A stretch of 64,000 nucleotides of DNA, from NCBI RefSeq assembly GCF_000003815.2, contig NC_049993.1, forward strand, positions 17,564,842-17,628,841, written 5' to 3'. The notes under the pieces are model-generated. The model saw only the letters and a list, made by a program, of their open reading frames with translations. It made no database searches and was not told the DNA's origin. Shown piece by piece: positions 1-64,000 of the stretch. The position numbers and the translations under genes were made by a program. How positions within the stretch are numbered: position 1 is the stretch's first letter; the number at the start of each line of letters is the position of its first letter. This stretch comes from Branchiostoma floridae. Taxonomy: Eukaryota > Chordata > Leptocardii > Amphioxiformes > Branchiostomatidae.

Positions 1-575
1 TATAGGATCTCGTCAACGACCTTGTTTTTGTAGCGAATCAAAGTTTTACTAGAGAGAGAGAGAGTTCGCTAAGTTCATCCTGTCTATTTCCGGAGGTTAC
101 TTAGTCAATGTTAAACAAAGGTCAGACGGAAGTTCAATGCCCTAGCTATAGGATCTCGTCAACGACCTTTTTTTTTGTAGCGAATCAAAGTTTTCTGTAT
201 CTGTATCTATATAGCCGGCATAACCGCCCTTCGGCGTAATACACCAGCTTCTGTATCTGTATCTATATAGCCGGCATAACCGCCCTTCGGCGTATCACAC
301 CAGCTTCAGTATCTATCGGAGGTTACTTAGTCAATGTTAAGCAAAGGTCAGAAGGAAGTTCAATGCCCTAGCTATAGGATCTGGTCAACGACCTTGTTTT
401 TGTAGCGAATCAAAGTTTTACTAGAGAGAGAGAGAGTTCGCTAATGTCATCCTGTCTATTTCCGGAGGTTACTTAGTCAATGTTAAACAAAGGTCTGACG
501 GAAGTTCAATGCGCTAGCTATAGGATTTGGCCAACGACCCTATTCTTGTAGCGAATCATTAGTTTTATTAGAGAG
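1..575. repeat. Tandem repeat, ~146-bp unit, about four copies
   Basis: The unit beginning TATAGGATCTCGTCAACGAC recurs at about 1, 146, 374 and 521. Each copy has a (GA)n tract and a TTACTTAGTCAATGTTAA stretch. The second copy is interrupted by a retroelement tail at 196-307, which accounts for the longer second spacing. No coding potential is seen. Confidence 0.85.
196..307 (-). mobile_element. Two head-to-tail copies of a non-LTR retroelement 3' terminus
   Basis: A ~54-bp segment (CTGTATCTGTATCTATATAG, then GCCGGCATAACCGCCCTTCG) occurs twice in a row. It is the reverse complement of the end seen at 27046-27190 and 63112-63355, where it follows remnants of a reverse transcriptase C-terminus and ends in a GATACA-type microsatellite. 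It is therefore a severely 5'-truncated, tandemly duplicated tail inserted in the 1-575 array. Confidence 0.7.
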
Positions 576-665
576 AGAGAGAGTTAGAGAGTTATGGCCA
601 TTCAAAGGCCTGAAAAGTCAGAAAGTCAACGTTATTGCACAACGATTGCATCATTGGTAAATATG

Positions 666-729
<64 letters not shown>
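666..729. repeat. (CA)n microsatellite
   Basis: An uninterrupted run of about 32 CA dinucleotides. Confidence 0.97.
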
Positions 730-730
<1 letters not shown>

Positions 731-1734
731 AATCATTAGATAGCTAATATCATACTCTCTTCTGATCAATTCAAATTTAACGGTCTATCAAGCTGCAATC
801 GAAGCAACGATGGCGCACTGCCAGCGTCATAGACGAGTGAATGTATAGTTTGATGACCAATACCGGTACGTACCTTCTAACGATACTCTCCTTTGCATTT
901 TTCTTTCAAGGAAATAAACTGTCATTCGCCCTTGAAGCTGGTTGCTGAAGCAAGGCCTTCACATTGCTAGATGTACCTATTCATCTACATGTCCATTAAT
1001 GACCCAAAGTACATGAAACGGTCATTAACAATTGTAAAAATAGTAAAAATGCATATGAAACGCAGGCATCTTGTAATCTTTCTCTCTTTTGGATATTCCT
1101 TAAACGGATGGAAAATTGTCATCCTCCGTTTAAACTGTTTGTAGATGGAAGACCCTTGACACGGTAGGCGACAGTATTCAATTACCTGTCCATTTATGGG
1201 TTAGTCCCCAGGCGCATGGGACAGCCATCTTTGAACGTCTATCATAAACATCTCCCGCTTCCAAAGTACGTCAATTCAAATGGAAATTTACACGGACAGT
1301 AAGTATGACCTTCAAAAGTATCTATTAGAACGCCATACAGCCAAATGCCATTGAGACTTGTCTATCATCACTAACTCCCTTGAAAAGTATGCGATACTAC
1401 GTCAATGCAAATGATAAACAGCAGTGAAGTGTATTTATCAAGATTTTAATCCAACCCTGGACCTCCTTTTGACGTCATTCACAAATAGTTTTCAGCAATT
1501 TCACTGTCTACTGGCAGCTTTTACTCTCATTTACCCTTGCCCGTGTGACAGCAATTCAATAAAGTATACTAATAGTTATATTCATTTGGGAAATATGGCG
1601 CACTTTATCAACGCAAAAGCTAGTAAGTACACCAGAAGCGTATAATAAATTTGCAGACTAAAGGCTGAGATAACGATATCTTGGCAGCAATTTTGTGGTA
1701 TTGCATTGTAGTTAGAAGCAGCCTAAATCACATG
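730..1734. other. No recognisable feature
   Basis: Unique-looking AT-rich sequence with only short ORFs. I see no exon, RNA gene or transposon end here. Confidence 0.5.
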
Positions 1735-2065
1735 CAGGGCTTGAAATCCCTTTTTCTGCATACCTGCACTGGTGCAGGTAACATTGGAAATTACCTGCAC
1801 CAGACAAATTTTACCTGCACCACTTTGAATTTAAGAAGAATGGATCATACTAAAACTGTTGAGGAACCATTGCTTTCTTTTATTTTACAATTTTAGGTGG
1901 TAACAATCAATTAAGCTAATAACAATCGACATACACCTACATAACAGGACATTTATATGTAAAACCCAGTACATGGACCAGTGCAGGTAGACATTAGAAA
2001 TACCGGCACAGCTCCAATGTTACCTGCACTAACCTGCATATATACAAGTGGTATTTCAAGCCCTG
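1735..2065. mobile_element. hAT-like MITE (CAGGGCTTGAAAT ends)
   Basis: The ends are inverted: CAGGGCTTGAAAT on the left and ATTTCAAGCCCTG on the right. Inner repeats of ACCTGCAC/GTGCAGGT fill the subterminal parts on both sides. CAGGG-type ends and about 330 bp without an ORF fit a non-autonomous hAT element. No clean 8-bp target duplication could be identified, so the superfamily rests on the termini alone. Confidence 0.7.
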
Positions 2066-2299
2066 ACATGTTAAACCTCCGTACTTTTCTACTAGTGAAG
2101 ACGCCGTGGGGAGTCACCCATCATAGGGATAAAGATAAATGCTTACGCCTGAGATGTTTTCTACCCGTAACAAATTGGCCCGGGGAGACTCACCAAAGCT
2201 TGATGCCTCCCGCACCCGATGCTAACAAGCCATTTTAGGGATGGGACCTAAGACTCGGAAAATTGAGTATAATCCTAAGTCACATTTATAGGAGTCTTC

Positions 2300-2850
2300 G
2301 CTTTCCTCTTTGGCAGCTTATCATCACTGTTGGATATGATTGTTATAAAAAGTGGATCTATTTTGAGGTTCGGTTTGGACCAGTATAGATTACTTTGACA
2401 GCATATCATCACTGTTGGACATGATTGATATAAAAAGTAGATCTATTTTGAGCTTTGGTTTAGACCACGTACAAAAATAAGATTACTTAAATTGACAGAA
2501 AATCATCACTGTTGAATATGATTGATCTAATTTGAGGTTCGGTTTGGACCACTTGGATTACTTTGACAGCTCATCATCACTGTTGGACATCATTGATATA
2601 AAAAGTGGACCTATTTTGAGCTTCGTTTTGGACCAGTAACAGAAATAGATTAGTAATAATTTGTCATCTTATCATCACTGTTGAATATGATTGTTATAAA
2701 AAGTAAATTTATTTTTAGGTTCGGTTTACACCAGTTAAAGAAATAGATTTTCTTTGACAGCTTATTATCACTGTTAGATATGATTGATATAAAAAGTAGA
2801 TCTATTTTGAGCTTCGGTTTAGACCAGTTACAGGAATAGATTTACTTTGA
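2300..2850. repeat. Minisatellite, about six copies of a ~71-98-bp unit
   Basis: TCATCACTGTTG followed by ATATGATTG, TATAAAAAGT and GGTTTGGACCAGT recurs with starts near 2321, 2406, 2503, 2574, 2672 and 2764. The copies are diverged and differ in length. No ORF runs through the array. Confidence 0.85.
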
Positions 2851-2939
2851 TAAATGTAATCAATTTGCATGGATGCCCGCGGATCAGATATGATAACCTG
2901 TGGGAGAATCATTTTCTCAAACCAGTCATGTGTCCTACG

Positions 2940-3150
2940 AAAAATGGTCTTGCTTTATGGATTATGATTTTGATTTGTCCGCCTTCTTTCATGTTTTATT
3001 TGTACTTATGTGTTCCGTTGTGTATATCTATATATTTTCTCTGTATTGTGTTTTTATTTCTTTGTATGGGTACCTGGCCCGATGAAAATCAGTTTGTCAA
3101 AACTGAATCGGGCTACCCAGGAGTCTTGAAATAAATATCAATAAACAATA
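2940..3150 (+). mobile_element. Probable 3' untranslated tail of a non-LTR retrotransposon
   Basis: A T-rich stretch is followed by TGGCCCGATG...CGGGCTACCCAGG and AATAAATATCAATAAACAATAA. The layout (short palindrome, GGCTACCC, A-rich end) matches the tail at 26333-26515, which follows recognisable reverse transcriptase coding sequence. There is no coding part here, so the call is by analogy. Confidence 0.4.
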
Positions 3151-3296
3151 AACTCCACAATACTTGAATACGTGAATGTATATTTTGGGTGGCACGGCGT
3201 GTTTTTCAATTACATGTACCTGTAGACTATCGCGAAAGCCCAGCTGCTCCCAGTTCAAATTCAACCATACCCATTATGCACCTGACGACTGGAACG

Positions 3297-3746
3297 ACTG
3301 GTCATTACTCTGCTAACAGAGTCATCTACTGCAACCATTCTTTTGCTCTCCGGAAACATTTCCTTTCATCAACTGCTTTTAGGTACATAGAAATATGTTG
3401 AAAGTGTCGTATTCTAACTTTGAATACGTACATGGCGTGAGAGCTACATGCAAAACCATGGGGGGGTGTAGGTGGGAAAGACAAAAGATCAACCTACATC
3501 GCAGCGATGTAAAGCTGTGCCGTGTTATAATGTCAACAGGACAGGGTTTTTCAAGGACAGTTGCAACTTCGAACAAGCGAAATGGTGTTACAGTGATTGG
3601 GTTCTAGTCTTTCCAAGGGCAGAAAAGCAGTTTACAACTTTGCTATGCTAATATGCTTAGAAAAAAATTATTTTGAATCACCGATCCATAACGTTGGCAG
3701 TACTGGACACTGAGCTTTGCAAGAGTTGTAAAGGAGGCCATATACA
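3297..3746. repeat. Left copy of an exact 450-bp duplication beside an assembly gap
   Basis: This segment is repeated at 3896-4345 with a constant offset of 599 and no difference that I can find. The left copy runs straight into the N gap. Perfect identity flanking a gap suggests a false (assembly) duplication; see the findings. Confidence 0.9.
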
Positions 3747-3895
3747 NNNNNNNNNNNNNNNNNNNNNNNNNNNNNNNNNNNNNNNNNNNNNNNNNNNNNN
3801 NNNNNNNNNNNNNNNNNNNNNNNNNNNNNNNNNNNNNNNNNNNNNNNNNNNNNNNNNNNNNNNNNNNNNNNNNNNNNNNNNNNNNNNNNNNNNNN
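3747..3895. other. Assembly gap (149 N)
   Basis: A run of N between the two identical 450-bp copies. ORFs that appear to cross it have no meaning. Confidence 0.99.
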
Positions 3896-4345
3896 ACTGG
3901 TCATTACTCTGCTAACAGAGTCATCTACTGCAACCATTCTTTTGCTCTCCGGAAACATTTCCTTTCATCAACTGCTTTTAGGTACATAGAAATATGTTGA
4001 AAGTGTCGTATTCTAACTTTGAATACGTACATGGCGTGAGAGCTACATGCAAAACCATGGGGGGGTGTAGGTGGGAAAGACAAAAGATCAACCTACATCG
4101 CAGCGATGTAAAGCTGTGCCGTGTTATAATGTCAACAGGACAGGGTTTTTCAAGGACAGTTGCAACTTCGAACAAGCGAAATGGTGTTACAGTGATTGGG
4201 TTCTAGTCTTTCCAAGGGCAGAAAAGCAGTTTACAACTTTGCTATGCTAATATGCTTAGAAAAAAATTATTTTGAATCACCGATCCATAACGTTGGCAGT
4301 ACTGGACACTGAGCTTTGCAAGAGTTGTAAAGGAGGCCATATACA
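3896..4345. repeat. Right copy of the exact 450-bp duplication
   Basis: Identical to 3297-3746. It begins at the first base after the gap and continues into unique sequence (TCAGGCAACTTCGG). Confidence 0.9.
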
Positions 4346-5269
4346 TCAGGCAACTTCGGTCGTAACTGAGCAAAGAAGCATTTTTATAGACTTTCTGGCA
4401 CGTTTGACCAATTGGTGACGTCACGTATCCACAAAATCACGTGTTAACGTTAATAAGATCAGGTGTCTGTATAACTCACGCACATTCTGAAGTGATTGGT
4501 CATCAGTATTGATCCTGAAGAAGGCGACAGTAGGCATTTTGATCAGCGTGTACCCTTGTGATTGAAGAAAGTTTGACATTGTACTATGATTAGGTATCAA
4601 GAACTCAGATGAGCTTCCGTTGGAAGACATCTTTTTGATATCGTTCAGACCATCATGACGTTACATGCAGCAGAAAACAAAATCCTGTTGCGATCATTGG
4701 CCTTGCATCTTTTCAGAACAGCAAAACAAACGTCTACATAAATCCAATTTTCGACTTCGCTGTGCTGAAAGGCCAACAAGACGGGAACTCCGCGGTAGAC
4801 TACAACTCATCAGAACCCGCCTGATTTCTGTGACATTCTGTTTGTGGCACCTTCATTCTGATACAGCAGGAAGCCCATTGAAAATGTATTGAATGCGCTG
4901 CGACTTTGTTCGACGATGACAAACAACCTTAATTGCACTGCGTGCGTGCAGCTTGCAAAACAAGCTTGAGTGAAACATTTACGCACAGACTATTCACAGC
5001 ATGTGAGGTAAGGTATTTCTGAATACTTGTTGTCCTCACCCAGAGAAGTGTGCAGTTATAACATGAGAAAACCTCTAATTGTGAAAACGCGAATGAACCT
5101 ACCTGGAAACACAAGTAGCACTAGATAACATTAGCTCCTGTACTCAAACAGCAGTGGCTAAATGACTCATTTTGAACAACCTTGTCTTGACTTTGTCTTA
5201 TTTTTGTTTCCCATTGGCCTATCTAAAACTTCATATGAATTTATAGTTAGGGTATAAAACCTGCTCTCA
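4346..5269. other. No recognisable feature
   Basis: Only short ORFs of up to 75 codons, with no family motif. I see nothing supportable. Confidence 0.5.
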
Positions 5270-5470
5270 AAGAGATCTTTTCAGTGACACTGACGAAAGG
5301 TAGTGAATGCCACCTGAAACGCCTAGCCGTTTTCAAAACCATATCAAATTCCTTATTATATATATATATACAATGTAAGTACGCATTGTAAGCATTGTTT
5401 GGCGTATCTCATTACCTTTATGTCTGAACCTCATCGACTCTTTCTCAGTACATCCCATATGAAAAGCCGT
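5270..5470. repeat. Dispersed repeat, one of three copies
   Basis: CACTGACGAAAGGTAGTGAATG, then a CTGAAACGCCTAGCCGTTTTC-like block and GGCGTATCTCATTACC..ATGTCTGAACCTCATCGAC, recur in diverged form at 14455-14570 and 58678-58775. The order of blocks is the same in all three, so this is an old interspersed repeat. An (AT)n tract lies at 5355-5370. Confidence 0.55.
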
Positions 5471-5479
5471 ATGATGGGT

Positions 5480-6022
5480 CATATTTCTTCGATTCGGAAA
5501 AATAGTTACGAAACTGCACGATACGTATTCTACCATAACGTACAAGCTTTCATTGACGCCATAAAGAGTGATATTGGACGCCGACGTGGACGTTGCACCA
5601 CAACCCATTAACGTAGGACGGATGGTTTTCCTAACAATTCAGCCGCATGGCAAAACGATTTTTCAGCTAGTTTGGTTGTGGTTGGGCCGAAGCTACATCT
5701 ATTACAGAGACAGACTCGGCAAAATACCAAAGTGCAAATCGTATATCTACAGTAGCAGTTTCCATAACTCTTTTATAGTCGCTACCATACGTTGATCCAG
5801 GGTGACAATCTGCAAAAAGCCACCTTGGACATTTGACTGTCATCGGAGAACTTCTGCCTTTTCATCTTAGACTTGTGGTGCGTTCCCTCTCATCCAGCGG
5901 GTTCAAAAGTACAGATCTCCCGAGGATTTGGAACACCCGCAGGGCGTGCTGAATGTCATCCCGAGGTTATGGTGACGATCCTGATGGTGACTCATAACCG
6001 GCGCCTTACAGTTGGATTGTAC
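5480..6022. other. No recognisable feature
   Basis: Short ORFs only. I see no exon or transposon termini. Confidence 0.5.
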
Positions 6023-6267
6023 AGGTGGACTCTCACTGCACTGGGGACACCTGTGCGGCACTGCGGGGTTCGTTCACTGCGGCAATGTTTTGTTATTTTC
6101 GCGATTTTCAATAATCTAGATATTGCGTAAAACATACAAGCATGAATTAGAAGACAACAAAATACACAAAACGGAAGAAACTTCGTTCTTTATCTCTGAA
6201 ATTCGTTGAGTCATCTACGAACCCCGCAGTGCCGCACTTGTGCCCCAAGTACAATGAGAGTCAACCT
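6023..6267. mobile_element. TWA-flanked MITE (AGGTGG ends), copy A
   Basis: Long inverted termini: AGGTGGACTCTCACTGCACT on the left and its diverged complement ending GAGTCAACCT on the right. Both carry the inner block TGCGGCACTGCGGGGTTCG / CGAACCCCGCAGTGCCGCA. The centre is AT-rich (ATATTGCGTAAAACATACAA). Together with copies at 6270, 48723, 49051, 51897, 56138 and 59092 it forms one family. The 3-bp TTA/TAA flanks seen for better copies suggest PIF/Harbinger-type mobilisation. Confidence 0.85.
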
Positions 6268-6269
6268 TA

Positions 6270-6499
6270 AGGTGGTATCTCACTGCACTTGGGGCATCGG
6301 TGCGGCACTGCGGGGTTCGTTCACTGCGGCAATGTTTTGTGATTTTCGCGATTTTTAATAATCTAGATATTGCGTCATACGTAAAAGTATGACTTAGAAG
6401 ACAATCGAATACACAAAACTTCGTTCTTTATCTCTGAAATTCGTTGAGTCGAACCCCGCAGTGCCGCACCGGTGCCCCAAGTACAGTGAGAGTCCATCT
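6270..6499. mobile_element. TWA-flanked MITE (AGGTGG ends), copy B
   Basis: Directly abuts copy A across a shared TTAA. It begins AGGTGGTATCTCACTGCACT and ends AGTGAGAGTCCATCT. The flanks are TTA and TAA. The two elements lie in the same orientation by sequence, although the family is nearly palindromic, so this may be one insertion into the target created by the other. Confidence 0.88.
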
Positions 6500-6759
6500 T
6501 AACGATGAGAGTTGGTACAGCTTTGGAGACGTCGGCTAGTCAATAAAGGTAGTCCTGTACTCAAGTCGTTTTGAGGGCGTATGTTATCTCCACTTTGTCC
6601 AGAGCACGGTATTGGAAAGCGGCGCCCATTCCCCTTCTTCAACCACCTCCCCAATCGATGCAAGATGCCCACAGCTACTTGGCAATCATGATTCTTACAT
6701 CCATTGCCAGCCATTGCACTTGACGCTGATGCCCTCCAGGGTTGTAGATCAAACACTAC
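6500..6759. other. No recognisable feature
   Basis: Short overlapping ORFs on both strands (up to 132 codons on + running into the repeat at 6760-7250), with no conserved motif. Confidence 0.45.
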
Positions 6760-7250
6760 AAACCTTCCGCCTACGCCACCATTCTGTACACGTTGCCAAA
6801 GTTGTCTTCAAAGAACTAAAACTATTCACAAGAAGCAACCCGGCCAAGACATCCCTCTGTAGTTTTCAAGCGGGACCTGTTATCATTCAAGTTTTGCCAT
6901 TCTATGTATTCCTCGGGGTTACTGTCATTGACCCCGTGCATCACACAACTGAAATGCCGCAAAAGGTGTGTTTTGGTCATCTCCGTGCAGGGACTGCTTC
7001 ACTATTTTGAATCCTCAACTCGACACTGCTAATCTGCGCACGTACTTGCTCTTCAAAGGACAAGAACTTTTTTCACAAAAAGGAAGCTGGCTTCGATTTC
7101 CCCTCGCACTTTTCAGAGCGACCTATCGTCAAGTTTCCCCATTCTATATATCATCCTGGGTCAGTGCTATTGACCTCGTGTATTATGCTACGGAAACAGT
7201 GTGAAAAACGCGTATTGGTTTTCTTCACACAGGGATTGCTTCTTCATCGT
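6760..7250. repeat. Tandem duplication, ~242-bp unit, two copies
   Basis: TCAAGTTTTGCCATTCTATGTAT at 6888 recurs diverged at 7129. GTGTTTTGGTCATC..CAGGGACTGCTTC at 6967 recurs at about 7210. The offset is a constant ~242 bp. The ORFs in the region do not stay open through both copies. Confidence 0.75.
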
Positions 7251-7259
7251 CTCAACTTC

Positions 7260-7540
7260 GACCTGAGCACTCTCTTTGTCCGTTAAGTGAATAAGAAATT
7301 GGGGTTGAGAGGTGCGGCCTCAGGAACCGTGCGCGCGGTGATAACGTTACAAAAAGCTGATTATTGGGAAGTTTAAAGTTGAATGGGCTTCAAAAATTCA
7401 CATTGTGGCGAAATCTCTGAACCTTTTTATGGTCGTCCGTGGAAGAGATTAACTTGTGAATAGTAATCAATTTGCAGGGCACGTCGGGCCTTCTAGGCAG
7501 AATATTGGCGGTAAGGTAGAGATGTTATGTAAGGTGATTT
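7260..7540. other. No recognisable feature
   Basis: No motif seen; leads into the minisatellite. Confidence 0.45.
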
Positions 7541-7870
7541 AGGTACGCTGACTGTACGATTTTCCGAATCCGAGGTGGTAAGTGGAAGAAAAATAAGTTG
7601 TGTAAGTCTGAAAATGGCCAATAAGTTATATATTACTGACAATGCATTTTTCGAAGTGTTAAGTTGGTGAATGGAAGAAAAAAAACTTTTGTAAGTCTGC
7701 AAAAGGTCAATAAGTTACTGGAAAATGTATGTTTGTAAGTGGAAGAAAAAATGAATTATGTAAGTCTGCAAAAGGCCAATAAGTTACTGACAATGCATTT
7801 TTATGAGTGTAATTTGATATGGTAAAAAGACTTCTATGTATATGTTATATAAGTCCAAAAATGGCCAGTT
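7541..7870. repeat. Minisatellite, 68-91-bp unit, about four copies
   Basis: GTGGAAGAAAAA, then TGTAAGTCTGCAAAAGGCCAATAAGTTACTGACAATGCATTTT-like blocks, recur from about 7580, 7671 and 7739, with a decayed copy to 7870. The internal order is constant and the spacing varies. Confidence 0.8.
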
Positions 7871-7932
7871 AGTCTTTGAGCCTCTCGGTCAGTCCCAAGA
7901 CATGCTGAGCGTGTGAGACAGACTCTTGTTAA

Positions 7933-8043
7933 TAGCCTGGGTACCATCCTATTTCTACCGGGGTTCCTTACACTCACTTCCCTAAAAAAATAGGGGTAGC
8001 GAGTGTAAGGAGCCCCGGTAGAATACGGATGATACTCAGGCTA
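7933..8043. mobile_element. Palindromic MITE with 9-bp target duplication
   Basis: The 111-bp element is almost all inverted repeat: TAGCCTGGGTACCATCCTAT at the left, and the right arm closes ATGATACTCAGGCTA. The arms include CCGGGGTTCCTTACACTC / GAGTGTAAGGAGCCCCGG. The 9-mer TCTTGTTAA flanks it on both sides (7924-7932, 8044-8052), a direct sign of transposition. The superfamily is not determined. Confidence 0.85.
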
Positions 8044-8052
8044 TCTTGTTAA

Positions 8053-8440
8053 CGCCGTGATATCATTTAAGAATGACAATTTAGTATGTAGGCTATCGAA
8101 GAAGCCCGTTACTGACATTACAAGCTCTCCAAGTCTAAGTCAGTAATATAAAGACTATATCAATGATACACATGTCTAAGAAAGGCTTAGATTTTGGAGC
8201 CAGACAATGTTGAGCACTTGAGACTGTTGCTGACGTCTTGTCTAAAGATACTGTAAGAAATGCATTTGGTCAGGAAAGCCTCTCGAGACATCCTTATTAT
8301 TATCACTGGCAATGGAATTTCTCCAAGTCTGAGTCTGTCAGGGGAAGAAGACTATGTTATGTAAGTCTAACAAGACCAATCATTTACGATTCTCCTGAGT
8401 AATATGAGGTGAGTAATATCGCTGCCAACTCCAAAACAGA
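8053..8440. other. No recognisable feature
   Basis: Repeated CTCCAAGTCT and TGTAAGTC words suggest decayed copies of the 7541-7870 unit. Nothing coding is seen. Confidence 0.4.
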
Positions 8441-8444
8441 TTAG

Positions 8445-8762
8445 ATGGGGCCTACACAAAGTTACTTCGCAGAGCACAGAATATATCTTGGACTCAACAT
8501 GCTACTCCTAAAACAATTTATGGAACTCTCCCACGGCTATATATCCCAGAAGCTGACTTACCGAAGGGTAAAATGCGCGGGGCATTGTTATCGAGCCAAA
8601 CAGGAAATAGTCTCGTCTGTTCTCCTATGGCAACCTTGTGGCCGGGTAAATGACAGAAGGTTGACTTTTACAGATACTTTAACTAGAGACTCTGGTATCG
8701 AATTTGTGAACTTAGTTAGATTAGTTAGAACAAGCAATGTTAGATAGGGCTCTATGGAGTGA
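8445..8762 (+). pseudogene. Decayed C-terminus of a non-LTR retrotransposon reverse transcriptase ORF
   Basis: Read across two frames, the + strand gives TIYGTLPRLYIP, then VKCAGHCYRAKQEIVSSVLL, LWQPCGR and DTLTRDSGI. These match, in order, the C-terminal region following the RT domain in many non-LTR ORF2 proteins (pattern R-x-x-AGHC..E..S.LL.W.P.G...RP..T..D.L..D.G). The downstream DRxxWR-type end is lost (LVRTSNVR). At least one frameshift and no upstream RT motifs make this a 5'-truncated, dead copy. It lies head-to-head with the tail at 8788-9064. Confidence 0.7.
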
Positions 8763-8787
8763 AATATGTACTAGCCCGGTCAATAAT

Positions 8788-9064
8788 GTATCTGTATCAA
8801 TATAGCCGGTATAACCGCTCTTCGGCGTAACACACCAGCTTCGCAGGCACGCGGCGCGGCAGCAGCTGGTTATATTACACTAAAGGACCCGTCACACCTA
8901 ACTTTTGCACAGTCATCTATCTGCAAGCGTTCTTTGAAAGTATCCAGAGAAGATGCCCCTACTGTGCTTGGTGATAACAAATTCCACTCTACGATAGTTC
9001 TGGGAAAATACGAATCTTTAAACACATCAATCCTATGCTGGTAACTCTGGTACTTGAAATGTAA
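8788..9064 (-). pseudogene. 5'-truncated non-LTR retrotransposon: RT C-terminus plus 3' tail
   Basis: The reverse strand encodes, from about 9060, HRIDVFKDSYFPRTIVEWN, then LLSPSTVGASSLDTFKERLQ and a stop soon after. FFPR(T/A)I..WN.LP....SL..FK is the usual end of CR1/L2-like and related ORF2 proteins. The tail has the GCTGCCGCGCCGCGTGCCTG segment and ends in TGATACAGATAC, as in the + strand copies at 27046 and 63112. Only the last ~60 codons remain and no promoter is visible, so it is a dead-on-arrival insertion. Confidence 0.8.
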
Positions 9065-9324
9065 AATTGCTGCTGACAGTGCAGTTTCCCGACCCTGAGA
9101 TGGTTAGCCGCAGCCATCATGAGCAGCACGCCACTGCAGGCCCGCTGACTACAGGTCATCTGCTCATTCCTGCGTCTGACCTGCATTGTTAATCTTATCA
9201 CAACCTTCGAGTCCGACGCCATTCCGGCTGACAAGGTTAATGTCAGCATTATTACTGTCACGCGGAGGCTGCTCTTTGTCCAGAAAGGCGCCAAGCCTCT
9301 TTAGTCAAATTCCCATCTTAAAGT
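9065..9324. other. No recognisable feature
   Basis: Short ORFs only. Confidence 0.4.
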
Positions 9325-9659
9325 CAGGGTTCAAAGTCAAGTCCAGTTGCCCGATTGTCCTGGGCAAGTGAAAGTGCTGATCGTGCTTACTGCACTTACT
9401 CAATCGGGCAAGTAAGACTTTTCCATGAGTGAGATTTTTATATACTTTTTTTTTTACTTTTTGAGTCATGGCATCAAGAATTTGTCAACACAGGAAAATC
9501 GAGCCAATAATAAAACGAATTCCTTTGCTGGAAGTGAAAATACGTTAAAAATGTTATGTAAATTTTGGGCGAGTGAAAAGTTGGTTGGCAAGTAAATTCT
9601 ATATGTACTTACACGATAGGGCAAGTGCAAGTGAATTTTAGAAAACTTGTTAAACCCTA
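9325..9659. mobile_element. Probable hAT-like MITE (CAGGGTT ends)
   Basis: Begins CAGGGTTCAAAG and ends TTAAACCCT. Subterminal GCCCGATTG/GGGCAAGTG words occur in several orientations (CAATCGGGCAAGT; GATAGGGCAAGTGCAAGTG). The centre is AT-rich with an 11-T run. I could not find a matching 8-bp duplication, so the right border is approximate. Confidence 0.5.
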
Positions 9660-11861
9660 CTTCCCTACTTCACCTTTATCTGCCAAATGACCAGAATTCT
9701 TCACCTTCCATAACATTGTACTTGAGTTGTCCTTTGGCACAGCATTAGTCGTCCCACGCACACTTCAGGTAATGTGTACTCAGGTAATGTGCAACTTTTG
9801 AAGTGTGACTCTGCATTTACTTAAAGTGGTGAGGAACGCCCAAAGTGGCTGTCTTTTGAAACTACTGCACTGCGTGACGTACAGAGGAGTGATCCAAAAG
9901 TGAGGTTAAGAGCAAACTTCTCTGTACCGTTCTATTTCTCAACCTATTCAAGTAAGGCGGGTTACTTTGCTAACAATTCAACAACGCAACAATTCAACTT
10001 TCGATTGGCTTCAACACACATTTAGACCTAAACACACCGGAGGACAACATGGGACTTGTGATGACCAGAGACTAAAGAGGATTACGTCAAATGTTTACAA
10101 ATGAATCCCAAATGAAACGAGGATTTGATGGATCTAGGTCACCTTAGATAAGTTTTAAGACCTTGAAATCCCATCATTTGCATCCTTTAGTGGTATTATG
10201 GTGATTTACCATCGTAACCTACATTTTGCTAAGTGTGTCATTCTTCATATTTGCGAGGATTGTATCTCCCGTCCCTAAAAGTCTTTTCATCGATCCTATC
10301 GTAGCGAATATTTTCATATCCTTGAGAATGACCTTATCTTATCCAGTATTGTGTTTTGCCTTTTGTATATTGTTACAACTTTTGGCGATTATGTATGTAT
10401 CATTGTGAAAACTCCTACGTTGTAAAAAGCGTCGTCGATCGCCACGAAATAGACCCCTACAAAAAGCCGCTGCTGCTTGTAAGGTTGAAAAACACATAAC
10501 TGTAACACCATTGGTGAAATTCACAATGTGCATAAAAACCACCAGATCAACTTGATACATCATGCATTATACCTTCAATGTCACATATGCATCCTAAAAC
10601 CACTAGGTTTCAAATTACACATGACCCCATGACCTCCCTCCAGCAATACACATCATCTATGGTCAAAAGGACAGAGAACAAGATATGTCTAGTAACGAGA
10701 TAAACCTCTGTCTGTATAACCTCCTGTATAACCTCCATGTGAACTTCAAGCCTAACCTGTTCGGTTCAATCTACATTCCCATTCTGAAGCCATCAACTTT
10801 TACGTTGAACTTGACCCGGTGACCCACCTATAGTTACATCCGCTATCGCGTGTGGACCATCTGGGTACACGCCAGACGACGAGGATTTCGTAGAATCGTA
10901 AAACAGGACACGTCGCGAGCAAAGTGGTCGTAAAGAAACTGCGATGCGCTTTACATCCCTGGGAATAACGTTCAGATGTATAAAAAGATGCTTAGCCTCC
11001 ATTGCAGACCCCACTGGTCATTTTTGTTTCAGCTAGTTTTCTGATAGATACCTGGCTTCGATCGCTTGACAAGATCTGTTGGCCCACCAGACCAGAAACT
11101 TGGAACCCACTATTCGATCAGAACATGATGTATCATAAGAACACCGTAAAATAGAAATAAAACGTTCGGTGGAGTCTGCAAAAGGAGGCTAGATTTTGGT
11201 TAACTTTCTGCCTAAGCGCTTTATCTTGTTGAAGATAAACATAGTGATTTATATTTCCCCCGTGTCCCACAGTGTGGGGCTTGTGCCCATTCATGCTACG
11301 GTAATGCGTGTGGGCGGCAAATGGAATGGAAGCAACGCAAAGGCGATTTGTTTTAAAAGCCTTCTGAGACGCGTTATCAATTTCGATGTGGCCCTAACTT
11401 CTGGTGTTCTTCTTGTCCGATCATCATCATCATCAAGGTAGGTTCTTTTTAGTGTTCTTGGATTTTAGGCTTTCGTCCCGGCATAAACTGAAAAAAGATC
11501 TTGCTGGACAGAAGGATTTAGAGTCTTTTTCACTCGTACTCATGACCATCACGAGGATGATGTGCATTCCTAAGGATAAAGTGGCTTGGTAGTATCTAGC
11601 GTGAGTAGGAGTGGGTATCGGAACTTCAGGTACAGGTACGGTCCAGGTTCAGAGGTCCAGGTTTAGTCCAGTTCCGGATTGAAGTATCCGATTTATACTG
11701 ACGTTTTAAGAAAAAATCAAGTCCTCTTATTTTTTAAGGTACTTTTTTTCGGACAGGTCCAACAATAAACCGCTAGGGGGGGAGCAATCTTGCTTTTGCG
11801 AGAGGAACTGATTTGTGCTTGGCTGGATGGTGCCATTGCCACATCGCTGCCAGTATGAATG
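9660..11861. other. About 2.2 kb without a recognisable gene
   Basis: ORFs are at most 81 codons and carry no motif. A (CATCAT)n tract lies near 11422-11435. A run of GGTACAGG/GGTCCAGG words at 11620-11680 resembles the AGGTCC-rich part of the MITE at 59487-59928 but is too short to call. Confidence 0.45.
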
Positions 11862-11990
11862 TCTTTCTGGACCTTTAGGGCATTCGAAGAGCTCTGCAAC
11901 AGACCTGAGTCAGCTTACAGATGTGCCCTATGTGGCAAAGACTGTCATTCTCGAATAGGACTGTTTAGTCACGGTCGACGCTGTAGGGCG
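11862..11990 (+). pseudogene. Remnant of a retrotransposon C-terminal zinc finger
   Basis: The + frame from 11859 contains CALCGKDCHSRIGLFSHGRR and a final Cys. The pattern C-x2-C..C.SRIGL.SH....C is known from the C-terminal end of non-LTR retrotransposon polyproteins. Nothing upstream in frame resembles the RT domain, and no host gene context is seen. I read it as a short 5'-truncated insertion. A stand-alone small zinc-finger protein (71 codons) is possible but unlikely. Confidence 0.5.
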
Positions 11991-12634
11991 GATATCAATT
12001 GGGATTTTACCATGGTCAATATTGACCGAAGGAGGCCATATATCATGGCATTCGTCCTCCAGAAGATCACATAGACAATGCCAATGCCATTTTCTGGTGG
12101 AGAGATCTATGTGCGTTGTTTATGACCATCCAACGTTATGTGTTTGCCAGGGAATCAAATAGCTTTCTAGCGAGCTGTTGTCCCCGCTTTCGCCGTTTCA
12201 GGAAAATGTCAATGCCCTATTCCTGCTGTGTTGATGGATATCTTCCCAGCGTGTGTACAAGTTTCAATAGCTCCAAAACTGTATGTGTCAGATACTATAG
12301 CACATTCTAAACTATCATGATTTGGGCCGAAAACATCCTTCTCGTAAAACATATAATCTACACTCACAAATTACCTCACGGACAAGAACCTTTGCAGAAA
12401 AAGCCAGATCATGTGTATACTGGGCCTCTGGGTAAATGTAACGGTAGTCCCACAGCCTTTATGAGGCTGTACCGACAGTGGGTTGTTTATTAATATATCA
12501 GAAAAGAGTTCCCATATTTTGAACATCTTAATGCAACGGATAAATTTCTTTTTTGATGAACCTAGATAAACCCTGTATGTCAAACATTATCTGTTCCTAT
12601 ATCTACACCTGTACAAAGAAGCGAGAAGATGTCA
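11991..12634. other. No recognisable feature
   Basis: Short ORFs on both strands without motifs. It may hold the untranslated tail of the preceding remnant. Confidence 0.4.
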
Positions 12635-12775
12635 ACCAACCTGTAAGCTTAGTACCTACAATTGGTTAGATTGTCTCTGCATATGTCTGTTATGTCTGTT
12701 ATCAGTGACCTGTACCTAGCCCGTCGAGGCATGAATGTACAATAAAGGTATTTCATTCATTCATTGTTATTTGCT
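12635..12775 (+). mobile_element. 3' terminus of a non-LTR retrotransposon with (ATTC)n end
   Basis: GACCTGTACCTAGCCCGTCG, then ATGTACAATAAAGGTATTTC and ATTCATTCATT. The same order (GACCTGTACTTA..CC, CAATAAAGG or CTATAAAGG, (ATTC)n) appears at 44180-44305 on + and 43112-43230 on -. Three copies with a shared AATAAAGG and terminal microsatellite define a retroelement 3' end. Confidence 0.65.
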
Positions 12776-13539
12776 GTATCTAGGCCACCATGTTTTGCCT
12801 TTCCCCAGGGCGCAAGATCGGCACTATAACAGGATTCGAACCCAGATCTAGGTATTTGACTGCAGTGATTCTCACTTCAGAAGTAAAACTGTAAAAGTTT
12901 GACATTAGAATCAGTGAGACGCAATTTGGCTAGTGGAGCGGTAAATGGGCGCATTACTTCTAGCTGCGAATCGCGGATCACTTTCATGGAAGTGCATCTC
13001 CCCACAAATGAAAAATTCGCCTGCTCGAACTAAAACTTCCTGCTCCACTCCAAGCGGTTAAGTGCATGAATATTGCACGCTGTATAATTTATGGCTGATA
13101 TACGGCTGTTAGGCACCAAATTACAATAAATGCTTCACAAATTGTATAGATGAGTTCCGCAAGAGTCCACCCCAAACAACAGACTGCATCGGCAGTTGAC
13201 GGGCATCTTTTTTTTTATTACCAGTTAATTGCTCCTGCGCAATATCGCAGTAGAGTTCATCCACCTTTACATGGCGCATATAAATTGGCGAGCTTCAATC
13301 GATGAGATAGACCACACATAATCTACTCATTCTTTGAGTAACGAAATTGGAAGGAGGAAGGAATCCCCAGTACGCACGTTTTACAATATTGAGAGGGCGT
13401 CGTCAAAATCGCAAATTTGCCGCCCCCGCATTTAACGCCATGCTTATCGCGTAGTTGTATGAGACAGCACGCTTGAGGATCCATCCAGATAAACCGCTGG
13501 CACGCCGGGATTAATGACTTTTAACGGCTGCGTGTTGGG
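12776..13539. other. No recognisable feature
   Basis: I see no ORF, motif or repeat with confidence. Confidence 0.45.
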
Positions 13540-14090
13540 TCGTTTTCGCTCAGGAAGAATGAGGCCGTTTACCCAAGAGCTACTGGAGGCATGGCTTTTG
13601 CGGCTTTAGATTGGGTAAACAAAGGGTGGGGTGTTGAAGAAAGTACTCGGTGGATGCCAAATTTCATCAACTCGAGGAGAATGATGCCGTTTACCCTAGA
13701 GCTACTGGAAGCATGACTTTCGCGGCTTTAGATTGGGTAAACAAAGAGTCAGGTGATGAAGAAAGTACGTGGAGGATGCCAACTTTATCTTTCATCCGAT
13801 CTTTTAAACTCAAGAGAGAACTGTGCCGTTCACCCAGGAGCTACTGGGGGCATGACTTTGCCAGCTTTAGAATGTAAGATGGGGTAAGCAAAGAGTTGGG
13901 CGATGAATTAAGTACTCTAAGGATGCCAACTTTCTTCTGGTCATTTTAACTTGAGGAGAATGATGCCGCTTACCCAAGAGCTGCTGGGGGCATGACTTTC
14001 CCGGCTTTAGAAATTAGAATTGGGCAAACAAAGGGTGAGATGATGAAGAAAGTACGCGGAGGATCCCAAATTTTATCCAGCTAATCTCTG
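13540..14090. repeat. Minisatellite, ~125-150-bp unit, four copies
   Basis: GAGGAGAATGATGCCGTTTA, then CCAAGAGCTACTGG, GGCATGACTTT, GCGGCTTTAGATTGGGTAAA and GAAGAAAGTAC, recur from about 13553, 13677, 13806 and 13956. Indels break the reading frames between copies. Confidence 0.88.
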
Positions 14091-14454
14091 ATCTAGCACG
14101 TTGTGGAGATCCCCTGTGGTAATGATTACACGCTTCAAAAGCCTGGCGACATTCTCGCCTTCATCTAAAGGGAATGATGGCATTCCTCCAAGAGTTAGGG
14201 CAGATAGAAGAGTGCGCATGAATGACACATCACGGAGGCACTGTTTCTTTCAGCCTGTGTGTCGACAATTACTTGGCTTGGCCAAAGTTGCCCATCCACA
14301 TGGGAAAGTCTAGTCTCCAAACAGATCTAACGGTAACAGAACAATATCCCTGGACCGAAATAGTATTCCTAAGCCACCTTAGAACTGGTCTTTTATATCC
14401 TAACTATGAATGCACAATGGCTGAAGACAATTTTGTGTGTCCATTGGAAAAGAT

Positions 14455-14570
14455 AAAAGATGGTGGATGTCATTTAAAACGTCTGGCCGTTTCCAAAACC
14501 AAATCCAGTTGCTTGAGTAACTGCATTTTGACGTATCTTATTACCTGGATGTCTAATCTTCATCGACGTA
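14455..14570. repeat. Dispersed repeat, second of three copies
   Basis: TTAAAACGTCTGGCCGTTTC, CAAAACCAAATCCAGTTGCT and TTACCTGGATGTCTAATCTTCATCGAC match the blocks at 5270-5470 and 58678-58775. Confidence 0.55.
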
Positions 14571-14639
14571 TCAAAAGAGGGTGGTTTCATTCATCTAGTA
14601 GCTACTGACAGACATGCGCCCTGAGCGATTATGGTTGGC

Positions 14640-16010
14640 GTGACGTTTGAAATTTCGGATTTAGCAAACTTGGCGTGAAATGAAGACAACGCAACAAATC
14701 ACAATCGCGCATCCATTGATCCTGTAGCGTATTATCACGCTGTTGTGATGAAGGGCTTGAATGGTGGCATTTGCTTAAAAGCAACAGGCAGATACTTTGA
14801 GCGAGCATGACCGTCGCGGTTTTGAAACGAAGGATTTCACAAACGCAATGTGAATTGAAGCAAAAAACAAGCCAAAGAAAGCACCAACTTCATGCTTTAT
14901 TCTTCCCTATAGGCATGATCATATGTTAAATCATGGTTTCACAAGCTCTTTGACAGTAAGTAGCTTACATCAGAAGCAAATTATGACATTTGCGCAAAGG
15001 AGAAAGGAATCGTCGTGAATTAGACATGCGAGATTATATACTAACGTGGCGTGCAACGAAGTTTCAAAGTATAAACTCTTCTTCCACTCTCATGCTTAAT
15101 TCTTTCCCACGGTGCTAGTCATATGTTCAGAGGCTTAAATGCTGGCATTTGCCCAAAGCATTTGCCCGAGCGTGACTGTGATGCCTTTCAAATTAGCAAA
15201 CTTTAGCAAACGCGGTGTGAAATGAAGAAAAAAGAGAAAGAGTTCCAACTCTTATTCAGGACACTTCTTTACTATTATATTGGATTCTTCCCCACGGGCA
15301 TGTAATATATATATATCTTATCGGATCTGTGAAAGTCAGTGTTTTACATTTCAAGAAGTCTATGCCATTTGTGCAAGAACGAGCGTGACTGTAGATTTGG
15401 AATGCAGGGATTAGGACGATAATGAGAAAGATTGTAAGCACCAACGGATAGCCACAGACGCTATTCAGGCCCCCTTTCCACTAGACGACGATCGCGCTGC
15501 ACTCTCACTGCGACCTAAATAGGATATATGTATCATTCGCTTTCACACTGGGTCTATCATTCAAAACGTAAAAGTGTGACTGAGGAGACAACAAAACACC
15601 ACACAAAATGTAAAAAGATTCGTTTCTTTTCTATCCAATTCGTTAAGCGATCTGTCACATTTTAGGTCTCAGAGAGCGCGCGACAAAAGCGCCATCCTAG
15701 TGGAACGGGGTATCAGTATGTCATAGGGAACATCCCCTACAGGCTTGATTAAATGTCTGTAGGCTTGAATGGTGACATTTTATCAAATGCAACAGGCAGA
15801 TACCTTGGGCGATGCAGACTGTCGCGGCTTTCAAACACGGGATTTAGCAAACTTGCCGTGAAATAAAGAAGTATAAGAAGTGTTCTATCTTTTGTCAATA
15901 GCAATTCTTCACAATCACATTGTGAACTCCCGTAACACTACAAGTCTGGTTATATGTCAAGAGTTTGAATGGCGAAGTTCGTCCCAAGCGACAATGACTG
16001 TAATTGTTTG
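14640..16010. repeat. Region of diverged long tandem repeats
   Basis: The words GAATGGTGGCATTTGC, GCAACAGGCAGATAC, GTGACTGT, GGATT(T)AGCAAAC and GTGAAATGAAGAA recur in the same order near 14640-14700, 14750-14860, 15120-15230, 15360-15430 and 15760-15880. They are separated by Y-rich CTTCCCCACGGGCATG-like parts. The unit (roughly 220-380 bp) is irregular and one copy is broken by the MITE at 15477-15711. Confidence 0.55.
15477..15711. mobile_element. Decayed MITE related to the long-TIR family
   Basis: Left end AGGCCCCCTTTCCACTAGAC. The right end contains CTAGTGGAACGGGGTAT. Inner CTCACTGCGACCTA and GTAAAAGTGTGACTGAGGAG blocks resemble the element at 50704-51079 and the centre of 16499-16837. 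The termini are diverged. Confidence 0.55.
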
Positions 16011-16080
16011 AAATTAAGGATACATCAAATCAACGACTGTGCGACTCTGATGTGATTTGTAATTGGTAAAGAAAATATCG

Positions 16081-16498
16081 GAAAATATATCCTCTTCAAT
16101 TTTGTTTCACCAGAAGTATGTGGAAAACTTTTCCCTCTCAAGTTGTGTGGTCCTCGACTCCTATACGAGCTAGGAGTCTCGACAAAGTTGGATATTGCTA
16201 CTCACCCGTTACGTGCATGCAAAAGTGTAAGACACTTCATAATAGGTTGCACTATGTATATTGATGATAGAAATATCCTATTTAGTTATAGAGAAAATAG
16301 ATTCCCTTACTTAAGAGATCAAAACAATTACATTACTCGGGTGTATTATTATGTAAATTGTCTTTGTTGTGAAACTTTGGGGCTTGATTCATTCATGAAT
16401 CATCGCCACGCAAACTGGGTTACCACAGGCATGATTACAAAAGGAGATTAGTAACAGATGTAAAGATGGTGGAGGAAAACCTTGTAACCTAGCAGTAA
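16081..16498. other. No recognisable feature
   Basis: A 102-codon + ORF (16143-16451) starts inside CTCGACTCC..GGAGTCTCGAC, a small hairpin, and has no family motif. I do not call it a gene. Confidence 0.4.
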
Positions 16499-16837
16499 AG
16501 GCCCCCTCTCACTTGACGTGCGGCACGCTTGCGGCATTGCTGCGTTCGTTTCCTGCTGTACTGTTTTGTTATTTTCTCCGATTTGTNNNNNNNNNNNNNN
16601 NNNNNNNNNNNNNNNNNNNNNNNNNNNNNNNNNNNNNNNNNNNNNNNNNNNNNNNNNNNNNNNNNNNNNNNNNNNNNNNNNNNNNNCAGATATTGCGCAA
16701 TACGTAAAAGTGTGACATAGAAGACCACAAAATACACAAGAAGTAAGAAAATTCGTTCTTTATCTCTGAAATTCGTTGAGCATCTTCCGAACGCAGCAAT
16801 GCCGCAAGCGTGCCGCACGTCAAGTGAGAGGGGGCCT
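16499..16837. mobile_element. MITE with perfect ~50-bp inverted ends and TAA/TTA flanks
   Basis: The left arm 16499-16548 (AGGCCCCCTCTCACTTGACG, then TGCGGCACGCTTGCGGCATT, GCTGCGTTCG) is matched base for base by the right arm 16788-16837. TAA precedes and TTA follows. The AT-rich centre contains a 100-base assembly gap (16587-16686). TWA flanks suggest the PIF/Harbinger group. ORFs crossing the gap are meaningless. Confidence 0.93.
16587..16686. other. Assembly gap (100 N)
   Basis: A run of N in the centre of the palindromic MITE. Palindromes commonly break assemblies. Confidence 0.99.
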
Positions 16838-16842
16838 TTAAG

Positions 16843-17576
16843 GATGTATCATACACGCACCGTGAACTCAATGTGCCTTCAAAGTTTTCTGTTCAGAGTC
16901 CTGACCATTCAGTTATGTTATTGGGTGTTTAAAGATTTTAACTTTGTTCTTATTAAGTCAAGCCCAGAGCTAAACTTATGTGGTAACGTCTACAAGGTTT
17001 GAGTGAGATAAGTGATTGTAAAGAAGAAAAGGCTTGAACAGAAGTCCTCCACTGAACTGAACTGAGGGCGGCAAGTCGATAAAGGGCCTATCCTACGCAC
17101 TGTGAATCTCAACATGGCTTCAAAGTTTTCTGTTTGAGGGTTATGACCGTTCATGCATGTTATTGGTTGTACTTCAATTTGAGTTTCAATCAATTAAGTC
17201 AAGTCAAGACTGATGTTAAACGTTTACACGTGTTTGGTTGAGATCAGAGACTGTAAAGAACAGAATGCTTCAACAGAAACCTTTCACCAAACTGCGAATT
17301 ACAAACGGTCGATTCTACGCACTTCAGAACTCAACATGACTTCAAAGTTTTACGTTTGAGGATTATGATCGTTAATGCATGTTATTGGATGTCGTTTAGT
17401 ATTAGTTTTAAGTCAGACCAAGAGCTGCGTTAGTGTTTGCAAGTTTTGGTTGAGAGCAGAGATTGTAAAGAAGAGAAGGCTTCAACAGAAACCTTTCACC
17501 AAACTGCGAATCACAAGTCCATAAGTCGATTCTACGCACTGCAGGAGTCAATATGGCTTCAAAGGTTTATGTTTAA
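16843..17576. repeat. Tandem array, ~210-240-bp unit, left block
   Basis: The unit contains TTGTAAAGAAGAGAAGGCTT, CAACAGAAACC, GATTCTACGCACT, CTCAACATGGCTTCAAAG, and GTTCATGCATGTTATTGG. Unit marks lie at about 17014, 17251 and 17463. The last unit stops abruptly at TTTATGTTTAA, where the element 17577-25033 begins. The array resumes at 25034. Confidence 0.88.
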
Positions 17577-17604
17577 CGCCCATTCCTCATTAACTGGGAA
17601 AATT
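17577..17604 (+). repeat. Left terminal inverted repeat of the TTAA element
   Basis: Starts CGCCCATTCCTCATTAACTG and continues GGAAAATT. It pairs with 25006-25033, with the outer 12 bp exact. Confidence 0.8.
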
Positions 17605-18780
17605 GGAGGTAGAAAATTGTAAAAAATAAAGTTGTCCAAAACGCTTACCTGCTGGTATGAACTTGTTACCACTTATATCGACTATCTTTTGCTATTTTTG
17701 TCTGGTGCTAACACGCTTAATTTTGGAGATATTTGATTTTTAGTAGGCCATGTCATCTTTCCTACAATTTTGTAATAAAGAGCATATTACTACACAGAGA
17801 AATGTTCCAGCAAGTAATAGTGGATTAACAACAGCCAAATTAGCGAATTTTCCAACCCAAAACCTTCAAATTACACGCCAATGAGAAATATTTAACCGCC
17901 GTGTCATTTGTTTCAGAATAATCATCAAAATTACTAGCTATTAAGTTTGCTACATTTGTATAAAAGTAAATAAATGATACATTTTTTTTTTCTGATATGA
18001 AGACAAACCGTTTAATACTCCTTAATTTTCACCCTGTAGGATGGGATAAGAGCGATAGAATATATTTATGAAAATGGTTGGAAGCAGGCGATATCTATTC
18101 TACAGGTAAATGCCAATGAACTGTGGTAACGTAAATTACAGAATCTCTAACATTTGGAGGAAAGCCGAATAGTGTACATACTGGCTCTATTTGAACTGAT
18201 CAGGTCATGTTCGTCTATAATGCTGGACCTCTTATCTTCATGTTGCTAACTCAGAGTAGCAAAAAAGTGTATCTTTGTTATCCGGAATACCCGTATAATC
18301 TTGTTCGTCCTATACCTACCCGGACTCTGCGGAAAGACACCCAAGATATGCAAGGTCTCTATCTTGGCGGGATCTATTTAAATACATGCTAAGTAACAAA
18401 GGATTCACGCAATCACACGCTCTAGGTCAGAACCGCTTCGTCCTCGCGTCCTTTAATCAAGTCTTTGGGAATAGCAGGACATGATGCGATGGCAACATGC
18501 ACCAGATGGACTGGGCCTTTCTAGCACAAGCTTTCGATATTGGAAAGACAACAAACTAAACACCAGTTATCGCACTTCTTATAAAACATTTTTTAATGTC
18601 AGGACAATCTTTGTTCGTGGAACAAACACAATGTCACATCAATATAGAATGAATGTGCTACCTAACAAAATGTCCATCCATACACCTTATGTCGTGTGGT
18701 TCAATAATACTGGCAGAAAGAACTGTGTAATATGTGTATAACAAGGCTTTTGTTGATGAGCAAGGCTATAAACAACATTA
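17605..18780. other. Left interior of the TTAA element, no gene recognised
   Basis: AT-rich. One copy of the 14-mer GGTAACGTAAATTA is at 18125-18138. An 86-codon + ORF at 18481-18741 ends GRKNCVICV. It has no recognisable transposase motif, and I do not call it a gene. Confidence 0.5.
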
Positions 18781-18898
18781 TCATATAGCCAGGCGCCGCG
18801 GACCAATCAGAAAGCCCTGTTCCACGTTGGTTATGACGCCGTAACACAAAGATCCAGGCCAGGCAGGTGGGTTTTGCTCCTCTGATTGGTCAGAATGA

Positions 18899-18995
18899 AT
18901 CGACACCGGCACCGGTGTCGATTTGCATCGACACCGGCACCAGTGTCGATGCTCATAAAACCACCTCGTTCGCTTCGCTCACATCGGTGGTTTTA
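18899..18995 (+). promoter_or_regulatory. Three hairpins in the retrotransposon 5' region
   Basis: 18899-18922 and 18927-18950 are two tandem near-perfect palindromes: ATCGACACCGG, 2-nt spacer, CCGGTGTCGAT, with one mismatch in the second. 18956-18995 is a third hairpin with exact 10-bp arms (TAAAACCACC / GGTGGTTTTA) and a 20-nt loop. They lie 31-127 bp before the first ATG of ORF1, so they would be in the 5' UTR or internal promoter. A role in expression or RNA binding is inference. Confidence 0.7.
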
Positions 18996-19025
18996 TTCGG
19001 TGGTTATAGCAAAGGACCAGGCGTT

Positions 19026-19787
19026 ATGAAACTGATTAGGGATTGCTCCATAGATTCGATTAGAGTGCAGACTGAGCTTGTGGCCCTCAGGAAAGAGATC
19101 TGGGAATTGAAAAACAGGCTGAGCTCTGCTCCGCCGGCAGCGTCGTGTTCTGCTCCGCCGGCAGCGCCGTGTCCTGCTCCGCCGGCAGCGTCGAGTTCTG
19201 CTCCGCCGGTAGCGTCGACTCTCGCCAGGCCGAAGGAATCCTACGCCAACGCCGTATCGGACACCTGCCCGTCGGAGACCATCCCTAAGTCCCTGCACGC
19301 GGGCGACTCTGGCCGGCAGGTGGAGACGGCGCCTGCCACAAAGTCATCGCAGGCATCCCGACGTCGTGGCTACCCGAGTGGCTCTAGGGCTGTAGCCCGA
19401 CCGCAGTCCACCTCAGCTGATGGCCAAAGTGACCTTGACTCTGAGGGCTTCCGCCTGGTGCAGAGAAAGAAGCAGAGGTCCAGGGCAGTGGTGGGTACGG
19501 CGGTGTCGTCCAGTCTGTCTGCGGCTAAGTCAAGACCAGCGGAGATCTTTGTGACGCGCCTTGAACCGGACACACTGACTCAGGATGTTGAAAGGTACTT
19601 GACTGATAACTTGTCGCAGAAATACTCTGTGTCCTGTTCTAAACTGACCACAAAATACGATGGGTATTCTTCGTTCCGTGTCTCTGTTGACTACAATGCT
19701 GTGTCGGAAGTCCTGTCTCCATCCTTCTGGCCATGTGGGATCCTAGTGCGCCGATTTCACAGTAGGCGACGCTCTTCCACTTCTTAA
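19026..19787 (+). CDS. Retrotransposon ORF1 protein (nucleic-acid-binding type)
   Basis: The reading frame is open from 18867, but its first codons lack ATG (18867 is GTG). The first in-frame ATG is at 19026, giving 253 aa. The N-terminus has a short heptad-like helix (about residues 11-33) that could form a coiled coil. It is followed by an Ala/Pro-rich repeat region (SAPPAA repeated), then a low-complexity basic and serine-rich linker. The last ~70 residues, beginning EIFVTRLEPDTLTQDVERYL and including CGILVRRFH, form a conserved C-terminal domain seen in ORF1 of CR1/L2-like elements, resembling an RNA-binding fold. I see no CCHC knuckle. The stop codon lies two bases before the ORF2 ATG. 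Such ORF1 proteins bind element RNA in the RNP; this role is from the family, not shown here. Confidence 0.8.
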   Translation: MKLIRDCSIDSIRVQTELVALRKEIWELKNRLSSAPPAASCSAPPAAPCPAPPAASSSAPPVASTLARPKESYANAVSDTCPSETIPKSLHAGDSGRQVETAPATKSSQASRRRGYPSGSRAVARPQSTSADGQSDLDSEGFRLVQRKKQRSRAVVGTAVSSSLSAAKSRPAEIFVTRLEPDTLTQDVERYLTDNLSQKYSVSCSKLTTKYDGYSSFRVSVDYNAVSEVLSPSFWPCGILVRRFHSRRRSSTS

Positions 19788-19789
19788 CC

Positions 19790-22651
19790 ATGGACTTGAA
19801 GACCAGCTCGGACTCACTGAATGTGGCTTCCTTTAACTGCCGCTCAGTCAAAAACTCCGCCTCAGCCGTCAAGGACCTGTGCCATATGTCAGACATTGTC
19901 CTTCTCCAGGAACACTGGCTCTTGCCGAACGATTTAAACTTTCTGTCTAGCTTGGATAAGGACTTTTTAACGTATGGCACTTCGGCTATAGATATAGGTA
20001 ACGGCCCTCTATATGGTCGCCCTTATGGTGGCGTCGCAGTCCTCTGGCGCAAGTCTCTCGGGATCACTGTGAGTATTGTGAGTGAGGACGATGATAGAAT
20101 CTTAGCTTTACGAATTACCAATGATGCAAACTGTGAACTTCTCTTGATTTGTGTGTACTTACCTGTAGAATCCACGAATAACATAGATATCTTCCTTGAT
20201 AAGCTAGGTAAAATTGAATCCGTAACACAGCAGTCCGGCATAAGCAATGTCTGTATAATGGGCGATTTCAATACGCGCCCGGATGGTGTATTTGCGCCAT
20301 TGTTGTATAACTTCTGTGATGACTGTAACCTTCATGTGAGCGACGTTGACCAACTTCCTAGGGACACATTTACTTACCTTAGTGAAGCTCACGGGTCAAC
20401 GTCGTGGCTCGACCATTGCGTATGCTCCGACTCCATGTGCGATAGTATTTCAGAAATGTGCGTGTTGTATGATTTTGTATCTTCCGACCATTTTCCCTTG
20501 TGGGTCTCCTTTGACTGGTCATCAACTCCTGTGTTTACAAACACAGCTGGCGACGGGATTCCTCCCCCTAACAGAATCAACTGGGAGCGCGCATCCCCCT
20601 CTGACTTGGCACGGTATTACTCTCGGGCTGATGCCCTTCTTGCAGAAGTCGATCTGCCAATTAATGTTATTTTATGTAAAAATCCAAATTGTAAGAGCAT
20701 CGACCACCGAACTTCTCTTGATACCGCTATTTGTGCTACGGTCGGAGCTCTTAAAAGTGCAGCTACGACCTCTTTCCCGCCGAGGAAATGTGCCACTCCC
20801 AACGCGATTCCTGGTTGGAATGCCGCCGTCAAAGAGCACCATAATGCAGCTCGAGACGCATTCCTTCTTTGGCGAGAACTCGGGCGCCCGAGGCATGGGG
20901 CCATTTGGGACTTAATGAGAAGAACGCGGGCGAAATTTAAATTAGCCCTTAGAGAGTGCCGACGCACGGAAGCCCAACACAGGGCAGATGCGCTCGCCTC
21001 TAGTTTACGTAAGGGGGGACAGGCAGGCTTTTGGTCAGCCTTACGGTCCCAAAATGGCACCAGGTCGAACCTGCCTTGTAACATTGATGGTCACAGTGGC
21101 CCGTCCGATATTGCCAGTATGTGGAGGCAACATTACGACTCACTACTGAACTCTGTTGGTTCCAATGACCGTAAGTCATCTGTAGATGACACAATTAACG
21201 CTGATGTCAGCTACGATCCTGGTATGTCAGCACCTGTATCTGAAGTAGGCGCAGCAATTAATAGGCTAGCCAATGGGAAGTCGTGCGATGCTGATGGATT
21301 ATCAGCTGAGCACTTAAAGTACGCGGGACCTCGGCTTACTGTTTTGTTGTCACTTTTGTTCTCGGCCATGCTAGTGCACAGTCATGTTTCCTCTACTCTA
21401 CTTAAGGTCATCCTTATCCCGATAATTAAGAAACAAAACCTCAACCCCTCTCTTAAGAATAACTACCGCCCCATTGCTATTTCTAGCCCAATCTTCAAGC
21501 TATTCGAATCGCTTCTTCTCAACCGACTGGAGAAGCATCTGACTTCCCCAGCGAACCAATTTGGCTTTAAAAAGCACCATGGTACAGACATGTGCATTTT
21601 TGCCCTCAAAGAGATCATCTCCTATTTTAAAAGCCGAGGTTCTCCCGTCTTCGTTTGTTTTCTTGATGCCGCCAAGGCTTTTGACAAGGTTAATCACTAT
21701 GTATTGTTTCAGAAATTGATAGACAAAAACGTACCTGTATACTTAGTGCGTATCATTGTATATTGGTTTAAGATGATAGTCCTCACTGTGCGCTGGGGAA
21801 CTACCGTCTCAGACAGCTTCAGCCTCGGTAACGGTGTCCCCCAGGGCAGCTTACTGTCTCCGTTATTGTTTAATACGTATGTTGCAGACCTAACTGCGAG
21901 GCTTAATTCCGCCAATGTCGGCTGCTTCCTCGGTAAGGTCTGCGTAAATCATTTATTGTATGCCGACGACATCTGCTTGATTTGCCCCTCTGTAAAGGCC
22001 TTACAGAAATTGATCAATATTTGCGAGTCCTTCGGTCTCGCAAATGACATGACATTTTGTGATAGGAAAACGAGTTGTATGTATTTCCCCTGCAAGCGTA
22101 TCCGCTTACAGGGGACGCCTCCCTCGGTTACGCTCAACAGCAGACCTTTACCGTATGTCCAATCAACCACATATCTTGGCTACCAAATTACTTCTGATCT
22201 GTCCGACGATGACTCCATTCGCAAACAAACTCGCTATCTGTACACCAAAGCCAACACCCTATCCCGAACATTCGGTAACTGTTCTGCTGAGACAAAGCGA
22301 GTCCTGTTCATGTCACATTGTTGTTCCCTGTACTGTGTACAGGTGTGGTCTAATCATAGCGCCGCCGCGCTCCAGAGAGTCAAAGTTGCATTCCACGACG
22401 CCCTTAAAATCATGACGTCGCAACCTAGATCCACCAGCAACAGCTGGCTGTTTGCACTGTTGCGCTTAGACACCTTCGACGCCAGGAGGCGTAAGCTGAC
22501 GCATTCATTTGCGACTCGCCTCCTGGCGTCCGAGAACGATATTGTAAGAGCGCTTTCATGCTCTGATGCTGTCTCCACAAGCACTTTCTGGAGTAACTAC
22601 TGTAAGGTCGTGCACAGACCACGTGCACGACGAGACGCAATGACAATGTGA
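19790..22651 (+). CDS. Retrotransposon ORF2: APE-type endonuclease and reverse transcriptase
   Basis: 953 aa, uninterrupted. The endonuclease covers residues ~10-240 with its expected motifs: SFNCRS (Asn16), QEHW (Glu41), GDFN (158-161) and SDHFPL (232-237). The reverse transcriptase spans roughly 480-760: YRPIAISS, FLDAAKAFDKV (~624-634), NGVPQGSLLSPLLFN, and the catalytic YADD at 724-727. A C-terminal region follows to residue 953. No RNase H or CCHC motif is evident. The expected activity is target-primed reverse transcription: nicking of target DNA, then copying of element RNA in the nucleus. The start ATG sits in ACCATGG, two bases after the ORF1 stop, suggesting termination-reinitiation. 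All catalytic residues that I can check are present, so the copy may encode active enzyme. Many apparent ORFs on both strands here are shadows of this frame. Confidence 0.95.
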   Translation: MDLKTSSDSLNVASFNCRSVKNSASAVKDLCHMSDIVLLQEHWLLPNDLNFLSSLDKDFLTYGTSAIDIGNGPLYGRPYGGVAVLWRKSLGITVSIVSEDDDRILALRITNDANCELLLICVYLPVESTNNIDIFLDKLGKIESVTQQSGISNVCIMGDFNTRPDGVFAPLLYNFCDDCNLHVSDVDQLPRDTFTYLSEAHGSTSWLDHCVCSDSMCDSISEMCVLYDFVSSDHFPLWVSFDWSSTPVFTNTAGDGIPPPNRINWERASPSDLARYYSRADALLAEVDLPINVILCKNPNCKSIDHRTSLDTAICATVGALKSAATTSFPPRKCATPNAIPGWNAAVKEHHNAARDAFLLWRELGRPRHGAIWDLMRRTRAKFKLALRECRRTEAQHRADALASSLRKGGQAGFWSALRSQNGTRSNLPCNIDGHSGPSDIASMWRQHYDSLLNSVGSNDRKSSVDDTINADVSYDPGMSAPVSEVGAAINRLANGKSCDADGLSAEHLKYAGPRLTVLLSLLFSAMLVHSHVSSTLLKVILIPIIKKQNLNPSLKNNYRPIAISSPIFKLFESLLLNRLEKHLTSPANQFGFKKHHGTDMCIFALKEIISYFKSRGSPVFVCFLDAAKAFDKVNHYVLFQKLIDKNVPVYLVRIIVYWFKMIVLTVRWGTTVSDSFSLGNGVPQGSLLSPLLFNTYVADLTARLNSANVGCFLGKVCVNHLLYADDICLICPSVKALQKLINICESFGLANDMTFCDRKTSCMYFPCKRIRLQGTPPSVTLNSRPLPYVQSTTYLGYQITSDLSDDDSIRKQTRYLYTKANTLSRTFGNCSAETKRVLFMSHCCSLYCVQVWSNHSAAALQRVKVAFHDALKIMTSQPRSTSNSWLFALLRLDTFDARRRKLTHSFATRLLASENDIVRALSCSDAVSTSTFWSNYCKVVHRPRARRDAMTM

Positions 22652-22785
22652 GTCCTGTATTTTTGATTTTAAACAGTAGATTATTGTTCTTTCTTTTAAA
22701 TGTACTGTCAATTGTCCGTCCATATGGGCCATAGTGCCTGATAATAAACAGAACTGTTATGACACCATATACACCTCGGGGCGGG

Positions 22786-23680
22786 TCATTAACCCTTAAG
22801 TGAATTTTCCAAAAGAGAGCTGCATGTGTAAAGGCAGTCTGTTCTACAGTTATCCTGGCAGCCTGTCCCTTTATACTAATGCCACATGATTACATGACAA
22901 GCCTGACGTTATATAGATCTTGACTTTATAGAGTGGGATTGGTTTCACAAATAGCTTTCTGCCTTGAACCATGTGTCTGTCCATGTAAAACAATTCTGTG
23001 CATCAATTCTGTGCAGTCACGACTGGTTGAAAGAGTAGTTTGCTTCTAATTAACAAGATTTCCAACCTAAACAAGCAAAGGTGAAAACTTCGGAACATCT
23101 AATGATAGTGAAGTCTTAACTTAAGTTAGCTATTAACTTCTGCAGCCCATATGCTTTTGATCATGGAGCTTATAATCCTCAATGTAGATAACGTGGCGCT
23201 AGCGTAAATAGTGTCGCTGATTTACCGCCGTCTGTACGTTTATATAAAGGGGTCCACTGTGTAAAACGAGAAATATTTCTGTGACACGAATCTTGACTAC
23301 ATTGACCTTCATAATTAGCTGATCATAATCTCTGTTGCTATTTAAGACAAACATGCTTGAAACGTACCTTACTTCATCAGTCAGTGTTGAGCATGAATTT
23401 CTGTCATTCCAGTCGTGTGATCTTCAAAAAGCGCGCGAAAATGACGACAAACTTGGACGAGTCTACTTTGACAACAGGGGTTTATTTTGGTTCAGTCCAA
23501 CCCAATATACATTTATTCAACTTGGTACTATACATTCCGTGTAATGTTGATTATTGAAGCATCAGATATCAATATAAACACCCGCATCTTTCCAAGTTGG
23601 TGCATGTCAGGTTTATCATTTGAACATCGTTCCTGTAACAATGGGGTTCTAGCGCTGCCAAACTGACCACTCCAACAGCT
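22786..23680. other. Interior of the TTAA element, no gene recognised
   Basis: Short ORFs only. No transposase, RNA gene or repeat is recognised. Confidence 0.45.
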
Positions 23681-23810
23681 CTTGAGCTTTTGGTGTTGTG
23701 GTTAGCACGTTGGATTTGTGATCCGGCTGCCCGAGTTCGGCGCAGGTTCGAATCCCGGGAGTCGGGATGTTGTTTATTTCTGTTCTTACTCGCCCCTCTG
23801 AATTTCTACA
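23681..23810 (+). repeat. tRNA-like (SINE-type) repeat, copy 1
   Basis: Contains an A-box-like TGGTTAGCACGTTGG at 23699-23713 and a B-box GGTTCGAATCC at 23745-23755, spaced as in an RNA polymerase III promoter. The sequence between can form tRNA-like arms, but the acceptor stem does not close. The 3' part (ATTTCTGTTCTTACTCGCCC) is shared with copy 2. I call it a tRNA-derived repeat, not a functional tRNA gene. Confidence 0.65.
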
Positions 23811-23949
23811 ATGGTTCCCACGCCGGCCCTGTGAGTAACAGGCTAGTATGTGCCACACAGGGATGTCGATCTCGGAGATTCGAGGACGAATCTTGAAAAG
23901 AAAAGGGGGAGTAGTGTAACAGTGGTGTTCAAGGACTGCTAAACCGAAG

Positions 23950-24091
23950 ACGCCTAATGGCTTAAGCCTTTTGGCCGAACGGTTTGCACGTTCGATTTGT
24001 GATCCGGCTGCCCGGGTTCGGCGCGGGTTCGAATCCCGGGAGTCGGGGTGTTGTTTCTTTCTGTTCTTACTCGCCCCTCGTATTTCTACAT
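23950..24091 (+). repeat. tRNA-like (SINE-type) repeat, copy 2
   Basis: Same orientation, about 280 bp after copy 1. TGGCCGAACGGTTTGCACG replaces the A box, and GGTTCGAATCC (24026-24036) keeps the B box. GATTTGTGATCCGGCTGCCC and the TTCTGTTCTTACTCGCCCC tail are shared. The 160-codon - strand ORF covering both copies is their antisense shadow. Confidence 0.65.
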
Positions 24092-24270
24092 TCCTATGAG
24101 AAATGAAAAGTCCCAGCATCGTAAAATTCACTGAAACAGGAACATATAAACAGACTGCATTGTGACTCTATGGCAAGCCAAGCCCACCTACAGTAACATT
24201 ACAGCAGATAATACGTCTTTGGTTGATGTGCTCTTGCTGAACATCCGATGACATGTTGAAGAAAAAAAAT

Positions 24271-24754
24271 GGTAACGTAAATTATATGGTAACGTAAATT
24301 ATATTTATGCTTTTAATGATAAATAAAATTTTAACAAACAGCTCTGGAAAGATTAACTCTGCAGGCAATTACTTATCTGGGAGCATTCTTTCCTATGAGT
24401 ACAAAAGTAATGATCTTTCTATAATTCTAAGGGACTTATTATGGTAACGTAAATTATATCAAAAAAGTGACAAACGGCCTGAGATTGGCGGTTATAGTCA
24501 TGTTTCCAACATTCGTGTTTTATGTGTTCTGTCATTTGTTTATTACGCAACACCACTGTTTAGCAGATAAAACAGTGAAAACATTATCGGAAAATGTCTT
24601 TTCGTAAGCGAATTACACCCAACAGAAGTTCGGTAACGTAAATTATACAAAAGTTGGCGACAAGAATAAAACGGCATCTGACGTAAAAAGGTCGTCTGCT
24701 GGACAAGTTCATCAATACGTGACAAGCCGGCCTAAGTGGTTGATGTAAATTATG
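24271..24754 (+). repeat. Clustered 14-bp motif near the right end of the TTAA element
   Basis: GGTAACGTAAATTA occurs exactly at 24271, 24288, 24443 and 24632. A degenerate form (GGTTGATGTAAATTA) lies at 24738. A fifth exact copy is at 18125, near the left end. Subterminal repeats of this kind often bind the transposase; that role is inference. Confidence 0.75.
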
Positions 24755-25005
24755 ACTGAAAATTTAAAGAACTAACGTCTTTTCATTATCAGAATGCCAC
24801 GATATTCACCTTTATAGCATTTCCGACACGTGTTTTTAGCGTGTTTCTAAGCAAAACCTTACCCGGGACGACCAAAAGGCAACTAACAATGGTAGGAAAA
24901 CATTGCTTAGCATATTACTATCATGTACTTGTAACGGAAAAGGGCAAAATACGTAGTCATTGTGTCTTTAAAGAAAACTGTGGCCCGCTGCTTATGTGCG
25001 ACAGC

Positions 25006-25033
25006 AATTTGCCCCTTTAACGAGGAATGGGCG
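25006..25033 (-). repeat. Right terminal inverted repeat of the TTAA element
   Basis: AATTTGCCCCTTTAACGAGG then AATGGGCG, followed by TTAA. The outer 12 bp are the exact complement of the left end. Confidence 0.8.
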
Positions 25034-25822
25034 TTAAGGTAATGGTCGTTCATGCAAGTTATGGGGTGTCTTTTAGTTTTAGTCATCAAGTCAAGCCAAG
25101 AGCTGTGTTAGAGTTTGCATGTTTTAGTGATGGTCACAGATTGTAAAGAAAGGAAGGCTTCAACAGAAACCCTTTTACAAAATTGCGAATTACAAGCCGA
25201 TAAAGGGCCGATTCTACGCACTTCAGAACTCAACACGGCTTCAAAGTTTTACGTTTGAGCATTATGGTCGTTAATGCACGTTATTGAGTGTCTTGTAGTT
25301 TTAGTTATTAAGTCAAGCCAAGAACTGTGTTAGAGTTTTAGTGATGGTCACAGATTGTAAAGAAAGGAAGGCTTCAACAGAAACCCTTTTACAAAATTGC
25401 GAATTACAAGCCGATAGAGGGCCGATTCTACGCACTGCAGAATTCAACACGGCTTCAAAGTTTTACATTATGGTCGTTAATGCACGTTGAGTGTCTTGTA
25501 GTTTTAGTTATTAAGTCAGGCCAAGAACTGTGTTAGAGTTTTACTGTGATGGTCACAGATTGTAAAGAAAGGAAGGCTTCAACAGAAACCTTTTACTAAA
25601 CTGAGAATTACAAGCCGATAAAGGGCCGATTCTACGCACTTCAGAACTCAACATGACTTCAAAGTTTTACGTTGGAGGGTTATGATCATTCAGGCGTGTT
25701 ATTGGGTGTCTTGTAGTGTTAGTTTTAAGTCGAAACAAGATCTGCACTGATTTGTGTAGGTTTAAGCCGATAAGAGACTGCAAAAAAGATAGATTTGAAT
25801 AGAAACTTTTAATTTAAAACTT
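25034..25822. repeat. Tandem array, ~210-bp unit, right block
   Basis: Continues the array of 16843-17576. TTGTAAAGAAAGGAAGGCTT begins near 25140, 25355 and 25558, with GATTCTACGCACT and ACACGGCTTCAAAGTTTTAC in each unit. Copies within this block are more alike than copies across the element. Confidence 0.88.
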
Positions 25823-25834
25823 GAAAGTTCATCT

Positions 25835-26515
25835 GTGATGGTAGAAGCCATTTTTGAACTGATTGAAAAACTGTTATTCAATTGTATGGTCCTTCCCAAA
25901 TTGGACTACTGCGATGTTGTGTGGGGTAACTGTGGAAAATGCCTTTCAGATAAGCTACAAAAGCTGCACAACCGGGCTGCTAGAATTGTACTTGGTCTTT
26001 CATATGTGCCTCACATCGGTAGTAATGAACTTTCTAGTCTACACTGGAAAACTCTGGAAACTAGAAGAAATGAACACCTGTTGCATACAGTTTACAAGTC
26101 TGTTAACCACCTACTACCAGAATATCTCAATGTATTCCATATGGTATCTGAGACTCACAGTTACCCTACTCGTCATAGATTAAGCCAATCAGTACAGCTC
26201 CCACAAATTCACTTGGAATGTGGAAGACGTAAGTTTAGCTACAGGGGCGTTTGTCAGTGGAACCACCTTCCAATGACTTTAAAAACGGCTCCCAACATTG
26301 CAACATTCAAGCATATGATGAAACTGGGCTGACCTCTGACCTCATGACCGGACTGAAGTATGATTATGGAAAACGGTCTTTGTATATATTATTTGTATGT
26401 TATGTATGGTGCTGATGTGTCATGTATTATGTGTTATCCAGGGCCCCACTGTAAAGCAGTGCGATGCACTGAGCTGGGCTACCCTGGCTAAAGAAAACAG
26501 AATAAAAAAAAAAAT
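25835..26515 (+). pseudogene. 5'-truncated non-LTR retrotransposon: RT C-terminus and 3' tail
   Basis: An open frame to the stop at 26330-26332 encodes only the region after the RT active site: VLPKLDYCDVVWGN, KLQKLHNRAARIVLG, LETRRNEHLL, VYKSVNHLLPEYL, YPTRHRLS, and the end WNHLPMTLKTAPNIATFKHM. This is the standard C-terminal region of CR1/L2/Jockey-type ORF2, about 160 aa. No YADD or endonuclease is present, so it is a dead 5' truncation, although its frame is intact and it may be recent. The 3' UTR carries small hairpins (CAGTGCGATGCACTG), GAGCTGGGCTACCCTGG and an A-run. It interrupts the tandem array, which resumes at 26655. Confidence 0.88.
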
Positions 26516-26523
26516 TGAAGTGT

Positions 26524-26632
26524 AATATCCAACACAAAAATTGGACTCACCCAATTGTATGAGTTTTCAAGCAATCCTCGATTCCCAAAGAGGTCAAAAA
26601 TCTGGGTGTGTCCAATTTTTGTGTTGGATATT
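26524..26632. mobile_element. Small MITE with 30-bp inverted ends
   Basis: 26524-26553 (AATATCCAACACAAAAATTG, GACTCACCCA) is matched in inverted form by 26603-26632 with one mismatch. The 109-bp element sits directly behind the retrotransposon A-run. A half-copy of the same terminus is at 33700-33727. No target duplication could be assigned. Confidence 0.8.
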
Positions 26633-26654
26633 TCATTTCAAATAGTTCAAGTTG

Positions 26655-26810
26655 AACAGAAATTATTCACTAAACTGTGGATGACGAGCCGATAATAAAC
26701 GGCCAATTCTACACACTGAGAATCTCGATGTGGCTTCAGATTTTGAGGGTACGATCATTCAGGCGTGATATTAGTTGTCTTGTGGTTTTTCCACCGATGA
26801 TGTAACGTTA
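26655..26810. repeat. Tandem array, last partial unit
   Basis: AACAGAAATTATTCACTAAAC, GCCGATAATAAACGGCCAAT, TCTACACACTGAGAATCTCG and GATCATTCAGGCGTGATATT match the unit of the arrays at 16843 and 25034. Confidence 0.75.
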
Positions 26811-27045
26811 ACAGGGTGTGACTTGCGCATAGGTGATTAGAATCAACCAAAGATGGTATCAAGTCTAGGATTCTGTGCTTTAATCATATACGTCAGGTAG
26901 TCTAGTTCTAGTTCTAGTCCATAGTCAGCAAACTTCCTGGTAGGAATATCACGCAGACGGAGGAGGCGCAGCGTCCGGACCACGCGTGAGATGACAGCAA
27001 CTTGCTCTTGAATGTGTATAGTGAGGGGCTGTCGACAATGTGGGC

Positions 27046-27190
27046 GGAGTTAGGTGTGACGGGTCGTTCTGTGTAGTATAACCAGCTGCTGCCGCGCCGC
27101 GTGCCTGCGAGGCTGGTGTGTTACGCCGAAGGGCATCATACCGGCCGGCTATATACTAGAATACAGATACAATACAGATACAGATACAGA
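27046..27190 (+). mobile_element. 3' tail of the GATACA-ended retroelement family
   Basis: GGTGTGACGGGTCGTTCTG, CCAGCTGCTGCCGCGCCGCG, TGCCTGCGAGGCTGGTGTGT, then ACAGATACAATACAGATACA. Same family as 8788-9064 and 63112-63355. No coding part precedes it. Confidence 0.75.
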
Positions 27191-29540
27191 GAGGCTGTTT
27201 CACTGGGGAATTGTCATGGCGTAAAAGGCATACTTTACAGTATCACACCTCGATCGTAGAGTCTTGTACTTATGCGAGTAGTTGGCACGGGTACTCATGT
27301 GTGCTTGCACGAGGCGGCATGCAGACGTAATAGCCACCAGACCGTTGGTTATCTTGTATATCATTACTAGTCGTGCGTCCTGGCGTCGCGACTGGAGTGA
27401 CGGTATAAAATCTGAGGCAGGAAGATCGTCACAAAATTTAGGATATCATTGTTATTCGGTATTTACTCTATGCAGCATATGCTGTCAATCTGCGTGCGCT
27501 TCAAGATGGTAAAAGCTGCACGTAACCGTCACAATTATGCAAATTAGAAAACCGAAAGGACGCACTTCCTCCATCTCCTTGGGAGGCTTGATGCACTAGC
27601 AGAAATGATTTCAAGGTTGCTGCAAATGTGCTGACGACATTCCCGGAGACTGATGATGCAAATTGTTGACGCAAATTGAAACTAAGCAATTTGCGAGTAG
27701 CAATTTAAACTTCTGGAACTGTTATGAATGATGTGACGTTTAATGGCGGAAATAAGCATTGCATGACAATCCGTCGACTTGTGTGATGACTTGTTGATGC
27801 GTTTCTACTTCGTTTTCGTTCTATTGACAAACGTTTAAGGAGCATTACAAAGAAAAAAAAACACAAATGCACAAATGTCTTAAGACATCCTCTGCTCATA
27901 AGATAACAAGATACATTGGTAAGAACAAATGATTACATTCAAATCTCAAAACGAAATAAGAAACCAATCTAAATGACAAAATCGAATTAATCAACGCCGT
28001 AATACTTCATACACATTTTACCGACGTATTTATGTCATGATGTATAGCGGATTTTGTCTGTTTGCTTTATTTGATCAACACATAGACACTTTGTGTATTT
28101 ATCTATCATCTATCACTCTGAACAAGGTAGCAGTACAGAGGGAAGAGCCGAAGGCTGATCCCTCTGAACGTCCAGCTAAGAGGACTCACTCTAAATGCAT
28201 AGCAAATTGATTTCCTTTCGTTTTTTGCGGTCGTTCGCCTATTTAGGGAACGATTAGACCCAAGCCCTTCCGAGACCCGACTTTAGCGATCGATGTACCA
28301 CTTAAGCGCGCCGCTCTTCCGAAACGTTAGAACATCAACCACCGCTTATCACGGGCAATCATCGGCGATCAAAGACCTCCAGACGACTTATTCCCTATTT
28401 ATTAACAGCTAACAGGTCGATCTGCTTGGCCTGTCAGAAGTTCTAAGAGCCCATTAGATTCTTGACGTCAATACCCTTTCGGCTAAGAGGGCTTACAACC
28501 GCGTGTATCGACAACTTCTTCGCCTTGTAGGAGAAATTCTGCTTCAACAGCTGAAATAATTGTTTCATGGTGACGAAAGAAAACACAATTAAGCCATGCC
28601 CTTTTCGCATCACATCCGCGCTTGTTCTTCCCAACGTTCTAAGGACATATAAAAGTCTTCACGTGAGTACCTTTAGCTCTTGGATTACCAGCAGTGCAAA
28701 ACACTTCAAAGGTTCTTAGAAACTTGGCTCTTGATGATTGAAGAAACCAGGTCACCGCAAGCTTATTACATTTTTAAGTTAGCGCTTCCTTTCTAATCCA
28801 TCCATTTGATCTTGCAACTTGCAACTTTCTACGGATTATTAAGTCCTGGTTAAAAGTGCCTCGACCAACAATCTGGAAAACAGCATAATTATGAACTGCG
28901 TCAGTATTTTCCATATGCGTCAGTACTTAACATGTATGTCATCCTCAAAATTCACAGCGACAGTTAAGACAATCATTGTGACAGTTATGACAATCATTTC
29001 AAAATCATCGAAGAGAATACGGGCAAATTATACAGTCATCGTTTTATTTGACATCAAGCTCAATTTATTTGCTCTGAAAAACAAACTCCACGACGCAAGC
29101 ACTCCTTTAACCCCATAATAAGATGCTAATATGTACGTAGATAGATAGCTCTAATTAGTATTTTGTCCCCTAAAACTCACAGATTCACAGATAGCTCCAA
29201 TTAGTGGTTATTTCCTAAAACTCACAGAAATGTAAAACGAGCTTTAAATGTCGTAGAAAAGGTTCATCAGTCACGCATGAACAAGATTGTAGAATATCAT
29301 TCGAACTCTTGAAAACAACACGTAAAACGCGTACATTCAACCTGGCCTCAAATGACTTCCACAAAACATGCTTGTTTTCAATTCTCAGTTCGCACAGTGA
29401 CAGAAACCAATCCGAAACAAAATTATAGCAACCAGCAGGCTCATTTCCGGTTGTTATCTTCCCTTGCACGGTTGCTTGCAGTCCCTCTGCGTCACAGAAT
29501 ACCACTTCAAAGAACTTGTGCTTTGCTCCCTTGCGTCACT
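27191..29540. other. About 2.3 kb without a recognised gene
   Basis: ORFs are at most 96 codons and without motifs. A short tandem duplication (AGATAGCTCTAATTAGT / CAGATAGCTCCAATTAGT) lies at 29140-29225. A small perfect-looking stem, CAGAGGGA..TCCCTCTG, is at 28136-28167. The last few hundred bases may belong to the upstream region of the receptor gene. Confidence 0.45.
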
Positions 29541-30112
29541 AATCAAGTGCGAACTAGCGGGGGTCACAATTATACGCTGCCCTTGACTGTGGGGGTTCAT
29601 CTTTTTCCCAGGTTGTCTTTTGAAAATAATTCATCGAGCAAGATCAAAACACCGAATCAGCATCATCGCGGTCTTCTGAGATTGCAATAGAAAAACAGGT
29701 GCTGCAACTGGCCATGGAAGTCTTCTTTCAATCTAATCATGCTTGAACTGGCGGGGGTCATGATTATACACTAACATTGACTGTGTGGGTTCATCTTCCT
29801 CCCATCTTGTCTTTGGAAATAATTCATCGAGCAAGATCAAAACAACGCATCAACATCATCGCGGTCTTCTGAGATTGCAATAGAAAAACAGGTGCCGCAA
29901 CTGGCCATGGAAGTCTTCTTTCAATCTAATCAAGCTTGAACCAGCGGGGTTCACAATTATAGGCTGAACTTGACTGTGTGGTTTCATCTTCCCCTCAGGT
30001 TGCCTTTCAGAAATAATAAACCAAGCAAGATCAAAACAGCTGAACACCATCGTCGCCTTCTGGAGGGTTCAATAGAAAAAACAGCTGCTGCAACTGCAAG
30101 TCTTCTTTCAAC
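29541..30112 (+). promoter_or_regulatory. Triplicated ~193-bp block just upstream of receptor gene 1
   Basis: Three head-to-tail units begin at 29541, 29735 and 29928. Each has AGCGGGGGTCACAATTATA, GACTGTGTGGGTTCATCTTC, GAGCAAGATCAAAACA, CATCATCGCGGTCTTCTGAG, AATAGAAAAACAG and AAGTCTTCTTTCA. The third ends 28 bp before the ATG at 30140. The block must hold the 5' UTR and possibly the core promoter. Whether each unit can start transcription is unknown. Confidence 0.85.
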
Positions 30113-30139
30113 CCGCCGGTGCGAAGTTTTAAAGGAAGG

Positions 30140-30314
30140 ATGGCCACGGAGGCGACCAGTATCGAATGGGACTTCCTCGACAACGACACGGCGATGTTCA
30201 ACGACACGGCCGGCATGCCGCACGTCATGAGGGGGCCAAGTCCGGAGTTTCTCGCCAAAGCAGCGAAGTTCAACCTCTTCTACAACATCATGACTTACTT
30301 CATACTCGTCATAG
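30140..30314 (+). CDS. Receptor 1 exon 1: N-terminus and first half of TM1
   Basis: Encodes residues 1-58 and the first base of codon 59. It ends CTCGTCATAG followed by GTGAGG. The extracellular N-terminus is acidic and has two N-glycosylation sequons. Intron 1 (30315-32350) is the longest of the gene. Confidence 0.88.
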
Positions 30315-33300
30315 GTGAGGACTTCTGACATTTACTATATTTTGCACTAAATATCAATTTAAGTTTTATGTACTAAAGCACGTATTAATTTTTTGTACAT
30401 GCCAAATTCTATTTGTATTGCCATTGATAGCAGGCAAATAAAAGCTAGATAAGACATTTATCTTCTGTCTATCAGAAATAGGTTCACCATGAATGTCATT
30501 GTCTGTTTCAAGATTGTCAGTGAAGCATGTAATACTCCCGTTGGGGGCATTATGTATTCCAATATCACTTTGAAAAGGCTGGAGTTGTTTCAAAGACATG
30601 GTGAAATTTCTTCAAAGCATCTTGCCTTTTTTCAAAAGGTCTATCGACTTAATCAACGAAGCGGTTGTACTCCCATTTGGGAAGGATCTACACCAAGGTT
30701 ACGTTGAAAAATGCTTAGACTGGTACTTTCGTGGGGGGCATTATGATCCTAAGTTTGAGAACTTTATTGAACGACAATTGTACATGGTACATACCTTTAT
30801 GATATAAATAATTTGACTTTCGTAAACTACGGTAAAGCAATAATTCAGATTAAGACTCAGTATCCATAAATTGAATATTGAAAGAGGCAGATACTCCAAC
30901 GTATCCCCTGACCAAAGGTGTGTTACCCACAAAATAAAGGGTAGATAAAAACTGTATAAACTGTAAAAGATCCCTGGTTTAATGATTCAAAGTTATCTCC
31001 TCATCAATTCAGCCTTAGTCTGCTATTCCTTAAATTAAGAACATGTCTAAATTATTGTACAGACTAAAAGGCATTTCTTTTTAAATATAGAGTATATCTT
31101 ATCAAAAAGGTTGCACTAGGTTGCATTGTAAACATGTTACACGAATTAGTAGGTAATCAGTTTACTTGTCAAACTCGGTAGAATGTAAAACAGCATACGT
31201 GCACCTGGGTCAGGTAAACAACAGTCACATACATGTAAATCAGCAATACCACCCTCATTAGAGGAAACAATCGCAAAATGGGTGGGTTGGGTGCTGCACT
31301 CAAAATGTGAAGCTCATTTCTATAACGTCAATGAACAAAAATCTGACGCTAAACAAACTCCAACAAGATACAAACACAGAAGAGTATATTACACAAGTTT
31401 ATAACGTTACCCCCTCCCCACAGAGCAAGGTGTCAATAACAAACACATTTACAAACTGTTAAAAACCGTTGTAATTTCACATTAGATGACTTTCGTAAAA
31501 TACTCCTAGCTTCGCATAGCTACAGTTCAAGACAACAGGTGCAATGTCCGCTTTTAATTCAAAACTTGACTTTTTGGGTTATTTTTCAGATAATTGGGAA
31601 CTTACAAGAACTTACTTACTGGTACTATATCACCTCACTAGTAATATCTGCAAATTAACCACATGGCTCAGCTAGTAAAATCATCGTCTCTCAAGTTTTA
31701 AAAGGGCTGACAAGATATAGACTTACCTTTTATGTACATACCGAGTCGAACTTGTATGCTGTCTGGAAACGACGTCATCGAGACCATAATACTCTTCTGA
31801 CCCGCGGTCAAAGTTCATTCATTATCTGTACCTGATTATCATATAACGTCGCAAAAGTAAACCGTACCCCATTCTACCAGCATGTCTCCGATTAATCCTT
31901 AAGATCGGTAACGTCACGTCACGTGCATGAAAATTATGGATTCTTTACAAAACGTTTGACAGAAACACATTGCCAGCATGATATACAACGTCAGGAATTG
32001 TCTTAACTATCATAATGATAAGCCATTTTATTTGCAAGTTCATGCCCGAAGGCTTGTGGCAAGTACATGATAAAAAGTACATGTACATGATAAAACAGTA
32101 GTTATTATAGAAAGAGACCAGTGGAAATCTAGCGTTGGCTATATCTATGGACATGTTGATTTGGAGTGTATTTTAGGAGCAAATGAAGACGAAGAGTCCC
32201 ACTTTTTCACAGTTTGTGTTTCTGTGTGCTTTTAAGAGAATAGTGGCTTTCTGTTAGTCCCTGAATGTAGGGAATTTTTCATTTTGACCATATCTACTTC
32301 AAAGATGTATTTTCTTCCGTGTAAACGAATCTTACTTGATGTATTTCTAGGAGTCCCCGGCAACGTGTTGTCGTTCGTGGTGATGATGGGCCCGCGGCTG
32401 AGAAAGGCGCCGTCCAGTTTGTACCTGGCCGCCCTGGCCGTGGTGGACACCATCTTCTTACTGACTTCAGTAGGGCTGCAGGTACAGTGTTTCTGATGTG
32501 TTTTTTTTTTTTCTTCTTCAGCGTGTTTGTCTTTTAAACACCGCAAATGATGATCAGATTACGATGTATTATTTTCTGACCACAAGTACAGTGACAATTG
32601 CCGTAATGACCAAAGCCGTTCTTCTTCTTCTTTCGCTTTAGGCTACCAACTTACTGGAGACTTTTGTAACCTACATACCGACTGTATGGTTTGACCCACT
32701 CACACCGGGAAGGTCCCCTATTCTTTTCGATGAGTGTGGCGGGTTCTTTTACGTGCTTGGGGTATGGCTCCCCCCAGACATGAGTGTACCTAGTACACAG
32801 GAGTTAGGCAGATGAAACTAGTTGGATTCTTACTCTACGACTCAGAGGTAGAGTTACTACCCACTTGACCGCTACGAATACTTTCTGTGTCGATTATTTG
32901 AACAGATACTTCACGACGAGGACATCATCCACGCCAGTGACGTGTACTGCAAGCTGACCAAGTTCCTGGTGCGTTCCTCCGGGTACTTGTCTGCCTGGAT
33001 CACCACGGCCTTCACGGTGGAGCGGTACATCGCGGTGTGCCACCCCATGCGCAGGAGCGCGCTCTGCACGATGGACAAGACCAGGAAGGTGAGCACTCAT
33101 CCTTCATTCATTCATTCGTTCGTTCGTTCATTTATTCTTTCATTCATTCACTCACTCTACTCTACTCACTCAGTCACTCACTTATAGTCTACTCACTCAC
33201 TCACTCAGTCTACTCACTCAGTCTACTCACTCAGTCTACTCACTCACTCACATCCTTACTCACTCACTCACTCACTAATTCACTTATCCAGACTCATTCA

Positions 33301-36188
33301 TTCACTCACTCACCCGCTCATGGCTCATCCACTGACTCACTCATTCACTCGCTCACTCTCAATCACTCGCCCATTCACTCCTTAACTCATCTACTTCTTC
33401 ACTCACTCTTATTCACTCATAAGTGACAAAATCATTGTGTGCTTTTGATTGCTGTGACTTGTACTAGCAACAAGCTCTAGCCCCAAATGGTAACGCACAA
33501 ATTAATGAGGCAGAAAATAAGGTCGGCGTCCCCCATCATGTTTGTACTTATTATTAGACTAGCCGGCTGACATATGCCTGGATAACCACATATGATCGGA
33601 TCAATATAACATAATTGGATAACCAGGACGACCTTTCTGCCTGAGGTCAGAAGTGGCTTAGGCTAAATTCTACGACATGATTTCGTACTATTCAGTGGAA
33701 AATTTGGATGAGTCCAATTTTTGTGTGGGTTATTACAGTTCAACTAGCTCGAGAACGACTTCTAAGGACACAGATGAACTTTCAAGTTAAGCCTTTCATA
33801 CACTCACTGCATGTATGGAGGGTGGACGGTTGTGCGGAGAAAAAGTATGCAGTGTATCATCATCTACTGGTGAAAGACTCGTCGATAGATCAATTATACT
33901 GATCTAAGAATCATGATGTAAGAAACCATCAGAGAGTGGCCACATTCTATGTGTTCTACGTACAGACTGAATTGTCTCATTAAGGGTCCTAAAGATTTGA
34001 CTAGCATATTTGCTTCCTGTTACCCTCCCCCCAGGTCCTGCTGGGGATGGTTCTAGTGGTGTGCAGTGTGAGTTGCCTGGAGTTCTGGGCGCAGGTTGAG
34101 CGGGAAAACATGTGCGTGTTCCGCGACCCGCAGACATGGCTCAACATCACCATATACGACATGACGGCGGGCAGGCTCATTCCAACTGCCGCGGTGGGGG
34201 TCATCAACATAGTCATCGTCATCCGGGTTCTACAGGTGTGCGCTTTGTTCTTTTCTATTCTATTCTATTCTGTTCTATTCTATTCTACTCTATTCTATTC
34301 CATTCCTTTCCATTCTATTCCATTGGATTGGATTCGATTCTGCTCTAATTTGTTCTACTCTATTCTGTTCTGTTCTGTTCTATTCGGTATTCTATTCTAT
34401 TCTATTCTATTCTATTCTATTCTATTCTACAGGTGTGTAGTTCATTCTATACTTTTCTCTTCTATTCGATATTCTATTCGGTATTCTAAACCGTATCTAT
34501 ACCGTATCCTCTATTCGGTTGTTGCACACAAAGCAATGGATACCCAACTAACCAGCAATGATTATGCTAGCTAGCCGTCGTGACATAGACATTAATTGCG
34601 TGCGGAAAATTGTCTGTACTTTATTTGGTTGATTTGGCATTTTGTTATATTACTTTGGTTCGCGGCCAGGGATGACCAACTAGCCAGTACCTATTTCAAA
34701 GAGCTAACAAGAATGTGACGAAGGAATTCTTCAAGAAAATGATAAAACTTATACGAACATGTTGCCTTAGCCCACCTTAAGAGTCGGTCCAGTTTTGAAA
34801 GGTCTTCTTCTTCGCTGCATTTTTACAGACACAAAAGAACCGTCAGAACTTGTCCAAGTGTGCCAAGGAGACGGAGAAGCGTCAAAACCAGATCACGGTG
34901 GTCCTGTTCACCGTGTCCACCACCTTCTTCCTCCTCACGGTCCCCCAGTCCGTCTCCGTAGTGTACGACCTCTCCTCGCACGGCGGGCTGCACGGCGGGC
35001 TCCAGGACATCGACGAAGACACCTTGTTCCGCAAGCAGGTCAGAACTTCAAAGACTCTCTGTACCCTTAGGGACTGCTGGCAGTGATTACATGTGTTCGT
35101 ACAATGTGATAAAACCTGATCTAATTAGTTGAATCATTTTAGATGTGATGTAGTTTGTTTATGAGGCATATGTATCTAGTAGTAACCCGTGTACTTGTTG
35201 TAATTCGCATTCGTAATTTAGTTATAATTTGTGTTTGCATAAAAAGCCGCTGCTGTGATTGAAATTAAAAGCCTCCACGACTGCATGCAAGACTGCTTTT
35301 CTTTCGGGTCATTTATGTATTTGTGAAACGAATAGATAAACCAGTCTACTACCACAGGTCACCAACCACACCCTGGCGCTGATGTTCAAGCTCAACTTCT
35401 CCGTCAACTTCATCCTGTACTGCGTGACGGGGCGCCGCTTCAGGGAGGCCTTCCTGCGCATCTTCTGCAGGTGTGGATTCTATTCTATTCTGTTCTATTC
35501 TATTCTATTTTATTCTATTCTATTCTAGTCTACATTATTCTATTCTATTCTATTCTTTTCTATACTGTTCTATTCTATTCTATTTTATTCTATTTTATAC
35601 TGTTCTATTCTATTTTATTCTATTCCATTCAAGTCTAGTCTACACTATTCTGTTCTATTCTGTTCTGTTCTGTTCTATTTTATGCTATTCCGTTCTATTG
35701 TATACTATTATTTCTATTCTATACTACACTATTCTATTTTATTCTATTAGATTTTATTCAATATTATTCTATTCTATTAATGATATTGTTTATTTATATT
35801 CTATTCTATTCTATTCCATTCTATTCTATTCTATTCTATATTTATATTCTTTTCTATTCTATTCCTCTTCAGGTGCCTGCCCGTGGAGTACCGTGGCGGG
35901 AAGAGGGAGCTGCTGTACAAGAGCAGCCGGTTCACTCAGAGCACCCGCTTCTCCAACTACTGCCACGCGGTGCAGCCTGGGTCCGCGTCCACTCCCATGG
36001 GCCTGTCGTGTATCGACCACAGCACCATCTCGCTGCACTCCCTCCATCCACACATGAACTACTCGGTCTCTAAACACTCCAATCTGAGCGTCACCACACC
36101 ACTAACTCCCGCACCGCTGCCGTCAGCTGATTCTGATGCCTCGTCGGCTAAGAATGGGGGCGCCAAGTTTCAGACGTCGCGAGTGTAG
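30140..36188 (+). CDS. Class A GPCR gene 1, seven exons, neuropeptide-receptor type
   Basis: Joining seven exons (30140-30314, 32351-32481, 32906-33088, 34035-34235, 34829-35038, 35358-35470, 35873-36188) gives 1329 nt, a 442-aa protein with every intron GT-AG and phase-consistent. The start ATG lies in AGGATGG, a strong context. The protein has seven hydrophobic segments: GVPGN in TM1 (Asn63), LAALAVVD in TM2 (Asp91), Cys117 and Cys190 for the extracellular disulfide, ERY at 141-143 in place of DRY, Pro213 in TM5, LTVP (266-269) in place of CWxP, and NFILY (317-321) in place of NPxxY. NDT sequons at residues 15 and 21 suggest a glycosylated N-terminus; there is no signal peptide. The best family guess is FMRFamide-receptor-like or GPR139/142-like peptide receptor at the plasma membrane. 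The ligand is unknown and the subfamily call is weak. A tail-to-tail paralogue lies at 40389-46253. Confidence 0.9.
30315..32350 (+). other. Intron 1 of receptor 1
   Basis: 2,036 bp, GTGAGG to TTCTAG. It is mostly unique AT-rich sequence. A probable - strand retroelement 3' end (32020-32105) is the only repeat I recognise. ORFs here are short and lack motifs. Confidence 0.85.
32020..32105 (-). mobile_element. Probable retroelement 3' end
   Basis: TTTATTTGCAAGTTCATGCC, CGAAGGCTTGTGGCAAGTAC match TTTATTTGCAAGTTCGTGCC, CGAGGGCTAACTGCAAGTAC at 57123-57185. On the - strand it reads GGGC(A/T)(C/T)GAACTTGCAAATAAA, a polyadenylation-type end. Two copies in this window. Confidence 0.55.
32351..32481 (+). 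CDS. Receptor 1 exon 2: TM1-TM2
   Basis: Residues 59-102. Contains GVPGN, the first intracellular loop GPRLRKAPSS and LAALAVVD of TM2. Flanked by TTCTAG and GTACAG. The phase-1 start completes codon 59. No counterpart was found for the paralogue in this window. Confidence 0.92.
32640..32880. repeat. Probable dispersed repeat in intron 2
   Basis: CCCTATTCTTTTCGATGAGTG, TGGCGGGTTCTTTTACGTGC and GAGTTACTACCCACTTGACC look like a mobile, mutated coding or structured remnant rather than intron sequence. I recognise it only as a repeat of a type common in invertebrate genomes. There is no second copy in this window. Confidence 0.3.
32906..33088 (+). CDS. Receptor 1 exon 3: ECL1, TM3 and ERY motif
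   Basis: Residues 103-163, 183 nt, phase 0 at both ends. Carries Cys117 and FTVERYIAVCHP. The central 141 bp (32927-33067) differ at only two positions, both silent, from exon 3 of the inverted paralogue. Intron donor GTGAGC. Confidence 0.96.
33095..33425 (+). repeat. (TTCA)n/(CTCA)n tetranucleotide expansion in intron 3
   Basis: Begins seven bases after the exon 3 donor. Imperfect TTCA, TTCG and CTCA repeats fill about 330 bp. The Ser/His-rich ORFs over it are read-through of the repeat. Confidence 0.95.
33695..33745. mobile_element. Half-copy of the 26524-26632 MITE terminus
   Basis: GAGTCCAATTTTTGTGTGGG followed by TTATTAC matches the right arm of the 109-bp MITE. The left arm is not visible. 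Confidence 0.5.
34035..34235 (+). CDS. Receptor 1 exon 4: TM4, ECL2, TM5
   Basis: 67 codons, residues 164-230, phase 0. Includes LEFWAQVE, the loop Cys190, the sequon NIT (201-203) and RLIPTAAVG of TM5. Same length (201 nt) as exon 4 of the paralogue. Donor GTGTGC runs straight into a pyrimidine microsatellite. Confidence 0.95.
34243..34500 (+). repeat. (TTCTA)n pentanucleotide expansion in intron 4
   Basis: TTCTA/TTCTG/TTCCA units. TCTACAGGTGTG from the exon 4 edge (34229-34240) reappears at 34426-34437 inside it, a possible local duplication. The coding-looking FYSILFYS translation is an artefact. Confidence 0.93.
34829..35038 (+). CDS. Receptor 1 exon 5: ICL3, TM6, ECL3
   Basis: 70 codons, residues 231-300, phase 0. 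The basic loop with ETEKRQNQ leads into TM6 (FTVSTTFFLLTVPQ). The usual CWxP tryptophan is absent. The paralogue splits this exon in two after codon 21. Confidence 0.94.
35358..35470 (+). CDS. Receptor 1 exon 6: TM7 and start of the C-tail
   Basis: Residues 301-337 and two bases of codon 338. NFSVNFILYC replaces NPxxY, then GRRFREAF of helix 8. Ends CTGCAG before GTGTGG, and codon 338 (Arg) is completed by the first base of exon 7. The paralogue has no intron at this point. Confidence 0.93.
35475..35870 (+). repeat. (ATTCT)n expansion filling intron 6
   Basis: Nearly all of the 402-bp intron is ATTCT-type repeat, up to the acceptor CCTCTTCAG. It is similar in composition to the repeat in intron 4. 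Confidence 0.95.
35873..36188 (+). CDS. Receptor 1 exon 7: cytoplasmic C-tail
   Basis: Completes codon 338 and encodes residues 339-442 to TAG. Cys337 and Cys339 next to helix 8 are candidate palmitoylation sites. The rest is Ser/Thr-rich, as expected for arrestin or kinase regulation. Its last ~60 coding bases are duplicated in the 3' UTR. Confidence 0.92.
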
Positions 36189-36480
36189 AACTTTATCTCT
36201 GCTAGTATCCAATCATGGATTACCAAACAGCCCTAAACATTCATTGAGCTATGAGGGACTTGGACTTTAGTCATGCTCGTTTTTAGAAAATGAGGCTCAG
36301 CGGAAAGCTGATTCTGATGCCTGGTCGGCTAAGAATGTGGGCGGCAAGTTTCAGACGTCGTAAGTGTAGAAACTCTAGTTTCCAACTCATGGATTACCAA
36401 ACAGCCCTATTTAGAAGAACTATGAGAGTCTTGTATTTGTGTCATGTAAACCTTTAGAAGATGATGCTCATCGGAAAGAA
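36125..36480 (+). repeat. Tandem duplication of the receptor 1 coding end and 3' UTR
   Basis: AGCTGATTCTGATGCCT, GTCGGCTAAGAATG, GCAAGTTTCAGACGTCG and ATGGATTACCAAACAGCCCT occur at 36125 and again at 36306, with an offset of about 181 bp. The second copy lies after the stop and is diverged, so it is a non-coding relic. Confidence 0.88.
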
Positions 36481-37480
36481 TTTATCCATCAGTTAAATGT
36501 GCTCATTAAAGCCTTGGTAACATTTGTCAACCAGGGCCCGACCGAGCCGCTTTCTGGAAGGACAAGTAGGATATAAAAGACACCAAATGACACAAAATGT
36601 AAAAAGAATAGTCGTGGGTATCATGTAATCTGTATGCTTTTCGTATACATTTCTATTTTTTTAGTATAATTTTCGTCTCTTGTAAAGCCATAAATCTTGG
36701 TGTAATTTTGGAACAAGGGGGGGGGGGGGGATTTACAAAGCTATTCAGCTTTAGATCAAGACTGAGGCCCGGGCTAATAAATTCAGGCGCCCGATGCAGA
36801 AGTTTCATGTACCCTTGACAGAATCATATCATGTGTTTGTTTGTGGACATTGGCGTCTCAATGTCTTCGCTGTTGATCGGAAATCATCCACATGGCTTAA
36901 TGTGACTTTCTGTGGCGTTTGTAGCTGTTATCTGTGAGTACTTAGTTCACAAAAAAACAGGTGGATATTCAGGATATTTTTCATGAATATAAAGAACAAT
37001 TGAATCAATTGTATCTATGTCCATTTCTAGAAATGTATTTTTATGGGTATTGTTGTTGAAGTTATAAAGTTGTGTAGTCTCATATTATGATGCCGCATAG
37101 AATTACACTATAAATATAATTAAATAGGAGACGGGATTTGAATATCAAAAGAATATAATGATGTGACTGTTCTTTTCAATTGGATGAAAACTCACAATGT
37201 ATAGTTGTACTGCGTTGGTCAGCTGGTTTGGCCGTTTTGAATAATGTGTTTGACATCGATATATCTTGAGAAGGTATTATCAAATTTGATGTGCCATAAG
37301 CGTGTGAAGTATATGTGGTTATCATATGATATTTTGATTGTATAAATGGCATTACAAAAACAACATCAGATTATATGTATGTTATATATGTGTGTGTGGC
37401 GTTTGATATTTGCTGTGCATTATTATGTAAGATTTACTTGAAATTTTAATGTCCTGTGATTTGAATGAAATTGGAATAAA
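36481..37480 (+). other. Probable 3' UTR of receptor 1
   Basis: AT-rich with no ORF. It has a 15-G run at 36717-36730. AATAAA at 37475-37480 is the best polyadenylation signal; another AATAAA is near 36776. The extent of the transcript is inference. Confidence 0.45.
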
Positions 37481-37540
37481 CAAGAAAAATTTAATAACTC
37501 TTGCTTGGTTTTGAATTGTTTTGCTTGTGTTTTTCTTGTG

Positions 37541-37700
37541 TTTGTGTGTGTATGTGTGTGGGGTAGTGTGTGTGTGTGTGTCTGTGGTGGTGTGTGTGTG
37601 TGTGTGTGTCTGTGGTAGTGTGTGTGTGTGTGTGTCTGTGGTAGTGTGTTTGTTTGTATGTGTCTGTGGTAGTGTGTGTTTGTGTCCGTGTTAGTGTGTA
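37541..37700. repeat. (TG)n-rich microsatellite
   Basis: GTGTGTGT runs separated by CTGTGGTAG(T). The His/Thr ORF on the - strand is its translation. Confidence 0.95.
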
Positions 37701-37719
37701 TGGTCTTTAGCACACAACC

Positions 37720-39954
37720 ACTCCATGAACTGCCAGGCCAAGTAGATCAATTCTTTTTAACAATTAAAGCCGTCTTTTGGCCCTGATATTTGATTTATGA
37801 CGCTCTCAGCTATACTGACTCCGTTGTGGAAATTTACAGTTCCAAAAGTTCTTTCATTGAAGAGATTCATTAGTAACGTACACAATGCACAGAGCTGCGA
37901 GAACTAGGTCACTTCGTGAACAAAATGGACTGATAGTCATGGAAAATTTGTAGCCACGTGTTTTTCCCTTTACAAAGTAGTCACCGCTTGATAAAAAATC
38001 TATTAACAAAAGCTCTTTAATTCTACTACGTCATTCCGGACGTATTTCAGCCAACAATGGCTTCATAATCCTCCATCCCATCGGCCACAAAATGATCGGC
38101 CACTACTGGATGAGTAAGGTTTATGTAAGCTTCCCGTGGCAAAAAGATTGACATTTTAACAGCCGAAACCCCATAAAAGTACAGATTGCTCCCATGAAGC
38201 TCGCGTTAATGGCGCACTAAAAGGCCACTGCCATCAGGGGGGTCATTAAGGTCGCGACCTATGACCTGTTCTTTTCTCCACACTCAAAAGGGTCATAGAG
38301 GTCACCAAACATTTGCACTTGAATATGAGCGTTTCACTACGACTGATTGTGGCCAGGAGTAAATGTGCAAAAATTATTGGGCGCAACTCGTACACAGAGC
38401 AGCGCCAGCATTGTATTGGCAAGACATAAAAGTCTTTCAACAGGTATTTAAGTGGGTAGCATGATAATGACTATTACTATGTTATGTGTGGCACTGCCTC
38501 ATGTGTGGTAATAGTAGCATTTTTCAAGTCATCATCATCATCGGCGTCCGCTCGTGGCCGATCGAGTATGAGTTCATGTCAAGCCAGCCTTTGTTAGTTC
38601 TGGCATGAAAGCCTTTGCGTGACTTTGTTTAAGGTGGATCGCAGGATGCGGCCTGGGACCCACGCACTTTGGGAATTTGCAGCCATTTTTCAAGTGGAAG
38701 TGTGCTAAATCACTTACCCTGAAGGACACGTTGAAGAGGGCGATGGGCCAGAAATGTGTGGATGTCTTCTACTTGTCACTGGGACTCTGAGCGATTTTTT
38801 GTCGCCAGAATAAGAGCTGAGCTTCATGGGTGCATTCCTGTTCTGATCCAATAACATACTCTAGCCAACGAATCTAAAACACCCCCTAGCGAGAATCGTC
38901 TTTTATGACAGAGTGAGCGGAAATGTAAGTCGTGATAACGTGCAGACCATAATTATTCATAATTACTGTCAGTTTATATAATAACAACACTGATAATGGA
39001 AAATACTATCAACGTCAACATCGGTTTTGATCAGACGTTATACAATCTTCACCATGGCTTTTTTCTGTCTTGAATGAATGAACTCACTTAACATCACCAA
39101 CAATAATGTGTAGATTTACACTCATATCTATAACTTTCCAAAACACAGGCAAGCGCTTTGAATACAGCACATACGGTATTATTTCCTCAACTGTACTGAC
39201 ACCTGACATTCTAAGCCACGAATTTACATTCAGCTTCTCTTAACATATTTTCGCCAGGTCACGTGTCACATATGGCTCCATGACTCGAACAGATCTGAAT
39301 ATATCTTATCACGTGACAACTCTCGCAAGTCACAATGCAAAAATGGCTAGGTAAATACATGAAATTTTGTTTTGTTTGTAGAAAAAGATTATTAAAAAAA
39401 ACAGGTTTGGCCGCATCTGGTTGTAAAACGGTATTACAGTTTCTATTTTGTAGTTTGTAGTTCGATAATTTGCCTTAATTCTTACTGCACAAAATATTCC
39501 TTTGTCTATTTTCTATCTTGTAGTTGACTGCACGAAAGTTATCAACGAAGCTTTCATACTTTAAAGCTCTCCAATGCAACGTCCCCAAGTTTAATGTAAT
39601 CCTTCACATCTAAACTATCCATGTCTATGGGGATACGCTAGAAAACATATCATAATTTCACATATCATAATTTCAACACACATTTTTTTCAAAATTGGAG
39701 GAATACGTAACTCGGCGGAAAAATGTTAATTATGTTTTATCTTCACGGAAGATAAACATATTTTGTTTGCTCTGTTTCTTCTTCTTCTCCAAACAAATAA
39801 GGTCAACGACCTGGACCAGACATCTGTCACCATGGTTACCGGTAAAGTAGCAGGCACCCTGTGGTGTTCGGTTACATAATGTAGCAAATGGCTTAGCACA
39901 GAGCTAGAGGGCACAGGTCACTAGATAATAATGAATAAACATACAGTAGTCAGT
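37720..39954. other. Intergenic region between the tail-to-tail receptors
   Basis: No gene is recognised. CATCATCATCATC at 38525-38540 followed by GGCGTCCGCTCG and GGCCTGGGACCCACGCACTT (to 38690) may be the - strand end of a (GAT)n-tailed retroelement, weakly supported. A short direct repeat TTTCACATATCATAA occurs at 39656-39680. Confidence 0.4.
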
Positions 39955-39962
39955 GTTAGACT

Positions 39963-40318
39963 CAGGGCTCTAGCAAGCGTCCGTTTTTCCGTCAATTGAC
40001 AGAAATTTGCTGCGTGTGACTGGCGGAAAAATTTTAAAACAAATCCGGGTTGACGGACAAAAATCCTTGGTGGAAGCTTAGTGACATGCGGCTTGGGGAC
40101 GCCGTCCACGGCCGTAAAAGCCACACACTGTGTGTTTTGCTATTGTTATTATTGTTGACGATGTGTGTCGGCGCCCTTTTGCATACGATAATCTCATTAA
40201 AAACCAGTTTTTCAAGGTCTCAATTCAGTCTCTCTGACTCCTGGAATAGTGTTTTCGCGGTTTTCGCGACAATGGGAATTGGCTGACGGAAAAAAAATTC
40301 GAGCTGGCTAGAGCCCTG
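39963..40318. mobile_element. hAT MITE with 8-bp target duplication
   Basis: Exact inverted ends CAGGGCTCTAGC and GCTAGAGCCCTG, flanked by GTTAGACT on both sides (39955-39962, 40319-40326). An 8-bp duplication and CAGGG ends identify a non-autonomous hAT element of 356 bp. It lies just downstream of the stop of receptor 2, perhaps in its 3' UTR. Confidence 0.95.
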
Positions 40319-40388
40319 GTTAGACTACAATATGTGAAGGTGAACCTTGTATATATTTTGTTTGCAAATGTCACATTTCTAGTGAAAG

Positions 40389-40739
40389 TTACACTTCTGT
40401 TACCGCAGCACAATCAGAATCAGGTCCGTTTTCAGAGCTTGTTCTGTGGTTCCTGCCTTCGTCACTCTTCTCGTGGAGGACCTGAGAGTTGAAAGGCGTT
40501 CGTGACGTCATGTAGCGGCGGCGATCGAACGCGCTGAGTTCCCTGGAGCCCGGCAGGTTCGCAAACACGGCGGTGTTTACAGGGTTCATCTGTAGGTCCT
40601 CCACCTCGTACTGAGTCCGCACACAGCGGCACAGCACGTCCACTACCACCTCCCGGAACCGCCTCCCCGTCAGGGAGTACAGGATGAAGTTGATGGCAAA
40701 GTTTAGCTTGAACATCAGACCGAGGGTGAAGGCGATGAC
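40389..40739 (-). CDS. Receptor 2 last exon: TM7, helix 8 and C-tail
   Basis: 116 codons and stop. Combines the parts coded by exons 6 and 7 of receptor 1: NFAINFILYS, GRRFREVV, then DVLCRCVR continues without the intron found after CR in receptor 1. The acceptor on the - strand is TATGGCAG. Confidence 0.92.
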   Translation of the reverse strand, partial: VIAFTLGLMFKLNFAINFILYSLTGRRFREVVVDVLCRCVRTQYEVEDLQMNPVNTAVFANLPGSRELSAFDRRRYMTSRTPFNSQVLHEKSDEGRNHRTSSENGPDSDCAAVTEV

Positions 40740-43700
40740 CTGCCATATCATACAAACAGCATCGTATTATTATCACGCCATGCAAAAAATAAACTATACC
40801 ATACCTAAATTTTTTTGACAAATGTTATGTCACAAAGTAGCATAGAAATACTCCATCCGATGCATGTAATAGTTCCCTTTATTACCTACCGTAGATTCCA
40901 CTCGATATAGTCCACTAGTATTGTAGTAACTGAAAGTGTTGTAATATAACGTGTATATGTAGTATTATGTCATACCTGTGACGCGAAAACGTTCGATACG
41001 GGTGTTTCGGACCAGGCCGTACGCTTCCGTATCGCACAGGTTCGAAAGGCATATCACACAGGCTCCATTCGAGTGAATCGAATTGTTTCGAGCGGGCCGA
41101 ATACGGCTTGATTGGCAATTCGAATACCTGATTCGGACGTTGGAACATTGCTGTTGCAACACTTTTGGTTCGAGGGCACCAAATTTGTTCAACTTCTGGC
41201 GCATTTCGCATCAAAACATGGGTTTTCTCAGGTGGGTATGTCGGGCGATCCGACCCGCGGTCGGGCTGATACCTTGGGCGATGCGAAATACACCGTGTTT
41301 TATTCTATATTTAGACTGTAACTTCTGTTATCTATATATTACCATACATTGTCAATGACGCAATTGTTTCTCAATAAACCATCTATCTATCTGTCCTTTA
41401 AACTTAAACGGATTGGGCAGACTGCAGCGCCATAGACAGCCGCTTCCACATTGTTGTTGCTCTATACCTAAATGTTATGTTTGTCCTAGGTTTGTCTAAC
41501 TTGAAATTGTTCGTTGATGCAATAAAAAAACGGCAATGACCTGCTTACGGAAGAACGTGAGCTCGTCGATGTCGTCCATGGTGCGGGAGGCCAGGTCGTA
41601 CACAACCACCACGGACTGGGGAACCGTCAGCACGAAAAACGTGGTGGACACCGTGAACAGGACGATGGTGATCTGAATCAATGTGGGGAAAAAGTTGTAT
41701 AAAACAACATTTGGTTCATACTTTTCTTCAAGTAAATGCTAGTCATACCAAAGACGTTAAAATGGTACATGCTGCTTTCTCTGCTTAACACTCAGCACTC
41801 ATGAGTTAAACACACATCACTACCAGCGGACTAGCCTCCTGCTGTAGTAGCTTGCACGAATGTGTGGCCTAAGGGCTATAGAAATGGAGATGGGCGCCGC
41901 CCCTAAGCATCTATTACAGATGTACGGACAACTTTTTAATGCATGAATAAATAAATAGACGAATATAGCAGATAGAGACGAATTAGTTGTATGACAACAT
42001 GAAATGCAATCAAAATTTACTAGAATTGAGTCGTTCTGCCAGTTCATTCTCGTGACGCCAGTTTATTGTCCAGCGTCATAGATGTCACTCCAGAAGTAGT
42101 CTCCATAATCTGTCCATTTTTAGAGATTAACTTGTATCTAGTTATCAAATCTATAGCTTTTGTAGACGTCGTACTCAGTTTAACGTAAAAGTGTGAACTT
42201 AGCATCTGTCTAACAACTTTGTCTACAACATCTACATAAATATACGAATCTCTTTAGATCTGTTGAAGCTTCCAACCTGTTGTTGCCGCTTCTCCGTCTC
42301 TACAACTGCAACCGACAGGCTGCGACGGTCCTGCTTTTTCTGTAAATAGAATCAAGTACTTGAACGAGAGGTCTTCCAGCTGTTGTTTTCAATTGAGCAG
42401 CCCTTAGATACAGTCTTAGCTTTGCTGGGTTTTATTGGACGTTTCAATGGCGGTTCTGGTCATCTACATCTGCAAGGTTATACATCAGATTTTAGAGTAG
42501 TCAACCAATTCAAGGCCTGGTAGCAGTCGTATGATCGTCGCACTGGGGTTGTTTGGGGCATAGTCGTCCGTATGCCATACAATACAAAGGCTGCCATAGA
42601 TCCGTGCGGGATGTTATGTTACAGATCAAATTAGTACGAAATCCTAAAACGAATTTGACCGTTTCTCAGCAAAGACTCTTTGCAGTTAAAACAAACGTCT
42701 AAATATTTCTAACACCATAAGCACCTACGACATTTTGGTGTACTTTGTGGTACAGATACCTACCCGCAGTACTGTGGTGGCAATGATTGTGTTGAGCACC
42801 CCCACCGCTGCAGTTGGTATGAGCCGCCCGGCAGCCATGTCATATATGGTGATGTTGAGCCATGTCTCTGGATCGCGGAACTCACACATGTTGTTCCTTT
42901 CCACCTGCGCCCAGAACTCCAGGCAGCTCACACTGCAGATGACTATAGCCAGCCCCAATAGCACCTGCAAACACGATTAGCATGATAAAGACAAGTTTAT
43001 CACAATTGCTTGAAGATTAGACCGTAAACATATCTTTTACTACCTTTCTGTAACTGCAGATGACTATAACCAGCCCCAATAACACCTGCAAAATGATTAG
43101 CACGATAAATGAATGACTGAATGAAGACCTTTATTGCACATTTTTCCGCACCAGGCTAAGTACAGGTTACAACAAGACATGTTGAAAAGATACTGTAAAC
43201 AAACACAAAATGAGGCTATTGTTGTACAAAAGAGACGGCCCGCCTCAGCGAAGTCTGGTTCTTGTTTCCGACGAGTATGATGATGATGATGATCACAGTT
43301 GTTTTTGAAGATTAGCCCCTGTATTTTTCTTACTCTCTCTCTCTTCACTAGAGGCGGTGACTGCGTCACAACAGCTGAGCTGAGCTCATACGATTTGACA
43401 AAACTCTCAACGAATTTCCAAGATTTTTTTCAAAATAAAGATTTTACCCTTTTTGTCTTTAAAATCACACTTTAAAATCATACCTCCAGCTGTGGCCACT
43501 GCACGGTCGCTTAATGCGGTGTGATACGTTCTTCTTCACACTCACAATACGATACAAATCAATTGTCACTCATATATTGAAACATATGACAAACATAGTT
43601 TGGTAAGAATGAGCACGGAGTGATGAGTGGGGTTTGTCCTCTTTTCAACTCTGTGTAGCTTTACAAAGTCAGCTGCAGTATAAACCCAATCTGTTCAGAC

Positions 43701-46253
43701 AAATTAATCTATAGCCTTATTGTTAATTTTGGCCTGGGGTAATATTGGAATAGATGGCTTCTATTATTAATTTCTCCCGGCCGTCAGGTATAATTAAGCA
43801 CATCGGCAATGCCACGGGGGCGGTTTCATTATTAAATGTTCCTGAGGGTAGCATTTTTCACGAGTCGGAAAATCGACATCATCGACCATAAGTTAGTGCC
43901 TTGTTGCAAGAACACTTCTCTGGAACGACGAATATGTCGATATTGTAGTTTAGATAGAATAGAGTATGAACAGCATTTGTAGTAGAATTTAGATTATACA
44001 TGTACAACAAAGAGGGAGCTGAACTTTATAGACTCATAGAACATACGTTTCCCTACTCTATACCTAACTAAAAAATTCATATTCCTAATGAATGTAGACA
44101 AACCTTTAATTGTGCATGATATCTGTTCCTACATTTTTAGTATCATGAAGAAGAGAGAAGAAGTCGAATTCACTTAGTACAATATGATGTGTTGGTTGAC
44201 TTTGTATATACATGCCATGTATCTGTCAACTATTCTTTTGTTGCGACCTGTACTTAACCCAGTGGAAGTATCTGCACTATAAAGGTAATTCATTCATTCA
44301 ACCATTAATTCATTACGATAGTGAAGAGATCCAGACGGTATTCCTATTCTTTTCTGACTACTTTATATAGATACCCATGAAATAAAGGGAACAAACGTCA
44401 ATGCTAACGTTACATAAAAGATCACATAAAGAGCAAAAATTAATAGATGATTTTTAATATCGTACCCCAGAGAAAAATAATGTGGTTGGAAGGAGTGCAG
44501 CATACATGTAAAACATGCCTAAGGGGAGAGTCGAAAACAAATTAATGATTCGATACTCTAATCAGCAAAAACAGATGTATAATATATAAGAGCACAGGGC
44601 ATCCGGTGGTTGCAGTTGCGTTCAGTTACATTTTTATGAAGATATTAATCAAGCATAACATAATAGGCGAACAAACTTTAAGCCCTAAACAGGAGCATGT
44701 TACTAAGATAAGAAATGACAAGAAATAGATTATTTCAGATGTTATCAGGTACACTGAGCCTGCAAAACGACCATATGGATGTATGTGTAGCATACACAAA
44801 GGCATTGAGGACGACATAGCATATCATTGCTTCGTTTTGTGAACCAGTCCAGGACAGATTCATGTATGAGAGCTCCCGGCGATGACTACTATTGATTTTA
44901 GCGTGTTAGGATACCTATCAAGCATCCAATGAAATATTAGTTAATAGTCTCATTAGGTTCGTAAGTCATTTGGAGGCTAATTACTTTATTCTAAAACTTG
45001 TAAGCTGCCTTTTTCAGCAGAAAATTGAGAACAAAAGTGATTACGTGAAGAGATATTTACCTATAAATCTATAAAATACTACATTCAAATATTTTCCTGG
45101 AGTCCAGTAAACGGGTTGAAAGTACAAATTCTTTCAAATATATCGAATCTGATGTGACTGGTAGCGAATCCTTTATTTTTATTTTGTTGTCGTCATTTAA
45201 AAAACACATAATCCGAACATGCACCAATGACCTTCAAATGACTTTGAATTCTTTCATTGAATTTCGAAATGTATACTCCTTGTGAATATAAGACGATTCG
45301 ATGTCTGAAACACAACTTGTCACCAACTTTGTTACGGTACGTTACGTCCACTACTGATGTTCCATGTGCCGTATTCAGATAGGTCCGTTTTTCACGCTTT
45401 GAACTTGAACTGTTATTGATTACATAGACCATATGGGATCCCATTCTGTAATTCCTAGTGCCCTAGGGCCTATGAAAGGGCTAAGGGTGATTTACAAGAC
45501 GAACGACTTGCCATTTTATGGGAAAGAGACGGATAGAGCACCGACATTTTGTTGTCACAACTTATATACATGACCACTGTGGGTTGGTGGGTTGAAAAGA
45601 TCCAAGATGGTGTATAAAATCATTCTAGAAAGGGATCATCTATAATGTCGTGCTCTCTATCAGATTGTCTGCCACCTCACTCTGTCTGTTTCTTTCTGTG
45701 TGTCTCTCTTGATATGCAGAGCTGCCAGAAGCAAATACAGGCACTTAATAGCATTTCTCATATGACAAAACAATTTCTCTGCGTCTTTAACCCACCAACA
45801 TGGCGGCCGCCAAAATTGTGTCATCTTAGTCACGCGACCCTCATATCAAAAGCGAAAGCTTGTGGGATAAGATTTACCGCGCACCCTCTTGGTAGTCTGC
45901 ATGGAGCACTTGATAGCATTTCTCGCAAAACACGTAATTCCAAGCATACTATAAGCCAGTACTTTTGGGTTAAAGGTTACCACCAAAATTGCGTCATCGT
46001 AGTCACGTGACCCTCACATATCATAAGCGAAATATAAAAGGTTTCCTAAGGGTTAATGTTTACCACGCACCCTCTTGGTGGTCTGCATGGAGCAGAGCGC
46101 GCTCCTGCGCATGGGGTGACACACCGCGATGTACCGCTCCACCGTGAAGGCCGTGGTGATCCAGGCAGACAAGTACCCGGAGGAACGCACCAGGAACTTG
46201 GTCAGCTTGCAATACACGTCACTGGCGTGGATGAGCTCATGGTCGTGGAAAAT
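40389..46253 (-). CDS. Class A GPCR gene 2 (paralogue), TM3 to C-terminus; 5' exons not found
   Basis: Five exons read on the - strand: 46253-46071, 42964-42764, 42339-42277, 41672-41541, 40739-40389. All are phase 0 with GT-AG introns and join to 309 codons plus stop, with no in-frame stop or frameshift. They begin at the residue matching Ile103 of receptor 1 and carry FTVERYIAVCHP, the ECL2 Cys, RLIPTAAVG, FTVSTTFFVLTVPQ and NFAINFILYS of TM7. Exon 3 is 52/61 identical in protein to receptor 1. The counterparts of exons 1-2 (N-terminus, TM1, TM2) are not visible from 46254 to 64000. They may lie beyond the window, be too diverged to see, or be missing, which would make this a truncated gene. 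The C-tail (about 80 aa) is unrelated in sequence to that of receptor 1. The ligand is unknown. Confidence 0.85.
40740..41540 (-). other. Intron of receptor 2 between TM6 and TM7
   Basis: 801 bp. 41320-41400 holds CTCAATAAACCATCTATCTATCTG, which looks like the + strand 3' end of a retroelement with an (ATCT)n tail. The preceding GC-richer part 40980-41290 may be its body, but no coding frame is recognised. Confidence 0.55.
41541..41672 (-). CDS. Receptor 2 exon: TM6 and ECL3
   Basis: 44 codons, starting ITIVLFTVSTTFF and ending FFRKQ. Equivalent to the last 49 codons of receptor 1 exon 5, with the third extracellular loop five residues shorter. Confidence 0.93.
42277..42339 (-). CDS. Receptor 2 micro-exon: third intracellular loop
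   Basis: Only 63 nt (21 codons), KKQDRRSLS...ETEKRQQQ, aligning exactly with the first 21 codons of receptor 1 exon 5. Flanked by TTTACAG and GTTGGA on the - strand. The exon is too short for ORF scans but is well supported by the paralogue. Confidence 0.88.
42764..42964 (-). CDS. Receptor 2 exon: TM4, ECL2, TM5
   Basis: 67 codons, the same length as in receptor 1. LEFWAQVER, NITIYDMAAGRLIPTAAVG are conserved. About 41 of 201 nucleotides differ from receptor 1, many of them silent. Confidence 0.95.
43020..43115 (-). repeat. Duplicated edge of receptor 2 exon 4
   Basis: CTGCAGATGACTATAACCAG, CCCCAATAACACCTGCAAAA, TGATTAGCACGATAAA at 43054-43110 copies 42933-42990, with an offset of about 121. 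It reproduces the splice acceptor and the first ~30 coding bases. It could act as an alternative acceptor but would not yield a full exon. Confidence 0.85.
43112..43230 (-). mobile_element. 3' terminus of a non-LTR retrotransposon with (ATTC)n end
   Basis: On the - strand it reads CCTGTACTTAGCCTGGTGCG, then TGTGCAATAAAGGTCTTCAT, TCAGTCATTCATT. Same family of ends as 12635-12775 and 44180-44305. It lies directly beside the duplicated exon edge. Confidence 0.65.
43231..44179 (-). other. Part of receptor 2 intron, no feature recognised
   Basis: A (GAT)n tract is at 43277-43292. Otherwise unique AT-rich sequence. Confidence 0.5.
44180..44305 (+). mobile_element. 3' terminus of a non-LTR retrotransposon with (ATTC)n end
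   Basis: GACCTGTACTTAACCCAGTG, GCACTATAAAGGTAATTCAT, TCATTCA. Opposite in orientation to 43112-43230. No coding part remains. Confidence 0.65.
44306..45740 (-). other. Part of receptor 2 intron, no feature recognised
   Basis: 1.4 kb of AT-rich sequence. Short ORFs only. Confidence 0.5.
45741..45908 (-). repeat. Duplicated edge of receptor 2 exon 3 with adjoining intron
   Basis: The block from GCACTTAATAGCATTTCTC to CCCTCTTGGTAGTCTGCATG repeats the following 45906-46094. It includes a copy of the exon 3 donor and the last ~25 coding bases (GCGCACCCTCTTGGT against ACGCACCCTCTTGGT). The offset is 165-186 bp because of indels. A diverged, non-coding relic. Confidence 0.85.
46071..46253 (-). CDS. 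Receptor 2 exon: ECL1, TM3 and ERY motif
   Basis: 61 codons, 183 nt, as in receptor 1. On the - strand it is bordered by GTCTTGCAG and GTGCGT. Contains YCKLTKFLVRSSGYLSAW and FTVERY. This is the most upstream exon that I can find for this gene. Confidence 0.95.
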
Positions 46254-46579
46254 CTGCAAGACAACGATTGAGGATGAGGAGGATTGATTTATGTAGCAAT
46301 TTCAATCTTTACATCCATACACGAAATAAAGCGCTTACCAACAAAGTTTTGATCAGTCCTCTGATCTTTGTCAAGTTGGAATGATGCAAATTCTATGTCA
46401 CACATCCGGATCGAAATTGTGACGTCAGTAAATGGTCAAAGGTGCTTGAAAGTCGGTATTGGCCCCCGTCTCGGTTATGGGAAGGTTGGCGGCCGGGACC
46501 GACTTACAAGCAGCACATGAACTTACATGAACACAGATGAACTTAAGTATAAGCAGTTGATTTTCAAGCCTCTTCTCGA
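46254..46579. other. Upstream of the last visible receptor 2 exon
   Basis: No TM1 or TM2 coding sequence is seen on the - strand. Short ORFs only. Confidence 0.5.
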
Positions 46580-46830
46580 AGTCTATAAGACGTTATGTGT
46601 AATTTTAGTCATTCCTACGCAACTTGGTAATGATAACAGCTTTTAAGTAGAGCTCTGGGGAAACAGACAGTTGAAACATCTTTATCTATCTTCACTGAAT
46701 CATTCAATGACTGACTTTAAATGTATAAATAAATCTACAGGCTAAGCTTTATCAATTTCAGCGTCTTGGTTTGAAGCAGTGGAAGTCGAAATCTCACACT
46801 TCGTATGCACAGGTTCATCGGTCTTCCATT
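46580..46830. repeat. Copy 1 of a duplicated segment (uninterrupted)
   Basis: GACGTTATGTGTAATTTTAG, TAACTTGGTAATGATAAC-like, AGACAGTTGAA, CAGCGTCTTGGTTTGAAGCA and ACTTCGTATGCACAGGTTCAT recur at 46920-47760. The second copy is split by the mariner element. Confidence 0.85.
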
Positions 46831-46954
46831 GACGTAGTAGAAAACGTCATGCCCTTAATTGAAATGAAAGCTGCTCTTTTCATGAATGACTTTAAGACAC
46901 AGACACAAGATTCTTTCTATGTGACGTTATGTGTAACTTAGTCATTCCTATATA

Positions 46955-47532
46955 CGAGGGGCGTTCAAGAAGTAATCCATCTGACCCATTTCCCAAAGGA
47001 GGAGATTAATGAAACTTGGTGCAGTTATTAGTCTTTCTCTTCATAGGAATCACCCAGAGTTATGCATTTCTACCATCGTTTGATGCAGCTCTGTATACCG
47101 TTTTTGTAGGACGCCCCAGGTTGGTCCTGCAACAGATGCCTCATCAATGGCAGAAGAGGGACGACCAGGTCTGGGAGCTGTTTCCACAGACTTCCGGCCA
47201 TGTTTGAATTCACAATTCCAGCGTTTTACAAGGTCATATGATGGGGAATCATCACCATAAGTTTCTTTTATTTCATCAAAAGTCTCATTTGGTATGCGTC
47301 CTTTCAAATACAAAAACCGGATCACTGCGCGACACTCAACTGGCTCCATTTCACACCTGGTCCATTTCACACCTGACTCAGTTCAAACACCTTTAAATCA
47401 AAAACCAAAATTAGTTCAGAGCTGTTTTTTGCAACATAACCCATAGAGATATGAATCATTACATATGCAAAATTTCATCTAGATCAAACAACTGGAAGTG
47501 GGTCAGGTGGATTACTTCTTGAACGCCCCTCG
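46955..47532 (-). mobile_element. Internally deleted mariner-type element
   Basis: 578 bp with 34-bp inverted ends (CGAGGGGCGTTCAAGAAGTA, ATCCATCTGACCCA) differing at one base, and TA on each side (46953-46954, 47533-47534). It encodes only an N-terminal piece of a transposase. TA duplication and the encoded helix-turn-helix identify the Tc1/mariner superfamily. The empty site in the paralogous copy 1 confirms the insertion. Confidence 0.95.
47050..47370 (-). pseudogene. Truncated mariner transposase, N-terminal DNA-binding part
   Basis: Starts MEPVECRAVIRFLYLKG at 47349, or 21 bases earlier in frame. It continues SYDLVKRWNCEFKHGR and ETAPRPGRPSSAID. This is the first helix-turn-helix of mariner/SETMAR-type transposases, plus the PGRP AT-hook-like linker. 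After about 75 residues the sequence jumps to GVLQKRYTELHQ, which looks like the extreme C-terminus. The catalytic DD(34)D core is therefore deleted. Such a protein could still bind the inverted ends but could not cut. Confidence 0.85.
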
Positions 47533-47792
47533 TATGTCTCGTAACTTGGTAATGATAACAACTTTTAAGTAGGGCTGTGGGGACAGCAGACAGTTGAAGT
47601 ATCTTTATTCATCTTCAATGAATCATTCACTAACTGACTTTGAATATATACATATATCTACAGGCTTTATTTTTATCACAATTTCAGCGTCTTGTTTTGA
47701 AGTAGTGGAAGTCGAAATCTGCCACTTCGTATGCACAGGTTCATTGGTTAAGATGGATGGTGCTCTTTTCAGGAGTAATACACAGAGATAAT

Positions 47793-48280
47793 TGTACGTT
47801 ACTGTAATTTCATGTCTCATCTGTATGTTGATTGTAATTCTGTGTTATCTAATACTATATATACCGCATTTCCGTCTCCGGGAAAATTAGCTGTCAGTTC
47901 GGTAGACAGCTGAAGTAGAGTTTTTACCCCAATCAACTCCCAGATGATGAAGAGAAGTAGAGTGATGGTACTTTACTGTAATTTCATACTTCATCTATAT
48001 GTTGATTGTAATTCTGTGTTATCTAAATCTATACATTGCATTTTCCACTCCCTGAAGAGTGACTGTCAATTCGGTAGACATCTGAAGTAGAGATTTTACT
48101 CCAATCAACTCCCAGATGATGAAGAAAAGTAGAGTAATTGTACGTTTAAGTAATTTCATGTTTCATCTGTATGTTGATTGTAATTCTGTGTTATCCATAG
48201 ACTGTATTTCCGTCTCCAAGAAGAGTGGCAGTCAGTTCGGTAGGCAGGTGTCCTATTAATTCCCAGATGATGAAGAGAGA
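47793..48280. repeat. Tandem repeat, ~173-bp unit, nearly three copies
   Basis: TGTATGTTGATTGTAATTCT, GTCAGTTCGGTAGACA, TGAAGTAGAG, CCAATCAACTCCCAGATGAT recur from 47821, 47995 and 48167. Confidence 0.9.
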
Positions 48281-48722
48281 TTCAATCAGTCCCTTTATCC
48301 TTCCCGCCGACTGTCTTTTCTGTTCAAATCCAAACCGAAAATAGAGGCGTCACATACGGAGATAGTGTTGGCACACAAGTCCGCCCTGGCGCCAAAAGTC
48401 GTCTAAAGTCACTTCCGTGCGTCAATGCTAATGCCAGGTAATACCGGGGGAGCAAACTCTGATTTCCGATAGGGGTATCTTCTTCTCTGCGTGGCGCCTC
48501 CTTAACTACCTCGCTGTACTTAACCCGGCGATTATCCTTAATGCAATAATTATAGCTGATCGAGTTAGTCACGTAGTCCTTTGACAGGCTGACTTTCCCT
48601 GATAATCCACCACTCCGCATGGGCCTATCGGATTTACCTGAGCTTCCAACCGAGGATGTTCGAGAGATACCAGGATCTATGCATGTGTCAAGGGGACCAG
48701 TATGAGACATCCGCACGCATAA

Positions 48723-48915
48723 AGGTGGTATCTCACCGCACTCGGGGCACCGGTGCGGTACTACGGGGTTCGTTCACTGCGGTTGTAATATTTTCACCGA
48801 TATGATTTAGATATTGCATAATACGTAAAACTATGACTTAGAAGACACCAAAATACTCAAAGCGTAAGAAAGTTCGTTCTTTGTCTCTGAAATTCGTTGC
48901 ATAATCTTTCGAACC
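48723..48915. mobile_element. TWA-flanked MITE (AGGTGG ends), right end lost
   Basis: Preceded by TAA and starts AGGTGGTATCTCACCGCACT. The right arm stops inside CGAACCCCA and runs into the duplicated flank, so the outer right terminus is missing. Confidence 0.8.
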
Positions 48916-49050
48916 CCACACGTACTCCCCTGACGGGCTGATTTCACTTGATAATCCACCACTCCACATGTTAAACCGCAAGTGACTATCGGATTCACCT
49001 GAGCTTTCAACCGAGGATGTTCAGGAGATAACAGGATCTGTGCTGTGTCA

Positions 49051-49401
49051 AGGTGGTATCTCACTGCACCTGGGGCATAGGTGAGGCACTGCGGGGTTCG
49101 TTCACTGCGGCACTGTTGTGATCATCATCATCATCTCGGCCGAGTTGCCCGGACCAGGTCTATTCTCTTCTTCCAGACATCTCTGTCCCCCAATGTGTTC
49201 TTTATCACTGTTGTCATATTTTCGACGATTTTTTTTATGTATGATTTACCTATTGCGTAATACGTAAAAGTATGACTTAGAAGACAACACACAAAATACA
49301 CAAAGCGTAAGAAAATTCGTTCTTTATCTCTGAAAGTCGTTGAGTACTTTTCGAACCCCGCAGTGCCGCACCGATGCCGCAAGTGCAGTGAGATACCACT
49401 T
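49051..49401. mobile_element. TWA-flanked MITE (AGGTGG ends) with a nested insertion
   Basis: AGGTGGTATCTCACTGCACC on the left, GTGAGATACCACT on the right. It is longer than its relatives because ~90 bp of retroelement are inserted at about 49121. Confidence 0.88.
49121..49207 (-). pseudogene. Tiny 5'-truncated retrotransposon end inside a MITE
   Basis: The - strand encodes LGDRDVWKKRIDLVRATRPR and a stop, then a (GAT)n tail. The DRxxW pattern is typical of the last residues of some non-LTR ORF2 proteins. CACTGTTGTGAT (49111-49122) and CACTGTTGTCAT (49206-49217) flank it as an approximate target duplication. Confidence 0.75.
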
Positions 49402-49656
49402 TTAGATGCTCAGATAGAGTTAACCCCGCGTGGAATAGTAATCTGTGGGGAATAGGAGTAGGATTTCCATGTCGTAAATTAGAAATCACAGTTCGGCAAG
49501 CATTGTGCCCCTGAGAATGAGAAGAGAACAAAGTGTTTCTTCTTACAAACTATTGTAAGCTTTTATTGGTCATCCGTACTAGTCTTTGTATAGGTCGATG
49601 AAGGATAGACATCCACGTAATGAGATACTCAATACAAAAAAATTATCATAACAAGC

Positions 49657-50006
49657 GAACGGGGGAATGGAAAAATAAGAAAAATCTTTCTTCACCTTAT
49701 TTTCGTACCTTATCTTATAATCATGTCTTTAAGTGTATCGTAAATGAAGACAGATGCTCAGTACAAATTACGTAAGCCCCTGGATAAGTTAGTAAACGAC
49801 CAGACGTTTCAAACAGTATCCATTGCCTTTCGTACCTGACGGATACTGTCTGAAATGTCTTACTGTTAACTAACTTATCCAATGGCTTACGTAATTTGTA
49901 CTGAACATTTGTCTTCATAAACGATACATTTAAAGACACGGTTATAAGATAAGGTAAGGAAATAAGATTAAGAAAGATTTTCCTTCCTTTTTCTAGTTCC
50001 CCCTTT
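49657..50006. mobile_element. Long palindromic MITE
   Basis: The left arm starts GAACGGGGGAATGG and passes AAAATCTTTCTT, ACCTTATCTTATAA, GTCTTTAAGTGTATCG and ACAAATTACGTAAGCC. The right arm repeats this in reverse complement and ends AGTTCCCCCTTT. The arms are ~165 bp around a short centre. No target duplication could be assigned. Confidence 0.85.
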
Positions 50007-50103
50007 AAGTAATTTGTACTGAACATTTGTCTTCATATACTTTGGCCAAGTTAGGAATAAAAGCCTAGTAGGAGCTAATTGGCCTAGGAGTGACCGGCCT
50101 TAA

Positions 50104-50410
50104 GTTGGGGTCACACATGCGTATATATTCAAGTCCGTTTGAGGTGCGTAGGAAGCTCTTAGTCTCTACCGGGCTCCACAGGTCGTGGGAAAAATAGTAC
50201 AACTTGGACAAATATAGATACATAACCTGCCATATGAGTTAGCTGACCGAGAAGTATGGTTAGCGACCCAGCTAACTCGTCTGACATGTTACCTGTTTAC
50301 GTTTGTCCAATTTCTATTATTTTTCCAACGACCTGTGGGGCCTGGTGGAGGCAAATACTCCCATGCGCGCCTCATACGGACTTAAATATATATGCACGTG
50401 TGATCCCACC
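50104..50410. mobile_element. TTAA-flanked palindromic MITE
   Basis: TTAA at 50100-50103 and 50411-50414. Inverted arms start GTTGGGGTCACACATGCGTA and continue TATATTCAAGTCCGT; the right arm mirrors this (GTGTGATCCCACC outermost). The inner ACAGGTCG / CGACCTGTGGGG also pair. TTAA suggests the piggyBac/Kolobok group. The ends differ from those of the 7.46-kb element. Confidence 0.88.
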
Positions 50411-50703
50411 TTAAGGTCGCAAACAGTTCTCCTCTAGCGTGTTTTCTGTCTAATTTGTGGCCAAATTGTCCTATTTTTCCAGTGACCTGCGGAGCGTGGT
50501 AGAGGCTAAGTCATTAAAACTTTCCGACTTAATTGCTGCTTTATCCGTGGCTGACCTACCGACCACAAAGTCGGTCACCTTTCTGGCTTAAAGGTTAGAC
50601 GTAATTTCCAACATGGATTTAATGATCGGATATTCCGATTGAGGATTCTCTCGAGGTTTCACCTTCCCGGCTAATTGTATCATGGGTCAGGTCACTTCTG
50701 CCG

Positions 50704-51079
50704 TTATACCCCCCTTCCACTTGTCGCCGCGCTCTTTCTGCGACCTAAAATTGGACAGATCGTTCAGCGAAGTGCGTAGAAAAAAAAACAACGAATGATT
50801 TTAAGATTTGCGTGTTTTGCCGTCTTTTCAGTCACACTTTTACATTTTCTATTATACTACCTGGATGAAATCGAAGAGTGTGTGGAGAAGGACAACCTCA
50901 AGCCAACCGTTCACACTTACGCCACGTCTTCAGAAAAGACGCTGGAGCCGCATGTTCCCCGTTTAGGAACGTTATTCGAACCGACACACAACTACCTGGA
51001 TGAAATCGAAGATTGCGCACATCTTTTGTACGTCGCAGTGAGAGCGCAGCGTGATCGCCGTCTAGAGTAAAGGGGGTCT
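50704..51079. mobile_element. Decayed MITE related to 16499 and 15477
   Basis: Left TACCCCCCTTCCACTTGTCG, CGCGCTCTTTCTGCGACCTA. The right end mirrors it with GCGCAGCGTGATCGCCGTCT and AAAGGGGGTC. It contains an internal duplication of CTGGATGAAATCGAAGA (50862, 50997). Confidence 0.65.
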
Positions 51080-51302
51080 AAAGAGACTACTCTCCAAGTA
51101 GAGGCCCCGGCTGTTTTTTTTTTTTACCTTTTTTAGTCCTTTTTATCGGGCTTTCTATTTTGTAATTTTTCTTGAAGTACGCCAGCCAGGTTTTGATATA
51201 ACAAGATACAATACAAATAGAAAGCCCGATAAGAACGTCTAAAAAACGTTAAAAAAGCCGGAGCCTAACCTCTGCCTGGAGGGTACAAAGAGACCTACTT
51301 CT
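51080..51302. mobile_element. Palindromic MITE
   Basis: AAGAGACTACTCTCCAAGTA, GGCCCCGGCT, TTATCGGGCTTTCTATTT on the left are mirrored by AAATAGAAAGCCCGATAA, AGCCGGAGCC, CCTGGAGGGTACAAAGAGAC on the right. A poly-T and A-rich centre. The outer borders are approximate. Confidence 0.75.
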
Positions 51303-51896
51303 ACTGGGTGTCATGATACTCCACAGAAGGGATCAGAATACTGCGATCAGTGAGTGACCGTGCAGAGACCAAATTTGTATAATTGTATCACACAGGATTT
51401 CTTTATTTTGAAGATGGTATAAGACGTATTAATAGATGATTCAAAATGCATTTAAAGAGATACAGCGTCAAAAAGTTCCTTCTTTAGCTATGAAATTCTT
51501 TGGTCGCACAGTGCGGTCGCTGCATCTTGGAGAGGGGAGTATTAAAGACATATCTGGAAGTGATAAAACTGCACCGAATAAGTTCCCTTGATGTATTATA
51601 GATACTTTAACTTGAACATAACTCTCTTTTGGGACAACTACCAGAGAACTGTAACAAAGTGGCAGAACAACCAGTCTATCATTATTCCTGTAGTAAACAT
51701 GAAGTTAATGGCTTTTTATTGCTGGGAGAGTTGCATTCGAAATCACATTTTTATTACAAGGTCTTTTTGTAATCACTTCATATGAAAACAGTAAACGAGT
51801 ATCTCGTATAAAAAGTGATTGAATTGATGTTGTCCAACGAATCGTGTCTCGTGAAATCCCACAGTCTTTATTGCACCCCAAACTAAAGGTGGTACA
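51303..51896. other. No recognisable feature
   Basis: Short ORFs only. Confidence 0.45.
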
Positions 51897-52142
51897 TGGT
51901 ATCTCACTGCACTGGCTGCACCGGTGTGGCACTGCGAGGTTCGTAGATGACTCAACGAATTTCAGGGATAAAGAACAAATTTTTTGCCGTTTTGTGTATT
52001 TTGTTGTTTTCTAAGTCGTACTTTTACGTATTGCGCAATATATAAGTTATAAAAAAATGGTGAAAATAACAACAAAACAGTGCCGCTGTGAACGAACCCC
52101 GCAGTGCCGCACCGGTACCCCAAACGCAGTGAGATACCACCT
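51897..52142. mobile_element. TWA-flanked MITE (AGGTGG ends), TAA target duplication
   Basis: TAA occurs on both sides (51894-51896, 52143-52145). Ends AGGTGGTACATGGTATCTCA and GTGAGATACCACCT. The interior is in the opposite orientation to copies A and B. Confidence 0.92.
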
Positions 52143-52145
52143 TAA

Positions 52146-52850
52146 CTTAACACAAGTTTCAAGTGCATTAAAAATGAGAAAGTAACAGAATATATGCGTG
52201 CCACATGGGGCTTGCTCTGGGCACGTTTGAAATTACTGGCATTCACAGGCAGTTTTAGCATACTCCCGTCCATAAACCCACTTTGATCGGGTACATCGTT
52301 ACGTGTCTATCCATGTTCACATACAGAAGAAGCTGCTACAATCAAGACGATGCGCTTTAGCATAGTGTAAATGTGAGTGCACATACATGTACATTTCAGC
52401 AGATAGGCCAGGAGCAAGAGAGGGGATTCAATGATCACGTAATGAAGCATGGGGACAGCGTTTCATGTATATTGATAACTGAGGCAATCGGGCAGCCAGC
52501 CGGGGAATGTTGCGACAGACGTTCGTTTCTGATAAACCAATGTTCGACCAGATGGAAGAACTGGGGCGGAAACATGATGGACACCGTGCTAGAAGGGGAG
52601 ACGATGCCATCAGAATTTTCCCCAGTAATACATGCGTTCCAATGGGAGAGTTGAGGAAACAAATATACAATTATCTATACCACTATTTCAGGGGGGTGCG
52701 GAAACCCCCTCGATGGAGAAAGGTCCTTTTTTTACAACTTATTCTACAAGAGTAGGGTCATTATATTTCAGCCATACATAGTATGGTGAAATATATTGTA
52801 TTCGTAATGTTTCTTTCTTTCTTTCTCCTGTCAAATCTTCAAAGTGATTC
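52146..52850. other. Stretch with overlapping ORFs, no gene recognised
   Basis: Five overlapping frames of 75-93 codons (52373-52755) on both strands cover a GC-richer patch at 52480-52660. It could be a single exon or a transposon piece, but I find no motif, and the splice signals are not decisive. (TTTC)n is at 52813-52828. Confidence 0.35.
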
Positions 52851-52854
52851 ATCT

Positions 52855-53430
52855 CCGCCGTTCCTGGACCGAATGACCTGAAATTCGGCACAGGGGTAGA
52901 GTGGGCCAATACCTTGATGCTTTTCTCCCATTTTTTTCATATCTGCCTCTAAAATGATTTTATTGAGATTTTTGGGTCAATTTTAGACCAAAACTGTATA
53001 TTTTGGCCCCTGTACCCTGGTATTACAACCAAATGAGCTGAAATTTGACAGAGATGTGCCTTGATAATGCCCCCATATAAATTCGATAACACTTTTGGTG
53101 TACAGTACAACAAAATGCTTATTTTTGCGATTTTTTTACCAATTTTTGACCAAAAAAGGACACTTTTGGCTCCTGTACCTTGGTATTGCAACCGAATGAG
53201 CTGAAATTTGACACAGATGTGCCTTGATAATCCCTTCATATAAATTCAATAACACTTTTGGTGTACAGTGCAACAAAATGCTTATTTTTGCGATTTTTGG
53301 CCAATTTTTGCCCAAAAAAGGACACTTTTGGCTCCTGTACCCTGGTATTACAATTAAATGACCTGAAATTTGGAATAGATAGGCATTAGATACTTGGTAA
53401 CAAGATTCAAGTAAAAGTTTTGACATAAAC
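52855..53430. repeat. Minisatellite, ~163-bp unit, about 3.5 copies
   Basis: TGTACCCTGGTATTACAACC, AAATGAGCTGAAATTTGACA, TAACACTTTTGGTGTACAGT and AAAAAAGGACACTTTTGGC recur from 53005, 53169 and 53330, with a partial copy near 52857. Confidence 0.9.
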
Positions 53431-54692
53431 AACTTTCAAATGATTAATTTTGGCACTTTTCTGAGGGGAAATTTGTTTTCTTTTGGCCTCCTGACGTGAC
53501 CTTCCGTGACCCCGCACAGAGCCACACCTGTGCGCGTCAGCCGGAGAGTTAATTGAATCAAAGACCTAGCCAATCAGCGAAGAGGAGGCCAAAGGCTAAT
53601 TAATATTCATAAGCGGGGCCTCATGATCCCGTATATAGTAGTGTTCCCGCCAGGGGGAGCGAAGCCCGCCTAAGGCTCTCGCATTTTAGACTATTCAGAA
53701 GGCTTTATATTGTATCAGTTCTTAGGGGCATATCTATGATAATCGCAGCAGTCACTTAACTTCTCTTCAGGAGTGTAGCGTAACACTATTTCAGGTCAAA
53801 TCGTCAAAGGCAACTAAAAACAAACTTTAACGTTACTGAGTTCAGCAGTACTTATAACTTGTTATCCGAAGTTGAAACGCTAGCGATGGTATTTTCGCTG
53901 CGCTGTTAGCTCCGTGCGACAGTTGTTGACGGTCTTATAACGGTATATTTTGCACCCCTGTACCCTGGTATGAGTAACATTTGGTATAGATAGGCATAAG
54001 ATAGTTGGTAAAATGATCCAAGTAAAATTTTTGGCATAAAGTACTGTAAAAGGCTTAATTACAGCACTTTTTTTAGGGGAAATTGGTTTTCTTTCGTTCT
54101 CCATGCCATGACCTTTCGGACGTTCACCCCACAGAGCCGACATCTGCACCTGCGTCTAGCCGGCAGGAAGAGTTAATTCAATTAATGGTTCAGCCAATCA
54201 GCGAAGAGGAAAGCGAAGGCTAATTAATATTCATAAGCGGGACCACACAATACGTTAACTTGAAGACTCAGGCCGTACAGACTTCTCGCCAGGATTTTTT
54301 CAAAGCGTCGGACAGGGGTCCGGGGGCCGCCGAATGTCCCTGGCGGGGTCCAGGGGCAGGGCCACTGTGGGGGGGGGGGGGGCCCAGGTGGGCGAAGCCC
54401 CCCCGGAAGCTCTTGCATTTTAGACTATTGAGAAGGCTTCTTTTATCAGTTTTTTTAGGGCCATATCTACGATAATCGTAGCAGTCACTTACTTCTCTTC
54501 AGCAGTTTGACTTAAAAATATTTCGGGTCAAAGCTTCAAAGACAACTAAAACCTCATAAACAACAAACTTTACTTAGCTCAACAGTATACAAAAATATTG
54601 TACGGGTTGCCATCCTTAGTTGTAAGCGCTTATTTATAGCGCTAGTATCTTCGCTGCGCCGTTAGCCGCCGTGCGACTTTTGTTGACGGTCT
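53325..54692. repeat. Two tandem copies of a ~650-bp segment
   Basis: Blocks in order: CTGTACCCTGGTAT, TAGATAGGCAT, CAGAGCC, CAGCCGG, AGCCAATCAGCGAAGAGGA, CTAATTAATATTCATAAGCG, GGCGAAGCCC, CATTTTAGACTATT, GATAATCGCAGCAGTCACTT and TGTTGACGGTCT. They occur at 53325-53938 and again at 53950-54692. The second copy has an added G-rich stretch with a 12-G run (54370-54382). Confidence 0.85.
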
Positions 54693-56137
54693 GATATCCC
54701 TACGTCGCCGCCTCGCTGATATTCCCACGGACATGTTTCAAGAAAAATACCCAGCAAAAAACGCTGTTCTGCGTCAAATTCTATTCTATAAAACATGTGG
54801 GACTCAGTGTTACAGTCTAAATATTTTGTAGAAGCACCGCTGTAGGAAAGAAGGTCCAAGCAATGTAAAACATCACGTAGCATGAAGTTCGCTGTCAACT
54901 GGCACACAGCACATGCCTGTTTGAAACTCTAAGTCTAATCAACAGCCGTGTTTGATTGATAGCCGGCGGTCCTTTGATGAAGTCGGCGAAAGGTGCGTTA
55001 GTTAGAAAATCTGCGTCTAGTTTTGATACGTAATTATAAGTTAGACAGTGGCGAGAATGATTATTTTCTCATCAATATTTCTCTTCAGAATTATTTGAAC
55101 TTAATTGTACATCTAAACAATTGGCTTACCTGTGCAATGTTTATATGATTAATGATCAGTGTACTGAAATCATGTGTAACGTATGGCTCCTAGTCAATAG
55201 ATCAGCATTTTCTCTATAGTGACCACCTGTCTATAGTGGCCACATTTCCTAGTGCTGTTGTTGTTTGACATAAACTTTGAACATTTAAATTGTAAGCTTT
55301 AAACTGCCAGAGTTTCAGCCCAATAAAACACTCTCAGCGCCAGGGTATGAACAGACTGACCAGACAGACGAAAATAAATCCTCGAACAAGGTTCAATCGT
55401 ATCTTCCGGGTCTGGCAGGAAGTTGTTAAACTAAAATAAGAATAGGCTCGATGGCTGATTGCATACAAAGTAAAACAGTTTAACAGTTTTACAGCTTGAA
55501 GAAAACAAACGCTCCTACAGTACCTGCACCTGCTTGATAATTATTAAATCGTATGCCCTACTTGAATAAAAAAAGTTCACTGCAATAATAAATGTACCCA
55601 CATCACAAGGAGCTTATACTTTTTTAAACTTACACCTAGTTATCGTACTGAAAATTGTTAATGACATTACATGAAGTCATTCAACAATTTTCAGTCATGA
55701 TGAAAATTTTCTGAATGGAAGGTGTGATTATTGTCATTTTCTGAAAAATAGAAGCAAGCTCTGTTTTTACCTGGAATCAATTCACAATACCAGTCCACTT
55801 TGGGGGATAATGCACTGTTAAGAGGATGTTCCATTTTTGCTCAGGGGTGATTTGGAACAGTCCAATGTTGCGTGGGAAGGGGTATGGCTGAAATATGCTG
55901 TATTTGCTCTTAAGCAAATGTCGGCCTTTCTAGTTCCTACTGCAACCACTCCCAAAATGCCCAGATTTCACATAAAATCCCAGCAAGAAAGGCTTTTCAA
56001 TGGTTTAAAGCCTTGTTCTTATTTGAGGTCTCTCACCGTGGGCTCTAGGCGCAGACGCTAATGCTTGCGTCACCCCAGAAGGGCTAATAACAGGAAAACC
56101 ACAACTTTGGCAACAAGAATCTTACGTGCACAACAAA
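54693..56137. other. About 1.4 kb without a recognised feature
   Basis: A short direct repeat CTATAGTG(A/G)CCAC occurs at 55215-55243. ORFs are at most 81 codons and without motifs. Confidence 0.45.
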
Positions 56138-56349
56138 CGGGGCACCGGTGCGGCACTGCAGGGTGCGTTCACCGCGGCAATGTTGTGTTATTTAGATATT
56201 GCGTAATACGTAAAACTAAAAGTATGACTTAGAAGAAAACAAAATACACAAGACGGAAAAAACTTCGTTTTTTATCTATTAGATTCGTTGAGTAATCTTT
56301 CGAACCCCGCAGTGCCGCACCGGTGCCCCAAGTGCAGTGAGATACCACC
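56138..56349. mobile_element. TWA-type MITE (AGGTGG family), left terminus lost
   Basis: Begins inside the family at GGGGCACCGGTGCGGCACTG; the right end GTGAGATACCACC is present. A 5' deletion of about 25 bp. Confidence 0.8.
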
Positions 56350-56352
56350 ATA

Positions 56353-57122
56353 ACAACTCTTCTTGACAAAGACGAGGGATCTTTCCCAGTGTGAGTGGAT
56401 CAAATAAACCATTCCGGATATGCAGCCTGTACTCTTCAGAACAAATCTGGTGCGTTACGCCATGAGGCGGTTTACCGGGAATGCAACGGAAACAGACAAA
56501 CAAACGAACAAAGTTGTAGATGGTAATTTCAATTTGGTGTCAACTTGTCCTTGTCTGGACATTCAATATAACCGTTGAGAAGAGAGCAGACACACGAGAG
56601 TTATTTACAGTGCCATTGATAGATTAATTTACCAAAGGACGCTCTTGTATTTGATAAATACATAATACTAGGTTTTAGGAAGGGCATATCTTGCCAAGAA
56701 AGCCCATTTCCTTAGCTCAGCAGCCTCAGACTACTTAAGTATTGCCAGTATCTATCTCCGCGATCTCCTCCGCCCTTTGAGACAAATAAACGTGAAATAT
56801 CCTGCAGAACCACGACCTGTGGTCAGCCTGCGATTGCGGTGTCTTCGCGTGAAGACTGGTCTGTTTGAACCGAAGCTTTCCATGCCAGACAGGGGATTGG
56901 TTACTTAAGCAAGGTGCAGACGGCATGGCGACATTGCACATTACAAAACGATCTTCCTGGGAATTGTGAGTAGATGATCTCCAAATTCATGATGTACATT
57001 CGGCATATTTTGGTTTAACATCTCCCAGTGTGACAACTTTGTGTTGCGACGATAATATATAGCATAGGCTGAATTGGAGGCAGTCTTTGAAGTTTCAACA
57101 GAAAAGTTCAAAAGTTAATTAA
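56353..57122. other. No recognisable feature
   Basis: Short ORFs without motifs. Confidence 0.45.
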
Positions 57123-57185
57123 AGAAGTTTATTTGCAAGTTCGTGCCCGAGGGCTAACTGCAAGTACATGGTATAAACATAGTAG
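57123..57185 (-). mobile_element. Probable retroelement 3' end
   Basis: Second copy of the tail at 32020-32105 (TTTATTTGCAAGTTCGTGCC, GCAAGTACATGGTATAAACA). Confidence 0.55.
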
Positions 57186-57660
57186 ATATGACAACACCAC
57201 ACTCCGGATCCTTTCAAAGTACATTGACTAAAGACCCAACGAATGACTAGGAGCGATAGCATATATCATATACGGCCATGTAGGTGCTCTCTAAACGGTT
57301 CTTCTTGCGCTGCTCACGTTTTGCGTTAAGCTTATGGTACTTGGAGGTAAAACCAAACAGTGTATCAAAGCCATGACACCAATGAGCAATATCCTGTTTC
57401 GGATATAACTACAACGGCAAAACCCTGGTTTACACGTTAACAGGACATCCGATGAGCTGGAGACGTTCTGATATTACCTATCTTTACTTGAGAACAAAGT
57501 TAAAATCCTTGCTTTACAAGCTTAGGTGGGCAACCAGTAAGCCCGTGAATATTAGCTTCTTGACTTGACGGACGTGCAGTGAGAAATGCTACAGATAATG
57601 ACACAAGATCAGAGCTCAACAAGATGAAACAGATCGGTGGACACCAGTTAGATTGCTTCT

Positions 57661-57764
57661 ATGCGAACCCATCCTACTACAAGGACATGCGAACCCATCC
57701 TACTACAATGACATGCGAACCCATCCTACTATAATGACATGCGAACCCATCCTACTAAAATGAC
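57661..57764. repeat. Four perfect-period 26-bp repeats
   Basis: ATGCGAACCCATCCTACTAC plus six bases starts at 57661, 57687, 57713 and 57739. One or two substitutions between copies. No spacers, so it is not a CRISPR-like array. Confidence 0.95.
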
Positions 57765-57799
57765 CTATCTGATCCTTAGCGGGGATATGCTTTAGAGAT

Positions 57800-58600
57800 G
57801 ATCATCATTCTTTGAATGGTGTAGAAGAGGCAAAACGGTCTTATCTGAAGGAATAGAGATGACCTATACATTACAGAAAATGGTGATGCTCAGATTTGTA
57901 CAACTATAGTATACAAATCTGCGTGACCAGCTTCGTCAGGTTAGTAAGTCAAGAGAAATAGGCTTCTTTTCAAAATAGCCTCACATACATTTGCCTGGAT
58001 AAGATGGGGCTATTCGGGCCCGAAAGAAGATAGCCGAGGAGTTACTGCATCGTATCTTAACTATGATGTATTCACAAAGAGTTCTTGTAAGAAAATAGAC
58101 ACCATTTGTAATAACTTCCAAGCAAAGCAACTCATATATGAGCCAACCCGTGTTACGGAAAACTCATCTACCTGTACAGACCTCATTATAGCAACAGCTC
58201 CCGAGAAGGTAATTGAATGTGGTGCGGAATCCACCGGACGTAGCTGTCACAGGATTACCTGTGCAGTACGGAAGGCCAAGCAACCCCGGGGAACTCCAAG
58301 AACGTCGAGAGTCAGGTCTTAAAGACAATTCAACGAAGCTGCATTTCAGGAAGAGCTGTATGGTACTCCATGGGCCGAAGTAGAAAAATGTACCAATTGT
58401 CAATGATGCACTATGTTGTTTTCAAACAATATTGACTTATATATGTGACAAGTATGCTCCTTGGATAATGTACGAATCCGGGGTCACGAGCCACCTTGGA
58501 TAACCCAAGAATACCGCAAGTTGCCACGTCAATGTCTGTGAGGTTGTATGGAAAACCGCCATATTGTCTAAGAATGTCAACTGTTTAAAAGAGGTTTGTT
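57800..58600 (+). pseudogene. Decayed endonuclease part of a non-LTR retrotransposon ORF2
   Basis: From about 58098 the + strand reads TICNNFQAKQLIYEPTRVTE, NSSTCTDLIIATAPEKVIEC and GRSCHRITCAVRKAKQPRG. This is the C-terminal half of the APE-type endonuclease, matching QLI.EPTRVT..SSTLIDLI.T..P.....G...G.SDH..V. The SDH motif is changed (SCH), and stops interrupt the frame shortly after; EAAFQEELYGTPWAEVEKC continues in another frame. RT motifs are not seen downstream. This is an inactive fragment of a family distinct from the intact element at 18800-22785. Confidence 0.75.
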
Positions 58601-58677
58601 TACGAAACATACGCAAAGGTCACTGTTTGTGATCATTCATAGTTAGGGTAGAAAAAATAACAATTTCTTCCAAATCT

Positions 58678-58775
58678 CTTCAGTGTCACTGACAAAAGAT
58701 AATGGATGTTATCTGAAACGTCTGACCGTTTCCAAAATCATATCCAGTTGCTTCAACTGCTATTTGGCGTATGCA
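58678..58775. repeat. Dispersed repeat, third of three copies
   Basis: CTTCAGTGTCACTGACAAAA, CTGAAACGTCTGACCGTTTC, CATATCCAGTTGCTTCAACT and TTTGGCGTATG match 5270-5470 and 14455-14570. Confidence 0.6.
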
Positions 58776-59091
58776 AAGGACAATTCTCTTTGGGAACAAA
58801 ACTGGGCGATTATTAATTACATTCCTCAAATCCACGGCCCAGGAGAACAGTAAACGTTACATTATCCCTTTTATCTTCAACAACTGGGAACTAAAATTAA
58901 TACCAAGCAAAAAGATACTGCCCGTGAAGATGAAAATGAGCTTAAATCACAATTTTATGATCGTTGCAATCGGCCTACTCCCAGTCGACCTCGGTTATTA
59001 CCAACAAATATAGATTCTTGATAAACGGGTGCAGGCTAGTGGGAGTCATTCTTAGGACGGGGCATTTGAAAGAAATTGATTTGCTTTCTTA
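58776..59091. other. No recognisable feature
   Basis: An 80-codon + ORF (58771-59013) has no motif. Confidence 0.4.
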
Positions 59092-59338
59092 AGGTGGTAT
59101 CTCACTGCACTTGGGGCACCGGTGTGGTATTGCGGGATTCGAAAATCAATCAACGAATTTCAGAGATAAAGAACAAGTTGTTTCACATTTTCGTGTATGC
59201 TGTTGTCTTCTAAGTCATATTTTTACGTCTTACGCAATATCTAACTTTCAAAAATTGGCCACAAAAAACACAACAGTGTCGCAGTGAACGAAACCCGCAG
59301 TGCCGCACCGGTGCCCCAAGCGCAGTGAGATACCACCT
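59092..59338. mobile_element. TWA-flanked MITE (AGGTGG ends), TTA target duplication
   Basis: TTA at 59089-59091 and 59339-59341. Ends AGGTGGTATCTCACTGCACT and GTGAGATACCACCT. One of the best-preserved copies, 247 bp. Confidence 0.95.
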
Positions 59339-59486
59339 TTACCCAGGTCTGAACTATACGCGTACCATGCCTTGTAGGAAACAATTTAAAAACCACATTA
59401 TTTTGATGATTTCACAGCCCCTCGAAGATTAAGTTTCAACAACAGCATCTGTAACCAGAAGAAGGTTAGTCCGCATCAGGTGTGGA

Positions 59487-59928
59487 TAGTGGTGCGTACC
59501 TAAAGCCCGAAATTGGAATTGGACCTAAACATTGTACGCACCGAAATTGGAATTGGACCTAAAAATGTTTAGGTCCAAGTCCAAAAAAAACCCCCTAAAT
59601 GTCCGGAGCCAAGTCCAGACTTGTAAAAAGCAATCTGTCACTGATATTCCCTTTTTTTGTTCTAAACATTTAAAACCTTCCAGAGACAGTGAAATTTGCA
59701 CTGGAAAAAGATAAGAAACTTTGTGTTTACACTGGCTGTATATAATTTGCATGTATTTTTTACATTGCATTTCAATTCATGCTTTAACATGCAATTTTAT
59801 ATGCACCATCCCCTCTTCCCCTCAAAAACTAATTTTTCTAGTGCAAATAATGCAATGATGGGCTGAACCTGAACTGCTGGACCTGAATCCGGACCTGAAC
59901 CTGAATATGAGTTTAGGTACGCACCCTT
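59487..59928. mobile_element. MITE with GTGCGTACC ends and 9-bp target duplication
   Basis: Inverted ends around GGTGCGTACCTAAA (59491) and TTTAGGTACGCACC (59912-59925). The flanks AGGTGTGGA (59478-59486 and 59929-59937) are an exact 9-bp repeat. The interior has GGACCT/AGGTCC words. No transposase. Confidence 0.85.
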
Positions 59929-60120
59929 AGGTGTGGAAATCAGGTTATCTTGAAGCCTTTATCTACAAATTGCAGACCTCAGAAGGATCGATCACGGTGA
60001 TGATTGATTGTGTGGCGAAGCACTTGGCTAGAATTGATATGGAAAAGGCAGCCATAACCCATATGTTGGCTGCCATAAGTTGTAAACCATATCGTCCCCA
60101 TGTCAGTCATATGTTGTATA

Positions 60121-60513
60121 CACCTTTCTCACGCGGCGGCCATGATAGATCGAAGATAAGGTCAATGAGGCAAACAGACAAAACTTATTCCAAAATCAGC
60201 TCCCATATAGTTTTCCACCGAACCACACAGATTTTCACAATATAAGATCAAATAAAAAAATGCCATAACTAGTGTTATGTGCCGACAGATGAAGCAATTT
60301 AGAGTAGCGTAGACTGATCACATAGTCCCTTAAGAGATGCAAAGTAAAAACATAATAATGCAAATATTTGACGGACACGCAGCCATTCTCTTATTGGTCG
60401 ATTTTATAATTGCCATGCTATCATTGGTTGTACTGCTAATTATGATGGACAGTCTTTTGTTTGCCTCATTGAACTCGTTTTAGATCTATCATGGCCGCCG
60501 CGTCAGAAAGGTG
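60121..60513. mobile_element. TA-flanked MITE with ~55-bp inverted ends
   Basis: CACCTTTCTCACGCGGCGGC, CATGATAGATC, GGTCAATGAGGCAAAC on the left. The right arm mirrors it with one to few changes and ends GAAAGGTG. TA on both sides suggests the Tc1/mariner superfamily. No ORF for a transposase. Confidence 0.88.
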
Positions 60514-60883
60514 TATGGTGACGAAGCACTACAACATACAGGTCAATTCCCAATCTTTTACTCCAATATCATAGGATGGGGCAGCACTACGGTCTGTTCA
60601 ATCATCATATGACAGTACGAATACCCAACTGGGGCCACATTTTCTCATTTCACTGGTTGTGTATGCTTTCAATGAAGATATATTTACTGTATATTTATGA
60701 GGTAATAGAGGCAAGAAGTCAAATTATAATTCTAACATAAAATATAAGTGAAAGTATTATACAGTGTTCCTACATCAAGAACACGATCGGTAGCAAAAAA
60801 TCATAACATTATTAGAGTGATAAACCTTTCAATCCAGCAGGAATTGGACTTCTCCAGTTGTTTTTGGGACACTGTTTCAAGTC
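60514..60883. other. No recognisable feature
   Basis: AT-rich, no ORF or repeat seen. Confidence 0.45.
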
Positions 60884-61085
60884 CTCATCATCATCATCAT
60901 CATCTTTCATCCTCTTGAGAGGTGGAGCAAACGAAGTTGGCCCTCCAGAACTGCCTGTCCTTCATCGCAGAAAGAAGACCTTTCCCCCCAGTCCTGTTTC
61001 ATCCTCAATGAGCTTTTGAGAGTTGAGCTTGGACGGCCGACTCTTCTCTTAGTGTCGGGGGACCACAACAATAGTCTACCTATAT
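60884..61085 (-). pseudogene. 5'-truncated non-LTR retrotransposon end with (GAT)n tail
   Basis: The - strand encodes AMKDRQFWRANFVCSTSQED, then Glu-Arg and a stop, followed by (GAT)n at 60890-60906. DRxFWR is a C-terminal signature also seen, in variant form, at 49121-49207. An upstream stop in frame shows that it is a dead fragment. Confidence 0.65.
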
Positions 61086-62339
61086 CAAGTCCTCAAGACA
61101 TGACATATTGACTAGGATAGTAGAAGCTCGGGGATCACGGCATATCTATGATCGCCGTTAGCCTACTTGTGCTATCAAGCGGCCCAAATCACAGGTCAAT
61201 GGGGATATAAACCTTCCCTCAGGACATCTTCATTCCTTAAAATGGTCCTGGGGCTAGTTTCCAGAACAGGTGATCCTCAGTGTCCGTTGAGGTTATCAAT
61301 GCGTATACATGTTGGCCAATATCTCCGTACAAAGGGCTTAAGATAAAAGATAACCATGCCAGGACGCAGGTAAGCTTCGCTGTCTTTATGGCTATCGGGC
61401 ATTTTACTTTGCAATTCTGGCCATTTTTCTTTGATTACTATCTTTACTGGCCTTCGGCTAACCATGCTGTTATTGTGGACCTTTATCAAAAGCGTGGTTT
61501 GAGTCAGGAGAGTTAAAGATGGTCCTGGGCATTAAAGATGGTCCTACTGCACCGTTATTGCAGCCCTTTAATGGTGTCGTTTTTCACTACCATCTACGTA
61601 AAACCTGTGGTTTCAATTTAGACGTAGCGTGAGATCGAGTTTATTGCGAACCATTTTATCTAGCATTTTGCTCGCTATCATTCTAACGGTCTTGAATGTT
61701 GAATGTTGAACTTTTATATTGAATACTAGTACATGCAGTTAAGAAATATCTTTCCCAACAAAAACTACTGTACCACAAATATTTTGGCACCTGTCCAGTT
61801 AGAAGACCAAAGATTAAGGCCAGAAGACATAGAGTTACTAGTTGCCTACCACCAAATTGCCTGTTTCAAACATTCTCTATGAACGTTAAAAGATGATGCC
61901 TAGTGGCCGGCCGGTTGCTAGAAGATCGTTAGCCACGACGCCAACTCTGCTAATGCTATTTGTCGACACATTTGAGTTTTTCTGCTAAATTTTAAGTTGT
62001 TGATAATCCCCAAATTACCTAGGTTACACACACCATGAGTGATGGTGCTTTGAAACCATCAACCAAAAGATTCACAAAGCAAACTATGCTGAGGGAGTTC
62101 GCAAGTTCACCTCCGCAAAAAATCGATCCGGCTTTGGTTTCCTTATCCTTTTGGCCTTGGCGCCTAAGTTGGTTAGAGCCGGACCCCATAAAAGGAAACC
62201 ATTGAATCTCGATACCCGAGTCAAAATTTAGGCGGATTTCATGGATTAAAATCAAGCGACTGGTGTACTGCTGGAAACGGTTGGAGTCCCACTGTTAAGC
62301 TCAGAGGATACTGCCGAGTGTATTTATTATTTTTGAATG
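61086..62339. other. About 1.25 kb without a recognised feature
   Basis: ATGGTCCTGGG(G/C) recurs at 61240, 61518 and 61540. Short ORFs only. Confidence 0.45.
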
Positions 62340-62530
62340 CAGAAACTTTCGTGGTGGTTTACTGTTCGCGGTGGCCGCTTAACCGCGAACTTAAAACCAC
62401 CGCAAATATTTATCCATGGGAGTAAGAGACTACATTGCATGGTGATACCGAGAATTTAAAACCACCGCGAAAAGCCCTTTTTCCCGCTATCGTGAAATTA
62501 AATCCTCGCGAAGTTAAATATATTTACAGT
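62340..62530. repeat. Inverted GCGGTGGTTT/AAACCACCGC repeat region
   Basis: GTTCGCGGTGGCCGCTTAAC, CGCGAACTTAAAACCACCGC, AATTTAAAACCACCGCGAAA and TCCTCGCGAAGTTAAATATA form several inverted and direct copies of a CCGCGAA-TTAAAACCACC word. It is probably a decayed palindromic transposon. Confidence 0.6.
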
Positions 62531-63111
62531 AAAACGAGCTGGGGGGAACTAACTTTGGACCGTACTTTGGACCTAAGTATAAATGGTCCTTCTTCTTTGT
62601 CGTGACAAGTGAAACTTGCGTCACATGAAATTAAAAGACCAATGTTTCACACCCTAGACTTGTATCCAGCCGTGATATAGGCTTTAAACATAGACTCTGG
62701 GGCTATAATGCGGCTGGAATCCAGGCTACTCCCTCACAACTCTCTCTGTCCAATGCCTCCTCCTGTCTGGTTTGTAATTTGACTAGTCCGCACTTTCTTA
62801 CCTTGTCTTCCTTCACTTGTCTCGTCTTCTTTCCTGTTCTGATATGCCATTTGCTGATAGCAATCTCTAAATCAGTTTCAAAATGTATAAATGGGTTTAT
62901 CACCTGACGTTTGATATTTCGTCGAGACTTGTCATGGCAAACACACTAAACAAAACGGACAATTCTGAAAAGCTGCTATCCGGATCACCAGTCCGAGGTG
63001 CGGCTGGCATTTTCTTTCAATTTCATGCATTTCAATAATTTAGACCCAGTGTCGGCGAAAGTGTCATGCTTCGGTGTCAATTTCAGACGTAAAACGTCCT
63101 AGATCTGATCT
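62531..63111. other. No recognisable feature
   Basis: Short ORFs only. Confidence 0.45.
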
Positions 63112-63355
63112 AGACAATGATGTATATTCGTATTTTCCCAGAGCTATCGTAGAGTGGAATTTGTTATCACCAAGCACAGAAGGGGCATCTTCTCTGGATA
63201 CTTTCAAATAACGCTTGCAGATAGATGTGCAAAAGCTAGGTGTAACGGGTCCTTCGGTGTAATATAACCAGCTGCTGTCGTGCCGCGTGCCTGCGAAGCT
63301 GGTGTGTTACACCTAAGGGGGGTTATACCGGATATATAGATACAGATACAGTTAT
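63112..63355 (+). pseudogene. 5'-truncated non-LTR retrotransposon: RT C-terminus plus 3' tail
   Basis: The + strand reads YFPRAIVEWNLL, SPSTEGASSLDTFK, then a TAA stop where the copy at 8788-9064 has Glu. It continues RLQIDVQKLG and the tail CTGCTGTCGTGCCGCGTGCC to TATAGATACAGATACAG. Same family as 196-307, 8788-9064 and 27046-27190. Only the end of the ORF2 protein is left. Confidence 0.8.
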
Positions 63356-64000
63356 TGTTCCATTTCATATTCTCCGTATTTCAAACAACATACACGCCTA
63401 CAGTGTATCCTACGAAGTGGGTTTGGCTCAGTGCCTGCTGACCGGGTGCCCATTGCTGCAACTGCCAATACTCTATAAACGATTTCCCCAAAGAAAAATT
63501 AGCACATAAAGATTACCACAAGCCTTGCAAATTGATGTTTAGACAACTGACATCAAATTTCTACTCTGTAAACGTTTCAGCCGCAAATAATGTACTGATA
63601 TTTATTAGAGGTCATGAAAACTGTTGCAGTCAGCACTTACGTTTGGAAACGCATCGCTATTACAGCCATGGTCCTACATTGAAGCTTGAAACGTAACCCC
63701 GTAATTTTCAGATAATAAAAAGGATGGGCCTCCCGGGTCGCATGATGGAGATTTTGAAAATTTGCCAAGTCCACCTTCATGCCTGTATTGCATATTTTGA
63801 GCTAACTGTAGGCGAAATTATGGCAACGTACCAGGTAAGTATACATTTAAGATAGGCCATGAACATCAAAGAACTATAAAAGAGTGCGGTACTGGTAGTG
63901 GTAGTTGTAACTGCCTATTTCAAGTACTGTTAATGTATAAGCTTTTCGATAAAATTATGGTGGTTGATTTCACACATACATATCACATTAAACGTTACAC
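63356..64000. other. No recognisable feature to the window end
   Basis: Short ORFs only; no transposon ends seen. Confidence 0.4.

Follow-up and report, generated by a model that had tools for sequence, protein, structure and literature searches.

Gene conversion between clustered paralogous GPCRs has been documented for CCR2 and CCR5, and the passages of that report used here name extracellular-loop segments among the limited stretches exchanged between these rhodopsin-type receptor genes (PMC2880985). Segmental exchange between receptor genes has also been proposed, in the portion of a study on phylogenetic mosaicism of human rhodopsin GPCRs that we cite, as an older process acting across receptor groups (PMC2684142). 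In B. floridae, non-crossover tracts recovered from a pedigree had a mean length of 99 bp and 90.9% of them were shorter than 200 bp, according to the section of PMC12500494 that deals with them. Here we describe two tail-to-tail paralogues, receptor 1 (R1) on the forward strand and receptor 2 (R2) on the reverse strand, which lie close together and inverted in a stretch of 64,000 nucleotides (the window), and in which the core of one exon shows far less silent divergence than do its flanks and the remaining exons. Like the CCR2/CCR5 pair as described in those passages, R1 and R2 are clustered rhodopsin-type GPCR genes with a limited segment in common; unlike that pair, the copies are inverted and interrupted by introns, and it is TM3 with the ERY motif that is homogenised, while the adjoining loop edges differ. 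The length of the R1/R2 tract falls within the range given for non-crossover tracts in that section of PMC12500494, although the pedigree tracts are allelic whereas the R1/R2 tract is interlocus and deduced from one sequence. Compared with the mosaicism outlined in PMC2684142, the event proposed here is recent and is seen at silent sites. As a probable conversion tract of less than gene length between clustered GPCR paralogues, the locus falls into a class already described, and no new process is involved. Literature searches on CCR2/CCR5 conversion and on amphioxus gene conversion, GPR139 and GPCR sets gave no title on this pair among the matches listed, and a search on GPCR homogenisation found none. 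The pair offers a sharp and self-contained case, with a sub-exon tract shared by inverted receptor paralogues whose flanking introns have no detectable homology. Phylogenies or age estimates based on the exon that encodes TM3 in receptors of this kind would mislead.

R1 is a rhodopsin-type GPCR gene of about seven coding exons at 30140..36188 (+), the 3' end being approximate, and was recognised from its translations, a Pfam 7tm_1 match and a match to GPR139; its exon limits are predicted and were set by eye on the sequence. R2 is present from exon 3 to the last exon at 40389..46253 (-), where 40389 is approximate. Proteins joined from the predicted exons matched Pfam 7tm_1 with 1.8e-24 (87 bits) for R1 and 3.4e-19 (69.8 bits) for R2, as against a curated cut-off of 30.5, and the nearest solved chain to R1 was GPR139 (1.5e-19). 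Exon 3 of R1, at 32906..33088 (+), has AG before it and GT after it, and we take it to encode the first extracellular loop, TM3, the ERY motif and the start of intracellular loop 2. Exon 3 of R2 was placed at 46071..46253 (-) by translation and by alignment to R1 exon 3, and exon 4, which served as the diverged comparison exon (34035..34235 (+) in R1), was placed in the same manner at 42764..42964 (-) in R2. All the R2 exons compared have open frames, and dN/dS between R1 and R2 is about 0.25 (0.19/0.77 where exons 4-6 align). When exons encoding TM1-TM2 of R2 were sought over 46254-64000, tblastn with R1 exons 1 and 2 gave weak matches only (E >1), and a four-row TM1-TM2 profile gave a best E of 3.1 among its best 12 rows, the control for this profile (R1 exon 2 at 3e-22) being partly circular as R1 is one of the four rows. 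R2 may be truncated at its 5' end or may contain a very long intron; its TM1-TM2 exons may lie beyond 64000, may have diverged or may have been lost.

An ungapped alignment of R1 exon 3 with R2 exon 3 spans 183 bases and contains 17 mismatches. The preliminary description had noted a stretch of 141 bp, 32927-33067 (+), differing from its counterpart in R2 exon 3 at only two bases, both silent. Realignment with 46232-46092 (-) gave exactly these two mismatches, TAC/TAT (Tyr) at 32947/46212 and TGC/TGT (Cys) at 33040/46119. Near-identity extends 2 bp beyond the 5' edge noted earlier, to 32925, and the island therefore comprises 143 bp, 32925..33067 (+) in R1 and 46092..46234 (-) in R2, with 92 bp as its longest stretch free of mismatches. 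The abrupt divergence described just outside the core was also seen, with mismatches at 7 of 19 bases at the 5' end and at 8 of 21 bases at the 3' end of the exon. The remaining counts were reproduced as well: the 9 differences among the 61 residues of exon 3 all fall outside the core, and 41 of the 201 bases of exon 4 are mismatched. Residue identity between R1 and R2 was 47/47 in the core, 52/67 in exon 4, 25/29 in exon 5b and 23/37 in exon 6. Comparison of the core with the remainder of exon 3 (2/143 versus 15/40 mismatches) gave a Fisher p of 1e-9 for edges that were picked post hoc.

Synonymous divergence per exon, the measure proposed earlier for judging the island, was determined by Nei-Gojobori counts with our own script, taking the core as 47 codons. 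The core showed a dS of 0.06 (2 changes at 33.7 silent sites) as against 0.77 when the alignable portions of exons 4-6 are pooled, in a comparison of two sequences with about 34 silent sites in the core. Taken singly, exon 4 had a dS of 0.79 and exon 6 one of 0.57, and the three segments of exon 5 that were counted gave 1.19, 0.79 and 0.87. These estimates leave out the unaligned stretch of exon 5 (R1, 9 codons; R2, 4 codons), codon 1 of exon 6 and the tails that follow this exon. Exons 1 and 2 of R1, for which the window offers no R2 counterpart, are likewise excluded. None of the 24 four-fold sites differed in the core, while 27 of 57 differed in exons 4-6. Among codons for the same amino acid with a silent alternative, a difference was seen at 2 of 45 in the core, as opposed to 45 of 118 across the other aligned coding sequence (Fisher 5e-6). 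The longest codon runs with at most 0, 1 and 2 silent differences were 29, 39 and 48 codons, compared with shuffled means of 12.4, 17.5 and 22.0, and the corresponding permutation p values were 7e-4, 1.2e-4 and 4e-5 (100,000 shuffles each, the last value representing 3 shuffles). This permutation resembles GENECONV without being that program, and codons are taken as interchangeable between exons. The exon 3 flanks carried 3.5 silent changes at about 7.5 silent sites, which are very few sites; since silent changes are present there too, the flanks seem to be of the same age as the remainder of the gene.

We consider a short, recent, non-reciprocal gene-conversion tract between the tail-to-tail paralogues to be the best explanation of these data, and hold it with good confidence. 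Conversion had been suggested on first inspection, and that suggestion is strengthened by the finding that silent likeness is confined to the island, pS being 0.40-0.60 in the aligned parts of the other exons. It was pertinent to weigh this against a constraint acting on the DNA itself, by which an element in the middle of exon 3 (an enhancer, a splicing signal, an RNA structure or an overlapping frame) would fix silent sites in both genes. The island does span the ERY motif and TM3, all 47 residues that it encodes are shared by the two copies, and it is the longer region most like GPR139. However, that likeness (18/47) is near that of exon 6 (13/37) and exon 5b (9/29), though above exon 4 (12/67), so that the island exceeds exons 5b and 6 only slightly in its conservation relative to GPR139. 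Ordinary exonic elements would be expected to constrain four-fold sites less strictly than was seen here. RNA folding z-scores against shuffles were -0.22 for R1, 0.15 for R2 and 0.18 for the R1 antisense strand, as compared to 0.43 for an exon 4 stretch, and thus gave no RNA-structure signal; Rfam returned no family for the R1 exon 3 region, searched for R1, up to E 1. Splicing enhancers usually act at exon ends, and since it is the ends of exon 3 that diverge, splicing signals are disfavoured as the cause. Out of five alternative frames, one (in-register antisense) was open in both copies, and it was open in 40% of synonymous resamples. We therefore regard constraint at the DNA level as very unlikely, and conversion as the preferred reading.

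If conversion did occur, a break inside or close to exon 3 in one of the receptors would have been repaired using as template the matching exon of the inverted neighbour, the two islands being about 13 kb apart. Some 92-143 bp spanning TM3 and the ERY motif would have been copied, and the transfer would have ended short of the exon boundaries; past these, no homology was detected between the introns. When 400 bases on each side of exon 3 were compared between R1 and R2, local scores were 9 and 10 as against shuffled means of 10.6 and 9.7. Synthesis-dependent annealing or another non-crossover route would account for such a repair. We infer conversion as the cause, this route of repair, and a single event in preference to repeated homogenisation. 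If exon 4 is used to approximate how exon 3 once looked, 20% of its bases are mismatched and its perfect runs reach 25 bp at most; an exon 3 diverged to that extent would have been a poor recombination substrate, so that conversion may have had to begin earlier and to recur. Such recurrent conversion, going on since the duplication while the edges wore inward, is possible and would look the same as a single event. As regards age, amphioxus heterozygosity is put at 3.2-4.2% in the part of PMC12500494 that reports it. Because the difference in the core (1.4%) is below this value, the event is perhaps recent enough to be polymorphic if the window is indeed from amphioxus, although the silent-site difference of the core alone, about 6%, is not below it.

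A tandem duplication at the 3' end of R2 exon 3 provided a second view of the age of the flank. Its first unit, 45909..46094 (-), with limits set by hand, comprises the 3' end of R2 exon 3 and the start of the following intron; its second unit, 45745..45908 (-), was found by alignment to the first and carries a relic of an R2-type exon 3 end (CSMQTTKR), in which one base in 24 is altered. The two units are identical at 129 of 159 ungapped aligned bases, gaps being uncounted, and their intronic parts at 106 of 135, i.e. about 21% divergence. Since the intronic duplicate has diverged by that much while the core differs from R1 by only 1.4%, the 3' flank of R2 appears older than the homogenisation of the core. 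Judged from these alignments, one exon seems to hold sequence of two ages, as conversion predicts. The tandem duplication has its breakpoint at 46094, 2 bp away from the position where the island ends on its 3' side (46092), either edge being uncertain by a few bases. An origin of the island and the duplication in one event was considered and is unlikely, given that 29 of 135 intron bases differ as against 2 of 143 core bases. The closeness of edge and breakpoint may be chance, the two events differing in age. It could also mean that R2 exon 3 contains a recurrent break site, where repeated template-switching repair homogenises TM3 while the loop edges diverge; we find this unlikely.

An error of assembly, in which reads or gap filling of one paralogue were put into the other, would likewise make the two cores alike. 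Assembly scars do exist elsewhere in the window, in the form of a 149-N gap and a 100-N gap, each with exact repeats nearby. However, both N runs are far from either exon 3, and the cores differ at two bases, so that the consensus is not a plain copy; such an artefact is accordingly quite improbable. A third paralogue elsewhere in the genome might have converted one or both copies, and the 570 rhodopsin-type GPCRs given for B. floridae in the relevant part of PMC2246102 make further copies plausible if the window is from a lancelet. Within the 64-kb window, however, no third copy of the island was present. An exact 36-base pattern from the island had 0 matches in viral_contigs, a search which says little. 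We consider conversion from a third paralogue highly improbable, and conversion between R1 and R2 remains our preferred account.

As to donor and recipient, a first test had placed the core nearer to R1 codon usage, but this was dropped as the signal was gone on leave-one-out. Leave-one-out codon usage per codon, where positive values are R1-like, ranged from -0.062 to 0.073 for R1 exons and from 0.011 to 0.235 for R2 segments. The two cores scored 0.087 and 0.049, and the other exons do not separate by gene.

Several differences in gene structure were observed between the two receptors. Within the region that is the single exon 5 in R1 (34829-35038 (+)), R2 has an apparent intron in 41673-42276 (-), at CAG|ATC, which seems to be an intron gain or loss relative to R1. 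The last R1 intron, starting from about 35471, is apparently missing in R2; in both cases the splice sites were judged by eye. R2 exon 4 has a second copy of its acceptor and initial bases on its upstream side, the copies at 42932-42989 and 43053-43109 (-) being 91% identical. By eye, the upstream copy at 43053-43109 (-) contains a possible in-frame mini-exon of 42 bases (VLLGLVIVICSYRK), followed by GT.

Both N runs of the window are associated with exact repeats. The 149-N gap at 3747-3895 is directly flanked by a 450-bp exact direct repeat (3297-3746 and 3896-4345), which most likely represents two haplotypes or contig ends left unmerged. A 53-bp exact inverted repeat (16496-16548 and 16788-16840) brackets the 100-N gap (16587-16686). 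Mobile elements were also found. A non-LTR retrotransposon has a long open frame at 19766-22648 (+), in which reverse transcriptase and endonuclease domains were recognised; the frame before it, 18837-19784, may be an ORF1 and gave no Pfam match. A candidate third receptor near 19.9 kb (tblastn with R1 exon 1, E 0.047) was rejected, since it overlaps this retrotransposon frame in another reading frame. A mariner-like remnant at 46952-47535 (-) has 42-bp terminal inverted repeats with 2 mismatches and matches HTH_48 (Mos1 transposase) at 1.4e-7. A repeat of roughly 205 bp flanks it on both sides, the two copies (46618-46822 and 47540-47748) being 87% identical.
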